From NCBI GenBank assembly GCA_949285105.1, contig CASDXH010000003.1, positions 1-62,169 of the forward strand: a DNA stretch of 62,169 nucleotides. The letters run 5' to 3'. Positions 1 through 62,169 of this stretch are shown here, one piece after another. Origin of the DNA: an uncultured Mycoplasma sp. (GTDB lineage: Bacteria > Bacillota_I > Bacilli_A > Mycoplasmatales > Mycoplasmoidaceae). The stretch's first letter is position 1. Every line of letters starts with the position of its first letter. Under the pieces are notes generated by a model, which did no database searches, had not been told where the DNA came from, and saw only the letters and a list, made by a program, of their open reading frames with translations. The translations under genes were made by a program, and so were the position numbers.

Positions 1-270
1 ATTGTTAGAAACATCTCTAGAATTTTGATCGTGTTTTTGATAACCCATATGTTCATCAAATTCAGCATCTAAAGTAGATTCAATAAAATGTTTTTTAATC
101 TTACCAATTAGCTTGTTTAAATCTAACATAGATTCAACACCACTGTTTTTTAATAATTCTTGTATATTTAATTCATCTTTGTTTTCTGGTTTTCTTGATA
201 TAACTCACTCCTAAAATTTATTTTAAACTTTTTTCTAAGAATGAGTTTCTCCAAAAAATGAGACAGTACC
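1..270 (-). mobile_element. IS256-family element, 5' end (cut by window edge)
   Basis: The minus strand encodes the N-terminus of a mutator/IS256-type transposase: LDLNKLIGKIKKHF, then a DAEFDEHMGYQKHDQNSRD stretch typical of the family. The terminal inverted repeat lies at 235-270. A second, near-identical copy lies at 8684-9253, and the two bracket the restriction-modification operon in the same orientation. The in-frame codon at the position of the ATG in the other copy is ATA here (199-201). Either translation starts internally at 129 or the gene is dead. The body of the element lies outside the window, so its completeness cannot be judged. Confidence 0.85.
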
Positions 271-495
271 GTTCATGATCGTTTAAATATTATTCATTGT
301 ATATTTTTCTTTATTTCAAAGTATATTTAAATGTTTTTCTTTAATGATAGATTTTTATAAGCGTTTATAAATGGTACTATTAATTATTGTAATTTTAGCA
401 GTAAGCAGTTATAAGCAAAATAAAAGAATTACATACTTTTTTTGAGCTTTCACTTCTTTTGTAAATCTAGGGAGATGTTCAGCATTTATTTTTTA
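271..495. other. AT-rich gap between IS end and hsdS
   Basis: No gene is supported here. One short minus-strand reading frame (about 415-490) lacks a start and has no recognisable homology. No convincing terminator follows hsdS. Confidence 0.5.
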
Positions 496-1680
496 TTATA
501 TAAACATATTACTAATATAAAATTTTTTTTTATTTTTTAAATAACTTATATTTTTCTCTAATAATTCAATTTCTTTATCTAAAAGTGACAAGAATTTGCT
601 AATTTTCATTTGTTCTAAAATTCCTGGATTAACCACTTTTATTTTTTCTAAATCTGATTTCTGTATGTTTGGAAGAGCTCCACCAACTCTCAACCTCATT
701 ATTTGTTTTTCTTTTGATTTAAGATAAAAATATAAATATTTATTGTCAATTTTAGGATCGAATACTTTTACTGTAAATAAATGTCCACCGGCTCAAAACT
801 TTTTATCATTTCATTTACAAAATCCGCACGATTCACCACCTTCGCTTATAGAAATGGTATCCTCATGTTCATTATAATTATCAAGAAAACCAGATGGGTT
901 AATCCCTCCGTTTTGATAATAGTATTTTCCATTCTTGGATAAATCACTATTATTTATTTGCTCACCTTTTTTTAACTTTGATATCGAATATAATAAGTTT
1001 TCTTCAAATTTAACACCATCACAGAATTCTTTAAATCTCAAAAAACTTAAATGAGTGTTTGAAAAAAACAGTTTGTTTAAATAATACTTCTTTTTTAGTA
1101 GACACAACTGTAGTTTCCTCTCCCATAATTCGATGTGTTTATCTATCAATCTGAAAAATAAAAATATTTTTTTCTTTTCCTCAATAGAAAAAGGGATATA
1201 AAAATATATATGATTAAGCTTATCTTTTGTTATTGAATTTATTGTCGAAGAATTATCTAATTGAATGTATCTTTTTCATCTGTTGGTTTTAAGCAAAGGA
1301 TAAACAATAGGATCATAATTTCTAAAGACCATCATAAAACCACCAATCAAGTAATCATTATATACATTTTCTATTAAGCAATTTTTTCCTAAAAGATTTT
1401 TAGATCCGCTATTAGAACATATCAATATATCATTCACTTTAAGAAAAAATTTTTGTTTTACATTATCAATATTGATCCTTACGAAATTACTGTTAATAAA
1501 TTTGTCTGAATTTATGTTATTGGCCCTAACAACAAAATATTTACCATTGTCATTTAAGTCATTCGAGTCATATGTTATTCCTGTAACTATATCTGCTATT
1601 TTTGTTATTTTTGATTTTACTCAATTATCATTAAAACCCTTAAACCTTAAAAAAGGTAAAGTAAATTGTAATTTTATCAT
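496..1680 (-). CDS. hsdS: Type I restriction-modification specificity subunit HsdS (two target-recognition domains)
   Basis: HsdS gives the R-M complex its DNA target. Read with UGA=Trp the frame is open for 394 aa, the usual length. It has two similar halves. The N half begins LPFLRFKGFNDNW and ends in the helix LIDKHIELWERKLQ. The C half begins LSFLRFKEFCDG and ends in LDKEIELLEKNISYLKNKK. These are two target-recognition domains each followed by a conserved coiled-coil spacer. The start ATG (1678-1680) follows GGAG and overlaps the last 7 bases of the upstream helicase gene, so it is the last gene of the operon. In the universal code it is broken by five UGA codons, all at Trp-plausible sites, so I regard it as intact. 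Confidence 0.9.
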
Positions 1681-3293
1681 CCAATATTCTCCTTGTTTTT
1701 TAAACATGTAATATAATATTCATTATTTTCAATTAACACATTTAATTCATGCGTCGTTCTAGTTAAAAGTGTATAAATCTCATCATGGTAAACATTTGAA
1801 ATGTTTTTTTCAAAAAAATCGGTTGGTAATATTAAATAATTTTTAAAATATTCTTTAGAGATAACATGATAACAATTATAAATATATAAATTATTTAAAT
1901 ACATAAAATCATCACTTAATGAACTTATATTAAAAAATTTATTTTTTTTAGCTACATCCTTTGAAAAACGTTTTATTGCAAAACTATTAATATTATAAAC
2001 TGAATAATTTGATAAAGTTGAAATCAAAAATTTTTTATCTGTATCACTAAAGTATTTTTGAAAAAAAGCATCAGAATCATTGAAAATATTTAAAACATAA
2101 TTTGACTTAGTTGTTTTTGGCCTTTCTTTTGATAAACCAAAAGTATACATTATTCTTCTAATGTCATCTTCCTCAAATCTGAAATTTTCTTTCAGTTCTC
2201 ATTCGAAAATTGCATCTTTATTCAAAAAATTATTTTTTATTATTAAATCTTTAATCAAGTTTAATCCAATATCGTATTGCTTGTTTACTTTTTGATTATC
2301 ATCGCCTATTAAAATAACTTTTTTATTACTTATTAAGATTTTTCTCAATATATCCAAGTCTCTTTCTCCTAACCTTTGGGCTTCATCAATAATAAATAGT
2401 TTGGTTTCTTCAATTTTTTCATCACTTAGATCTCTAATAGATGAACGAATTTTATCTAATAAATGATTTTCTTTTAATTTATCAATATTTTTTTCAATAT
2501 AACAAGAATGAAAATTCTTGTTTAAAAAAATCAATAATGGATTTTGATCTAAAAACTTCTTAAACAGATATTTTGACAAGATTGTTTTTCCTGTTCCAGC
2601 TCCGCCTTTAATCATAATTAATTTTTTACTATTATCATTAACATTGTCAATTAAATTATTTATATTTTTATATGACAAATTTTGAAATAATTTTTCCTCT
2701 TCGTTTTTTAATAGATCTCTATTTCTTTTTAAATGAAGTAACAATGAATCTATTTTTTCAGATTTAATTGTTTCTGAGCTTAACCATTTATAATCTTCTA
2801 TATTTTTTTTGATATATCTTGTTTCTGAACACTCATCAAATTCATAAAATATAAATTCAACATTATCTTCGATTTGAATAATTAAACACAGATGCAAATT
2901 AAAACAATTAGTGTCTATCCAGTTAATGATGCTAAAAAATTGCGATAGCTTTTTGTGAATGATACAATTTTTCTCAAATTTCCTTTTACAAAAATTGTAT
3001 TTTTTGAATTCCATGAAGAAAATATTTATCTTGTCATTTTTTCTAACAATAAAAATTGAATCAAAAATTTTTTCATTTTTTTGTCCTTCAATATCTATGC
3101 CGTATTCAAGATAAAATTTAATACCATCTTTGATATTTATTTTATTTGAAAAGAAATTTACAAACTCCTTGTCCTCATTAATTTTGTTATCAAATTTAGA
3201 AGCATCTCATGGATAAATATAACAATTTTCTTCATAAAAATTTTTTCCATCAATTAACAACATTTCAACATTTGAATTAATTAATTTGCTCAT
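1674..3293 (-). CDS. DUF2075-like P-loop helicase/ATPase with putative PD-(D/E)XK nuclease N-terminus, R-M linked
   Basis: A 539-aa protein between hsdM and hsdS. The C-terminal part is a superfamily-1-like ATPase: Walker A GGAGTGKT (about 230-237), Walker B LFIIDEAQRL (DEAQ about 303-306), IGDDNQ (about 330), ELKENFR (366-372) and a late YTLLTRTTHELNVLI (from 507). This is the motif order of the DUF2075 group. The N-terminal 100 residues end in IFDSIFIV (D78) and FFMEFKK (E95-x-K97), spaced like a PD-(D/E)XK nuclease core; this second assignment is inference. The start ATG shares one base with the hsdM stop (TAATG), and the stop overlaps the hsdS start, so the protein is co-translated with the R-M enzyme. 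A helicase is not a standard type I subunit, so it may be an accessory or separate defence effector. Confidence 0.75.
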
Positions 3294-4849
3294 TAACTAG
3301 TCTCCACCAATTCAGAAACCATTTCTTCTATTTCTTTTTCAGTTTTAGCTATTTCTTCATTTATCTTTTTAAGTTCTTCATTTACTGCTTTTATATCAAT
3401 TTCTTCTTCATCTTCAAAAGTGTCAACATATCTTGTTATATTAAGGTTATATTCATTTTCAACAATTTCACTTAACTGAACATTTCTAGAATATTTTTCA
3501 ATTTCTGTTCTATTTATATAAGTGTCAACGATTTTGTTAATATTTTCTTCAGATAAAATATTTTGATTCTTACCTTTTTCAAATTCTCTACTAGCTTCAA
3601 TAAACAAAATTGAATCATCTGGTTTTCTATCTTTTCTAAAAACCATAATACAACTAGGTATTGATGTTCCATAAAAAATATTTGATGGTAAACCTATAAC
3701 AGCATCTAATCAATTTCTGTTTTTAATTATGTATGTTCTAATAGTTTCTTCAGCAGCACCTCTAAAAAGTACTCCGTGAGGAACAACTGTAGCCATTATT
3801 CCATTATCTGATAATTGATACAACATATGTTGTATAAAAGCATAATCCATTTTAGATTTTGGTGCTAATTTACCATATTCACTAAATCTTGGATCACTCA
3901 TCATTTTTTCAGGAGCATCTCATGGAAGCGAGAATGGCGGATTAGCTACAATTACATCAAACTTTAATTGATTTCCATTATCATCATGCAAATGAGCTGG
4001 ATTCAATATTGTGTCATCGTTTTTTATGTTAAATTCATGGAATTGTTTTCCTCTTAAAAACATGTTCATTCTGGCTAAGTTAAAAGTTGTATCTTTTATT
4101 TCTTGACCATATAAAACACCAACCTCAGCATTTTCAGCAATTTGAAGTAATAATGATCCAGAACCACATGTTGGGTCATATGCATTTTTAAGTTTTTTGT
4201 TTTTACTTGTAACAATTTTTGCAAGTATTTTTGATACCTCTTGTGGAGTATAGAATTCTCCAGCTTTTTTACCTGCTGACTTTGCAAAATTAGCTATTAA
4301 ATGCTCATAAGCATCACCTAATATGTCAATTTGTGCATCATCATAAGAAAATGAAATTTCAGAAAGCTTTAAAATAACATGGCTTATTGTTTTGTTTTTA
4401 GCATTTTCAGAGTTACCTAATTTTGAAGAAGCTATATTGATATCGCTAAACAAATCTTTAAATTGATCTTCAGAATTTGTTCCATAACTTGATTTTTCAA
4501 GTTCTTTTAAAGATGTTTCAATTAATGATAAAACCATTTCATTATTTTTTATTTTTTCAACTCACGTTTGAAAAAGAAATTCTTTTTTTATGAAATAACC
4601 AAGGTTATTTGCCAATTCGTTATCTAATTCTTTTTTTAAGTCATCATTTTCATCTAATTCTAAATATTTTTTGTTATCATTTTTTAACTCTAAATCTGCA
4701 GCATTTACAAATTTTTCACTTAAATATTTATAGAATATAAAACCCAGTATGTAGTTTCTATATTCAGATGGATCCATTGTTTTTCTTAATTCATCACAGA
4801 TAGAATCAAGTTTTGTATATAATTCATTTTTTTGTTTAATAACGTTCAT
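3293..4849 (-). CDS. hsdM: Type I restriction-modification DNA adenine methyltransferase HsdM
   Basis: Methylates adenine at the HsdS-specified site and forms the M2S core. The 518-aa frame has an N-terminal helical HsdM domain (SICDELRKTMDPSEYRNYIL), AGEFYTPQEV near residue 197, the SAM-binding motif DPTCGSG (from 225) and the catalytic NPPF (303-306) followed by SLP-W, with Trp encoded by UGA. A Glu/Lys-rich coiled tail follows. The start lies one base past the hsdR stop, and the stop overlaps the next start by one base, so translation is tightly coupled. Length and motifs are complete. Confidence 0.95.
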
Positions 4850-4850
4850 T

Positions 4851-7772
4851 TTAAATTACCTCATCTTTTCTTAAATATAAAAAATTTTCAAAATAATATT
4901 CATCATCTATTAAAATTAAAAAACTTTCAATTTCATCACTCAATTTTTTTCTTTCTAGAAAACCTAATTTTTCTTTTATAGTTTTCTTAATTTCTTCTCT
5001 ATAAAATTCAATAGGTTTGTTTTCTCTAGTTTTTTTAACAATTATTTCTCACATCATTGGATAATCAAGATTGTGTTCTTTTGCATATTCAAAAATCTTG
5101 TTTTCCACTTTTTTGATTTTAAATTCATTATACGCATCTGAAATATTTTTATTTTTTCAGTCAATATCTTCTTGCAACATTTTTTCTTTTCACTCGTTAA
5201 TGAACATTTCAATAAGTTTAGACTTAGAAGAAATTCCTTCTTTTCGAATTTTTTCAATTATTTTTTCTACTTTAAACAAGAATTCCTCTTTGTCTAAATA
5301 TCTGTTCTTAAGTTTTTCAAGAGTATTAAAAATATAATCATTATTTATTTCATCAACTTTAAAAATTTCAAGCTCAAAGTCTATAGAATCTAAAACTGAT
5401 ACTTTGTTTGCATCTTTTTTATTTTTTCTATATATTTCAATTTGGATTTGACGATAGTTTTCCAATTCATTTGGTGATATATTTATTTTATTATCATCAT
5501 ATTCAATAAAGTTTTTAGCTAATAACAAAATTTTATTAAGTTCTTTCATTAATACAACAAAATCTTTTTGTTGTATTTCACTAGTTTCATTTGCTATATC
5601 ACTATGTGTTGGCCATCTATCTTTTATTTGTTTTATACAGTTATTAATCTTTTTATACAATTCATCTAATGAATCTTTTACATATATAGCATCTGCTGAT
5701 TTTTCACTATTATATAGACACAATGCATCATCTACATCTTTTTTAAATGTTCTAAATGATACAACATTTGCTGTTGTTTTTGAGCTTATTGATGTTCTAT
5801 TTGCTCTTGAAATAGTTTGAATTAATTCATAACCTTTTAAAGTTTTGTCTAGATATATTGTATTAATTCATTGTGAATCAAAACCTGTTGTTAACATTCT
5901 AACAACAATAATTATTTGGATAGTTGTACTTTGTTCTTTTAATTTATTTTGTACATTAGTTGAATAACCTTTAAAGTCATCAATGCTACAATTAGCATCA
6001 TTATAGATTTGATTGTAATCATTGATTATTTTGCTTAATTCTATTTTTGCATTTTTTGCCTTTTCTTTATCTAATCTTTCATCATTTATATTTTCATCAT
6101 TGCTTGATGTAAATAAAGTAGCAACATTTATATCAGGGTATTTTTCTCTAAATTTTCAATAGTATTTGACAGCCGATTCAATGTCTTTAACAACAAGCAT
6201 AGACTTAAAATAATTATTAATTGTTTTAGATTCATTGTTTTTTGCAATAAAATCGACAATTTTGTCCACATAATTGTCAGACTTAAAAAACTCTTCAAGA
6301 TCAAGACTTTCAGCTTCTATATCATTACCAATTGTTAATTTTTCTTTAGGGCCTTTAACATATTCAATTAGAAAACCTAAAACATTTTTATCGTTAATAG
6401 CATGTTTCATCAAATACTTATGCAAACATTCACCAAATATTTGATCTGTAGTCATAAAATTTTTGTTATTGTGTGCAAATATCGGAGTTCCAGTAAAACC
6501 AAACATTCTTGATCTAGAAAATGTTTTTCTCAATAATTTATGCATGTCTCCAAATTGACTTCTATGACATTCATCAATGATAAAAATAATATTTTTATTT
6601 TTATCTAAATTTTTTTCTTTTTTTATTAGTCGATCCATTTTTTGCATCGTTGTTACAATCATTCTTTTACTTGGATCTTTAAGTTGATTTGTTAGATCTC
6701 TAATGTTTTCCACATCTTCTATTTCATCTCAATTTTCACCTAAAAATTTTTGAAACTCCTCTGTAGTTTGATTATTAAGATCTAATCTATCGACTAAAAA
6801 TATTACCTTATCAATATCTTTTCTTGATTCTAAAACTTGAACAGTTTTAAAAGAAGTCAATGTTTTACCACTACCAGTTGCATGTCATATAAAACCATTT
6901 AATTTGTTTCTTTCATCAATATTTTCTATGGTTTCATTAAATGAATTTGTGTCATCAATTTTTTTAATAATTGATTCAACTGCATAAAATTGATATGGTC
7001 TTAGTATCATTAACCTTTTATCTTTTTCGTTTATAACCATATAATTACTTATCATTTTAAATAATGTATCAGCATTTAAAAATGATTCAGCAAATTCAAC
7101 AACATTTGTTGATATGGTATTATTTTTATCTGTTCAATTAAAAAGGTTTTTGGTTGAATTAAAATTCTTATTACTAGTTGAATCATTATTAGAACAATAT
7201 TTTGTAATTACATCATTAGATATTATAAAAATTTGAACAATCTTAAAAACATTAAAATCAAATACTTGGTCTTTGTATCTGATAATCTGTTTATATGCAT
7301 CCATTACGTCTACATTTTTCTTTTTTAGTTCAATTTGAACAACCGGGAAACCATTAAGAAAAATAGTTAAATCACTTCTGCTATTACCTTTTATTAAGTC
7401 ATTTTTATTTTTATGAATAATTTGTCTAGAAAATTCAAAAACATTGTTTTTGGTATTATTTTTGTCAAAGCATGATAACCTATAATTTCGATTATTATTT
7501 TTCTGAATTAAGAAATGATCTCTAAATCTTTTTGCATTTTCAAATACGGTTGAATTACTTATTTTATCAATGATAAATTTTTGAAAATCATTTTCATCTA
7601 ATGATATATTATTCAATTCATTGCTATTTAATCTTTCTAAATGATGTTTTATATTTCGGTTCACATCATTAATATCTTTAATATCATTTGTTCTATCAGA
7701 ATAACCAAGTTCTTTTAATTTTTCTATTAGTTTTTCTTCAAGTGAATTTTCAGATTCTACATAATAATTCAT
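4851..7772 (-). CDS. hsdR: Type I restriction endonuclease motor subunit HsdR
   Basis: A 973-aa translocating endonuclease, usual length. The N-terminal nuclease domain shows D134 and E148-L-K150 (PD-(D/E)XK core, in SRSDLTIF and VVQIELKKK). The SF2 motor shows WHATGSGKT near residue 300, a DECH box near 399 ([11 protein letters not shown]), FGFTGTP, and later ISRANR. The C-terminal helical domain binds the methylase. UGA is read as Trp at several sites. It starts 10 bases after the half-size hsdS gene and ends one base before hsdM. All key residues are present, so it is probably active. Confidence 0.95.
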
Positions 7773-7782
7773 TACAATACCC

Positions 7783-8373
7783 CTAATATCTAATTATTTT
7801 TTTATATTGGTCTATTAGTATTTTCTTTTTTTCTATTAAAGATGCTAATTTTGTAAGTTTATAAAAAAGATTAGTTTTTAAGTCTGATAATGTTGAATCA
7901 TCATAGCTTATTTCCTTGATGTATGAAATTTTTACAAAGTTCATTAGGTTATTACCCTCCTTTTTACTAATAATTTTTTTTATTGAATCACTATTATTTA
8001 AGTATGCTCACAAATCAGTTGGACTAATACTATTACTTTTTTTTCTAATCACACAATACTGTGATGGTATTAAGTAGTTATTATTCTCTATCTCAAAATC
8101 TATGTATATAAACTTTAAAGGGAACATTAACTTTACAACTATATCTCCTTTCCTTATAAAGTTCGATTTGTCTAATTCTTTTGCGAAAAGACCTACACTC
8201 TCGTTAAAATCTTCTCTACTAGAAATTAGTATTTTAGATGTATCAATTCTCATAATTTTATGTTTAATATATTTAACATCATGAGCTACTTTTGATTTGT
8301 TATTATTTTCATCAACAAACCTACTAACACCTAAAAAAACATCGAAATTACTTTCTATTTTTTTAATACTCAT
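7783..8373 (-). CDS. Half-size HsdS-like specificity protein (single target-recognition domain)
   Basis: A 196-aa protein, first gene of the R-M operon. Its middle matches the methylase-S/TRD pattern: LIPSQYCVIR, then SPTDLWAYLNNSD (W by UGA), a basic EGNNLMNFVKISYIKEI stretch, and the C-terminal spacer helix LASLIEKKKILIDQYKKII. This is one TRD plus one spacer, half of a standard HsdS, with no remnant of a second half downstream. Half-subunits can act as homodimers in some type I systems (family knowledge), which would give a palindromic target. No Shine-Dalgarno precedes the ATG; a TATTAT box lies 6 bases upstream. Confidence 0.75.
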
Positions 8374-8390
8374 GACTATATAATACGCTA
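8374..8390 (-). promoter_or_regulatory. Promoter of the R-M operon, probably giving a leaderless mRNA
   Basis: On the minus strand TATTAT (8385-8380) ends 6 bases before the ATG at 8373, placing the predicted transcription start at or next to the start codon. There is no purine-rich ribosome site. The -35 region is a featureless A/T run. Confidence 0.5.
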
Positions 8391-8406
8391 AAAATAAAAA
8401 AAATAA

Positions 8407-8448
8407 ACAATTTTTTTGTTTTTTATATAAAAAACAAAAAAATATTGT
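8407..8448. repeat. A/T-only palindrome upstream of the R-M operon
   Basis: A near-perfect inverted repeat: left arm T7-G-T6, centre ATAT, right arm A6-C-A7, flanked by ACAA/TTGT. It lies about 35 bases upstream of the operon start, behind the promoter. It could be an operator, a bidirectional terminator or a cruciform site. No controller protein gene is seen nearby. Confidence 0.6.
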
Positions 8449-8683
8449 AAAAAATGTTATGTTTTTTAATTACTATATTAATAATAAGTCGTTTTTTCAG
8501 ATTCTTAATAAAGAAAATAACTTATTTAAGATTATTTTAGGTCTATAAATAATTTAATATTAAAAATAATATTTTGATATATATGTATATATTAAAAATG
8601 ATTATCATGAATTCCAAATATATTTAAATAGTTAGAATTATTTCATAGAAGCCTATTAATATTATTTATAATCAAGTGAGCTA

Positions 8684-9253
8684 GTGTGGCGGTTTTTGGA
8701 GAAACTCGTTTTTAGGTTATCTTTTAAATCGCCTGATAACAACTATTTTATATCACACAATCTATTTGGGAATAATATAGTTAGTTGATTTAATATTTGA
8801 AGTCATTTGTGAACAGCTCTTGAATCATAATCTTCTTGAATTTTGATCTTTAATTCTAGAGATGTTTCTTTCATGCTTTTTAACAATCTTTGGTTCAAAT
8901 GTTGACAGTTGTTCTCTTGGAACTTTAATATGAATTTTTCCATTATCAGTTAATATTGTCTTCTTAGTTTTTCCTTTTTTATAATTGTTAAAAACATCTC
9001 TAGAATTTTGATCGTGTTTTTGATAACCCATATGTTTATCAAATTCAGCATCTAAAGTAGATTCAACAAAATGTTTTTTGATCTTACCAATTAGTTTGTT
9101 TAAATCTAACATAGATTAAACGCCACTATTTTTTAATAATTATTGTATATTTAATTTGCCTTTGTTTTTTTGTTTTTTTAACATAACTCACTTCTAAAAT
9201 TTGTTTTAAACTTTTTTCTAAGAATGAGTTTCTCCAAAAAATGAAACAGTACC
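8684..9253 (-). mobile_element. Internally deleted IS256-family element
   Basis: Both terminal inverted repeats survive: 8684-8714 (GGTTTTTGGAGAAACTCG core) and 9219-9253 (same sequence inverted, matching 235-270). Between them only the two ends of the transposase remain. At about 570 bp the element has lost roughly half of a normal IS256-type sequence, so it is non-autonomous. Confidence 0.85.
8743..9184 (-). pseudogene. IS256-type transposase remnant (N-terminus joined to C-terminus)
   Basis: Starting at an ATG at 9184, the frame has TAA codons before the internal ATG at 9112. It then encodes LDAEFDKHMGYQKHDQ and VPREQLSTFEPKIVKKHER, the family N-terminus. Near 8830 the frame jumps to the family C-terminus, AVHKWLQILNQLTILFPNRL. 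The central DDE catalytic domain is deleted. No active product is expected. Confidence 0.85.
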
Positions 9254-9521
9254 TTTAAATATCATATTCATTCCTTGTCAATTTAACTATTATAAAACAA
9301 CTAAAATAACATAATGACATTTTTAGCATTTAATGTGATGCTACAAAGAGCCTTTTTTTCATAATTAATTATTGCAAGTTTATTAGATACCAATATACTA
9401 TATTTTAATGTACAAAATCATGCGATTTTTTATTTTCTTAATTTAGAGCGTGAAAATTAAGATATTATATAAATGGTTATTTGCTTAGATTAACCAAAGA
9501 GTATTATTATATAGGAGAAAT

Positions 9522-10109
9522 ATGAAATTTATAGAAAGCGCAAAGAAACTAAAGAAATTATATGGAATTTCTATAGCTTTAAGTGTTTTTTGACTTTTAT
9601 TTTTAATTCTATTCAGTGTTTTTTCAACTATTGCAGCGGCTTCAGCTATTTATGATGATGTTACTACACTAAAAGGTTATCAAGCAGCAGCAAGTGCATT
9701 TGTAATTATATTTGTAATTTCATTATTAGCTAACATTGTAGTTTTAATTATTTGTTTAGTTAAATCATTAACTCTTGAAAACAAGAATGATACTAATGTG
9801 TTGATAAGTTCAGACTTTACAACATTAAAAGTAATATCAATCCTTTCAATCTTTTTTGGCGGATTATTATTAAGCATAATTTCTTACTTTGTTGTAAAAG
9901 GATTGATAGACAGGGCTAACAATGGACCAGTAACTAATGTAACTGGAAGTACAACAACTAACAACGTTACAACAAACAACCCAAATAATAATTCAAATGG
10001 AAATTCTGAAGATAAAGTTTCTAAAGTAACCCAAGCTGCAGATTTATATAAGCAAGGTTTAATAACAGAAGAAGAATATAAAAAAATAAAAGAAGAAACA
10101 TTAGGTTAA
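9522..10109 (+). CDS. Membrane protein with C-terminal SHOCT domain
   Basis: A 195-aa protein of unknown role. It has three hydrophobic segments: one at about 15-40 (SIALSVFWLLFLILFSVFS), one at about 58-80 and one at about 100-125 (FFGGLLLSIISYFVV). A Thr/Asn-rich linker follows (about 135-165), then a SHOCT motif at the C-terminus (ADLYKQGLITEEEYKKIK). SHOCT is a small oligomerisation domain common on membrane proteins. One Trp is UGA. Upstream, TTGCTT (9481) and TATTAT (9505-9510) with an 18-base spacer form a good promoter, and AGGAG precedes the ATG. It is transcribed alone; a terminator overlaps its stop codon. Confidence 0.75.
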
Positions 10110-10133
10110 AGATATCTAAAGATATCTTTTTTT
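10108..10133 (+). terminator. Intrinsic terminator after the SHOCT gene
   Basis: AAAGATATC - TAAA - GATATCTTT followed by T4; the stem begins in the stop codon. Confidence 0.8.
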
Positions 10134-10187
10134 AATGTCATAAAAGACTAAAGAATTTATCAATTAATTTGGATCTTTATATGTAAA

Positions 10188-10214
10188 TAAAAAAATACTC
10201 CTTTGCGGAGTATT
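10188..10214 (-). terminator. Terminator of infC-rpmI-rplT
   Basis: On the minus strand ATACTCC - loop - GGAGTAT followed by a T7 run, just after the rplT stop. Confidence 0.85.
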
Positions 10215-10220
10215 CAAGAA

Positions 10221-10571
10221 TTATTTATTTAACATTACATTGTGAAGAAATTTTTTGAATTCTTCAGGTTGATGAATTGCAAACTCAGAAAGCATTTTTC
10301 TATTAATTTCAATTTTCTTAGCTTTTAATTGAGCCATAAATTTAGAGTAAGTGTATCCTTCACTTCTTACAGCAGCATTAATTCTAGCAATTCATAATTT
10401 TCTAAAGTCTCTTTTTTTGTTTTTACGATCTCTATAAGCATATTGAGATGCTTTAATTACAGTTTGTTTAGCATTTCTATATGAACTATGATTTACACCT
10501 CAAGTACCTTCAGCTTTTTTTAATCATCTTTTTCTTCTTTGTCTAGTTGTTGACCCTGATGTAGTTCTCAT
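10221..10571 (-). CDS. rplT: 50S ribosomal protein L20
   Basis: 116 aa, the normal length. The N-terminus [20 protein letters not shown], the basic centre [19 protein letters not shown] and the C-terminal [14 protein letters not shown] / [11 protein letters not shown] are diagnostic of L20, which binds 23S rRNA early in 50S assembly. Three Trp codons are UGA, so the gene is invisible in the universal code. It is last of the infC-rpmI-rplT operon, whose leader L20 controls in many Firmicutes (family knowledge). Confidence 0.97.
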
Positions 10572-10590
10572 TTTTTATTTCTCCTTAAAA

Positions 10591-10782
10591 TTAAATTAAT
10601 TGATCATATCTTCTTTTGTCTGAAGCACTAACTAAAGTATCTTTTCTTGAGTGTCTTTTTTGTTTAGTTGTTTTATTGTGAGCAAGGTGAGATCTGTAAG
10701 CATGTTTTCTTTTTAATTCTCCAGTACCTGTTTTGCTCATTCTTTTAGAAACAGCTTTTTTAGTTTTTTGTTTTACTTTCAT
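10591..10782 (-). CDS. rpmI: 50S ribosomal protein L35
   Basis: 63 aa, highly basic: MKVKQKTKKAVSKRM, TGTGELKRKHAYRSHLAHNKT, KRHSRKDTLV. These match L35 throughout. It lies between infC (8-base gap) and rplT (19-base gap), the conserved order. Confidence 0.97.
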   Translation of the reverse strand: MKVKQKTKKAVSKRMSKTGTGELKRKHAYRSHLAHNKTTKQKRHSRKDTLVSASDKRRYDQLI

Positions 10783-10790
10783 AAAGACTC

Positions 10791-11306
10791 CTATTTTTTA
10801 TTGTTTGGTATTAGAAATGATTCATATTGAACACCACTTGCTTTTTTAAGCGGGGATTGAACAATTGCTTTATCGCCCACAAGAGAAATAAATTTTTCAT
10901 ACACTTCAAAGATTTGATCAGTTTTAGTTCCAATTCTTCCATAAGCTAAAACTACAAATCTAATTCTATATCCGCTATCAAGTCATTTTTTAGCGTTTTC
11001 AACTCTAACATTTAAATCATGTGTACCAATTACTGGTTTAACTTTTATCTCTTTATTTTTTACTTGAACTTGATTCTTTTTAGATTCTTTATTTTTCTTT
11101 TTAGATTCATAAATGAACTTACCATAGTCTATTATTTTAGCTGTTGGTAAATCACCACTAGAAAATAAAACCAAATCCAAGTCTTTTTGTTTTGCAAGCT
11201 CTAAAGCTTCATCTTTTGACATAGTTCCAAGTTTGTTACCCTTGTCATCTATGACAAGTAAAGTTTTTTCTCTAATATCCTCATTCAAAACAAATTTGTT
11301 TTTCAT
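10791..11306 (-). CDS. infC: Translation initiation factor IF-3
   Basis: 171 aa. The N domain has LNEDIREKTLLVIDDKGNKL and DLDLVLFSSGDLPTAKIIDY. The linker is Lys-rich. The C domain has EIKVKPVIGTHDLNVRVENA and continues after a UGA-encoded Trp as LDSGYRIRFVV. It controls initiator tRNA and start-codon selection on the 30S subunit. I chose ATG 11306 because AAGGAA lies 6 bases upstream. An in-frame upstream extension to 11381 lacks homology. Confidence 0.95.
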
Positions 11307-11500
11307 ACGATTCCTTAAAATTTTAACTTGTATAAAGAAATAAACATACTTAATGTTGTACACAAAAAGTATGTTTAACAAAACAGAATTAATAATTGAT
11401 TTAATACTATGTAATTCTAAGCTTTTAACCTATTCTCTATAAACATTTAAGAATCAGGTGAGTTAACACTACTTTCTTTATACAAAATAATTATATCAAA
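11307..11500 (-). promoter_or_regulatory. Long structured leader of infC operon
   Basis: An extended -10 box, TG-A-TATAAT (TATAAT at 11490-11495), lies about 180 bases upstream of infC. Within the leader, AAACATACTT and AAGTATGTTT (11342-11376) form a 10-bp hairpin, 35-70 bases before the start codon. A leader of this kind in front of infC-rpmI-rplT is where L20 autoregulation acts in Bacillus. The same role here is inference. Confidence 0.45.
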
Positions 11501-11658
11501 AACCATGGCTATGTATCTATTTAATTTGTGTGTTAAATACTTATGTCATTTCTGAGTGATTTTGTTCAACTAAATGAAATTAACTAACATAAGTAAAAAT
11601 TAAAAGCACTGTACATTAACATCAATAATAAATTTAAAAATAATTTGTTTATGACTTA

Positions 11659-11664
11659 TATAAT
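11659..11664 (+). promoter_or_regulatory. -10 box of ppa
   Basis: TATAAT, 27 bases before the ppa ATG, followed by AAAGGA as ribosome site. No clear -35. Nothing else is evident between the infC promoter and this box. Confidence 0.5.
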
Positions 11665-11691
11665 ATTATTGTGCAATTGAAAGGATTATAT

Positions 11692-12237
11692 ATGAAATTA
11701 AATGTAACAATAGAAATTCCAAAAAACTCAAAAATTAAATATGAATACGATAGAAAAACAAATCAAATATCTGTAGATAGGATCTTATATGGTTCAAGCG
11801 CTTATCCTATGAACTATGGTTTCATTAAAGAAGCTTTAGATTGAGATGGTGATGAACTTGATGCATTAATAGTTAGCGATCAAGAATTCCTACCAGGTGT
11901 TATTGTGCCCGTAAGAGTTATTGGTGCAATGGAAATGATAGATGGTGGAGAAACTGATACAAAATTAATCACAGTTATAGATTGTGACCCAAGATATAAA
12001 CACATTAGTAAGTTAAGCGATCTTAATGAACACTTATTACTTGAAGTAAAAGATTTCTTTCAATGTTATAAAAACCTACAAAATAAAACAGTTGTTATTA
12101 AAGGTTTTAAAGACGAAAAATGAGCTCAAAAAGAATACCAAGAATGTGTTGAATTAATGAATAAGTATGGAAAAATGGATAAAGATGAATTTGTTTCAAA
12201 AATGAAAAAAGAGCATCCAGAAAAATATACAAAATAA
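11692..12237 (+). CDS. ppa: Inorganic pyrophosphatase (family I)
   Basis: Hydrolyses pyrophosphate in the cytoplasm, pulling biosynthetic reactions forward. 181 aa, family-typical. Motifs: [35 protein letters not shown] (metal-binding Asp cluster; first W is UGA), [11 protein letters not shown] and [12 protein letters not shown]. It is transcribed alone, divergent from infC, and followed by its own terminator. Confidence 0.96.
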
Positions 12238-12285
12238 TAAAATATTAGCACTTAATAAATTAACAATAGTTTTCAACTAATATTG

Positions 12286-12323
12286 CTAACAGATAAAGTT
12301 AATAACTATCTGTTAGTTTTTTA
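12286..12323 (+). terminator. Terminator of ppa
   Basis: CTAACAGATA ... TATCTGTTAG (10-bp perfect stem, 11-base loop) followed by T6. About 50 bases past the ppa stop. Confidence 0.85.
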
Positions 12324-12358
12324 TTTATATTTAAACTTAATTTATATAATTAATATAA

Positions 12359-13243
12359 ATGAAAAAACTAATTATTATTGTTGGATCAACAGCAAGTGGA
12401 AAAAGTTCTTTGGCACTTAAAATTGCCAAAGATTTTAATCTTTCAATTATTAATGCTGACGCATTCCAAGTTTACAAAGAACTAAATGCTGGAATAAACA
12501 AACCTACAATACAAGAATTAAAAGAAGTGAAACACTTCTTCATCAATTCAAAAAGTATATATGATGAATGACACTTAAAGAAATTTAAAGATGAAGTATA
12601 TGAGTTAATTGATAACTCAAAGGAAAATGTTTTTGTTGTATGTGGTGGTTCAAATTTATACATTGATTCAATTATAAAAAATTATCATCTAGTAGATGTT
12701 GATGAGACTTTACAATATATAAATTTTACAAATGAGCAGCTTTATGAAAGGTTAAAAAAATTAGATAGTGAAGAAGCAAATAAAATAAGTGTTAATAATC
12801 GTAAGAGATTAGAACAAGCACTAAGAATAATTGAGTCAAACAATAACCAAAAAAAATCAGAAATGGATAAAAACAACTTTGATCAAAAATATAAATATAT
12901 TTTAATAAGCACAAAAATCCCAAGAGAATCTCTATATCAAAAAATTAATTCCAGAGTTTTGGAAATGATTAATTTGGGTTGAAAACAAGAAGTAAAAAGT
13001 TTATTGGAAAAAGATCAAAACATTATGGAACTAAACTCTTTGAAAGCGATTGGTTATAAAGAGGTCTATGATTCAATAATTAATGACAAAGATATTGATA
13101 TAGAATCAATTCAAAAGAAAACTAGAAACTACGCCAAAAGACAAATAACATGAATCAAAAATAAGTTCCAAGTTAATATTGAATTTGATAATTCAAATTA
13201 TCAAGAAATAAAAAAATATGTGAAGGATTTTATAAATGAGTAA
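12359..13243 (+). CDS. miaA: tRNA dimethylallyltransferase
   Basis: Adds an isopentenyl group to A37 of tRNAs that read UNN codons. 294 aa. The P-loop is GSTASGKSS (9-17), followed by IINADAFQVYKELNAGINKPT (substrate region), VVCGGSNLYIDSI, and C-terminal LNSLKAIGYKEV and RNYAKRQITWIKN. A TATAAT box (12345-12350) ends 8 bases before the ATG and there is no Shine-Dalgarno, so the mRNA is probably leaderless. The stop overlaps the hemW start by 8 bases. Confidence 0.94.
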
Positions 13244-14288
13244 TACTGAGCACCTATACATCCATGTCCCCTTCTGTAAGCACATATGCACATATTGTGA
13301 CTTTGTTAGAAAAATACCTTCTTCCCAAGATGAAGTTAAAAACTATCTTAATAAAATAATTAGCGAAATAAACTCATTTAATAACAAGTGTAAAACTATT
13401 TATATTGGTGGAGGCACACCAAACTTTTTATCAAATGAAAATTTAAATTTGTTGTTATCTTCACTTCAAAAAAATTTAGATAAAGAAACAGAATTTACAA
13501 TCGAACTAAATCCAGAATTTGTAACAGAATCACAAGTGCAAATTCTCAAAAAAAATAATATTAACCGTGTTTCTCTTGGGGTACAAACCACAAATGAAAA
13601 TATTCTTAAACTTCTAAATAGGAAACATACAAATAAAATTGTTGAAGAATCAATTAAACTTCTTCACAAGCAAAACATAAATAATATTTCATGTGATTTT
13701 ATTTACAATTTACCATTACTTAAAATATCAGATATAAATAATTCAATTAAATTCCTTAAAGACAATAATATAAAACATGTTTCATTTTATGCTTTAGAAA
13801 TAAAAGATGGTTCAATAATGAATAAAAGAAATGAAACAATTGATGTAGATAATGAAGAAGATCAACTTGAATACATTGAAAAAGCCATGGTAGATAATGG
13901 ATTTAAAAGATATGAAGTTTCTAATTGATCAACAAATCAAAAGTATCATTCTAAGCACAACATTGCCTACTGAGATTTAAAAGAATGAAAAGCTATTGGA
14001 ATTGGAGCGTATGGTTTTGAAAATAATATTTACTATCACAATGATGGAGATTATTTAAATTACAAAAGAATAGATCAAAATTGAAAACAACAAGATACTT
14101 ATTTATACATAATGATGATGGGCCTTAGAAAAATAGAGGGGATAGATTTATCTATTGAAATAAATAATAAAGCATATGAACATTTTAAAGAAAAAATTAA
14201 TCATTCTCTAATCACAGTTAAAGACAATAAATTGAAAGCAAATAATGTTAATTTATTAAATGATATTCTTATAGACTTAATAGATTAA
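13236..14288 (+). CDS. hemW: HemW-like radical SAM protein
   Basis: 350 aa. The N-terminal YIHVPFCKHICTYCDF carries the radical SAM cluster cysteines C14, C18 and C21 (CxxxCxxC). It is followed by IYIGGGTPNFL, ELNPEF, RVSLGVQT and SCDFIYNLP, and a UGA-containing C-terminal half with HNIAYWDLKEW and AIGIGAYGF. HemW is a haem-binding chaperone once annotated as oxygen-independent coproporphyrinogen oxidase. No haem genes lie nearby, so its substrate here is unclear. It is co-transcribed with miaA. Confidence 0.9.
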
Positions 14289-14325
14289 AAAACCAAAAGC
14301 TAATAGCTTTTGGTAATTTTTATCT
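14286..14325. terminator. Bidirectional terminator between hemW and the small membrane gene
   Basis: ACCAAAAGCT - AAT - AGCTTTTGGT (14292-14314), with a T-rich tail on the plus side and a T6 run on the minus side, serving hemW (+) and the gene ending at 14352 (-). Confidence 0.85.
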
Positions 14326-14351
14326 GTCTTTTATTTATATCTTACAAATTA

Positions 14352-14612
14352 TTAAAGTATACCTAAGTTCATATTAGTTCTTGATGGATATTTCGATAAT
14401 CTTAAAAATCCATTATTTTTTGTGTAAGAACTATAGTTTTGTTTAGTTGATGAATCATCAGTAGATTTTGCACTAGCTACTTGATAAACTCCAATTGCAC
14501 CCTGTATTAAAGAAACAACCGCTTGGATTAATAGTGATACTATAATTCCAACAGCTCATCAGTTAAATCCAACTTTGATTTCATGTTTTTCATCTAGTGT
14601 TAATTTAGTCAT
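14352..14612 (-). CDS. Small single-pass membrane protein of unknown function
   Basis: 86 aa, seen only when two adjacent UGA codons are read as Trp-Trp. The sequence starts MTKLTLDEKHEIKVGFNWW, then one hydrophobic helix (AVGIIVSLLIQAVVSLIQGA), then a polar Ser/Asn/Lys tail. AAGGAG lies 6 bases before the ATG. A promoter with TTATTG (14665-14670), 17-base spacer and TATAAA (14642-14647) precedes it, and it has its own terminator, so it is likely real. No homology recognised. Size and layout would also suit a secreted or membrane-active peptide. Confidence 0.7.
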
Positions 14613-14697
14613 TATTTTCTCCTTGTAATAGTAATTTATTTTTTATATATTCTCTTTTACCTCCCAATAAGTTAATACCCGTGTGAAAGAGAAACTA

Positions 14698-14722
14698 TAA
14701 AAAAATCCAAAAAATTTGGAAT
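14698..14722 (-). terminator. Terminator of the pst-phoU operon
   Basis: On the minus strand TCCAAA - TTT - TTTGGA followed by T7, about 20 bases past the phoU stop. Confidence 0.8.
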
Positions 14723-14740
14723 TTTAGAAATTATTCACTA

Positions 14741-15388
14741 TTATCAAGAAATTAACATAAAGTTTTTAAATATTTCTAATAGGTGGTCTACAGTTCTTTC
14801 AAAACATTTAAATATTAAAGAAATATTAAAATACATATCAATTGATTCATCAGAATTCAAGTTATTTTTCTTAATCATACCCTTAACAAATTCTTTATAA
14901 AAAATTCTGTACTCTAAAGCATCTTTTTTTATTTCAGTTTCATATTCATTAACACTATCTGAACTCACAACATTAATTATTTTTTGAAAAAATAAATTAG
15001 ATTTTTTTAAAAGCAATGGAATAGAAGATCTCATGTTCAAAGATAAAGGATATTTATTAATTCACTTTGCAACATTATATGCATACTGAGAAATTCTCTC
15101 ATTATCCTTAATAGAATAAAGGATTGCAATTATAAATCTTAAGTGAGATGCCCTTGGTTGGTCTTTAGAAATAATTCATATAGAGTCATCTCTAATATCT
15201 CTTTTTAAATCATTAATTCTTGTTTTCAATTCCAAAAAGTCTTCAAGTTTTTCTTCATCTATTGGAATATTATTTACAAGACAGTCATATAGTTTTTCAT
15301 GCAGAGACTGTGTTTGTTTTAAAAGATCAATAAAGTTTTCTTTTAATTCAATTTCAGATTTTTCTAAGCTTAAAAAATTTATTGCCAT
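14741..15388 (-). CDS. phoU: PhoU-like phosphate uptake regulator
   Basis: 215 aa, all helical, as expected for the two three-helix bundles of PhoU. Early helices contain LLKQTQSLHEKLYDCLV and LELKTRINDLKRDIRDDSIW, with PRASHLRFIIAILYSIKDNERIS in the family's conserved region. It begins 2 bases after the pstB stop (TAA-tt-ATG). PhoU normally signals phosphate status to a sensor kinase; none is visible here, so it may act on the transporter alone. Confidence 0.9.
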
Positions 15389-15390
15389 AA

Positions 15391-16245
15391 TTATCCAATC
15401 CTTCCATTCACATAATCTTTTGTTTTTTGTTTTTTAGGGTTCATAAATATATTTTTAGTTTTACCAGATTCGATTATTTGTCCGTTGAAAAAGAAGACAG
15501 TTTCATCACTAATTCTTTGGGCTTGAGCCATTGAGTGAGTAACAATTACAATTGTATAGTTTTCTTTAAGTTCCATAATTAGTTCTTCAATCTTGCTTGT
15601 AGCAATTGGATCAAGCGCAGATGTAGGTTCATCCATTAATAAAACCTTGGGAGATAAAGCAATTGCTCTTGCAATACACAATCTTTGTTGTTGACCCCCA
15701 GATAAACCAGTTGCTAAATCATCTAAGTTATTTTTAACTTCTTCTCATAAAGCAGCTTGCTTTAATGACTTCTCAACAATTTCATCTAATAATTTTTTAT
15801 CCCTAATTCCTTGTGATCTTAATCCATATGCTATGTTGTTATAAATTGACATTGGGAATGGCGTTGGTTTTTGGAATACCATTCCAATGTTACTTCTTAA
15901 CTCAAGTACTGATGTTTTTTTTGAATATATGTTTTCTTTATTAAAGTAAATATCTCCACTATATGAAACATTATCAGTTAAATCGTTCATTCTATTTAGC
16001 ATTCTTAAGAAAGTTGACTTACCACAACCTGATGGTCCAATAAAAGAAGTAACTTTATTATGCTTTATATTTAAATTGATATCAAACAAAGCTTGCTTAG
16101 CTTTATTGTTGTATCAAAAGTTAAAGTTAACTACCTCAAAAGCATTTTCATCATTAAAGTCTTCTTTAGTATCACTTGTGATAATGTACTTATTATTTTT
16201 TCTTTTAAACAAACTTATAAATTTATTTGTCTTCTTTTGTTCCAT
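15391..16245 (-). CDS. pstB: Phosphate ABC transporter ATPase PstB
   Basis: 284 aa. Walker [10 protein letters not shown] (70-78), Q-loop [21 protein letters not shown], signature LSGGQQQR, Walker [14 protein letters not shown], and H-loop [10 protein letters not shown]. The PTPFPMSIY stretch is characteristic of PstB. An N-terminal extension of about 35 residues (Lys-rich, then Asp/Glu-rich) precedes the ABC domain. It lies 17 bases after the fused permease. Confidence 0.96.
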
Positions 16246-16262
16246 TTTTAAGTCTCTTTCTT

Positions 16263-18284
16263 TTATTTCTTTTTAATTTTATCTTTCATTCAAACATATA
16301 CAAATGTTATTTTATCATCAGCATATTTAATTATTTTTTTATAGTTTGGAACTATATAGTATCCAATAAATATCAAACCTAAAACTAAAAGTAAAGTTAC
16401 TAATGCTACTTCATACATAATGTTAGTACTGTTAACTAAATCAATGTTAAATAATTGTGCATAAATTCTTGTAGTTAATGTTTGTCCTGATCTATCAAGA
16501 GATATAGTAGATGAACTTGTAAGACCAGCTGTTAAATATAATGGGGCTGTTTCACTTAGAACTCTACCTATCGATAATATTGTTGTAGATACTATACCTG
16601 TAACAACACTTGGTAATATAATCTTAGTTATTAATTGTAATTTAGAAGTTCCTAATGCTAGCGCATTAGTTCTAATTTCTGTTGGTATTTGTACAAGAAT
16701 TTGTTGAATGCTTCTAGTAAAACTTGGAATAATTACAAGAACAATTGTTAAAGCCCCAGCAATTAAAGAATATCCTCTAGTGCCACCACTAGTTATTCCA
16801 AGCGTTTCAATAAAGAATATTAAACCAAACATACCAAACAATATTGATGGAGTTGATCCAAGACAATCCAAAAAGAAATTAACCGAAGCTTTGAATACTT
16901 TATTTTTACTATACTCTGTTAAATAAATTGCTGTTAGTAAAGCTATTGGTAAAGAAATAAATATAGAAACAATTATGATTAATAAAGTATTTAAAAAAGC
17001 TTGTCCTGTTGTATTTTTTGTATATTGCAAAACAGTTGATGATGGCAATCCTCAAGCATATAATCCGTTAGTAATAATATCTAGTATTAACCAAGCCAAA
17101 AATGCAAAACAAATTAATACTGAAACTATCTCTCACATTAATTTATACCAAGTATAAAGGTTAGCTAATTTATAAGATTCTGTTCTTTTTCTAGTGTATA
17201 AAATGATTTGCTCTGGAGTTTGAAGTTTTGTTTTTCTACGATATGAGAAACAAATATAATCAAATGCATTTGCTATTGAATTTGGAATAAGCATAAAGCT
17301 ATCAACCAAGAAATTAATAGTATTATCTATTCATTTAAATTTATGTTTTCTATTTTTTTTATTTTTAATTATGAATAAAACAATTAAGTTGAACATCATT
17401 ATGAAAATAAATAATATAAAACCAAACGAAAATAATAATGATCTTGTTGTTTCGTTAGCATTCTCACCAAACATATTTGTTGAGATAACAACTGATATAG
17501 TTTTTAAATCGCTAGTTAACACACCAATTAATCCACTACTTAAAACATCAGAATAGCGGCTCTCGTTTTGCAATATCATTGATAGCGCCATTGTTTCACC
17601 AATAGCTCTACCCATAGCAAGAATAACACCAACAATTATCCCATTTCTTGCAGCTTTTTTATAAACCTTATATATTGCTCTTGTTTTTGTATTCCCCATT
17701 GTAATTGGATTTGTTAATAAATTATCATCTACACTTTCAAGAGAGTTAATCGTCATAGCAATAATAGTAGGTAAAACCATGAATGATAACATAATTGAAG
17801 CATTGATAATAGAATAAGAACTTATTCCAAAAAACTTCATAATTTCACCAAGTGATATTGATGCAAATAAACCAAATATAACAGAAGGAATTCCTGCAAG
17901 CGTTTCGCTAATTATTCTAAATATTTTTCTATATTTCTTTTTGATTCTAAATTTAATAAAAACAGATGTTTTTATTCCAATTGGAACAGCAATTAATAAA
18001 GATATAATTGTGGTTAATAATGTTGAAGAAAAGGGCAGTCAGAAAGAAACACCTGTAGCTTTGCCATCTGAAATATTAAAGTTATTGGAAAACAATATGT
18101 TTTCAATTCCATAGTATTGGAATCCAACTATTGATTTGTAAAGAATAAAACCAATAATAGCGAATAAAACCAAACCCATTAGAAGAGAAACAACTAGAGT
18201 TGTTTTCTCGGTTATGAAGTCAAAAACAATTCTCTTCTTTTTTGCATCTTTATTCAACTGTTCTTTTTTTGAAAACATCCTCAT
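16263..18284 (-). CDS. pstCA: Fused phosphate ABC transporter permease PstC-PstA
   Basis: One open frame of 673 aa once UGA is read as Trp. Residues about 25-300 are a PstC domain, with the cytoplasmic loop ATTIAMTINSLESV-type segment (TIIAMTINSLESVDDNLLTN) and NGIIVGVILAMGRAIGETMAL. About 300-400 form a linker with one extra membrane helix. About 410-670 are a PstA domain with STPSILFGMFGL, FTRSIQQILVQIPTEIRTNALALGTSK and SIGRVLSETAPLYLTAG. Around ten hydrophobic segments. A single fused gene gives both halves of the channel in one chain; I recall a similar long permease in M. genitalium. The ATG shares a base with the pstS stop. Confidence 0.92.
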
Positions 18285-19477
18285 TATTTAGAAACCCCAT
18301 ATCATTCATTTTTAAAATCATTATACTGATATTTAATAATGTCTGAATTTTTAAAATCAAAAAATGTTTTTTGATCAACTTGACTTCACTCAGTTATAGA
18401 AGAAAAATCTTTTTTACTTATCATTTTTAATTTATCTTCATCACTTACAACAGCATACCCTGAATTTTTAATTAATTCTTTTGCACGATTATCTGTTAAG
18501 ATTCATCATAAAAAATCCTTTGTTGCTTGATTTGAATAAAGTGTAGATATCATTGTGTTCAAAGGAGATGATCATAAATAAGAACCATTAGAAACATTTT
18601 CTATAGAAGCATCAACTACTTTTTTAGTTAATTTTTTATCTTCTACTTCCATCTGAGCAACTTTAAAACCTTTACTATGAATTACACTTAAATTCTTTTC
18701 TACAAACCCTAGTGATAAATAAATAATCGAACCAACCTTATCATCTGAACTAACTCTATTTCAAGATTCAACATTTGATTCATTAGTATTAACAACATGA
18801 GATCCTAAATATTTACCAGTAGACAAAGCTCTTTTCACATCCTCTGGATTTAAACTATTTTGTTCACCCCATGTTTTTCATCCTTGATTAGTAGTCAAAG
18901 AAGATTGATCTAAAAATGAAGTGGCAGTTCCAGAAGCATTAGCACCTCCGGTTCTAGCATATGATGTCATAACTATATTTGGTTCACCATTTTTTAAAAG
19001 ATCTTGTAGTGTATACGTTTTAATTCCAGAAAACAAAGCATAAATATCATAAATATTAGTTTTATTTATTATTAGGTTTGAGTTAGAGTTTACAGGTTTA
19101 TATACTATAGCAAGTCCATCTCACGCTAAAGTAATGGTTTTAATTCCATTATCTCTTCAAGTATTTTTATCATATGAGTTATTAGCAATTGTTGCTTTTT
19201 GTACAGAACCATAAGTGTTTTTAGATGCATTTCCAAGATCTTTCTCTAAAGTTGCTGCAACCTTCATTCCTTCACTTGAACCACCAGCTTGAGTTGTAAC
19301 ATCGGCATTTTTATAATCATTACCCAGAGTAGTCATTAGTGGTTGCACAGCTGATGAACCAGCTATGTTAATTGACTCAGGAGCATTTCAAGCCTTTGCA
19401 AAACCAGCTATTACACCAATAGGGGCAATAGCTAAGAAAGAATATCCAGCTATCTTAACAATTCTTTTAAATTGCAT
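18284..19477 (-). CDS. pstS: Phosphate-binding protein, PstS-like
   Basis: 397 aa. The N-terminal MQFKRIVKIAGYSFLAIAPIG is a signal-anchor-like hydrophobic segment. The mature part opens INIAGSSAVQPLM and has TQAGGSSEGMK, a PstS phosphate-site pattern, and later SYARTGGANASGT, the family SGT region. There is no lipobox Cys, indeed no cysteine at all, so it would be held by the uncleaved helix or released, unlike most mycoplasma binding proteins. It is first of the pst operon, with a strong promoter at 19502-19530. Confidence 0.85.
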
Positions 19478-19501
19478 CTAATATCTCACTTTACTTATCT
19501 A

Positions 19502-19530
19502 AATATATGATACAAAAATATAATAAACAA
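19502..19530 (-). promoter_or_regulatory. Promoter of the pst operon
   Basis: Minus strand: TTGTTT (19530-19525), 17-base spacer, TATATT (19507-19502). The predicted start is about 18 bases before the pstS ATG. Confidence 0.65.
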
Positions 19531-19541
19531 AATAAAAAATA

Positions 19542-19580
19542 TTTTTAACTAAGTAAAAAATTTATTTACCTAATTAAAAA
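19542..19580. promoter_or_regulatory. Inverted repeat upstream of the pst promoter, candidate operator
   Basis: TTTTTAACTAAGTAAA (19542-19557) and TTTACCTAATTAAAAA (19565-19580) are inverted repeats with two mismatches. The repeat lies between the regulator gene (stop at 19594) and the -35 of pstS, where an activator would bind. It could instead be a weak terminator, but no T-run follows on the minus strand. Confidence 0.5.
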
Positions 19581-19593
19581 TATTTTTATAAAG

Positions 19594-20271
19594 TTATTTT
19601 GATTCAAGAATATAACCTTCTTTAAGAACTGTTTTTAAGTATTTGTTATTTAACTTCTTTTTTATTTGTGATATTGTGACTTCTACTATTTTTGACTTAT
19701 CGTCTTCATATCCTCATATTGCTTTTTGAAGTTCTACTTTAGAAACCGGAGTCCCATTAGCCTTCATCAAATGTCTTATAATCCTATATTCTTTCTTTGT
19801 AAAATCAACTTGTGTATTCTTTAAAAAAACGATGTTAGCATCTCTATCGACAACAAAGTCACCATATTTTACAATGTTGTTAAAATACTTAGAATTTAGT
19901 ACCTCGTACTTTTTAGACATTGATAGAATTTTAGCTTTAAGAATTTTAGGTTCAATTGGTGCAAGAATAAAATCATTTGATCCAGCTTTATAAATTTTTA
20001 ATATATTTTCAAGATTATATAAATGAGAATAAGCTATGATATCAATTAAAACAGATTTACTTCTCACCAATTGAATCATTGCTACAGCATCATTAAAATT
20101 ATCATCATCATATGACATGATAACAATGTCATATTTTAATACAGAAAGTTTTTCTTTTGCTGTATCAAAATCATTACAAGCATCTATTACAAAAAGTTCT
20201 GAATCAAGTTCTAGTTTTATAGCATCAAGAGTTTTGGAAACATCATAAATAAAAAGTATATTAGTTTTCAT
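19594..20271 (-). CDS. PhoB/OmpR-type transcription regulator with degenerate receiver domain
   Basis: 225 aa. Residues 1-120 fold-match a response-regulator receiver, but the key positions have changed. The acidic pair is Y9-D10, the phospho-acceptor position in DIVIMSYDDD is S53, and the conserved Lys is A104 (FILAPIEPK). The C-terminal 130-225 is a winged helix of the OmpR/PhoB type (DFTKKEYRIIRHLMKANGTPVSK, VEVTISQIKKKLNN, LKTVLKEGYIL). The start overlaps the end of metG by 11 bases. It stands directly upstream of the pst operon and no histidine kinase is in the window. Phosphate control without phosphorylation is a reasonable inference. Confidence 0.85.
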
Positions 20272-21838
20272 TTTTCTCTACAATTCTTTCGAAAAGATTT
20301 ATTCCTTTTTTAACTTTTAATCCATTTACTATATCTAAATTTTCCATATTATTTAGATCTAACATTTCATTATCTAGTCCTAATTGTTGGCAGGCAAGAA
20401 TTGTTGAATCTATTAATATTGGCGAAAGTAAACTTATGATTAAACGTAGTGAGTTAACCATTATGTTTAAGAATGAGTGAAGTTCTTTTATTTTGTTTTC
20501 TTTGAATAAAACTCAAGGTTTTGTGTTTTCAACATAGCTATTTACTTTATTTTCAAACTCAACAATTGCATCTACCATTTTATTTAGTTCAAATGATTCA
20601 ATGTGTTTTCTAACTTCTTCTATAAGTTCATTTTTTGATTCTAAAATTTCTTCATCAAACTCTGTAAAAGTTCCTTTAAATTTTGGGACTATTCCACCAT
20701 TATATTTTTCAATCATCCCAACTGTTCTACTAATTAAGTTTCCATAATTATTAGCAAGTTCAGTGTTAAAGGTTGTGATGAACTTTTCTTTTGAAAATAC
20801 AGAATCATCTTTAATTGAAATTTCTCTCACTAAAAAATATCTAAAGGAATCTCTTTTATAGTTATTAATATATTCTAAAGGATCAACAACATTTCCAAGT
20901 GATTTTGACATTTTTCCTGTTGGTGTAACAATTCATCCATGCGAAACAATTTTATCTGGTAAAGGAAGGTCTAACATCTTTAGCATAATAGGTCAGTATA
21001 TACAATGAAACCTTGTGATTTCTTTGCCAATCACATGGATTTTTTGACAGTCATTTGCCATTCAATATTTTTTAAATTTACTATCATCTTCTTGTTGGTA
21101 ACCTAGTGCTGTAATGTAATTTGATAAAGCATCAATTCAAACATAAACCACATGATTTGGGTTTGAAGGAACTTTTATTCCTCAATCAAATGTGCTTCTT
21201 GAGATAGAAAGATCTTCAAGCTTTCCATCAGCTAGAAAATTATTAATTAATTCTCTACTTCTGTTTTCAGGAAAAATAAACTCAGCATTCTCCTTTAAGA
21301 ATTTTTCTATTCAATCTTTAAAAATGCTAAGCTTTAAAAAATATGATTCCTCATTTTTTTCTATAAGTTTGTGTCCAACATTACAACATAACGAACCATC
21401 TTCATGCTTAGTTGAAGAACTTTCTGTATAGTTTTCTTCACAAGAAACACAATAAAGTCCCTTTCACATACCAAGGTATATGTATCCTTTTTTAATTAGT
21501 TGTTCAAAGATTCATTGAATTGTTTTTTTATGATAATCATATGTTGTTCTTATATACAAATCATAATCAACACCAAGTGCTCTTCAAAGAGATAAAAACA
21601 TTTCGTTGTTTTTATCTACAAATTCTTGAGGAGACATATTGGCTTTTCTTGCATTTTCTTCTATTTTTTGTCCATGCTCATCAGAACCTGTTAAAAATAT
21701 AGAATCATAACCGATTAATTTTTTATATCTGTTCAACACATCACAATAAGTTCCAGTAAATGCATGACCTAAATGCAATTTTCCACTTGCATAAAAAATT
21801 GGAGTTGTAATATAGGACTTAGTAAAAGACTTTTTCAT
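20261..21838 (-). CDS. metG: Methionyl-tRNA synthetase
   Basis: Charges tRNA-Met. 525 aa, class I synthetase. The HIGH-type motif is HLGH (22-25, in [17 protein letters not shown]). Also [11 protein letters not shown], a Cys-containing insert (YCVSCEENY, then CCNVGH), [15 protein letters not shown] and [13 protein letters not shown] (KMSKS about 309-313). An anticodon-binding helical domain follows. No C-terminal tRNA-binding extension. The ATG at 21838 is 2 bases past the rarA stop, with AGAAAGAG inside the rarA end as ribosome site. Confidence 0.96.
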
Positions 21839-21840
21839 TA

Positions 21841-23064
21841 TTATTTTTCTCTTTCTTTTTTTATTGTTTTTCAATATTGTTGTTGCTTAGATTCAAACAA
21901 ACTAAATTTATTATAAATGTAAAACTTTTCGTTTTTTATTTCTTTTGGTAAATAATCTTGGTCCACCCAATTGAAGTTATAGTTGTGTGGATATTTGTAT
22001 CCATTAACCCCTAAATTGACTGCATTGCTATAATGATTATCACAAATGTGCTTTGGTGGAAAATAATGATTTTTTTCTACTGTGGCAATTGCTTTATCAA
22101 TTGCATTAATAGCAGAATTTGATTTTGGAGATAAAGCTAATTCAATTGTTATTGCACTAAGTGGAATTCTAGCTTCAGGCAATCCTAATGCTTTGGCTGC
22201 TTCAATTGCTGCGTGTACTCTTGATGATAGTTCAGGATTAGCCAAACCAACATCCTCATAAGCTACTGCATATAGTCTTCTAAATATTGGTAGAAGGTTA
22301 TTGTTTTGTAGCAGACAAGCAAGATAGTAAACAGCAGCATCAGGATCACTACCCCTTAGTGATTTATGAAATGCTGAAAGAAAATCATAATAAACAGTAT
22401 TTTCAATATCGATATTTGAGCCAACGTTATTTGATAACATTTTTAAAATTGTATCTGTACTTTCTTCTTTGTAGTATTCCAATACCAAATTAATGCAAGA
22501 AAATATTTTTCTAAAATCTCCAAAGTTTGAAACTACAATTTTTTCAATTATTACTTTATCAAGATTAATTTTTTTAGTTTTTAAATATGTTGTTAACTCA
22601 TCAATTATTAATTGATCATTAATTCTTTTTATTTCATATAAAAAGATTCTACTTCTAATTGCTGGATTAACAACAAAGTAAGGATTTTCTGTAGTGGTTG
22701 CAGCTATTGTTATTAAATCTTTTTCCAAATAATACAACAGTATGTCCTGTTTGTCTTTATTTAGTCTGTGAATTTCTTCTACAATAATAATTGGTTTTTC
22801 ACCTGACTTTGTTTTCTGTAGTATTTCTTCAAGATCTTTCTTCTTATCAGAAGAAGAATTGAAATAATGATAATTGAGATTTAATTTTTTTAGTAGAAGT
22901 TTTATTGTTAAGCTTTTACCAGTTCCAGGTGGACCAAAAAATAAAAAAGAAATGATTGAATTATTTTCAATCATTTTTCTGATTAATGAACCTTTATTAA
23001 AATTAACACTTGCCCCTATTAACTCATCAAAGTTACTTGGAACTAAATCAATTGTTTTTTTCAA
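21841..23064 (-). CDS. rarA: Replication-associated recombination ATPase RarA (MgsA)
   Basis: 407 aa. An AAA+ protein that acts at stalled forks. Walker A GPPGTGKS (44-51), Walker B-like [16 protein letters not shown], sensor-1 [11 protein letters not shown], and the RarA C-terminal core [39 protein letters not shown]. Start is TTG (23062-23064) with AAAGGTG 6 bases upstream and no better ATG. One base separates it from the preceding membrane-protein stop. The end, after a UGA-Trp, reaches to 2 bases before metG. Confidence 0.94.
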
Positions 23065-23065
23065 T

Positions 23066-23746
23066 TTAGAACACCTTTATTTTCTTAGATAAATTTTTAG
23101 CTTTTCCTTTATTTACAGCTTTTACTTTTCTATTTAATTCAATTTTTCTATAGTGATCTTTAACATCTTTTTTTGAATTTTCTGTGTCTTCGTTTTTAAA
23201 TCATTTTCTTTGCAAAAATCAAATTAATCCATAAACAAAAAACGAAACTAAACCAATAGCCATTAAAAGATATGGTTGAAAACCTCAAAAAGCGTTATAA
23301 TCAGCTGGATTTTGAACTACCAATGGGGGATCATTACCCTTCAAGTTAAAAAAAGCACTTAAGTTAGAAAACACAAAAAATAATCTTAATACACAATCAC
23401 ATAAAAATATGAAAGAAAGAATTAAACAATAAATAATAGCAAATAAATTAAATTTCTTTCTTTTACCCATACTTTTAGAATAAGAGATACATCATATTCA
23501 AGCATTAAAGATATAGTACACAACAATAAAAACGTTAAATATTGAAAGTATTAAAGCTAATGGATAAGCTGATAAGTCATAATATGATGATTGAGTTTTG
23601 TTATCAATATTGTAAGCATTAATAAATTGGAAGTTGATGATCATGATTCCAGTAGCTAAAGCAAATAACAAAAGAGCAGTCAATGACATAACTCCTGAAC
23701 CTGGAAGTCAACTTGTATTTACTCTATATAAATTTTTTCCCAACAT
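23066..23746 (-). CDS. Four-helix membrane protein, unknown
   Basis: 226 aa, joined across several UGA-Trp codons. Hydrophobic segments: MSLTALLLFALATGIMIINF, LALILSIFNVFIVVYYIF, FNLFAIIYCLILSFIFLCDC and YLLMAIGLVSFFVYGLIWFL. A basic C-terminal tail of about 45 residues (RKIELNRKVKAVNKGKAKN) follows. It is first in a run with rarA, metG and the regulator gene. No family recognised. Confidence 0.7.
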
Positions 23747-23764
23747 AAATAAACACCATTATAA

Positions 23765-24604
23765 TTAGACAATATTTTTCTTTTGTTGTAAAGAATTAAA
23801 AAGTTTGTTACTTGATAAGTCAAATTTATATGCTACAAGTTTACAGGCATCTTTTTCTTTTTGACCTTGCTTTACAAGAAGCTGAACTTCACTATGATAT
23901 TTCTGATAATCTATTTCTTTGTTATCATTTTTGTCTTTGTGTGTAACGTTATTGATGATAATAACAAATTCACCTTTAAGTGTTATTTGGTTTATCAAAT
24001 TTTTATAAGTATCTTTATATACTGATTCATTCATTTTACTTAATTCTCTACAGACACATATTTGTTCTTCTTCACCAAAAACTTCACTTATAAGTTTTAA
24101 TGTATTCAACAAATTATGTACTGATTCATATATCACTAAGATAGTATTAATCGTTTTTAACTCATTAAGTTTTTTTAAAGCTTCATTTTTGTTCTTACTT
24201 AAAAATCCATTAAAGTAAAAATTGTTAATTGGATAACCACAAACCATTAAAGCATGATTAATAGCACAAGGACCATTAATTACTTCAATATTGATTTTTT
24301 CACTATGAGCTTTTTGGACAAGTAAATATCCTGGATCACTAATTATAGGATAACCAGCATCACTTACTATTCCATAAATTTTGTCCTCAAAGTTAAAATT
24401 ATCAACTCTTTCTTTTTCGTTAAAACCATTAGCACTTATGAACGTTTTATTTTTGTGATCTATGTTTAATAAAGTTAATAGTTTTTTAGTATTACGTGTA
24501 TCTTCACAAAAGACCACATCAAGTTCATTAAAAGCTAAAATTGCTTTTTGAGATACTTCTTTTAAGTCACCAATTGGTGTTGCTATTACATAAAGTTTTT
24601 TCAT
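23765..24604 (-). CDS. rsmI: 16S rRNA 2'-O-methyltransferase RsmI
   Basis: 279 aa. Methylates the ribose of C1402 in 16S rRNA. Motifs: LYVIATPIGDLKEVSQKAI, CEDTRNTKKLL, GIVSDAGYPIISDPGY and INGPCAINHALMVCGYP, all RsmI hallmarks. A TATAAT box (24617-24612) ends 7 bases before the ATG without a Shine-Dalgarno, so the mRNA may be leaderless. Confidence 0.96.
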   Translation of the reverse strand: MKKLYVIATPIGDLKEVSQKAILAFNELDVVFCEDTRNTKKLLTLLNIDHKNKTFISANGFNEKERVDNFNFEDKIYGIVSDAGYPIISDPGYLLVQKAHSEKINIEVINGPCAINHALMVCGYPINNFYFNGFLSKNKNEALKKLNELKTINTILVIYESVHNLLNTLKLISEVFGEEEQICVCRELSKMNESVYKDTYKNLINQITLKGEFVIIINNVTHKDKNDNKEIDYQKYHSEVQLLVKQGQKEKDACKLVAYKFDLSSNKLFNSLQQKKNIV

Positions 24605-24656
24605 ATTTAAAATTATATTTTATTTGTTAATAAATTATGATTGTAAAGTTAATTGG

Positions 24657-25610
24657 TTATCATTGTGATTTGTTTTTAGCTATATGTCAAATAACTTTTG
24701 TAGCGTCAGCACAAGCTGTAACTATTGTATTTGGTTTGCACGGATAATAAGTACAATCACCAATTGCATAAACGTTTTTAAGGTTTGTTTTTTGGTTTAT
24801 GTCAATTTTTATTTTGTTACCAATTTTTTCCATTTTATCTAACAACTCAATTTTGATTAGTGATGGCGTTTGTCCATATTGAACAATTAAATAATCATAG
24901 TAGATTTTTTCTTTTTGTTTTGTCGTGTTATGTTCTATTTCAATGTAGTTTTTTTCAACTTTAGTTGGAATATAATCTTTATATTCTTTAACATTGTTTC
25001 TAGATAACATTTCAACACTTATTGGTTTAGCTCTATATTCATTTCTTCTGTGAACTATAGTCACATCCTTTGTGATGTTGTCTTCTACAAAATAATTAGC
25101 TCAGTCTAAAGCTGAGTCTCCACCACCCAAAACAACAATCTTTTTATCTTTATAAATTGGACTATGAGTATTAACTGTATAGTGGACGTTTTCAGCGATT
25201 ACTGGTTTGTTATTAATTTCTAATTGATTTAATTTAAACATTCCAATACCGCTAGCAATAATTAAAAAATCACAAATTATATCAACATTTTTATCAGTAA
25301 CTATTTTGTATTTATCTTCTTCAACTGATATTATGTCTAAAACTTCAGTTGATTTAAAAACTGTTGTTTCTTGATAAGAATTCATTTGCTCTTCTAATTG
25401 ATCCACTATTGCTTTTGATCTATCTTTAATTTTTGTAGGAAAATCATAAACATATTTGCTAGGATAAAGCTGTGTTACTTGCCCTCCTAAGAATGGATTT
25501 TTTTCTATAAGAACATTATCAAATTTAAAAAAACTAGCAGTTGTAGCTGCAAACATTCCAGCAACACCGCCACCAATAATACAAACTTTAGTTATAATTG
25601 TTTCTCTCAT
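24657..25610 (-). CDS. FAD/NAD(P) oxidoreductase, thioredoxin-reductase-like without CxxC (ferredoxin-NADP reductase 2 type)
   Basis: 317 aa. FAD site CIIGGGVAGMFAATTAS, then KNPFLGGQVTQLYPSKYVYDFP, NADP site VVLGGGDSALDWA, VTIVHRRNEYRA and FAD-closing NVYAIGDCTYY. The dithiol CxxC of true thioredoxin reductases is absent where it should precede the NADP domain, so it fits the YumC-like ferredoxin/flavodoxin-NADP reductase group better. Trp residues near both ends are UGA. I chose ATG 25610; a GTG at 25619 is possible. Confidence 0.85.
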
Positions 25611-25629
25611 ATTTACCACTTATATAAAA

Positions 25630-25860
25630 TTAACCAAAAATAATTACAATACAACCAATGATAATGCCTAAAAGAATAAATGATACAAATAAAAAAACCA
25701 CAAGAAAAGAATTAAATAATCTATTTCTTGGATAAACCTTAATTAATTCAAATTCTTTATTATATAGAATTGCTTCCTCTATATTGCCATTTTTAGTTGT
25801 ATCTTCATCTGCAACTTTTTCTTTTAGCTCAGTATTTTGATCAATAATTTCTTTTTTCAT
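25630..25860 (-). CDS. Small C-terminally anchored membrane protein
   Basis: 76 aa. An acidic N-terminal half (MKKEIIDQNTELKEKVADED) is followed by one strong hydrophobic helix at the C-terminus (FLVVFLFVSFILLGIIIGC). It lies 19 bases before the reductase gene and is probably co-transcribed. No family recognised. Confidence 0.6.
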   Translation of the reverse strand: MKKEIIDQNTELKEKVADEDTTKNGNIEEAILYNKEFELIKVYPRNRLFNSFLVVFLFVSFILLGIIIGCIVIIFG

Positions 25861-25876
25861 ATCTTTAATATTTTAC

Positions 25877-25911
25877 AATAAAAAAACAAGATAACTAAAC
25901 ATTATCTTGTT
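25877..25911 (-). terminator. Terminator of rpmF
   Basis: Minus strand AACAAGATAA - loop - TTATCTTGTT followed by T-run, right after the rpmF stop and upstream of the small membrane gene. Confidence 0.8.
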
Positions 25912-25915
25912 TGTG

Positions 25916-26095
25916 CTAGCTTTCGATATCTAATACTTTTCTATTGTTATAATTACCACACGATTTACAAACTCTATGCGGTATTATTTTCTTCCCACAT
26001 TTTTTACAAGAAGTTAAAGTTGCCTCTTCTAAGTGATGATGGCTTCTTCTCATCCCTTTTCTTGAATGTGTTACTCTTCTTTGTTGTACTGCCAT
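25916..26095 (-). CDS. rpmF: 50S ribosomal protein L32
   Basis: 59 aa: MAVQQRRVTHSRKGMRRSHH, then a zinc ribbon with CKKCG and CKSCG (four cysteines kept), then YNNRKVLDIES. GGAG-type ribosome site before the ATG. Transcribed alone between two terminators. Confidence 0.96.
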   Translation of the reverse strand: MAVQQRRVTHSRKGMRRSHHHLEEATLTSCKKCGKKIIPHRVCKSCGNYNNRKVLDIES

Positions 26096-26134
26096 AATTT
26101 GGCTCCTTTGTGATAATTATTATCATTGTAAACT

Positions 26135-26163
26135 AAAAATACCCAATTGTTTGGGTATTTTTA
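26135..26163 (-). terminator. Terminator of the rRNA operon
   Basis: Minus strand AAAAATACCCAA - ACAA - TTGGGTATTTTT, immediately after 5S rRNA. Confidence 0.9.
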
Positions 26164-26268
<105 letters not shown>

Positions 26269-26282
26269 TCTTTGATAGTTCT

Positions 26283-29290
<3,008 letters not shown>

Positions 29291-29313
29291 TATCATGAGA
29301 GAATATATCTCTC

Positions 29314-30975
<1,662 letters not shown>

Positions 30976-31238
30976 CAAAGAACATTCTGTCTGTATTTGG
31001 AACACTTCCAAATACATTGTTTATGCTATTTATAAGAGACAATTATCAATTATAAATAACACAAACAATATAATTATACATACTTTTTTAAAAATTCATA
31101 AACAAAATTATTTTTTGTTAATTTCATCTAGAATAGTTTCAAAGATTAACAAGAATTTATAAAAAATTCTTAGCATGTAATTATAGACAATTAATATAAT
31201 ATCATAATTCCTTATTTTTTACAAATATTTAAAAAATT
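30976..31238 (-). promoter_or_regulatory. rRNA operon leader and promoter region
   Basis: A very AT-rich 260-base stretch without a gene. A TATAAT (31054-31049) is the best -10, with no good -35. The leader contains the GTTCTTTGAAAACT antitermination-like sequence common before mollicute and Firmicute 16S genes. Confidence 0.4.
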
Positions 31239-31272
31239 AAAACAATAATTAGGGTAACCTAACTATTGTTTT
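31239..31272 (-). terminator. Terminator of the efp-mtaB operon
   Basis: Minus strand AAAACAATAGTTAGG - TTAC - CCTAATTATTGTTTT (one mismatch), T-rich tail. The stem begins in the mtaB stop codon. Confidence 0.85.
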
Positions 31273-32587
31273 AATCGATTATTTCACCAACCAAAGTGTC
31301 AAAAAACATCTTAGTGATTTTAACTTTTAGCAGCTTGTTTTCTAAATTATCCTTTGATTCAACCATGACTCTACAGTATTCATTACTGTAACCGCTTCAC
31401 ATTTTCTCATCATCTTTTTTCTTTTCAAATAGAACTTCACAAGTTTGACCAATGTATTTTTTCAAATTTTCTTTTTTATTTAAATAATTTACTTTTGTTA
31501 TTTCTTTAACTCTTTCTTTTTTTATAGAATCTTTAATATCTTCATAGTAAGATGATCTTGTGTTATTTCTTTTAGAATATGGAAATATGTGCATATCATA
31601 TAACTTTATTTTGTTCAAAAAATCCACCGATTTTTTTTGATCTTCTTCTGTTTCAGTTGGAAAACCTACTATGTAATCTGTAGTGAAATTGGTTAAAGGA
31701 GATTTGTTTAAAATCTTTTGCATTAATTGAAAAAATTCTTCAGTAGTATACTTTCTATTCATCTTCTTTAAAACTTCATCACTTCCAGATTGTAGACAGA
31801 TGTGTCAATGCTGACAAAATCTTTTTTTATTTGTGGTAACAAGATCTATTATTTGATCATTTATTTGGAAGGGTTCTAGTGAAGATATTCTTATTCTAAA
31901 TTCACCTTCAAGTTTGTTAATGTTATTTAAAAGATCAAAGAATGTATTATTATTTTCATCTAAATAGCCTGCAGTGTTAACACCTGTTAAAACAATTTCT
32001 TTAAAGTTATTTGCAACTAATGTTTTTATCTTATCTATGATGTTTTCCATTTTTTGTGATCTTTGTCTTCCTCTTGAAAAGGGAATAATACAATAAGAAC
32101 ACATGAAGTTGCATCCATCTTGAATCTTTATAAAAGCTCTAGTGTTTTCAAGAAAAATAAAATCTTGAGTTGTTTGTTCAAACTTCTTTTCAGCCAATAA
32201 ATTTTCAACTCTATAGATTCTTTCTTTTTTTCTTATATATTCATTAATTAAATCAAAAACACTGTTTTTATATTTATTACCAATTTGAATTGATATTTTA
32301 AGCTTGTCCATCAAATCTTTATTAACTTGTGACATACAACCAGCAACAACTATTATTGCGTCTTTATTTTGCGCATAAGCTCTTTTTATATATAGTCTTG
32401 ATTTAGCATCTGCTTTATTTGTAACTGTACAAGTATTGATTATGTAAACATCAGCTTTAGATGTGAAAGGAACTTCTACAAGTCCATTCATAATAAGATC
32501 ATTTTTAATTGAGTTAGATTCAAAAAGGTTAACTTTACAACCTAAAGTATGAATAGCGAATGTATTAATTTTTCTATCATTATTCAC
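31271..32587 (-). CDS. mtaB: tRNA t6A37 methylthiotransferase MtaB
   Basis: 438 aa. Adds a methylthio group to t6A at position 37 of ANN-reading tRNAs. MTTase domain cysteines lie in HTLGCKVN (C17), [10 protein letters not shown] and VVAGCMSQ. The radical SAM cluster is CNFMCSYC with [17 protein letters not shown] and a C-terminal TRAM-like region (EVLFEKKK) follow. The TLGCKVN form indicates MtaB rather than MiaB. Two UGA-Trp codons. Ten bases after the preceding gene. Confidence 0.93.
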
Positions 32588-32597
32588 AATCTTTCTC

Positions 32598-33152
32598 CTA
32601 ATTTTTAGTATGATCTATAGTTTTTTCTGTTTGCTCTTTAATTATTTTAGAGATATCATCATTATTAAATTCTTGACCTCTTCTTTTGATTGTTATATCA
32701 ACTTTAATCATAAATTTAGAAATTGTGTTAAGAATAACTGCAACCAAATTAATAAGCATTGATATTGCAATTAAAACATACATGTAATAGCTTTCTACTG
32801 CATTTGCTGTTAAAAGATAAGCACATATTCCCATAATGATAACAACAGCTTGATTAAAAACTAAAACAGAAATTGAAGCATAAGTTAAATAAATTCATTT
32901 TTTTTGGACGTGCATTTTGATCAAAACAAAATACTTTAATTTGAAGAATAAATAAACAAATAAAAGCACATCACACAAAACAACAGAAATTGCAATTGGC
33001 AACATAAATATAGGACTCATTCAGTTTGACTTGCCAGAACCTGCTGTAAGCTTTGAAAAATTGATCATCAGTATTGAAGATACTAAAATGCCGATCATAA
33101 ATAATATTCAAGCTAAAGTAAAAAATATGTTTTCAAATTTAGTGTCCTTCAT
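32598..33152 (-). CDS. Four-helix membrane protein, unknown
   Basis: 184 aa, read through three UGA-Trp codons. Four hydrophobic segments: [56 protein letters not shown] and [17 protein letters not shown] charged cytoplasmic tail ([20 protein letters not shown]) follows. The start overlaps the rsmE end by 14 bases. Overall layout resembles the gene at 23066-23746, but no family is recognised. Confidence 0.7.
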
Positions 33153-33843
33153 TCTTTAGCCTTTCTATTAAAACTGATGCTGCATATATGGCTGCTGTTT
33201 CACTTCGTAAAATAGTTTTAGTTAAAGTTATAGGATAAGTTAAACTATTTAATGATTGAAGTTCATCAACAGTGAACCCACCCTCACAACCAATTATAAA
33301 ATTTATAATATCACCATTTTTAATCTTTAAGTCATAATTATTGATGTTTTTAGATGTTTCTTTTTCAGAGCACAAAAATGTTGGTACACCTCTTATTTTT
33401 TCTATTAACCCATTAAACTTGATTTCATTTTCAATTATTAAAGGGTTTACCCTATTGCTTTGTTTACATGATTCATTAACTATACGTTCTAGTCTTTTAT
33501 AATCAAGATATATATTATTTTGACTTCTAGAAAAAACAACAGGAACTATTTTTGAAATATTAAGTTCATTAAGTTTCTCAACAATTAATTCAAAGTTATT
33601 CTTTTTAATTAAACCTATATAAGCCACAATAGGATATGGTTCTATTTCAATTTTTGTTTCTTTTAAAACCTTAACTCTTAATGGGTTAATACTTATTATT
33701 TGAGTAATTAAAAAACTCCCATTGTTGTCGTAACATTCAATGGTGTCATTAATCTTTTTTCTTAAAACTTTAGTAATATGATATTCATCATTTTTGTCAA
33801 AAATAATTTTATTGTTTTTATTAGTAACCCTAAATTTTTGCAC
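33139..33843 (-). CDS. rsmE: 16S rRNA m3U1498 methyltransferase RsmE
   Basis: 234 aa SPOUT enzyme. EYHITKVLRKKINDTIECYDN is the PUA-like N domain. The C-terminal knot has IIGCEGGFTVDELQ and TLTKTILRSETAAIYAASVL, both RsmE signatures. Start is GTG sharing one base with the nusB stop (TAGTG). Confidence 0.94.
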   Translation of the reverse strand: MQKFRVTNKNNKIIFDKNDEYHITKVLRKKINDTIECYDNNGSFLITQIISINPLRVKVLKETKIEIEPYPIVAYIGLIKKNNFELIVEKLNELNISKIVPVVFSRSQNNIYLDYKRLERIVNESCKQSNRVNPLIIENEIKFNGLIEKIRGVPTFLCSEKETSKNINNYDLKIKNGDIINFIIGCEGGFTVDELQSLNSLTYPITLTKTILRSETAAIYAASVLIERLKNEGH

Positions 33844-34244
33844 TATAAAACCTTGTCCAAAATATAATTTACAAATTTATAAGAATTCTCTATTCCATAT
33901 TTTTTAGCAGTAATTATAGCTTGATCTATAACTATCCCCTTATTAACATTGCATGCTTTGTATTCAGAAATAGAAGCATAAATTATTGATTTATCAATGA
34001 AATCAACTCTATCTATAGTTCAATTTTTTAGCAAGTGCTTTTCTAAGGTTTGTTCTAAAAAACTTTTATTCTCAATAAAGTATAAAGTTATAGCATTGAT
34101 GTAATCGTCATTAATTGTATCTTTTAATTCTAGTTCAAACTTTTTAATGGATTCATCTTTTGAAAGGTCTGAAATCAAAACAGAATAAACAAATTTAAAG
34201 ACTGCAACCCTTTTTTCTCACTGAGTTAAATTATTAGTTTTCAT
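33843..34244 (-). CDS. nusB: Transcription antitermination factor NusB
   Basis: 133 aa, all helical. The C-terminal TIDRVDFIDKSIIYASISEY and VIDQAIITAKKYGIENSYKF, then VNYILDKVL, are typical of NusB; the N half (NNLTQWEKRVAVFKFVYSVL) matches its first helices. Two UGA-Trp codons hide it in the universal code. Acts with boxA in rRNA transcription. Overlaps its upstream neighbour by 11 bases. Confidence 0.9.
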
Positions 34245-34518
34245 AAATAAAAGAAATTGGTTTGTTACTTATTTGGAATTTTGTATTTAACAAGAAAAGT
34301 AACTGATTATACATATTAAGTTCTTCTTTTTTTGAAATTTCAGTACTTTTAGAAAAGTGAATATTAATGTATTTTAAAACATTCCTTTTGATTTCAAAAT
34401 CAATGTTTTTAACACACTCACCTTTAACATAACTTTTTAAAACATCTAGAAAAGAATTTTTTAATAAATTTTCTTCTACAAAGATACCACCAAATTTATT
34501 AGAATTTACTTTAATCAT
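34234..34518 (-). CDS. Small protein between efp and nusB, possibly Asp23/YqhY-like
   Basis: 94 aa. Sequence similarity is too weak to assign. In Firmicutes the slot between efp and nusB often holds an Asp23 (DUF322) protein, YqhY, and length and alpha/beta pattern are compatible (IKVNSNKFGGIFVEENLLKN, then KYINIHFSK). That is position-based inference only. Starts 3 bases after the efp stop. Confidence 0.6.
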   Translation of the reverse strand: MIKVNSNKFGGIFVEENLLKNSFLDVLKSYVKGECVKNIDFEIKRNVLKYINIHFSKSTEISKKEELNMYNQLLFLLNTKFQISNKPISFIYEN

Positions 34519-34521
34519 AAA

Positions 34522-35088
34522 TTATTTTTCCCTTCCAACATAAGTTCCATCAGCAGTTTTTACAACAATTCTTTCTCCAGTTTTTATAAATTGTGGAACA
34601 TCTAATTCATAATCAGTTTCTAAAGTTGCTTTTTTCATTGCAGTTTGAACTGTGTTACCTTGAACAGCCTCTTCAGCATATTTAACACCTAAAGCAACTT
34701 GTTCTGGTAAGTCGATACTTAAAATTTCATCATTAAACTTTAAAACATTAACTTCGCTTCCTTCAACAATAAAGTTTTTTTCTCATTCTAATTTGCTCAT
34801 AGGAATTTCAATTTGTTCAAAAGTTTCGCTATCAAGAAAAACAAAATTTGATTTATCCATATAAGAAAAAGTAGCTTTTGATCTTATTACTGGAGCTTGT
34901 TCTAATTTTTCTCCTGTAAGAACTTCAATAGTTATTGATTGTGTTCTTAAATTTTTAACTTTACATTTAACAATTCCTTCTCTCATTGCGGTTTTGTTAA
35001 AAGAGTTTTCAAGTACTAAATATAAATTGTTTTTAAATAAAAATGTGTGTCCTGGTCTTAGATCTTTTGCATGAATAATTTGAGCCAT
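34522..35088 (-). CDS. efp: Elongation factor P
   Basis: 188 aa. Relieves ribosome stalling at polyproline. [37 protein letters not shown] and [10 protein letters not shown] mark domain I; the S1-like C-terminal ends in the [16 protein letters not shown] motif. The tip loop reads N-K32-T-A-M35-R-E-G: the residue aligned with the Lys modified in Bacillus is Met, although the first loop Lys remains. Chosen start ATG 35088 has AGGGAA upstream; an upstream in-frame ATG at 35151 lies before the promoter. Confidence 0.95.
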
Positions 35089-35116
35089 TATAAATTTCCC
35101 TCTAAATACAATACTA

Positions 35117-35144
35117 TTTATAATTGTATAAATTTTATATTCAA
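35117..35144 (-). promoter_or_regulatory. Promoter of the efp operon
   Basis: Minus strand TTGAAT (35144-35139), 16-base spacer, TATAAA (35122-35117), 28 bases before the efp ATG. Confidence 0.55.
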
Positions 35145-35159
35145 AAATCAAATAAACAA

Positions 35160-35187
35160 TAAAAAAGACAAACCTACTTGGTTTGTC
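35160..35187 (-). terminator. Terminator of the coiled-coil operon
   Basis: Minus strand GACAAACC - AAGTA - GGTTTGTC followed by T6. It closes the 18.5-kb run of coiled-coil genes. Confidence 0.9.
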
Positions 35188-35194
35188 AAATTAA

Positions 35195-37705
35195 TTATTT
35201 TTCAAGATCTGCTCTTGTAAGTTTTGGAGTAGAGTGAATTTTTATTTCATAGAAAACTTGTTGTTTTCTTTTCTTTTTAGGAGCTTCCAGAATAACAGTT
35301 GGTTCTGGTTCTTTTTTAGGTTGTTCAACAACTGGTTTTTTAATTTCTTCAACAACTATTGGAGTTGGTTCAACAACATAAACTGGTTGTGGCATAGGTT
35401 GTTGCGGTTGAGTAACAACAACTTCTTCTTGTCTTTGTTGTTCTGAAAGTTCTTGCATTTGTCTTCTATTGTTTTCAATTTCAGTTAGAAGTCTAATTCT
35501 TTCAAGTTCAAGAGTTTCTTCAATTTTTTTTCTTTCCTCTTCTATTTTTCTAATTTCGTCTGCATAATTAGCTTCTTTATATTGGTTGTTAATTTTATAT
35601 TTTTCTTGAATTAATTTTTCTAATTCAACTCTTGCTAACTCTTCTTCTATTTCAGATGATTTGCCAGAATCATTATATTTTAATTGAGATTCAATATCTT
35701 GAATTTTTTTGTTAGTCATTTCTATGTCAACAATTGTTTTTTGTTGCATAGAACTTAATTCTTGTAGTTTTCTTAAAGTAGTTTTAATTGCGTCATCAAT
35801 CTCATTTAAAACATGGTTACCAACAGATTTCTTGTTTTGGTTCATTTCCTCATTAACAATTTTTAAAGCTTCTTTTTTAACTAATACTTCTAAAGCTTCT
35901 CTTGACATGCCATCAACTAATTGATCTTGATTTTTTTCATCTCTTAATCTTTTAATTTCTTGTTCTTGTTTTAAAATAACATTTTCAAGATCAAGAATCT
36001 TTTGACTGTTTTCTTGTCAAGCAGTTGTTTCCATTGGTTTAATTGTTTCAAGATTATTGATTGTAGAAATTCTTTCCGCTTCTTCTCTAATAATTTTTTG
36101 TGAGTCTTCAAAAGAAGAATCTTCTAAGTCATTGCTGATTTTATAATTGTTGATTCTAGTTATTTTAGTACCTGGAATAGGAAAAGCCCCATTGTAATAA
36201 TTGTGTTTCATATCCTCTTCACTCTCTTCTGAATAAATATTAAGCGATTCTATATCATTATTTATATTATCATTATTTTCTGAATTTAAATTATTATTTT
36301 CTGAACCATTATTTCTTGATATTTCATCAAATAAATCGTTTTTAAGATTTATGTTTTCTTGAATTTGATTTTTTAATTGTTCTTCTAATTCTTTGATTTT
36401 AATATTTGTTTCTTCAAGCTGTTTTAATATCTCATTTTCACTATGAGAAATAGATTCAATTTCTTTTAATTTGTCTTCAACACTCTCATCAGTTAATACT
36501 TTGTCTTTTTCTGTTTCAAGCAAGCTAATTTTACTTTTAATTAATTCAATAGCCTCTTTTCTTACAAGAATTTCAATTTCGTCTTTGTTTAAAATGTTAC
36601 CTGTGTCTACATGGTATGCTTTAGAACTTGTTTCTCCACCATCATCAAGTACATCTATTTCCTTGTAAATACTTGAGTTGTTAATTGAGTCAAATGGTTT
36701 AGTGTCTAAAACCTTTTTAATGTCTACATCTTTTTCTTTAAATACTTGTTCTAAAGTAAGAAGTAAGTTTTGTCTATCTTCATCAAGAGATCTAATTTGT
36801 TTATTTTGTTGTTCTAGCAGCAATTCCAGATCATCAAGTTTTTTGTTGTTATCAATTTGAATTTGATAAACTTTTGAAACTTCAGAATCTTTTAATTGGT
36901 TTTCTTCAAATAGTTTTTCAATAATCTTATCTTTTCTATCATCTGAGAATAGATAATAATCATGTATGTAGTCTTCAACTTCTTTTTTAGCAATTTTCTG
37001 TGCTTCTTGTTTTATGAAAGATTCAAGGTCTTCAAAAGTTTCAAATCTAACATCATGATATTCATAGTTCAGAATATCAGATCTCCCATTTAGATTAAAT
37101 TCTTCAATTTGACTAAATCTTTCATCAATTTGATTTTTTAATATTTCATTCTCTTCTTTTTGTCTAGCAAGTTCCTCCTCAAGAAGATAAATCATATCCT
37201 GACTTTTTTGAATTTCTTCTCTTGCTTTCATTTCGAATTGAGAAAGGTTTTCAACTTTTTCTAAAGCATCACTAATAGATTCATCGAAATTTCTAATTGT
37301 TTCTTGTGTTACATTTTCAAACTTATCTTCAAGATTATAAATTTCCTCATTATATTTTTCTTGAACAATTTTAGCAATTTTTTCTTCATCAATCATTGAT
37401 GCACTAATGTTTTCTTCAAGAAGTTTTGAAGCCTCTTCCCTGACAAGATTTCTTATCATTTCATCAGTTACAATAGCACTTGGATTTACATCAGATATAG
37501 GGTTGTTAAATTGTTTAAAAAAGTTATTTATTTGAGATGTTTGATTTCTTATTTTTGCATCGATTTCTAGAAGTTTTTCACCAGTTAATAATATCACTTG
37601 TTGGTTATAAGGTAGTTTTTGAAATTCAGGATTAGATTTAAGTTCTTCAATTCTATCTGACTTATCAAAATCAAAAATCATATCTAGATTTTTATTATTA
37701 TTCAT
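35195..37705 (-). CDS. Coiled-coil cytoskeletal-type protein F (836 aa, Pro-rich tail)
   Basis: Last gene of the coiled-coil operon; one frame across a single UGA-Trp. Four helices of the type REEA occur: LVREEASKLLEENI, FIKQEAQKIAKKEV, LVRKEAIELIKSKI and LVKKEALKIVNEEM. They alternate with leucine-heptad modules such as KLDDLELLLEQQNKQI and KILDLENVILKQEQEI. The segment around 36180-36330 is rich in Asn/Asp/Ser. The C-terminal 75 residues are Pro/Gln/Val/Lys-rich (QPQQPMPQPVYVVEP) and end in a basic patch. No signal or membrane helix. GGGAG precedes the ATG. Function inferred: structural protein of an internal cytoskeleton. Confidence 0.8.
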
Positions 37706-37729
37706 AGCCCACTCCCACTTTTTTAAACA

Positions 37730-40339
37730 TTACTTTCTTCTATTGAAATCATTATGATTTATATAATCATTTTCAGTACTATTTCTTAGTCCTTCATAAT
37801 CGATATTTTCATATGAAAATTTAATCTCATTATCTTTTTCACCAATTTGTCTTGCTATATTTTTTTCTTCCTTGTGATTCTTTAACTCCTGTTCATAAAA
37901 TCAAGAAAAGTCCTCATTAGCATTTAAATTATCATTTTCCTTTTTAAGATCTTCCATTTTGATATTTAAATCAACTAAATCTTTTTTTACATCTAAAGGT
38001 TCATAACTTTGGTTAAGTTTACTTAAAATATCTTGTATTCTATTTTTAAAGAAATCAGATTCTGGTTCTTCGTTTTGGTTAATGTAAATCGCTTGTTCTT
38101 TAGAAGCGTCATCTTTATTGATTAAATTAAGTTTTTTAATCTCTTCTTTAACTAGGTTTAAAGTCATTAACTTAATGTTTTCATAAATATCACTATCAAT
38201 ATCTTCAATGCCATCAATAGCTTTATTATTAACTATGTGTTCACCTGTGATAACATCTTGAATTTTGTTTTGTAAATCAATAATGTTAGCTTTTTGATCG
38301 CTAATTTTTTCCATAATTAGATCTATTGAATCTTCTTTATCTTTTCTAAATCCATCAACTTCTTCAACTTGTTTAATTACAAGTTTCTCTAAGTTCTCAA
38401 GGATTCTGTTGTTTTCAAGTAAAGTTTCATAGTTTTTTAATATTTCTTCACTGTGAAGAGAAATCTTTTCATCTCTCTTTAACAATTCTGAGTAAACAGA
38501 TTGTAATGTCTCATTTTTAATATGTCTCATCTTATCTGAGTTAACAACTTCAGAAACAACTTTATTTTTCAAGTTATTATCAACATATTCTTTTAAATCT
38601 TCTTCAAGTTTTCTATTGATGAAAGAAATATCATCTTGAATACTATTTAATTTTTCATTAATGATAAATATTAACTTGTCATTTATAATTTTTTCAATTT
38701 CTTCTGAAGAAGAAATCATATCATAGATTTCTTTTTCATCTAAGCTGATGTTATTTATTTTGTGTTCTAGATCAACTATTCTTTCATTCAAAGCAAAGTT
38801 TTTTTGATACATATATTCTTTTGTATCATTAATCTTTTCAGAAATATCTGTTTTTAAAAGATTAATTAAATTATTTGCCTCTATAGAAATAATGTTTCTA
38901 ATTCTATCAGATTCAGTAATTTGATCAATGATTTGGTTTTTATAAACATCAAAATTGTTAAAAGCATTTTTTATATATCCAATATTTTGATCATTATTTA
39001 ATAAATTATTTAATTTACTTTCTAAAGCTAAATTGAATATTTCACTTGATAAAACTTCATCAACAATTCTTTCTTGGTTAAGAATATTTTCTAAATGTAG
39101 AAGATTTCTCTTGCTAAGTTCTGATTCAACTGTTTGAACAGAAATGTCTTTCATTTCATCTTTTAGCAAATTAAATTCCTGGTGCAATTGTTCATCAATT
39201 AAAGAATTGTTTTTAGAAATTTTTTCATCAACAGAAGTTAACAATTCTTCTTTAAATTCAGATATACTATCTATTTGTTTTGAGAAATTAGAAAACTGAT
39301 GTTTTAAATCTTCGTTTTGAATTAAAAGCTCATTGATATATTTTTCATTATCAATAGTTTTATTGTGTAGTTCTTCTATGTAAACTTCTCTATCAATTAA
39401 TAGTTCATCATTTTTATTGTTTAATTCAAGCAATAGTCTTTCAAGATTGCTTAACAAAGAATTGTTTTCAGTTCAAATTGAATATATTTTATTAATTTCT
39501 TGATTTAAGTTTTCAAATTTATTTGTAAACAAATTTATTTCATTTTGAATTTCATTAATATCTAGAGCATGTTTTTCAGTTAAAGTACCATATTGTAATT
39601 CATTAATACTATTTAAATGTTCAATATTGTCTTTTAGTGCATCAAGTTGTCTAGCAAGTTCTTCTTGTTTACTAACAAAATTTGATTGTTCATTCATTAA
39701 TTTGCTTATAGATTCAAGTCTTTCATCATTATTTGTATCAAACTCATCCTCGCCACATTCATCTCATTTTATTTCTTCTACACCATCGCTTTTATTTGAT
39801 GAAATAGGCTCTTCAACAAAAATTGGTTGAATATTTTCTTCGCTTTTCTTATTAAGGATAGAATCCATTTTTTCTAAAGCGCTATTCATAAAGTTTTCAA
39901 AAGAAGAAAAAGTTTTTTCTAAATTCAAATTATTTTGAATTAGTGTATTTTTTATGTCATTTAATTGTTCGCTGCTTTGATCAGAGTCATTAGAAATGAT
40001 TGATGATTCATCATCATTTACACTATATACATCCTTTTCAAAATTAAAATTTTTATAATTATTTAATTTGTCTTCAATTTTTGATAATAAATAATTATTT
40101 GTATCTAGGTTTAAATTCAGGTTTTCAATATCTCTTGAATTGACTAATTCATCATTAGATTCTCTCATTTTCTTTGAAAGATCTCTTAAGTTCTTTTTAT
40201 TAATTAAATTTTTAGCTAAGTACTGTGCCTCTTCTCTAATCAAAATATTAGTTTCAATTTCATTGTCATGGTTGCATAACTGAACATCATCAACAAAATC
40301 GATAATATTTTCAGAGTCTCATTTTTTGTTAGTTGACAT
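37730..40339 (-). CDS. Coiled-coil cytoskeletal-type protein E (869 aa)
   Basis: A single frame across four UGA-Trp codons. The N-terminus (WDSENIIDFVDD) is acidic, followed by LIREEAQYLAKNLINKK. Then come long uninterrupted heptads from about residue 200 to 820, including NLERLLLELNNKNDELLIDR and NLEKLVIKQVEEVDGFRKD, the recurring module. No membrane segment. The strong GGAGAAAGG site is 6 bases before the ATG, and 22 bases separate it from gene D. Very low Pro and Gly in the rod fit a fibrous protein. Confidence 0.8.
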
Positions 40340-40361
40340 ATTAATACCTTTCTCCGATTAA

Positions 40362-43300
40362 CTAATTAGATTTGTTATCTAAATAGTTTTTTAAACTTCT
40401 AATTTTTTTATAGAAAATTTCTATCTCTTTTTTTCTTCTTTCTAATTCATCTACATAAAATAAAATATTATCATTTAATAATTTTAATGTATTATCGTCA
40501 TATTGATTAATTTTTTGTAATTCCAAATTTTTGTCATCACTATTGGAATCACTGTTTTCATTTTTGAAAATGATCTTTTCAATATTTTTCAATCTGTTTT
40601 CAATTGTTAAAATATTTTCATCGTTTTCTTTCTTATTAGTGATTTGATTGTTAGTCAATTCGTTTTGTTCTTTGTTGATTGCTTCAAAAGTTAATTTAAT
40701 TTCATTGGCATAATCTTCAAAGTTATCTTTAAGTTCCTTGAACTTTTCTTGAATCATATTCGATGTTTCATCAACGATTATTTTTTGAAATTTATTTGTC
40801 TCCAAATTATCTGTTTCAAGTTCGATGAACTCACCCTTTTCTGGAGCTTCAAGTTTTCCAAGATAATCAAGTTTATTTGTCATCATGTTTATTAATTCAT
40901 TTTTTTCTTCAATAAATGAATCAATTTGTAAATTTAAGTTATCAATTAATTCTTCTATATGTTCTAGTTTAAATTCTTGGCCTAGGATAATTCTATCTTT
41001 ATCTAAAACTTCATTATTTGCGTTTTGGTATTTAACTTCTAGCTCAGAAATTTTTGATTGAGCTTTTTTTAATTGATTAGTATAGTTTTCAAGCTCGGCT
41101 TTATATAATTCAATTTCATCGTTATTCAACATTTTCATTTGTTGTCTTAATGAATTTGATTGAGCAATGATTTCATTTCTTATCTCTTGTTTTCCTTCTT
41201 CAAACTTCTTAACAATTTGATTAAATGAATTATCGTTTTCATTTAATCTTTCATCTAAATAATTTACAAGATCTTCATTTACTTTAGTAAGTGATTTAAA
41301 TGAATTTGAAATCGCTTCCTCAAGTGAACTAATTTTATTTTTTAATTCTTCATCAACAAAAACTTCATTATTTAAAGGTCTGTTTTCTATTTTGCTTTCA
41401 AGTTCTTTAAAACGAGATTCAATTCTTGAAATTTCTTGACTTTGATTTCTCTTAATTTCGTCAACCATTTTATCAATAACTGTGTTAGCTTTTGCTTCAA
41501 GGATAATTTCTAAGTTGTCATTATCTTTAATTTCAAAGTTATCAGTTAGATCACTTTCTGTTTTAGAAATAATTTTCTCTTTTTCTGCATATAGATTAGA
41601 TAAAATGTTGTTGTTTTTTTCGATTATTTCTTCAATCATAGAAATCTTTTTATTGTTAATTTCAACAATTTCTCTAAAGTCTTGTTCATCAACATAATTA
41701 TCTGAAATAACATTGCTATTAATTTTTGCTTTTAATAAAATTACATCATCTTGAATATTTAATAGATTAAATTTAAAAGCACTTATGTCTTTTTGGATTT
41801 TTACGATTCCATCTTTATCTAAAGAATCAATATCAGTTTTTAAAATATTTAATAAATCTTTTTGAATATTAGTTAATTTATCAAAAACAAAATCTAAATT
41901 ATGAGCATCTCTATAACTTTCCAATTTAACAATATCTTTAAAAGATGAATTATTTTTATGGATTTCAATATTGTCATGAACATATTTTGAAAGCTCATCA
42001 ATCTTATCATTAACTTGAGCAAACTCATTTTGGTTGTTATTGCTTAAGAAAAAGTTTGATATGTTTTCAGGAGATTCTAATATTCTCTTTAAACATAGAT
42101 TTATTTTCTCTTCGATGATTGAAGAAATGTTTTCAATTTCTTCTGTTGTGAAATCATTTTTCTTAAGACTATTATTTAATTTTTTGATAACTTGGTCTTT
42201 TTCTTGCACAAGAGAATTAATTTCTTGTTCTTGTAAATCAATTAAATCTACCAGGTTATCAAGTTTTTTATTTAGAGATTCTAATTTAGAAAGTTCAGCC
42301 TCATTCAATTCTTGTTCTTTTTTGTGGAAGTGATTTGAAATTATAAGTTTTAATTCTTCATAGTTTCTTCTGTCTTTGTCCAAACTCTTAATTAGTAATT
42401 CTTCATACTTATCAAAATTATTAAGGAGTTTTGAACATAGATTATCGAAGACAGTTTGTTGTTGTCTTAACTCTTCAGCAATTGTTCCTGTTGTTTGATC
42501 TAACTTTGAAATTTTTGAATCTATTTTTTCATATGAATTCTCAGCAGCTTCTTGTATTTGAATTAAAGAATTGTTCAACATTTCTTCAATTCTGTCTAAA
42601 CCTGCATTTAGAACATTAGAATCTGAAGATTTATTTACAAACTCTTGAATTTTTTCTACAATTTCATTTTTGAACAATTCATTTTTAGAATCAATGTCTT
42701 TATAAAAGTATTCAAGTTTATCAAATTTTTTATCTAAGAAATTAGTAATTTCATATAACGTTCCATTATCTTTACTACTGCTATTAATTGAAGATAATAT
42801 TGATTCAAAACTTTCATTTATATTATCTTTAATCTGTTCATAATTACTAATTAATTTGTTTTCTAAATTATTAATATTACTATTAATGTTTTCTCTATCT
42901 GAATTTAATTGTTCTCCAAGAGATTTAATATTTAATTTTCTAAATTCTTTGTTAAAAGATTTTTCAAGGTTATTAATTCTTACTTCGAATGTTTGAGCAA
43001 TATCCAAGATACTATCTCTTACATTATCTAAAGTTGCACTGTTTAAGATTTCTTTTCTATTGTCATTAATTATTTTTTCGATTGTTTCAAGTGCATCTTG
43101 CTTATCAGCTAAAAGAGATTCAATTTCATCATTTTGTTTCAAAATAAGGTAATCAAGTTCTGCAAGCTTTCTATTATTTTCAATAGCTCTTTGTTCGTTT
43201 AGGCCACCATTAGCTAAAATATTGTTTTCAACCTTCTTTAATAAAGAAATAATATATTTCTTTTCATTTTCATTGTTCATAACAATGTTACTAAAGAAAT

Positions 43301-46277
43301 TTTGATGCTCAATTTTTGATTCTTCTTTTTCAATTTTTAAGGCTTCAACCAAGTTTTCCATTCTCTCAAGTAATTGTCTTGATTCTTCTTGAGATTTTCT
43401 AATGATGTTTTCATTATTAGAATTAATAGAGTCAATGAATTCTTCTTTATCTCTTTTTAAAGATGTAACTATTTCTTCAAAGCTATTAACCAATTGTTTG
43501 TGGTAAGCTTTTCCTTGTTCCGTCTGATCCTCGTTATTTTTATTTATTACGTTGATAACTTCATTGAATTTATCCTGAAGTTCAATAATTTTTTTATCAA
43601 GAACTTCAGAAGTTTTTGAATCTAATATTCTTTCAATGTTTGCATAATTGTTAGAATCTTTAACATCATTTACAACTGAAAGGATATCGTTCATTTTATA
43701 TTTAAGAGATTCAACCAATTCATTGTTATCCAAATTATGTTGAATTTCTTCAAGACTTGCATTAAAGCTATTTTTAATTGTTTCATAATTTTGCAACAAT
43801 CTAGTTTCAATGTTAGCGATACTTCTAGACATTTCATCAGAAAGGTTAGATGAATTTAAATTTAGTCCATCTAGTTTCTCAGCAAAGTTTTTTTCAAGTT
43901 CACTTATCTTTTCATTAAACTCTCCAGAAATTTGAGAAATTGAAGCTTGGATGTTATCAATTAGATTTGCATTATCATGTTTAGAAGATAATACTTTTTC
44001 TAAAGCATCTAGTGTAATCTCTTTCTCATTTAATAAAGATTCAAGTTCATCGTTTTGTCTTAAGATTAAATACTCCAATTGAGTAAGCTTTTTGCTATTT
44101 TCAATTGCTCTTTGAGAATCTATTCCAGTACCTTCGTTTTCAAGCTTGTCAATTAATTTCATGATTTGTCTTTTTTCGTTTTGGTTATTGCTTATTACAG
44201 CATTAATAAGACTTTCATATTCATGTTTAGATTGTTCTTTTTCAGATTTAAGATCTTCTAAGAATTTACTAAATTGATCTAAGATAAGCTGCGATTCATG
44301 TTCTGTTCTAGATAAGATTTTTTCATTGTTAATGTTTACTGATTCAATAAGATCATTCTTTTCTTGCTTTAGAGTTTCAAGAATTTCCTCAAAGTTAGAA
44401 ATTAATTTTTTTGTTTCTTTTCTATCTTCATCTATAGAGTTTTTGTTGTTTTCGTTCATCATGTTTAAAATTTCATTGAATTTAGTTTCTAATTCAATAA
44501 TTTTTTTATCTATAACTTCTGATGTTTTAGTATCTAAAATTCTTTCAATATTAGCATAGTTATTAGAGTCTTTAACATCTGTTACAACTGATAGGATATC
44601 ATTCATTTTGAACTTTAAGTCATCAGTTATTGTTGTGTCATCTAATTTATTTTTAATTTCCTCTAGGTTAATGTTGAAATTAGTTTTAATATTCTCATAA
44701 TTTTGAAGTAATCTATTTTCAACGTTACCAATGTTTCTAGAAATTTCATCTGAAATGTTTGCGCTTAAATTTAGATCATCTAACTTAGTTGCTAAACTTG
44801 TTTCAAGATAGTTAATTTTTGAATTGAAAGAATCTGCAATGTCAACAATTGATTTTTGAATGCTATCTAGTGTTTCTTGAGTAATAGCTTTTTTTTGTTG
44901 ACTATTTAAAATGTTTTCAATCTCAAATAAAGCATTATTTTTTTCTCTTAACAAACTTTCAATTTCATCGTTTTGTCTTAAGATTAAATGCTCAAGTTCT
45001 AATAGCTTTTGAGAGTTTTTAACTTGTTTACTCTCCATTTCATAATCATTGTTTTTCTGTTCGCTTTGTTTTTGAATTCTTTTTAATAAAGATAAGATGT
45101 CTTTTTTCTCATTTAAGTTATTTTCTATTATTTTAGAAATAAAGTTTTTGTTTTCTTCAGTAATTGATGTTTTAATGGTGTCAATTAACTTTTCAACATC
45201 TACATCACCCTTTGAAGTATTTTGGTTTTCTAAAATTTTGCTATTTTTTTCATCAAGATCTTTAATTAATTTTGTAAGTTTATCTTCTAGTGCTAAAAAC
45301 TTTTCTTCCACCATGCTATTAGTTGTGGTTCTAATTAGTTGATCAAAGTTTTCAACACTATCGTTATTTTTAAGATCATTAATTACATTGATTAATGTGT
45401 TAACTTTAGCTTCAAGATTTTCAAATTTATCTTCATTGTTATTAACACCAAAAAAATCTTGTCTAGGTGTTATTTTATTTGTAGTAAATGATTCTGGAGC
45501 AGTATGTCTGAAGTTATCAATTTTTTTATCTAAGTATTTGTTAAAAGAAACGAAATTAATAAATTCATTTTTTAAATTGTTTATATTGTCACTAATTACA
45601 TTTAGAACATTGTTTTTTAAAACATTAAAGTTTTCTAACTGATATGAATTAGCCAAAATGTCTTTTTGATCATAGAAGACTTTTTGAATTTGAGAGAATA
45701 ATTTATTTTCAATTCCATCTAAATGTTGGAAAACACTGTGAAGAATTTTATCTGTAGAAGAGTAAGATAATCCTTGTTCTGAAATTATTTTACTTAAGAA
45801 TCTGTTTTTTGATGATTGTATTTTTCTAATTTCATCTAGAGCACTTTCAAAAGCATTTTCTATTTTTTCAACAGAAAGGTTTTCATTTGTACTTAAGTTT
45901 TCGGGCTTATCAAATTCAAAAGTATCAATTAATTCTCCTGAGAATTGTTTTTCCACATATTGAGAGAACTTTTTCATTAATTCTCTTGGAGAGTATTTAC
46001 CACTTTTGTAATATTCTAAAAATTTGTTAAAAATACTTTCAAACCTATTTTCATTATTTAGCGACTCAATCTTTTGAGAAATATAGTTTTTAAGTAATCT
46101 AATTTCATTTTCAAGAAATTGATTTTCTTGATTAAGTAATGATAATTTATTTTCTAAACTAACAACAGAAGGTTGATTTAATGAAATATCAAAATCTATA
46201 TTGTTGTATTCTTCAACAATGTTATCTAGTTGTTCAGTTAATGAGTTAATATTAATCTTATTTCTATTTTTTGACAT
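40362..46277 (-). CDS. Giant coiled-coil protein D (1971 aa) with tandem repeats
   Basis: The largest gene of the window, uninterrupted and with no UGA. Residues about 1-130 form a distinct head (Asn-rich, then SGKYSPRELMKKFSQYVEKQF, which may be globular). The rest is nearly continuous coiled coil. From about residue 423 to 1336 three units of roughly 305 residues repeat; each opens with KLxxLExLILRQNDEIESLL and contains IERILDxKTSEVxDKKIIEL. Later copies of the module (about 1340, 1545, 1770) are more diverged. A rod this long would extend a few hundred nanometres, comparable to the size of a mycoplasma cell (inference). AAGGAG precedes the ATG. No homologue is certain to me. Confidence 0.85.
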   Translation of the reverse strand: MSKNRNKININSLTEQLDNIVEEYNNIDFDISLNQPSVVSLENKLSLLNQENQFLENEIRLLKNYISQKIESLNNENRFESIFNKFLEYYKSGKYSPRELMKKFSQYVEKQFSGELIDTFEFDKPENLSTNENLSVEKIENAFESALDEIRKIQSSKNRFLSKIISEQGLSYSSTDKILHSVFQHLDGIENKLFSQIQKVFYDQKDILANSYQLENFNVLKNNVLNVISDNINNLKNEFINFVSFNKYLDKKIDNFRHTAPESFTTNKITPRQDFFGVNNNEDKFENLEAKVNTLINVINDLKNNDSVENFDQLIRTTTNSMVEEKFLALEDKLTKLIKDLDEKNSKILENQNTSKGDVDVEKLIDTIKTSITEENKNFISKIIENNLNEKKDILSLLKRIQKQSEQKNNDYEMESKQVKNSQKLLELEHLILRQNDEIESLLREKNNALFEIENILNSQQKKAITQETLDSIQKSIVDIADSFNSKINYLETSLATKLDDLNLSANISDEISRNIGNVENRLLQNYENIKTNFNINLEEIKNKLDDTTITDDLKFKMNDILSVVTDVKDSNNYANIERILDTKTSEVIDKKIIELETKFNEILNMMNENNKNSIDEDRKETKKLISNFEEILETLKQEKNDLIESVNINNEKILSRTEHESQLILDQFSKFLEDLKSEKEQSKHEYESLINAVISNNQNEKRQIMKLIDKLENEGTGIDSQRAIENSKKLTQLEYLILRQNDELESLLNEKEITLDALEKVLSSKHDNANLIDNIQASISQISGEFNEKISELEKNFAEKLDGLNLNSSNLSDEMSRSIANIETRLLQNYETIKNSFNASLEEIQHNLDNNELVESLKYKMNDILSVVNDVKDSNNYANIERILDSKTSEVLDKKIIELQDKFNEVINVINKNNEDQTEQGKAYHKQLVNSFEEIVTSLKRDKEEFIDSINSNNENIIRKSQEESRQLLERMENLVEALKIEKEESKIEHQNFFSNIVMNNENEKKYIISLLKKVENNILANGGLNEQRAIENNRKLAELDYLILKQNDEIESLLADKQDALETIEKIINDNRKEILNSATLDNVRDSILDIAQTFEVRINNLEKSFNKEFRKLNIKSLGEQLNSDRENINSNINNLENKLISNYEQIKDNINESFESILSSINSSSKDNGTLYEITNFLDKKFDKLEYFYKDIDSKNELFKNEIVEKIQEFVNKSSDSNVLNAGLDRIEEMLNNSLIQIQEAAENSYEKIDSKISKLDQTTGTIAEELRQQQTVFDNLCSKLLNNFDKYEELLIKSLDKDRRNYEELKLIISNHFHKKEQELNEAELSKLESLNKKLDNLVDLIDLQEQEINSLVQEKDQVIKKLNNSLKKNDFTTEEIENISSIIEEKINLCLKRILESPENISNFFLSNNNQNEFAQVNDKIDELSKYVHDNIEIHKNNSSFKDIVKLESYRDAHNLDFVFDKLTNIQKDLLNILKTDIDSLDKDGIVKIQKDISAFKFNLLNIQDDVILLKAKINSNVISDNYVDEQDFREIVEINNKKISMIEEIIEKNNNILSNLYAEKEKIISKTESDLTDNFEIKDNDNLEIILEAKANTVIDKMVDEIKRNQSQEISRIESRFKELESKIENRPLNNEVFVDEELKNKISSLEEAISNSFKSLTKVNEDLVNYLDERLNENDNSFNQIVKKFEEGKQEIRNEIIAQSNSLRQQMKMLNNDEIELYKAELENYTNQLKKAQSKISELEVKYQNANNEVLDKDRIILGQEFKLEHIEELIDNLNLQIDSFIEEKNELINMMTNKLDYLGKLEAPEKGEFIELETDNLETNKFQKIIVDETSNMIQEKFKELKDNFEDYANEIKLTFEAINKEQNELTNNQITNKKENDENILTIENRLKNIEKIIFKNENSDSNSDDKNLELQKINQYDDNTLKLLNDNILFYVDELERRKKEIEIFYKKIRSLKNYLDNKSN
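42270..45015 (-). repeat. Three tandem ~917-bp coding repeats in gene D
   Basis: Period marked by the module KLxxLExLI at about 45010, 44095, 43178 and 42265 (915, 917 and 913 bases apart). Units 1 and 2 remain clearly alike at DNA level, e.g. TCTTTAACATC...TTACAACTGA at about 44570 and 43655. Unit 3 is similar mainly at protein level, which suggests older divergence. Confidence 0.8.
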
Positions 46278-46290
46278 AAGTGCTCCTTTG

Positions 46291-48465
46291 TTAGCTCATG
46301 TGATTTAAAATATCACTAAGTTCTTGATTCTCATATAAATCAATTTCTTTTTTAATTTTTTCAAGTTCTGTTAACACAACTTTTAATTTCAAATTTTTTA
46401 TAAGTTCATAATTATCATCACATTTAGAATTGCTTATCAATTTGTATCTGCTGTTTTTTGATTCGATTTTCTTTGAATCTATATTTGAGTCTATGTATGT
46501 ATCACCAATTTGTTTAATTTGATCTAATAGTCTTTCAGATAGATCGCTAATTTGATTATTAATTTCTAATTTAAAATCATTCAACTTCTCATCAATATCT
46601 TTTTCTTTATTACCATATTCATTTTTTTTGTTAACTGGTTTATTGTTTAATTTTTCAAAGTCTTCATATTTAATGTCTGGTTGAAAGATTTCATCTTTAA
46701 CAATATTATGAGATAAACTTGATTCTCTTTTTGTTTCCTCTTCACTAGGAATATTTATTAAATCGCTGTGATCAAATAAAGTGTGTGGATAATCTTCAAT
46801 AACTGGTTTTGCTTCTTCTTGTTGTTCAACAATTTTTTGGTTATCAATATCTAAATCTATATCTGTAGTTTTGTCTCTTAAATAAGTTATTTCAAAGAAC
46901 AATTTGTAAAGCGTTTTATTTCTATCAATTAAAAGATTGATCAAATCCTTAGCTCTTGTTCAAGAAGACACATTGTAAGAAGTTAAATCTAGCGTAATAT
47001 TTTTGTCCTTATTGTATAAAACACTATAGTGGTTTAAGTTATTTATTTCTTTGTTAATTAAGTTGTTTATTAAAGAGCATAGTTCATAATATTTATTAAA
47101 CTCTTGAAGGATAATTGGATACTGAGTTAAATCAAATTTAGAACAATAGGTTCTAATTTCAATTTCAGTTCTATTGATAAACGCCTGGCATTCCATCAAA
47201 AGATCTTTTATTCTTGTAATGACTTTTATTAAATCTTCAGCATTCATAACCTCATAGCTATTTACTGATAAACTACTATTGTCAAATGCCTGAATATTAT
47301 CTAATTCATCTTTTAGATTTGTAAAATCAACTTCTAAATTTTCGCCATTATCTAAATCTTCTTTTTTGTTAAAGCAATTTACTAATTCTAAATTGATTTG
47401 ATTTAGTGAATCCTCAAGAGAAACAAACATTTTGCTTATATCATTTGAAAACTCTAAAATAAGCATTCTTTTTTGATTTATTTCACTATCAATAATAGCG
47501 TTTACATTTTGTTGCTGTTTTTCTTGTTCTTCTTGCTTATCTGTTTCATTTTGAGACAAAAAAACTTCTTGAGTTGGTTTATCCTCGTTTAAGAAGATGC
47601 AATTACCATTAACTGTTGTGTCATTTGCTTTTGAATTATCAAAATTTTTTCTATTTTTTTCAGGTTCATAGTTTTCAATATATAATTGGTTAACTTTTCC
47701 TTCAAGATAGTTAATTAAGTCATTCTTTTCAGAATCATAATCATCTAAAGTGTTTTTTTGAATGTTTAACAATGACTCAAGCTCTTCAAGTTTGCTTGTG
47801 TTTCTTATTCAAGCTTTAAATGATTCGTTTAATTCCATTTCTTTAGAGTTATTTTCTCTAATTAAATTTTCCATCTTGTTTTTGTATTCAACATTTTCAG
47901 TTAAAAGTTCTTGAACTTGTGATCTCAATAATAAAATCTCTTCTTTAAATTCATTTGTTTCATCCTGACTCATAATCAAGTCAGTAATTTTTTCACCAAG
48001 ATCTCTTGCCATTGAATCCATTTTACTAATTACTAAATCAATGTTTTGAGAGTTATCAACAACAATTTTTTGTTCCACTGGATATTCATTAATATTGTTG
48101 AATTGAGTTAAAGTTCTTTCTACTTCATTTTTAAGATCTTCATATTTAGTTTTATTGAATTCAAGATCATTTAATTTCTCAATGTTTGCAAGTCTATTTG
48201 CAATACTCTTTTGAAGAGCTGAAACTTTTTCTTGAATGTCAACGTTTTCATTAATCTTATTAATTATTTTTTCAGAGTTAAAGTTGTAATCTTTAGAGTT
48301 TCTATGAACAAAAATTTTATCAATATCCAAAATATTTGAATTGTTTAATTCAAATAAAAGATTTTGATATCTAACTTTTAAATCTGCAAGACGGTTTTCT
48401 ATCCTTTCCCTACTTGGTGCTTTATCTTCGAAAAGCATTTCAGGATATTGATTTTGCTTGTTCAT
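46291..48465 (-). CDS. Coiled-coil cytoskeletal-type protein C (724 aa)
   Basis: One frame across two UGA-Trp codons. Heptad-rich throughout, with the N-terminal SRERIENRLADLKVRYQNLL. After the first UGA-Trp comes the recurring module W-IRNTSKLEELESLLNIQ with SEKNDLINYLEGKV; after the second, W-TRAKDLINLLIDRNKTLYK. Acidic, Gln/Glu-rich spacers occur (about 47500-47560), and a short C-terminal helix (KIKKEIDLYENQELSDILN). GGAG lies 7 bases before the ATG; the next gene follows after 13 bases. Confidence 0.8.
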
Positions 48466-48485
48466 ATCTTTAACTCCTTTTTTAT

Positions 48486-51455
48486 CTATAACGATTGGCT
48501 ATTTTGGATTGCTAAATCAACTGAATTATTTTCTAGATTACTTAATTCCATATCTAGTTGTGTTAATAGTTTTTCAAAATTTCTTAATCTCATGTTGCTT
48601 TCAATTAATTCAATTGGAATATCATCCGTTGAACCACACGTTACTTTATAATTTTCAAACCCTTCCTCTGTCTTGTTTAATTGGTTTACTAAATATAAGT
48701 AATTTTGTCTTAACTCTTCTACTTCTTTTTCAAGATCACTTCTTTGATTGTTATCACCATTTCTAATTTCTTTAACAAGCTCTTTTAAAGTGTTAGCTAA
48801 TTCATTATTTAAATTAGCATTTGATTTGCTATCTGGATCTTCATTTGTTCAAATTGGTGGATAGTCATCATCTTTAATAAATTTATTTTTTGGCTTTTCT
48901 TGATAGTTATTTACAATAACTGGTTGTTTTGTAATAATTGTTTTTTCAACAACCTTCATTTTGTTTTTAGGAACACTTTCTTTTGATGATTCATCAAAGT
49001 AACCACCAGATACAAATGATTGAGCTATAGGAATGTCATCTTTATCAACACGTTTTGGAGTTTCTGTTTCATCAACGTCAACATAATATGTTTCAACATG
49101 TTCAACTGGTTCTGTATCAAAATTATCTAAAGAAACATTTTCATAATATTTATTGTCATAAGAATCTTGCTGTTCAGTTGGATATGCAATTGCATATTCA
49201 TAAGATTCTTTTCTTGGTTCTTTTCCAGATAAAATTTCATTAACTCTTTCATCTATAAGTTTTTTAACTTCAAGATCTGTTAATTGATCTTTTTGTTTTG
49301 GTTCTTTAATTTTATCAATACCAGATATTTTCAATCTTCTTTCAAGTTCTAAGATTAATTCGTCTTTATCATTGTTTATTCTTTCAAGCTCTTCTATATT
49401 GTGAGCAAGTAAGCTTTCAACTTCTCTCATTTTTTCATTGTTATATGTGAACTTGTTTAGTGAATTATCCAATTGATAATTAACATTTTTATTTTCTTCT
49501 TTAATCTTACTGTTTTCAGATTTTAAGATTCCAACTTGGCTTTGCAATAATTTAACTTCGTTTTTAATTTCGTTATATAGATTCGAATTTGTAACAATCT
49601 CTTCAATATCACTATCAGTTAAATAGTATTCTTGTTGTTCATTTGCTTGAGATGAAAGATTTAACTCTTTTATCTTTTCGTCAATTGCTTTTTTGATTTT
49701 CTCAGATAATTGGTTCTCAAATCTATCTAATTTGAATTTAATTTCATCATCCATGATGTTGTTTTTATAATCGTCAAATCCTGTACCAAGCGCTTCATTT
49801 AAATCATCAAGTGCATATAAAGTTTTGTCTTTATTTGTCTTGTAGTCTCTAAATTCAGTCTCAAGATTTTTTATCTTTCTGTCAAAAGAATCAACTTTGC
49901 TTTCAAGAGAAGAAATTAAATCATTGTTATCAAGTTTTTCAATTTCAGAAGCTAATAAGTCTTTAGTATCATTTGGTGTTTGATATTTTAAGAAACTTGT
50001 TTTTAAACTTTCTTCAATTTCATTTAATTCAGTACGGTATCTATTTAGCAATTCACTTACTTTGCTATCCAATACTTTGGTAGCTTCTTTTTCAACTAAT
50101 TCTTTTAATGAGGTCGCTTCTACATCATCATCAAATTCACTAACACCATATGCAAACTCAAATACTTTTTTGTTTTGCTCAATGTATTCAAGTAACTCGT
50201 TTTGATAATTTAGTAAATCATTTTTTTCTTGAATTAATTTTTCAAGTTCTCCGTGTACTGAAATTAATTTATCTTGTAGTGTATTTATGATTACAGATTT
50301 TTGACCATCTAATTCATAAAGTTCTACAGATTGTTTATCTAGTAGGTTTTGTAGGTCTTCAAGTTTCTTATTGTTATAAACTCAAGCACCATAAGAATTG
50401 TTCAATTCATTTTCTTTTCTAATTGAATCTTCTTTTAAAGAATTAATTAAGTTTTGTTTTTCTTCATTCTTTTCTCTATATAATTTATTTTCGTTTTTTA
50501 ACTCATTAAGTTCACTAGTTAAAGATTCAATATTTTTTTCTAATGAATTTACAATTGCACTTGTCATAGTTTCAAGGTTTTTAACTTCAAGAGATTTAGA
50601 AAAACTATCAAGTAAATTTTGTGTATTATCATTTGAATTCTCAACTTTAGAAATCATTGAGTTGATAGCAATATCAAGTTGTTCTAAAGCGCCAGTATTT
50701 ATCTGGTTGCCATTTCCTCCATAAGAACCATCAAGTTTAGCTTGCTCAAGTTGTCTAATTAAATTTGTATTAGTATCTCAAGCTAAAGCTGTATCAGTTT
50801 TCATTTGCTCAATTTTGTCAGTTAGATTTTTTTCTAGTTCATTTAAACTATTCATTACATCAATGTTTTGTTGTTTAAAGAATTCATCTTTAAGATCTTT
50901 TTCTACTAATTGATCTTTTAATGCTTCATTTTCACTAGCTATTTTTCTAACGCTTGTTGCAAGGTCATCAAAACCAATAGAATCAAAACCACTTAATTCG
51001 TATTCGTTATTTTCGATTGCTTTATTAATTAAATCAAGTTCGCTTCTTAAATCTTTAATTTCATTAAGATTGCCATTACCAAAGTTATTTTCAACATCAG
51101 CATTATCAATTAAGTTGTGCTGTTGATTTTCTCTTTTTTGAGCTTCTTTTTCAAGGTAACTTATTTTTTCTAGAAGTTGTTTTTCTTTAGTTTTTAAAAA
51201 CTCATTTTGTTGACTTTCAATATTAATGTAATAACGAGCAGCAATTTTTTCTAATAGGGCAGAAATTTGACTTATTCCGTCATCTAGAACTTTTTGTTTA
51301 TGTAAGCAATGGTCGATAAGTTTTTTATCATTAGAAGAAGACATTATTTTTTGAATTTTATTTGAGATAAGAAAATAGTTATTCTCAATCAATTGCTTTA
51401 TTTGAATAACTCTGTCTGCTATCTCTTTAAAGTTATTTACTTTATTTGTGGTCAT
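48486..51455 (-). CDS. Coiled-coil cytoskeletal-type protein B (989 aa)
   Basis: One frame joined across three UGA-Trp codons. Residues about 1-225 and 235-640 are heptad-rich; modules follow UGA-Trp as in protein C (W-VYNNKKLEDLQNLLDKQSVE). LKELVEKEATKVLDSKV is the REEA-type helix. Residues about 735-870 form a non-helical acidic/Tyr-rich tract (SYDNKYYENVSLDNFDTEP, VETYYVDVDETETP) ending in KDDDYPPIW; a last short coiled coil follows. Such acidic-Pro/Tyr tracts recall mycoplasma attachment-organelle proteins, but this is resemblance only. AAGGAGGAGA is a very strong ribosome site. Confidence 0.8.
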
Positions 51456-51498
51456 TGTCTCCTCCTTATAAAATATTTATTCTTATCTGACTATTTTC

Positions 51499-53664
51499 TT
51501 ATTTATTTTTTTCTTCTTTAATTGATTCCAATTTATTAATTGATTGGTTGATTTCTACTTTATCATTTTCTCTAGCGTCTAGTTCAACTACTTCATTCAG
51601 ACTTTTCAGTTGTTCAATAGATTGTTTTATTAATGCATCTATTTCATCAAAGTTTGGTAATTTGTCTTCTTTGTTCTCCATTAGAATTGGAGCTTCTTTT
51701 TGTATGTAAACTTCTTTGCTACTTCTACTATCGAATTTACTATCATCTACAAATTTATTACTGTGAAATCCACCTGATGAATTATCAGAGCTTTTTAAGA
51801 AGCTTTCAAAAGATGAATCATTTGCATTAGTTGAGCCACTATTTGGATCTCCGTCTAATAAAAACATCTCATTGTTACCATTAGGGTTTGCTTGTGGGTT
51901 ATTATTTTTTTGATCCTCTAATAAATTATTAAAGTCTCCTTTTAATTTAGAAATTTCTTCATTTACATTAAGTAGTCTATCGTTAACATTTTTTTCTATA
52001 GACTCATTAATTTTGTTATTAAACTTATCATCGTTAACTAATGACTTAAGCTCGTTAAGTTCATCAGAAATTTTGTTCATTTGTTTGTTTGATTCATTAA
52101 TTTGATCGATGATATTCGCTGCAAAACTTTCACTAACTGTACTTGTAGAATCTGTGAAATTATCTTTGTCATAAACATAAGTTTTAAGATTGTCTAGGTC
52201 GTTAGCAAAAGCCATTAAATTTTTATTTGTTGAATTTAATTGATTTGATAAATTTGAAAGTGATGATTTAATTTTTTGATTTTCAAGATTTAACTCTTTG
52301 GATAGGTTTTCATTTAAATTATTAATTTTAGTTATCGCATTAGTAATCTTGTCATCGATTGATTCAATTACATCATCTAGTTTGTCATTTGTTTCTTCTA
52401 ATTGATCGTTAATTAATGACTCTCTTTTATCAAATTCTTCAAAAGCAAATTTTATTTGATTTGAAACTTTATCAACTATTTCATCCTGGTTAGAAACGAT
52501 TGGATCTACATTCTTTTTGTAGTCTACTTCAATAGCTGAAATTTTTTCATCAAGCAATGCAATTTTTTCTAAGATATCCTCTTTTAGTTCATCAATAATC
52601 ATATTGTTTACACTAGGGTTGTTTAGATATCTATCAAATCTATAGTCATACCCTCTGTCATAACCTCTATCATATCCTCTATAGAAGTTATTTCTGCTGT
52701 CGTTTCTTTGTCATTGATTGTCATTATATGAATATGATTTAAAAAGTTCTCCAAACCTATTGTCAATGTGATTTTTTAATTTCTCAGTTTGTAAATCAAT
52801 TTGATTTTCTTTTAACTTCTCTTCAGTATAAATATATTTCATCTCATTTTTAAGATGATCAAGTTTTACTTCTAAAACTTTGTTATCCATTTTATTAGCA
52901 TAAATACCATCCCTAACAAAACCCAAATCCACACAACTTGATAAATGTTTATCATTCATCAAATTGTGTGCAATGATTTCTCTTCTAGATGGACCACTTG
53001 TTTGACTAGCATATCTATCATAAGATGAATTATTATCATCTTGAATATCACTTTTGTTTCTTAAATTGTTTTGTGGTCTATCTTCTGGTTTAGAACTTTT
53101 AGCCACAGAAGGCTCTTGATTTAGACCTTTTCTTTTTTGAGCAAGTTCTTTATCTTTAAGATTTATCTGAGACTTAATTGAGCCAAATAATCTATTAATA
53201 TTATTAGGATTACTTAGTCACTGTTCTAAGTCCATTTCTTTTCACTTTCTATTGAACGCCATATTATAAATTTCATTTACATATTCATCGTTATCTATTT
53301 TATATTTTGCAAACAACATCTCTCTTACTTTTCTTTTAGGTAAGTAGTTAGCTATAATATTAATATTATTGATTTCGTTGTCTCTAAGATTATCAGAAAT
53401 AATGTCGCTTATTTTTTCGCTTATAGTTCATCCATTATCTTTGCTTTCTTCAGCCTCTTTTAATGAATTAGAAACATCAGCTGCAACATCGTTAACATTT
53501 TCATCCATTTTTTTATCTAGAATAGAAGAGAAATTATTACTAGTAGATCTTGGAGAAGATATTGTTTCAATGATGTCAAAGTCTCTAATTTCTGAAATTA
53601 TTTTGTCAGTAAAGTTTCTTTTTTCAAAACTATCAATTACTTTTGTTTCGCTAGAATTACTCAT
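51499..53664 (-). CDS. Coiled-coil protein A (721 aa), first gene of the cluster
   Basis: One frame across four UGA-Trp codons. The N-terminal 200 residues are not coiled coil: Ser/Asn-rich, then a compact charged region (NYLPKRKVREMLFAKYKIDN, NRKWKEMDLEQWLSN). A basic linker and a helix follow, then three RGYD repeats (about 52640-52690). After them comes a long coiled coil (about 360-560) and a Ser/Gly/Asn-rich spacer. The differing N-terminus could be a docking domain. GAGG precedes the ATG. A long palindrome lies immediately upstream. Confidence 0.78.
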
Positions 53665-53687
53665 TTTTAGTCCTCTAAAAAGTAAAA

Positions 53688-53727
53688 ATCATATAAAATA
53701 GATACAAAAATATCTATTGTATATGAT
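53688..53727. promoter_or_regulatory. 17-bp-arm palindrome in front of the coiled-coil operon
   Basis: ATCATATAAAATAGATA (53688-53704), 6-base centre, TATCTATTGTATATGAT (53711-53727): inverted repeat with a single mismatch. It begins 24 bases upstream of the gene A ATG and overlaps possible -10 boxes (TATTTT, TATGAT, minus strand). An operator or a leader hairpin; no T-run suggests a terminator. Confidence 0.7.
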
Positions 53728-53827
53728 AACTTAAAAAAATAAAATTTTATTACTTTTTTAACTATGCACTTTTTATTTAAATATTGTAAAACAAGCACTT
53801 TTGAATTTATTAACAATTAGATTATAA

Positions 53828-55627
53828 CTAATCATCGCTCAATATTTTCACAAAAGTGTCATGAGGTACATTCACACTACCAATTGCTTTCAGTTTTTTC
53901 TTTCCCTCTTTTTGCTGCTCAAGTAATTTTTTCTTTCTTGAAATATCTCCACCATAACATTTAGCCAAGACATTTTTTCTCATCGCTTTTATTGTTTCTC
54001 TTGCAATTATCTTACCACCAATAGCAGCTTGAATTGGAACTTCAAATTGGTGTTTTGGAATATGATCTTTAAGTTTTATACAAATCTTTCTTGATCTATC
54101 TGCTGCAAAGTCTCTGTGCATTATTGATGAAAGTGCATCAACTTTATTTCCGTTTAAGAGAATATCAACTTTAACAAGATCTTGTTTTCTATAATCAAGA
54201 ATTTCATAATCAAGTGTTGCATAACCTTTTGAAACAGATTTTAATCTATCAAAGAAGCTATACATAATTTCAGCAAGTGGTATGTGGTAAACAACTTTCC
54301 TTCTTGTTAGATCTATATTATCAAGAGATATGTACTCACCTCTAGATTTTTGACATAGATCCATAATATTACCAAGATATGTTTCTGGAACAATAATCTC
54401 AACCTTAGCAAATGGTTCTCTAATTTCTTTGTAGTGAGTTTTATCTGGCAATTTATTTGCTGAATCAATATCAATTATTCGACCATCATTCATTAATATT
54501 TTATAAACAACAGATGGTGTTGTCGCAACTAGTGAAATATTAAATTCTCTTTCAATTCTTTCCCTTATTACATCCATATGTAATAGACCCAAGAAACCAC
54601 AACGAATTCCAAACCCTAATGCCTGAGAAGTTTCGTATTCATAAGTTAAAGAAGAATCCGATAAAGAAATCTTTTCTAATGCTTCTTTAAATGGTTCATA
54701 TTGAGTTGTATCTATTGGATATAAACCACAATAAACCATAGGCAATATTTTTTTATATCCTGATAGCGGTTCACTTGATGGGTTTTTTGCATTTGTGATT
54801 GTATCACCAACATTAACTGATTTAATTGTTTTAATTGATGCAGCAATTCAACCGACTTCACCAGCTACAAGTTCATCTTTTATTTTAACTTTTGGAGTAT
54901 TAACCCCAACTTCAGTAACTATAAAATTTTCTTTATTAGACATGAACTGAATCGTGTCACCAACTTTTACAGTTCCATTTTTAATTCTTACTAAACATAC
55001 AGCACCTCTATAGGCATCATAATAAGAATCAAACACTAATGCTTGTAGTGGTTTGTTTGAATCTGAGTCAAGTGGTGGAGGTATAAGTTTAACAATGGCT
55101 TCTAAAATATCTTTAATGTTTAAACCCGTTTTTGCTGAAACCAATGGTGCATTAGAACAATCTAGTCCGATGATATCTTCAATCTCACTTTTTACTTTTT
55201 CAACATTTGCAGTTGGTAAATCAATCTTATTAATTACAGGAATTATCTCAAGATTGTTTTCTAAAGCTAAGTATACATTAGATAATGTTTGTGCCTCAAT
55301 TCCTTGAGCTGCATCAACAATTAATAAAGCTCCCTCGCAGGCAGCAAGACTTCTTGAAACTTCATAAGTGAAATCAACATGTCCTGGAGTATCAATTAAA
55401 TGAAAAACGTATTCTTGATTATCATTAGCTACATAATTCAATTGAACCGCATTAAGCTTTATTGTGATTCCACGTTCCCTCTCAATGTCCATTGAATCAA
55501 GAATCTGGTCCTTCATCTCTCTTTTACTAATACCATTAGTTAGTTCAATAATACGGTCAGATATTGTTGACTTTCCATGATCGATATGGGCAATAATACT
55601 GAAGTTTCTTATATACTTTTTATCCAT
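53828..55627 (-). CDS. lepA: Translation elongation factor 4 (LepA)
   Basis: 599 aa GTPase acting on the ribosome. G1 [10 protein letters not shown] (13-21), G2 [10 protein letters not shown]3 [15 protein letters not shown]4 NKIDLP, G5 SAKTG. The LepA-specific end is [45 protein letters not shown]-like [14 protein letters not shown] chose ATG 55627, 4 bases past the fmt stop; a GTG 21 bases upstream overlaps fmt. Confidence 0.97.
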
Positions 55628-55631
55628 AATA

Positions 55632-56597
55632 TTACTCAAACCTTTCACCTATAACAAAAAACGAATTGGAACTAAAGTTTCTTATATTTATTCTACTTTT
55701 TCCTTCAATTTGAAACTCAACTATTTTCACAACAAAATCTGATGTATTAACATATATTCCATCTTTTTTAACTGCTACAATTTTTCCTATTTCCCCATTT
55801 GAAGGAGTGTTGGTAACTTCACATAAAAATATTTTTACTGATTTGTTTTTATAAAATAAATAACCACCAGGATTGTCAGCTAAGCCCCTAACTCAATTTT
55901 TAAAACTGTTAGCATTTAGAGAAAGATCTAATTTTTCTTGTTCTCTTTTAATATTAAATGCAAAGCTTACTTTCGATTCATCTTGTTTAATTGGTTTTAA
56001 ATTCCCATTAATAATATTCTCTAGTTGCTCATATATTATTTTGTAAACGACATCATTCATTTTTTTGAAAAGTGTTGATGTGCTATCTGATTCTTCAATC
56101 ATAATCTTATAATCTATGAAATAATCACCAGCATCCATTTCCTTTATTGTTTTCATTAAAGTCACACCGGTTGATATTTCACCATTTATTATTGCTCAAT
56201 GAATTGGAGCCCCACCTCTATATTTAGGAAGAATTGAAGCATGTGCATTAATACAACCATATTTTGGGATTGAAAGTATTTTTTCTGGAATAAATTTTCC
56301 ATATGCACAAGTAACAAATAAATCAGGAGAAATATTTTCTAATTCATTAGAAATTTCACCTAATTTATTTGGTTGATATACTGTTATATGATTTTGTAGA
56401 GCCATTTGTTTTACAGGGCTAAATTGTATTTCTTTTTTTCTTCCGGACACTTTATCCGGCTGACAAACTACTGCTTTTACATCAAAAATATCGTTGTCTA
56501 ATAATGCTTTTAAAGCATAAGAACCAATTTCTGGGGTTCCCATGAAGACAACACTTATTTTTTCTTTTCCTTTTGAACTACTTCTTTCTTCTCTCAT
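55632..56597 (-). CDS. fmt: Methionyl-tRNA formyltransferase
   Basis: 321 aa. Formylates initiator Met-t[36 protein letters not shown], the catalytic [20 protein letters not shown] (Asn and His of the formyl site) and MDAGDYF. The C-terminal domain has [14 protein letters not shown]. Three UGA-Trp. Its start overlaps the preceding gene by about 43 bases, and lepA follows after 4. Confidence 0.95.
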
Positions 56598-57280
56598 TTG
56601 TCTTTGCTCTTTTTTGATTCCTTTTTACTTGATGCTGGAGATGTTGATTTATTTTTGAATATTTTGTTAATTATGCTTCTTTGTTTTCTTTTTTCTTGTC
56701 TTTCAAGCTCTTTTTTTAATTTTTCTTCTTCGGCTTGTTTAATAGGCAAGATTCACTCAGCTTCTTGCTTGTAGTTTTTTTCACCTAAGATTAGAATTTT
56801 TCTTTCATTTTCTTTTTTGTTTATTTTTATATATTTAACTTCACACTCAATTGCTCTAGGTTTATCAACCTTTAAAGTCTTTGCATTTCTTGTTGTGAAT
56901 AAAACAACATAAAGCTCTCTTTCTCTTTCGATTTTTGGTTTTTTACCTTCAGCTTTAAGTTTCTTATTTTCAAGTTTTTTTTCTTGTTTTCTTCTTTTAA
57001 TTTCTTCTTTTTGTTTTTTTTGTTCTTGTTTTGGTAAAGATCTATTTATTAAATCAGGATTCAATCTTTTTGCTACATATGTATCAATGATCTCTTTACC
57101 CTTCTCTTCATTTTCTCTTAAAAAGTCCTTTACAGCTTTTCAAACTTCGTCGCCCTCATGTCTTTGTTTTGGGCCATTAGAAGCAGCATCTTTTTGTCTT
57201 TTTTTTTTATAAAAGAAAAATAAAGCTATACCCCCGACGATTAAAATTACTGGCAAAAAACCAAAAAGCGAATTATTCAT
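56555..57280 (-). CDS. N-terminally anchored, highly charged protein, unknown
   Basis: 241 aa. One N-terminal hydrophobic helix (LFGFLPVILIVGGIALFFFY), then a helical segment (EVWKAVKDFLRENEEKGKEI), a Lys/Glu-rich stretch (about 90-130), a short beta-rich part (LYVVLFTTRNAKTL, CEVKYIKI) and a basic Lys/Ser tail. Three UGA-Trp codons, one where fmt begins. It is first of the fmt-lepA operon. No family recognised with confidence. Confidence 0.7.
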
Positions 57281-57340
57281 CCTGTACCCCAAAATAAAGT
57301 TTATTATTAAATTGCTATATTAATAATTACATTAATCTAT

Positions 57341-57346
57341 TATAAT
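57341..57346 (+). promoter_or_regulatory. -10 box of rpsT
   Basis: TATAAT followed by TATATATTATG, 42 bases before the rpsT ATG; AAAGAGG is the ribosome site. No -35 recognisable. Confidence 0.5.
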
Positions 57347-57387
57347 ATATATTATGTATTGATAATAAATTATTTAAAGAGGTTAAT

Positions 57388-57738
57388 ATGGCTAATATTA
57401 AAGCTAATGAGAAGAGACATATTCAAGACGAAAAAAGAAATCTATTAAACCACATGCAAATGTCTGCTTTAAAAACTCAAATTAAAAAAGCTCAATCAAC
57501 TAAAAAACAAGAAGATTTAAATAAAGCTTACAAAATGATTGATTCAGCTTTGTCAAAAGGTATCATTACTAAAAACAAAGCAAATAGAATGAAATCAAGA
57601 TTATCATTGTATGTTGCAGGAAAAAGCAATAGAACAAAGATAGAGAAAAAACCAGCAGCTAAAGCTGCAGTAGTTAAAAAAACTGATAAAAAAACTTCTT
57701 CAGCAAAAACAACAGCAAAAAAAGCAGTCAAAAAATAA
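57388..57738 (+). CDS. rpsT: 30S ribosomal protein S20 with Ala/Lys-rich tail
   Basis: 116 aa. MANIKANEKRHIQDEKRNL, MSALKTQIKKA, YKMIDSALSKGIITKNKANR and KSRLSLYVAG span the usual S20 three-helix bundle (about 85 residues). The extra C-terminal 30 residues are Ala/Lys/Thr-rich (KKPAAKAAVVKKTDKK), like a histone tail. Lies beside holA and comEC as in many Firmicutes. Confidence 0.95.
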   Translation: MANIKANEKRHIQDEKRNLLNHMQMSALKTQIKKAQSTKKQEDLNKAYKMIDSALSKGIITKNKANRMKSRLSLYVAGKSNRTKIEKKPAAKAAVVKKTDKKTSSAKTTAKKAVKK

Positions 57739-57834
57739 TAGTGGTTTAATAAAACTTAAAAGATTAACTTCTAATTCTTGAATATCTGCTACATTATAAA
57801 AATATAGAAACTAATTTTCATTAATATAAATGCT
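57739..57834. other. Short intergenic stretch after rpsT
   Basis: AT-rich, no gene seen before the terminator at 57835. Confidence 0.4.
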
Positions 57835-57874
57835 AAAAATACATTGGACTTAGTAGAGTCTGATGTATTTTTTA
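57835..57874. terminator. Bidirectional terminator, rpsT / membrane operon
   Basis: AATACAT and ATGTATT with inner GACT/AGTC; T6 on the plus side and T5 on the minus side. Overlaps the stop of the minus-strand gene. Confidence 0.75.
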
Positions 57875-58897
57875 ATTATCTCATTTAAGAAACGCTTTCT
57901 TTTTGGCATTATCAAGATACATCTTAGCTAATGGTATTAAACCCAAAAGGATGATCATTTCAAAAGGTGCCTTAACAGATTCTTTAATAACTCTTGGTAT
58001 TAAATAAAAAGAAAAACCATATTTTATAAATGATGGAGATTGAATTCCATTATGGGCATATTGGTAATATAATGGTGCTGTTATTGTACCCAAAATAAAA
58101 GAGAAAACTATACTAATAACAAATACCAAACTAATAATTCAAAAACACAATATTATCTTTGCAGTATCACATTTTTTCAGTATGAAAAATATGATAATCT
58201 CCATAATTATAAAGAAAGCAAGAATTGCACCTAAAACAATATATTTACCATAAGTAAAAAATACTTCATCAAACTGGCTCTTACTTTCAAAGCTTGACCC
58301 ATCCAATCAAAACAGAAGTGTCACAATTCCAATAATAGTAAAAGTAATTAGTATTAACTGTTGGATTACTACCTCAATAATAAATTTAATGTTTAACTTT
58401 TTTGTTTGTTTTAAACTGTCTTCAAATTTCTTATTAGTTTCATTAATATATATTTGGTTTTTAAATCCAATGTTTTTAATATCATTAAAAATGTTCTTAC
58501 CAATTCTTATTGTACATATTGAAGAAAAAATACCCGATATAAAACCTACCATTGGTTCTTGAATAGCATACATTCAAAACCACAAAAATGTTGGCCTAAT
58601 AAGATAGCTTATAGTATCAGTTAATATTCCACATATAAAACCAAAAACAGGACCATATATTCATCCAATTACAATTACTGGAATTCATGATATGGAAATA
58701 TTTATTCCAACAACAGGCATATATATTGAAACAAATCCTAATGCCAAACGTAACCCAATTAATACAGATAATATAACAATAAGATTTACATGTTTAAAAA
58801 CCCTTATTGGATATAACGGGAAAAGAAAACAAATAATACCTTTAGGTAAAATTTGTTTTCTTTTTAAACTTTTATTAGTTCGGTTTAGAAGCATCAT
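57872..58897 (-). CDS. Probable ECF transporter substrate-binding (S) component
   Basis: 341 aa, one frame across about six UGA-Trp codons. The N-terminal half has membrane helices with LIGLRLALGFVSIYMPVVGI, then GWIYGPVFGFICGILTDTIS and MYAIQEPMVGFISGIFSSIC. This G-hydrophobic-GP-G-GxxxD pattern is that of ECF S components such as FolT. The substrate cannot be named. The C-terminal half has three more helices, unusually long for the family (usual about 180-200 aa). AGGAAG lies before the ATG. It overlaps the previous gene by 23 bases. Confidence 0.65.
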
Positions 58898-59993
58898 TGC
58901 TACTTCCTGTTTTCATTTCTTCAATTATTTGAATAAGCTTTGCATTGATTCTTTCAATATCTGGTTTTGGCGAAAAAACTAATCCTAATACATCAACGAT
59001 TAGTGCTACACCAAATAAAGCAACTTGAATGAAGTTACAAACAACAAAACCTTGGTATCCAATTCTTTGTTGAGCTGTAGTAGTTTTTACTTCAACATTT
59101 TGGTATAAGAAAGAAACAGAAATTTGAGACAAGAATGAATAGATAATAATAATTAACATTACATATCCAAAGAATTTGTTATATGAGTAAATCTGATTTT
59201 CATTCTTAAGTGGTTTCAAGAATATGTATGCTATTCACAAAAACAATAAAGCATATATTATTTGAGATATTAATGTGAAATAGTTTGTGGCTAAATTATC
59301 CTTTTTTCCATTAACTGTAATTTCTACACCATTACTCAATAGCAAGAATATACCAATTAGTATTGAAAGCAATGCCAATCCAATAGCAACACCAGAAATA
59401 ATATATTTAATAATTTTAATAATTAATGGTTTTGATCTATATTGATAAAACTCACCTGTGTTAACCATTTGTTGTAACTTAGTTCTAGCTACCATCATTT
59501 GCATTTCAGCGGGTCACATTTGAAAGTTATCTGTTGAACCAAATTGGTTATTCATCTCACCAGGGAACATAAGGGGCATTGTAGGAGCAGTATTTTCTAC
59601 TTTTGGTTGTTGTTCTGATTGGTTATTAGTTGGAACAGCGTTTACTTTAATGTCATCTTTTTTAAATTCACTTAATGGTTTTTTAAACATGTTTTGAACA
59701 TATACTGATAGATAATTAATGTCATCAATTATGTCATCTTGATTTGAGTATTCAGTTTTTTCAAATTCACATTTACTACCATTAATATCATTTAATTTTT
59801 TCAATCAAAGATCAGCATCGCTTTCTTTAACTTTAGCTTTTTCTTCCAAAAATTTTAAGATTGATATTTGTTTTAAAACAACACCTTCAAATGTTTCGTC
59901 TTTTAGTTTATTTAAAAGGGTTGAACTATTGAAAATGATTTTAAGATTTGAATCAATATCATTTATAAGTTTCTTTGAATTTTTTATTTCCAT
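58875..59993 (-). CDS. Membrane protein with cytoplasmic N-terminus, unknown
   Basis: 372 aa, one frame across UGA-Trp codons. Residues 1-150 are soluble and helical, with SKKLINDIDSNLKIIFNSST and a Pro/Met/Asn-rich linker (TMPLMFPGEMNNQFGS). Helices follow: IIKYIISGVAIGLALLSILI, LISQIIYALLFLWIAYIF, FFGYVMLIIIIYSFLSQ and CNFIQVALFGVALIVDVLGL. The last 30 residues are a soluble helix (IERINAKLIQIIEEMK). It lies between holA and the S component, spaced 3 bases and overlapping 23. No family recognised. Confidence 0.7.
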
Positions 59994-59996
59994 ATT

Positions 59997-60908
59997 TTAC
60001 GCCACCCCGCTAAGTAAGAATAATTTAAGAGAAGTATCAAAATCTTTTTTGCCCAACATAACATCCTTCTCAAGTGTTAACAATTGATTTAAAAGTGAAT
60101 CAATTTTTTTAACTTCTATCTGGTATAAGAACTTAGCTCAATTATCAATTTGAAACTTAAGAATCTTAAATTCTTTTACAATTACATCAAAACTATTGTG
60201 CATATCAAAATGTAATTTATATAATTTTAACAAAAATAATTGCGAAACCATAACATTGTAAATCTCTCTTAGATCAGAACCTTTTTGTTCAAATAATTGC
60301 ATCTGCAAAATAAGTTCCTGATAATTATTTGAAAAGTAATTATCTATAAGATTGAATACATTATCATTTATATTATTTTGAATTATTGAATCTATTATAT
60401 CTCTATTTAATTTACTATTATCTCAAACCACAAGTTTGTTTAATTCTGACATAATGCTATTTGCATCATTTGGTAAACACTCATTTAAATAATCAATTAA
60501 AGTATTGTTAACTGGGAATTTTTTAAAGATTAAATAATCTTGAATAAATTTTTTTGAAGTTCATTTGTTAAGTTTTTTTAAATTATGACAATAGCTAAAA
60601 AGTGATAACAAATATGTATCAGTTGCAATTTTATTCATACACACAAAAATGTTTTTATCTTTTATTTTTGATAGTTCATTTAAAAATGCTATTTCATGTT
60701 CATCTGGTTGGTTTTTCTTAGTGTTAAAACCCATAATAAAAACATTTGTTTTTTCATCACTAGAGAAAAAATCATATTGCAATAAGTCATCAATTATTTT
60801 CTCTTTTTCATCAAAATCATAAATATATAATTTTGGCTCAACACCTTTACATATTTCCATTTTTTTAAATTCTATTAAGCCTATATCTTCAGATAATATT
60901 AATTCCAT
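59997..60908 (-). CDS. holA: DNA polymerase III delta subunit (clamp-loader)
   Basis: 303 aa from ATG 60908 (MELILSEDIGLIEFKK). Weakly conserved but right for HolA: KTNVFIMGFNTKKN, a UGA-Trp, LNECLPNDANSIMSELNKLV, and LFEQKGSDLREIYNVMVSQL followed by the C-terminal VKKIDSLLNQLLTLEKDVML helices. Genes comEC-holA-rpsT commonly lie together. A start at 60983 is possible but would overlap comEC by 44 bases. A TATAAT (ends 6 bases before ATG 60908) is also present. Confidence 0.8.
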
Positions 60909-60939
60909 ATAGAAATTATATAATGAAATCAAACTTATA

Positions 60940-62025
60940 TTAAGACAATATTTCCTTTTGTCTTCTTCATATTTTGTTGTCATTAACTTTATAAAATAAC
61001 AGATTTAAAGATCATATAAAAGATAAGTATATGGGAAAATAATAAGTTTCTATTTTTGGTAAATAAATCATCACATTTATGTTTTCTGAAAACTCTACCA
61101 TCCCTTTAAATATCTTATAAAAGAAATTTAACATATCATATGAGGGAATAAAAAAGGTGAAAAGCGCAACAAAGTAATTAATTAATACAAGTGGTGAAAA
61201 AATGTAACTATAAAAGAAACTTAATAAGGATGTCTTTCCACTTAAATTTCCTATGTAAGGGAACAAATAAATATTAATTAAAATACTCATTAGAAATGAG
61301 TTCAATAATAATTTCTTGTTCCATTTAAAGTTAGTAAATAGTACAAACAGTGAAATATATGTCATTTGAAAACTAAATTGCGACAAACTTTTTGGAGCAA
61401 ATAAAAATATGATAATAATAGATAGTCACGGTTTTGTATTCCTATCTTTAAATTTGAAACCAGACAATATGAAGAAAATAAAAGCTCTAAAACTACCGAT
61501 ATTAAAGTTATTAACATAACATATAAAGAATAATAGAAATAAACTTATAGGAAAATATAATCATTTCTTAATAAAAATTTTCCTAATCACAAAAGCCAAA
61601 AAGCTTATATGAATACCACTAATAATAAATAGATGCAAAAGCGAAAGATTAGTTATCTTTTTATAGAGATCATTTGCGTAGCTACTTTTATATCCAAATA
61701 GAATCAAGTTTAAAAATGATCCTAAGTCATTACCATAATGATTTATATTAAAACTTATTAAATTATCTCTAACAGAGAAACCTATAATTTCATTTATCCA
61801 TGTTCCAATCATAATTTTAGAAAGCTTGTTCAACTCAAGTATGGGCAAACAAAAAACTAGCGCAAGATAAAAATTAACTAAGACATTAAATTTATCATTA
61901 CCTTTAATAACATGATAGGTAAAAAAGATAATCAACAAGAAAATAAATTGCTCGTGATTATGAAATCCTATGGCAAACACTATTAAAGATAAAACAAAAT
62001 ATTTTAAATCGAAAAACTTAGCCAA
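60940..62025 (-). CDS. comEC: Minimal ComEC/Rec2-like membrane protein
   Basis: 361 aa, nearly all hydrophobic helices. NLSLLHLFIISGIHISFLAF is the signature of the ComEC competence domain (usually HLLAISGLH), with NNFNIGSFRAFIFFIL and SLSQFSFQMTYISLFVLF also typical. Both the OB-like N-terminal and the C-terminal metallo-hydrolase domain of full ComEC (about 700 aa) are missing. Proposed start is TTG (62023-62025), with a G7 tract 6 bases upstream acting as or in place of a ribosome site. Confidence 0.8.
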
Positions 62026-62045
62026 TTAAAACCCCCCCAATTACT

Positions 62046-62169
62046 AAATAGCAATTAGAGGGAGAAACTATGGTAATGTAGAATAGTTTGTGGAAAGTAT
62101 CTTTCTCCTTACAGGGCTAGATACTTTTTTCTAGCTCTTGATTTATACCATAAAATTATGGTAAATCAA
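62046..62169 (+). other. Nested hairpins at window end, possible leader or attenuator
   Basis: No gene. Plus strand: GGAGAAA (62060) can pair with TTTCTCC (62102), or AAAGTATC (62095) with GATACTTT followed by T-run (62121-62129), which resembles an attenuator with alternative stems. A further stem GCTAGA/TCTAGC competes. The last 32 bases (62138-62169) form a near-perfect palindrome centred at 62153. The window stops here, so the downstream gene is unknown. Confidence 0.45.

Follow-up and report, generated by a model that had tools for sequence, protein, structure and literature searches.

Six consecutive genes on the minus strand of the window (the whole stretch of 62,169 nucleotides that was analysed), numbered cc1 to cc6 in the direction of transcription, are well supported as encoding one structural unit. 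The cluster is the strongest candidate in this analysis for the skeleton of the attachment and gliding organelle of the Malacoplasma lineage, because this lineage has such an organelle but is without the EAGR box. The earlier note on this DNA had proposed a single intracellular structure, plausibly an attachment or gliding organelle. The first part of that proposal is borne out by the fixed gene order, the tight spacing, a motif private to the cluster (M1) and the lack of export signals. The second part is plausible by association, since the range of the cluster coincides with the lineage whose two studied species have an organelle. Both M. iowae and M. penetrans carry an attachment and gliding organelle (PMC4134286, PMC9282661); that of M. 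iowae, a terminal organelle, has an internal cytoskeleton (PMC4134286), and M. penetrans glides with its protrusion first (PMC9282661).

Organization of the Gene Cluster

Re-translation with genetic code 4 recovered the six genes described earlier at the same coordinates and lengths (721, 989, 724, 1971, 869 and 836 aa, 6,110 aa in sum). When table 11 was used instead, the 1971-aa cc4 was the only ORF left whole and the other five were broken by UGA, which agrees with the claim that UGA-Trp codons hide five of the six genes. The intergenic gaps, which had been given as 13–43 bases, measure 43, 20, 13, 22 and 24 nt from cc1 to cc6. The ribosome sites noted at each gene were also found, as Shine-Dalgarno-like sequences that match the 3′ end of the 16S rRNA, CACCTCCTTT. 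The features of the locus are as follows.

53761..53790, minus strand: promoter-like site, TTTACA-18-CATAGT, the second hexamer preceded by TG; a match in a consensus scan only, candidate operon promoter
53688..53727, minus strand: leader hairpin or palindrome directly ahead of the Shine-Dalgarno sequence of cc1; 17-nt arms (94% complementary) and a 6-nt loop
51499..53664, minus strand: cc1, 721 aa; most divergent member, without M1; genus-conserved block around WKEMDLEQWLSNPNNI
48486..51455, minus strand: cc2, a coiled coil of 989 aa; M1 at aa 360-397 (window 50265-50378), with a weaker copy at aa 671-706
46291..48465, minus strand: cc3, 724 aa; one M1, at aa 221-258 (window 47692-47805)
40362..46277, minus strand: cc4, 1971 aa; longest rod, repeats of ~306 aa with one M1 per repeat
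44907-45020, 43989-44102 and 43068-43181, with weaker sites at 42165-42278 and 40869-40982, minus strand: M1 sites of cc4
37730..40339, minus strand: cc5, a coiled coil of 869 aa; M1 at aa 642-679 (window 38303-38416), with a weak copy at aa 291-327
35195..37705, minus strand: cc6, 836 aa; helical segments and disordered linkers, two M1 (window 36740-36853 and 35900-36013)
35167..35187, minus strand: intrinsic terminator after cc6, GACAAACC-AAGTA-GGTTTGTC-TTTTTT; 8 pairs, 4 of them GC, and a T run

Outside the coding regions of the minus strand, one terminator-like stem with a T run was found, at 35187-35167, directly after cc6 and before efp, as expected from the statement that a single terminator closes the run. 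The distance from cc6 to the next mechanical ORF (efp) is 43 nt, and the likely ATG start of efp lies further on. In the window genome, lepA lies upstream of the cluster and efp beyond the terminator. From this layout we infer that cc1 to cc6 are co-transcribed as one transcription unit.

Ahead of cc1, three relatives have TGCTATAA at a corresponding position. The leader hairpin is a single site per genome, and its folding is stronger than chance (z = -4.4), with none of 200 shuffles folding equally well. The sequence leading into cc1 shows no difference between the window and its close relative G008 over 108 nt, the first 6 nt of cc1 included, despite differences at 0.34–0.58 of the synonymous sites in the cluster region.

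Coiled-Coil Character of the Proteins

The coiled-coil content was measured as heptad-type hydrophobic periodicity in 42-residue windows and compared with shuffled versions of each protein. The fraction of periodic residues in cc1 to cc6 was 0.28, 0.48, 0.13, 0.66, 0.44 and 0.20, respectively, against 0.01–0.06 in the shuffles. The earlier description of the products as mostly coiled coil is therefore apt for cc4, cc2 and cc5 and only partly true for cc1, cc6 and cc3. The modest coiled-coil character of cc3 and cc6 by this measure counts against a scaffold. In the orthologues of G008, the fraction ranged from 0.19 to 0.65. The cluster is exceptional against the genomic background: among 304 ORFs in a 400-kb sample of G008, the maximum was 244 periodic residues, and five of the six cluster proteins of that genome exceed it (256–1488 periodic residues), with cc6 at 157.

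None of the six proteins has a membrane helix, the maximum 19-residue hydropathy being at or below 1.01. Their N termini are hydrophilic, and no signal peptide or lipobox of the kind carried by the surface adhesins and lipoproteins of mycoplasmas was found, in line with the earlier claim that signal peptides and membrane helices are lacking. Searches of Pfam, NCBIfam and PHROG gave no family above cut-off for any of the six, and no relative of cc6 or cc4 was found among solved structures. Weak matches to HlyD, Mce, SMC and apolipoprotein were set aside as ordinary coiled-coil noise. Purifying selection acts on all six genes (dN/dS 0.06–0.18 relative to G008).

A Motif Private to the Cluster

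BLAST comparisons within the cluster gave short cross-matches among its proteins. A heptad motif of ~38 residues, NNxKLxxLExLIxxQxxEIxxLxx[ED]K (M1), is common to cc2, cc3, cc4, cc5 and cc6. It was evaluated with leave-one-gene-out profiles against 500 heptad-preserving shuffles. In the window genome, cc2, cc3, cc4 and cc6 passed (0/500) and cc5 was marginal (1/500), while no M1 was detected in cc1. In M. penetrans, cc2, cc4 and cc6 passed; M1 was undetectable in cc3, and cc5 was not clearly above the shuffles. A second motif, M2 ([IL][VI]xxEAxK[IL]), is not generalised here, its support being limited to cc2, cc6 and the cc6 of a sister genus.

Genome-wide searches of six Malacoplasma and three sister-genus genomes gave M1 matches in the cluster and nowhere else, and 11 genomes representing nine other genera gave none. 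When all 95 genomes of the family were searched, M1 was confined to Malacoplasma and the sister genus, with none in the other 82. Where the assemblies of this larger set are most fragmented, several contigs share the matches; these contigs are presumably parts of one broken-up cluster.

A polar residue conserved in the core of a coiled coil normally fixes its register or its choice of partner. With leucine 6 of M1 set at heptad position a, the glutamine of the motif occupies the core position d in 71 of 75 copies, against a background of 4.7%. A lysine is found at an a position eleven residues past this glutamine in 50 of the 75 copies. The core glutamine of M1 probably has such a role, in register or in partner choice.

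The cc4 Rod and the cc6 Tail

The repeats of cc4 are ~285–319 residues long with one M1 in each. The length of the protein varies widely between genomes (1620, 1971, 2273, 2753, 3256 and 3317 aa in six of them), with 3 to 7 M1 sites. The cc4 of the window and its orthologue in G008 are 88% identical and differ by a single gap of 309 aa, which corresponds to one repeat unit. Were the protein fully helical (0.1485 nm per residue), one unit would span ~45 nm and the whole rod 240–490 nm. As would be expected of a coiled-coil molecular ruler, cc4 is a very long rod whose length differs from relative to relative in steps of whole units.

The C-terminal tail of cc6, KKRKQ-x2-F-[YF]-E-x3-H-x2-PK-[LI]-T-[RK]-AD, ranks with the best conserved parts of the alignment in both genera. 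AlphaFold2 gave a pLDDT of 50 for cc6 from the single sequence. With nine relatives included, the model consists of helices, low-confidence linkers and a disordered tail; given its mean pLDDT of 56, the secondary structure alone was used. Because the tail is conserved yet predicted to be disordered, this peptide may be a binding site for another component.

Distribution and Gene Order

A scan of contigs with single-protein patterns gave no match, the patterns being too species-specific, whereas a profile scan was successful. By profile, cc6 was found in 10 of 10 Malacoplasma genomes and in three from a sister genus that is uncultured, and in none of the remaining 307 genomes searched from the order. 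A genus identified as Ureaplasma by its urease is likewise without cc6. A search of all mollicute proteomes for the ordered cluster had been suggested; the order-wide search made here places cc6 in two genera only. The order cc1 to cc6 is kept across Malacoplasma: it is the same in every genome of the genus with a long enough contig, the gaps ranging from -32 to 43 nt.

The surroundings of the cluster differ. In the window genome, G008 and G006 it is flanked by lepA and efp, with one transporter-like gene after lepA in G006. The genome G001 (1,358,633 bp), which we take to be M. penetrans HF-2, carries its version at about 179.6–203.6 kb with efp as a neighbour but not lepA, and in G009 neither gene is adjacent. 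The inner order has therefore been kept while the neighbours changed. No comparable block of coiled-coil genes was observed upstream of efp in nine other genera.

A catalase gene, reported for M. iowae (PMC4134286), is present in the window genome, G008 and G006. The window genome therefore belongs on the M. iowae side of Malacoplasma; no species is claimed.

In the sister genus, only two parts of the cluster could be recognised: cc6, and a giant protein of repeats that contains copies of M1. In one of its genomes (G011), the giant protein has 3334 aa and lies with a 404-aa cc6 beside efp. Since the sister genus shows these two genes only, the two-gene version may be the ancestral form. The sister genus is uncultured.

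Comparison with Known Systems

The core of the attachment organelle of M. pneumoniae has the EAGR box in several of its proteins. In contrast, no match to the EAGR box (PF16713) was found in six Malacoplasma genomes, against 18 in G015, a genome of another genus; in that EAGR-bearing genus, cc6 and M1 were not found. Nor was homology to the components of an M. pneumoniae-type core (HMW1/2/3, P65, TopJ) apparent, as the cc6 and M1 profiles match nothing in the 82 family genomes outside Malacoplasma and the sister genus. The likeness lies elsewhere. HMW2 (MPN310) of M. pneumoniae is a coiled coil of 1818 aa, and shortening or lengthening it shortens or lengthens the attachment organelle (PMC8191905). 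Both HMW2 and cc4 (1620–3317 aa) are large intracellular coiled-coil rods without a membrane segment. By description, HMW2 has 11 coiled-coil regions (PMC8191905) rather than repeats like the ~300-aa units of which cc4 is built. By analogy, cc4 appears to be the same kind of protein as HMW2. The EAGR-box proteins of M. pneumoniae and the M1 proteins are also alike in that each set has several members with a lineage-private motif.

The abstract of Distelhorst's 2017 study reportedly lists 12 candidate components of the M. penetrans organelle, found by mass spectrometry among detergent-insoluble proteins, and is said to describe the interior of this organelle as variable and gel-like. Some of these 12 may well be products of the G001 cluster. 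Those organelle proteins come from the same genus; the shared motif, the series of repeat units and the sister-genus version come from the present analysis. The "jellyfish" of M. mobile is likewise an internal supporting structure of a gliding mycoplasma, but it belongs to a distant lineage, and the order-wide cc6 search gave no match outside the two genera. The gliding motor of M. mobile is distinct and related to ATP synthase (PMC13104615). The fibril ribbon of Spiroplasma is also an internal cytoskeleton of a wall-less bacterium, whereas cc1 to cc6 match no curated family above cut-off.

A Possible Organelle Scaffold and Its Alternatives

It is fairly likely that the cluster provides the internal scaffold of the polar attachment and gliding organelle in Malacoplasma, with cc4 as a modular, HMW2-like rod; the assignment to the organelle is by association. 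From the sequences we infer the assembly of the proteins, their polar location, the role of cc4 as a ruler and docking through M1. In such a scaffold, the six genes would be expressed from one transcript as a bacterial cytoskeleton of the organelle. A long axial rod would be formed by cc4 from coiled-coil units of ~300 residues, ~45 nm each if fully helical, and because it is built of such units its length, and with it perhaps the length of the organelle core, could change by whole units. Since M1 also occurs once or twice in each of cc2, cc3, cc5 and cc6, these proteins would probably dock laterally on cc4, in register with its nodes, either by packing of M1 against M1 or through a shared partner. 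The docked rods would be bundled into a detergent-resistant core, which the basic, disordered and conserved C-terminal peptide of cc6 probably anchors to another component; cc1 would be a variable accessory.

The nearest alternative is a gel-like, phase-separated organelle matrix, in which contacts between M1 copies join Asn-rich and partly disordered coiled coils into a meshwork, without control of length and with the repeat number of cc4 neutral. The high Asn content of the cluster proteins (9–14%), the disorder predicted for the linkers and tail of cc6, the wide variation in length of cc1 and cc4 and the gel-like interior reported for M. penetrans would all suit such a matrix, and a ruler of fixed length fits that reported interior poorly. 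However, unit-sized repeats that stay in register, each with one M1, together with the strongly conserved core of the motif, suggest ordered packing, and the matrix is considered rather unlikely. Below it ranks a general cytoplasmic cytoskeleton, or a scaffold for cell shape or division, of the kind proposed for other long coiled-coil proteins of bacteria. The coiled coils, the private motif and the operon would fit it equally, and the cluster is present in every Malacoplasma genome searched as well as in the uncultured sister genus. It is, however, limited to this one lineage and its sister and does not accompany the division genes throughout the order, and a terminal organelle is common to the two studied species, with an internal cytoskeleton in M. 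iowae (PMC4134286); a role apart from the organelle is accordingly judged improbable.

Two further readings are far less probable. Chromosome- or membrane-associated proteins like SMC or Rad50 are hinted at by a weak coiled-coil match of cc2 to the arm region of SMC (E = 0.043), but this lies far below the curated cut-off, and no ATPase head, hinge or DNA-binding family was detected in cc1 to cc6 with Pfam and NCBIfam, which makes this very unlikely. Least probable is derivation from tape-measure or tail-fibre genes of a phage or mobile element. Long, helical, repetitive proteins that vary in length by repeats do superficially resemble tape measures, but no PHROG family, no match of cc6 to a phage record and no relative on a viral contig was found, and the genes keep their order under purifying selection across the genus.

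An organelle scaffold remains the preferred reading. A bolder form of it is held as a tentative idea that is doubtful as it stands: that this skeleton arose independently of that of M. pneumoniae, as a five-protein family tied together by M1 with its layer of buried glutamines, descended from a two-gene ancestor, and with the number of units in the modular rod setting the length of the organelle in each species.

The result bears on how organelle-like tips came about more than once in wall-less bacteria, and on what builds the tip in the lineage of M. penetrans and M. iowae, where known components of M. pneumoniae such as the EAGR-box proteins are missing. If the list of Distelhorst 2017 includes the cluster proteins, part of the present result is already known, and an M. 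penetrans organelle with a gel-like interior would weaken the step of a fixed ruler. The analysis gives a compact and testable list of parts, six genes with a shared motif of an interaction type, and the natural series of cc4 lengths allows the ruler to be tested across existing species without engineering.

Genes around the cluster

The run of efp, nusB, rsmE and mtaB that follows cc6, the last of the six coiled-coil genes, is directly followed downstream by a complete rRNA operon:

26164-30954, minus strand, rRNA operon (16S-23S-5S)

A 94-aa gene (34234-34518), for which no Pfam family was matched, sits between efp and nusB, a position kept in most relatives. A gene overlapping fmt (56555-57292) encodes a very basic, 245-aa DUF5385 family protein with a single, N-terminal membrane helix. 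A Schlafen-group-3-type helicase/ATPase gene (1674-3293) sits between the S and M genes of another locus:

496-7772, type I restriction-modification locus (HsdS, HsdM, HsdR)

Elsewhere, a catalase gene was found in the three M. iowae-side genomes, the window's own (G000:C23:6967-8121), G006 and G008, and was not found in the remaining seven Malacoplasma genomes.

Shorter version in a sister genus

In an uncultured sister genus the cluster takes a shorter form (L037 in G011, L036 in G020 and L039 in G029), with a giant repeat protein followed by a cc6 relative. The giant protein of G011 (3334 aa) contains tandem repeats of 33 aa and ∼200 aa and several copies of the heptad motif M1.

cc1 and its leader

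The first gene, cc1 (51499-53664), lacks M1. It has a block, kept genus-wide, that reads WKELDVExWLLNPENI in relatives and may be a small folded domain. Upstream of cc1 lies the leader:

53665-53766, cluster leader

If the opening 6 nt of cc1 are counted in, 108 nt here are identical between the window and its close relative G008, and within them a hairpin (17/17-nt arms) adjoins the ribosome site. Immediately 5′ of cc1 in M. penetrans stands a different hairpin, AAGAAGATTTTTATCTTCTT. The leader is a possible operator or site of mRNA-level control.
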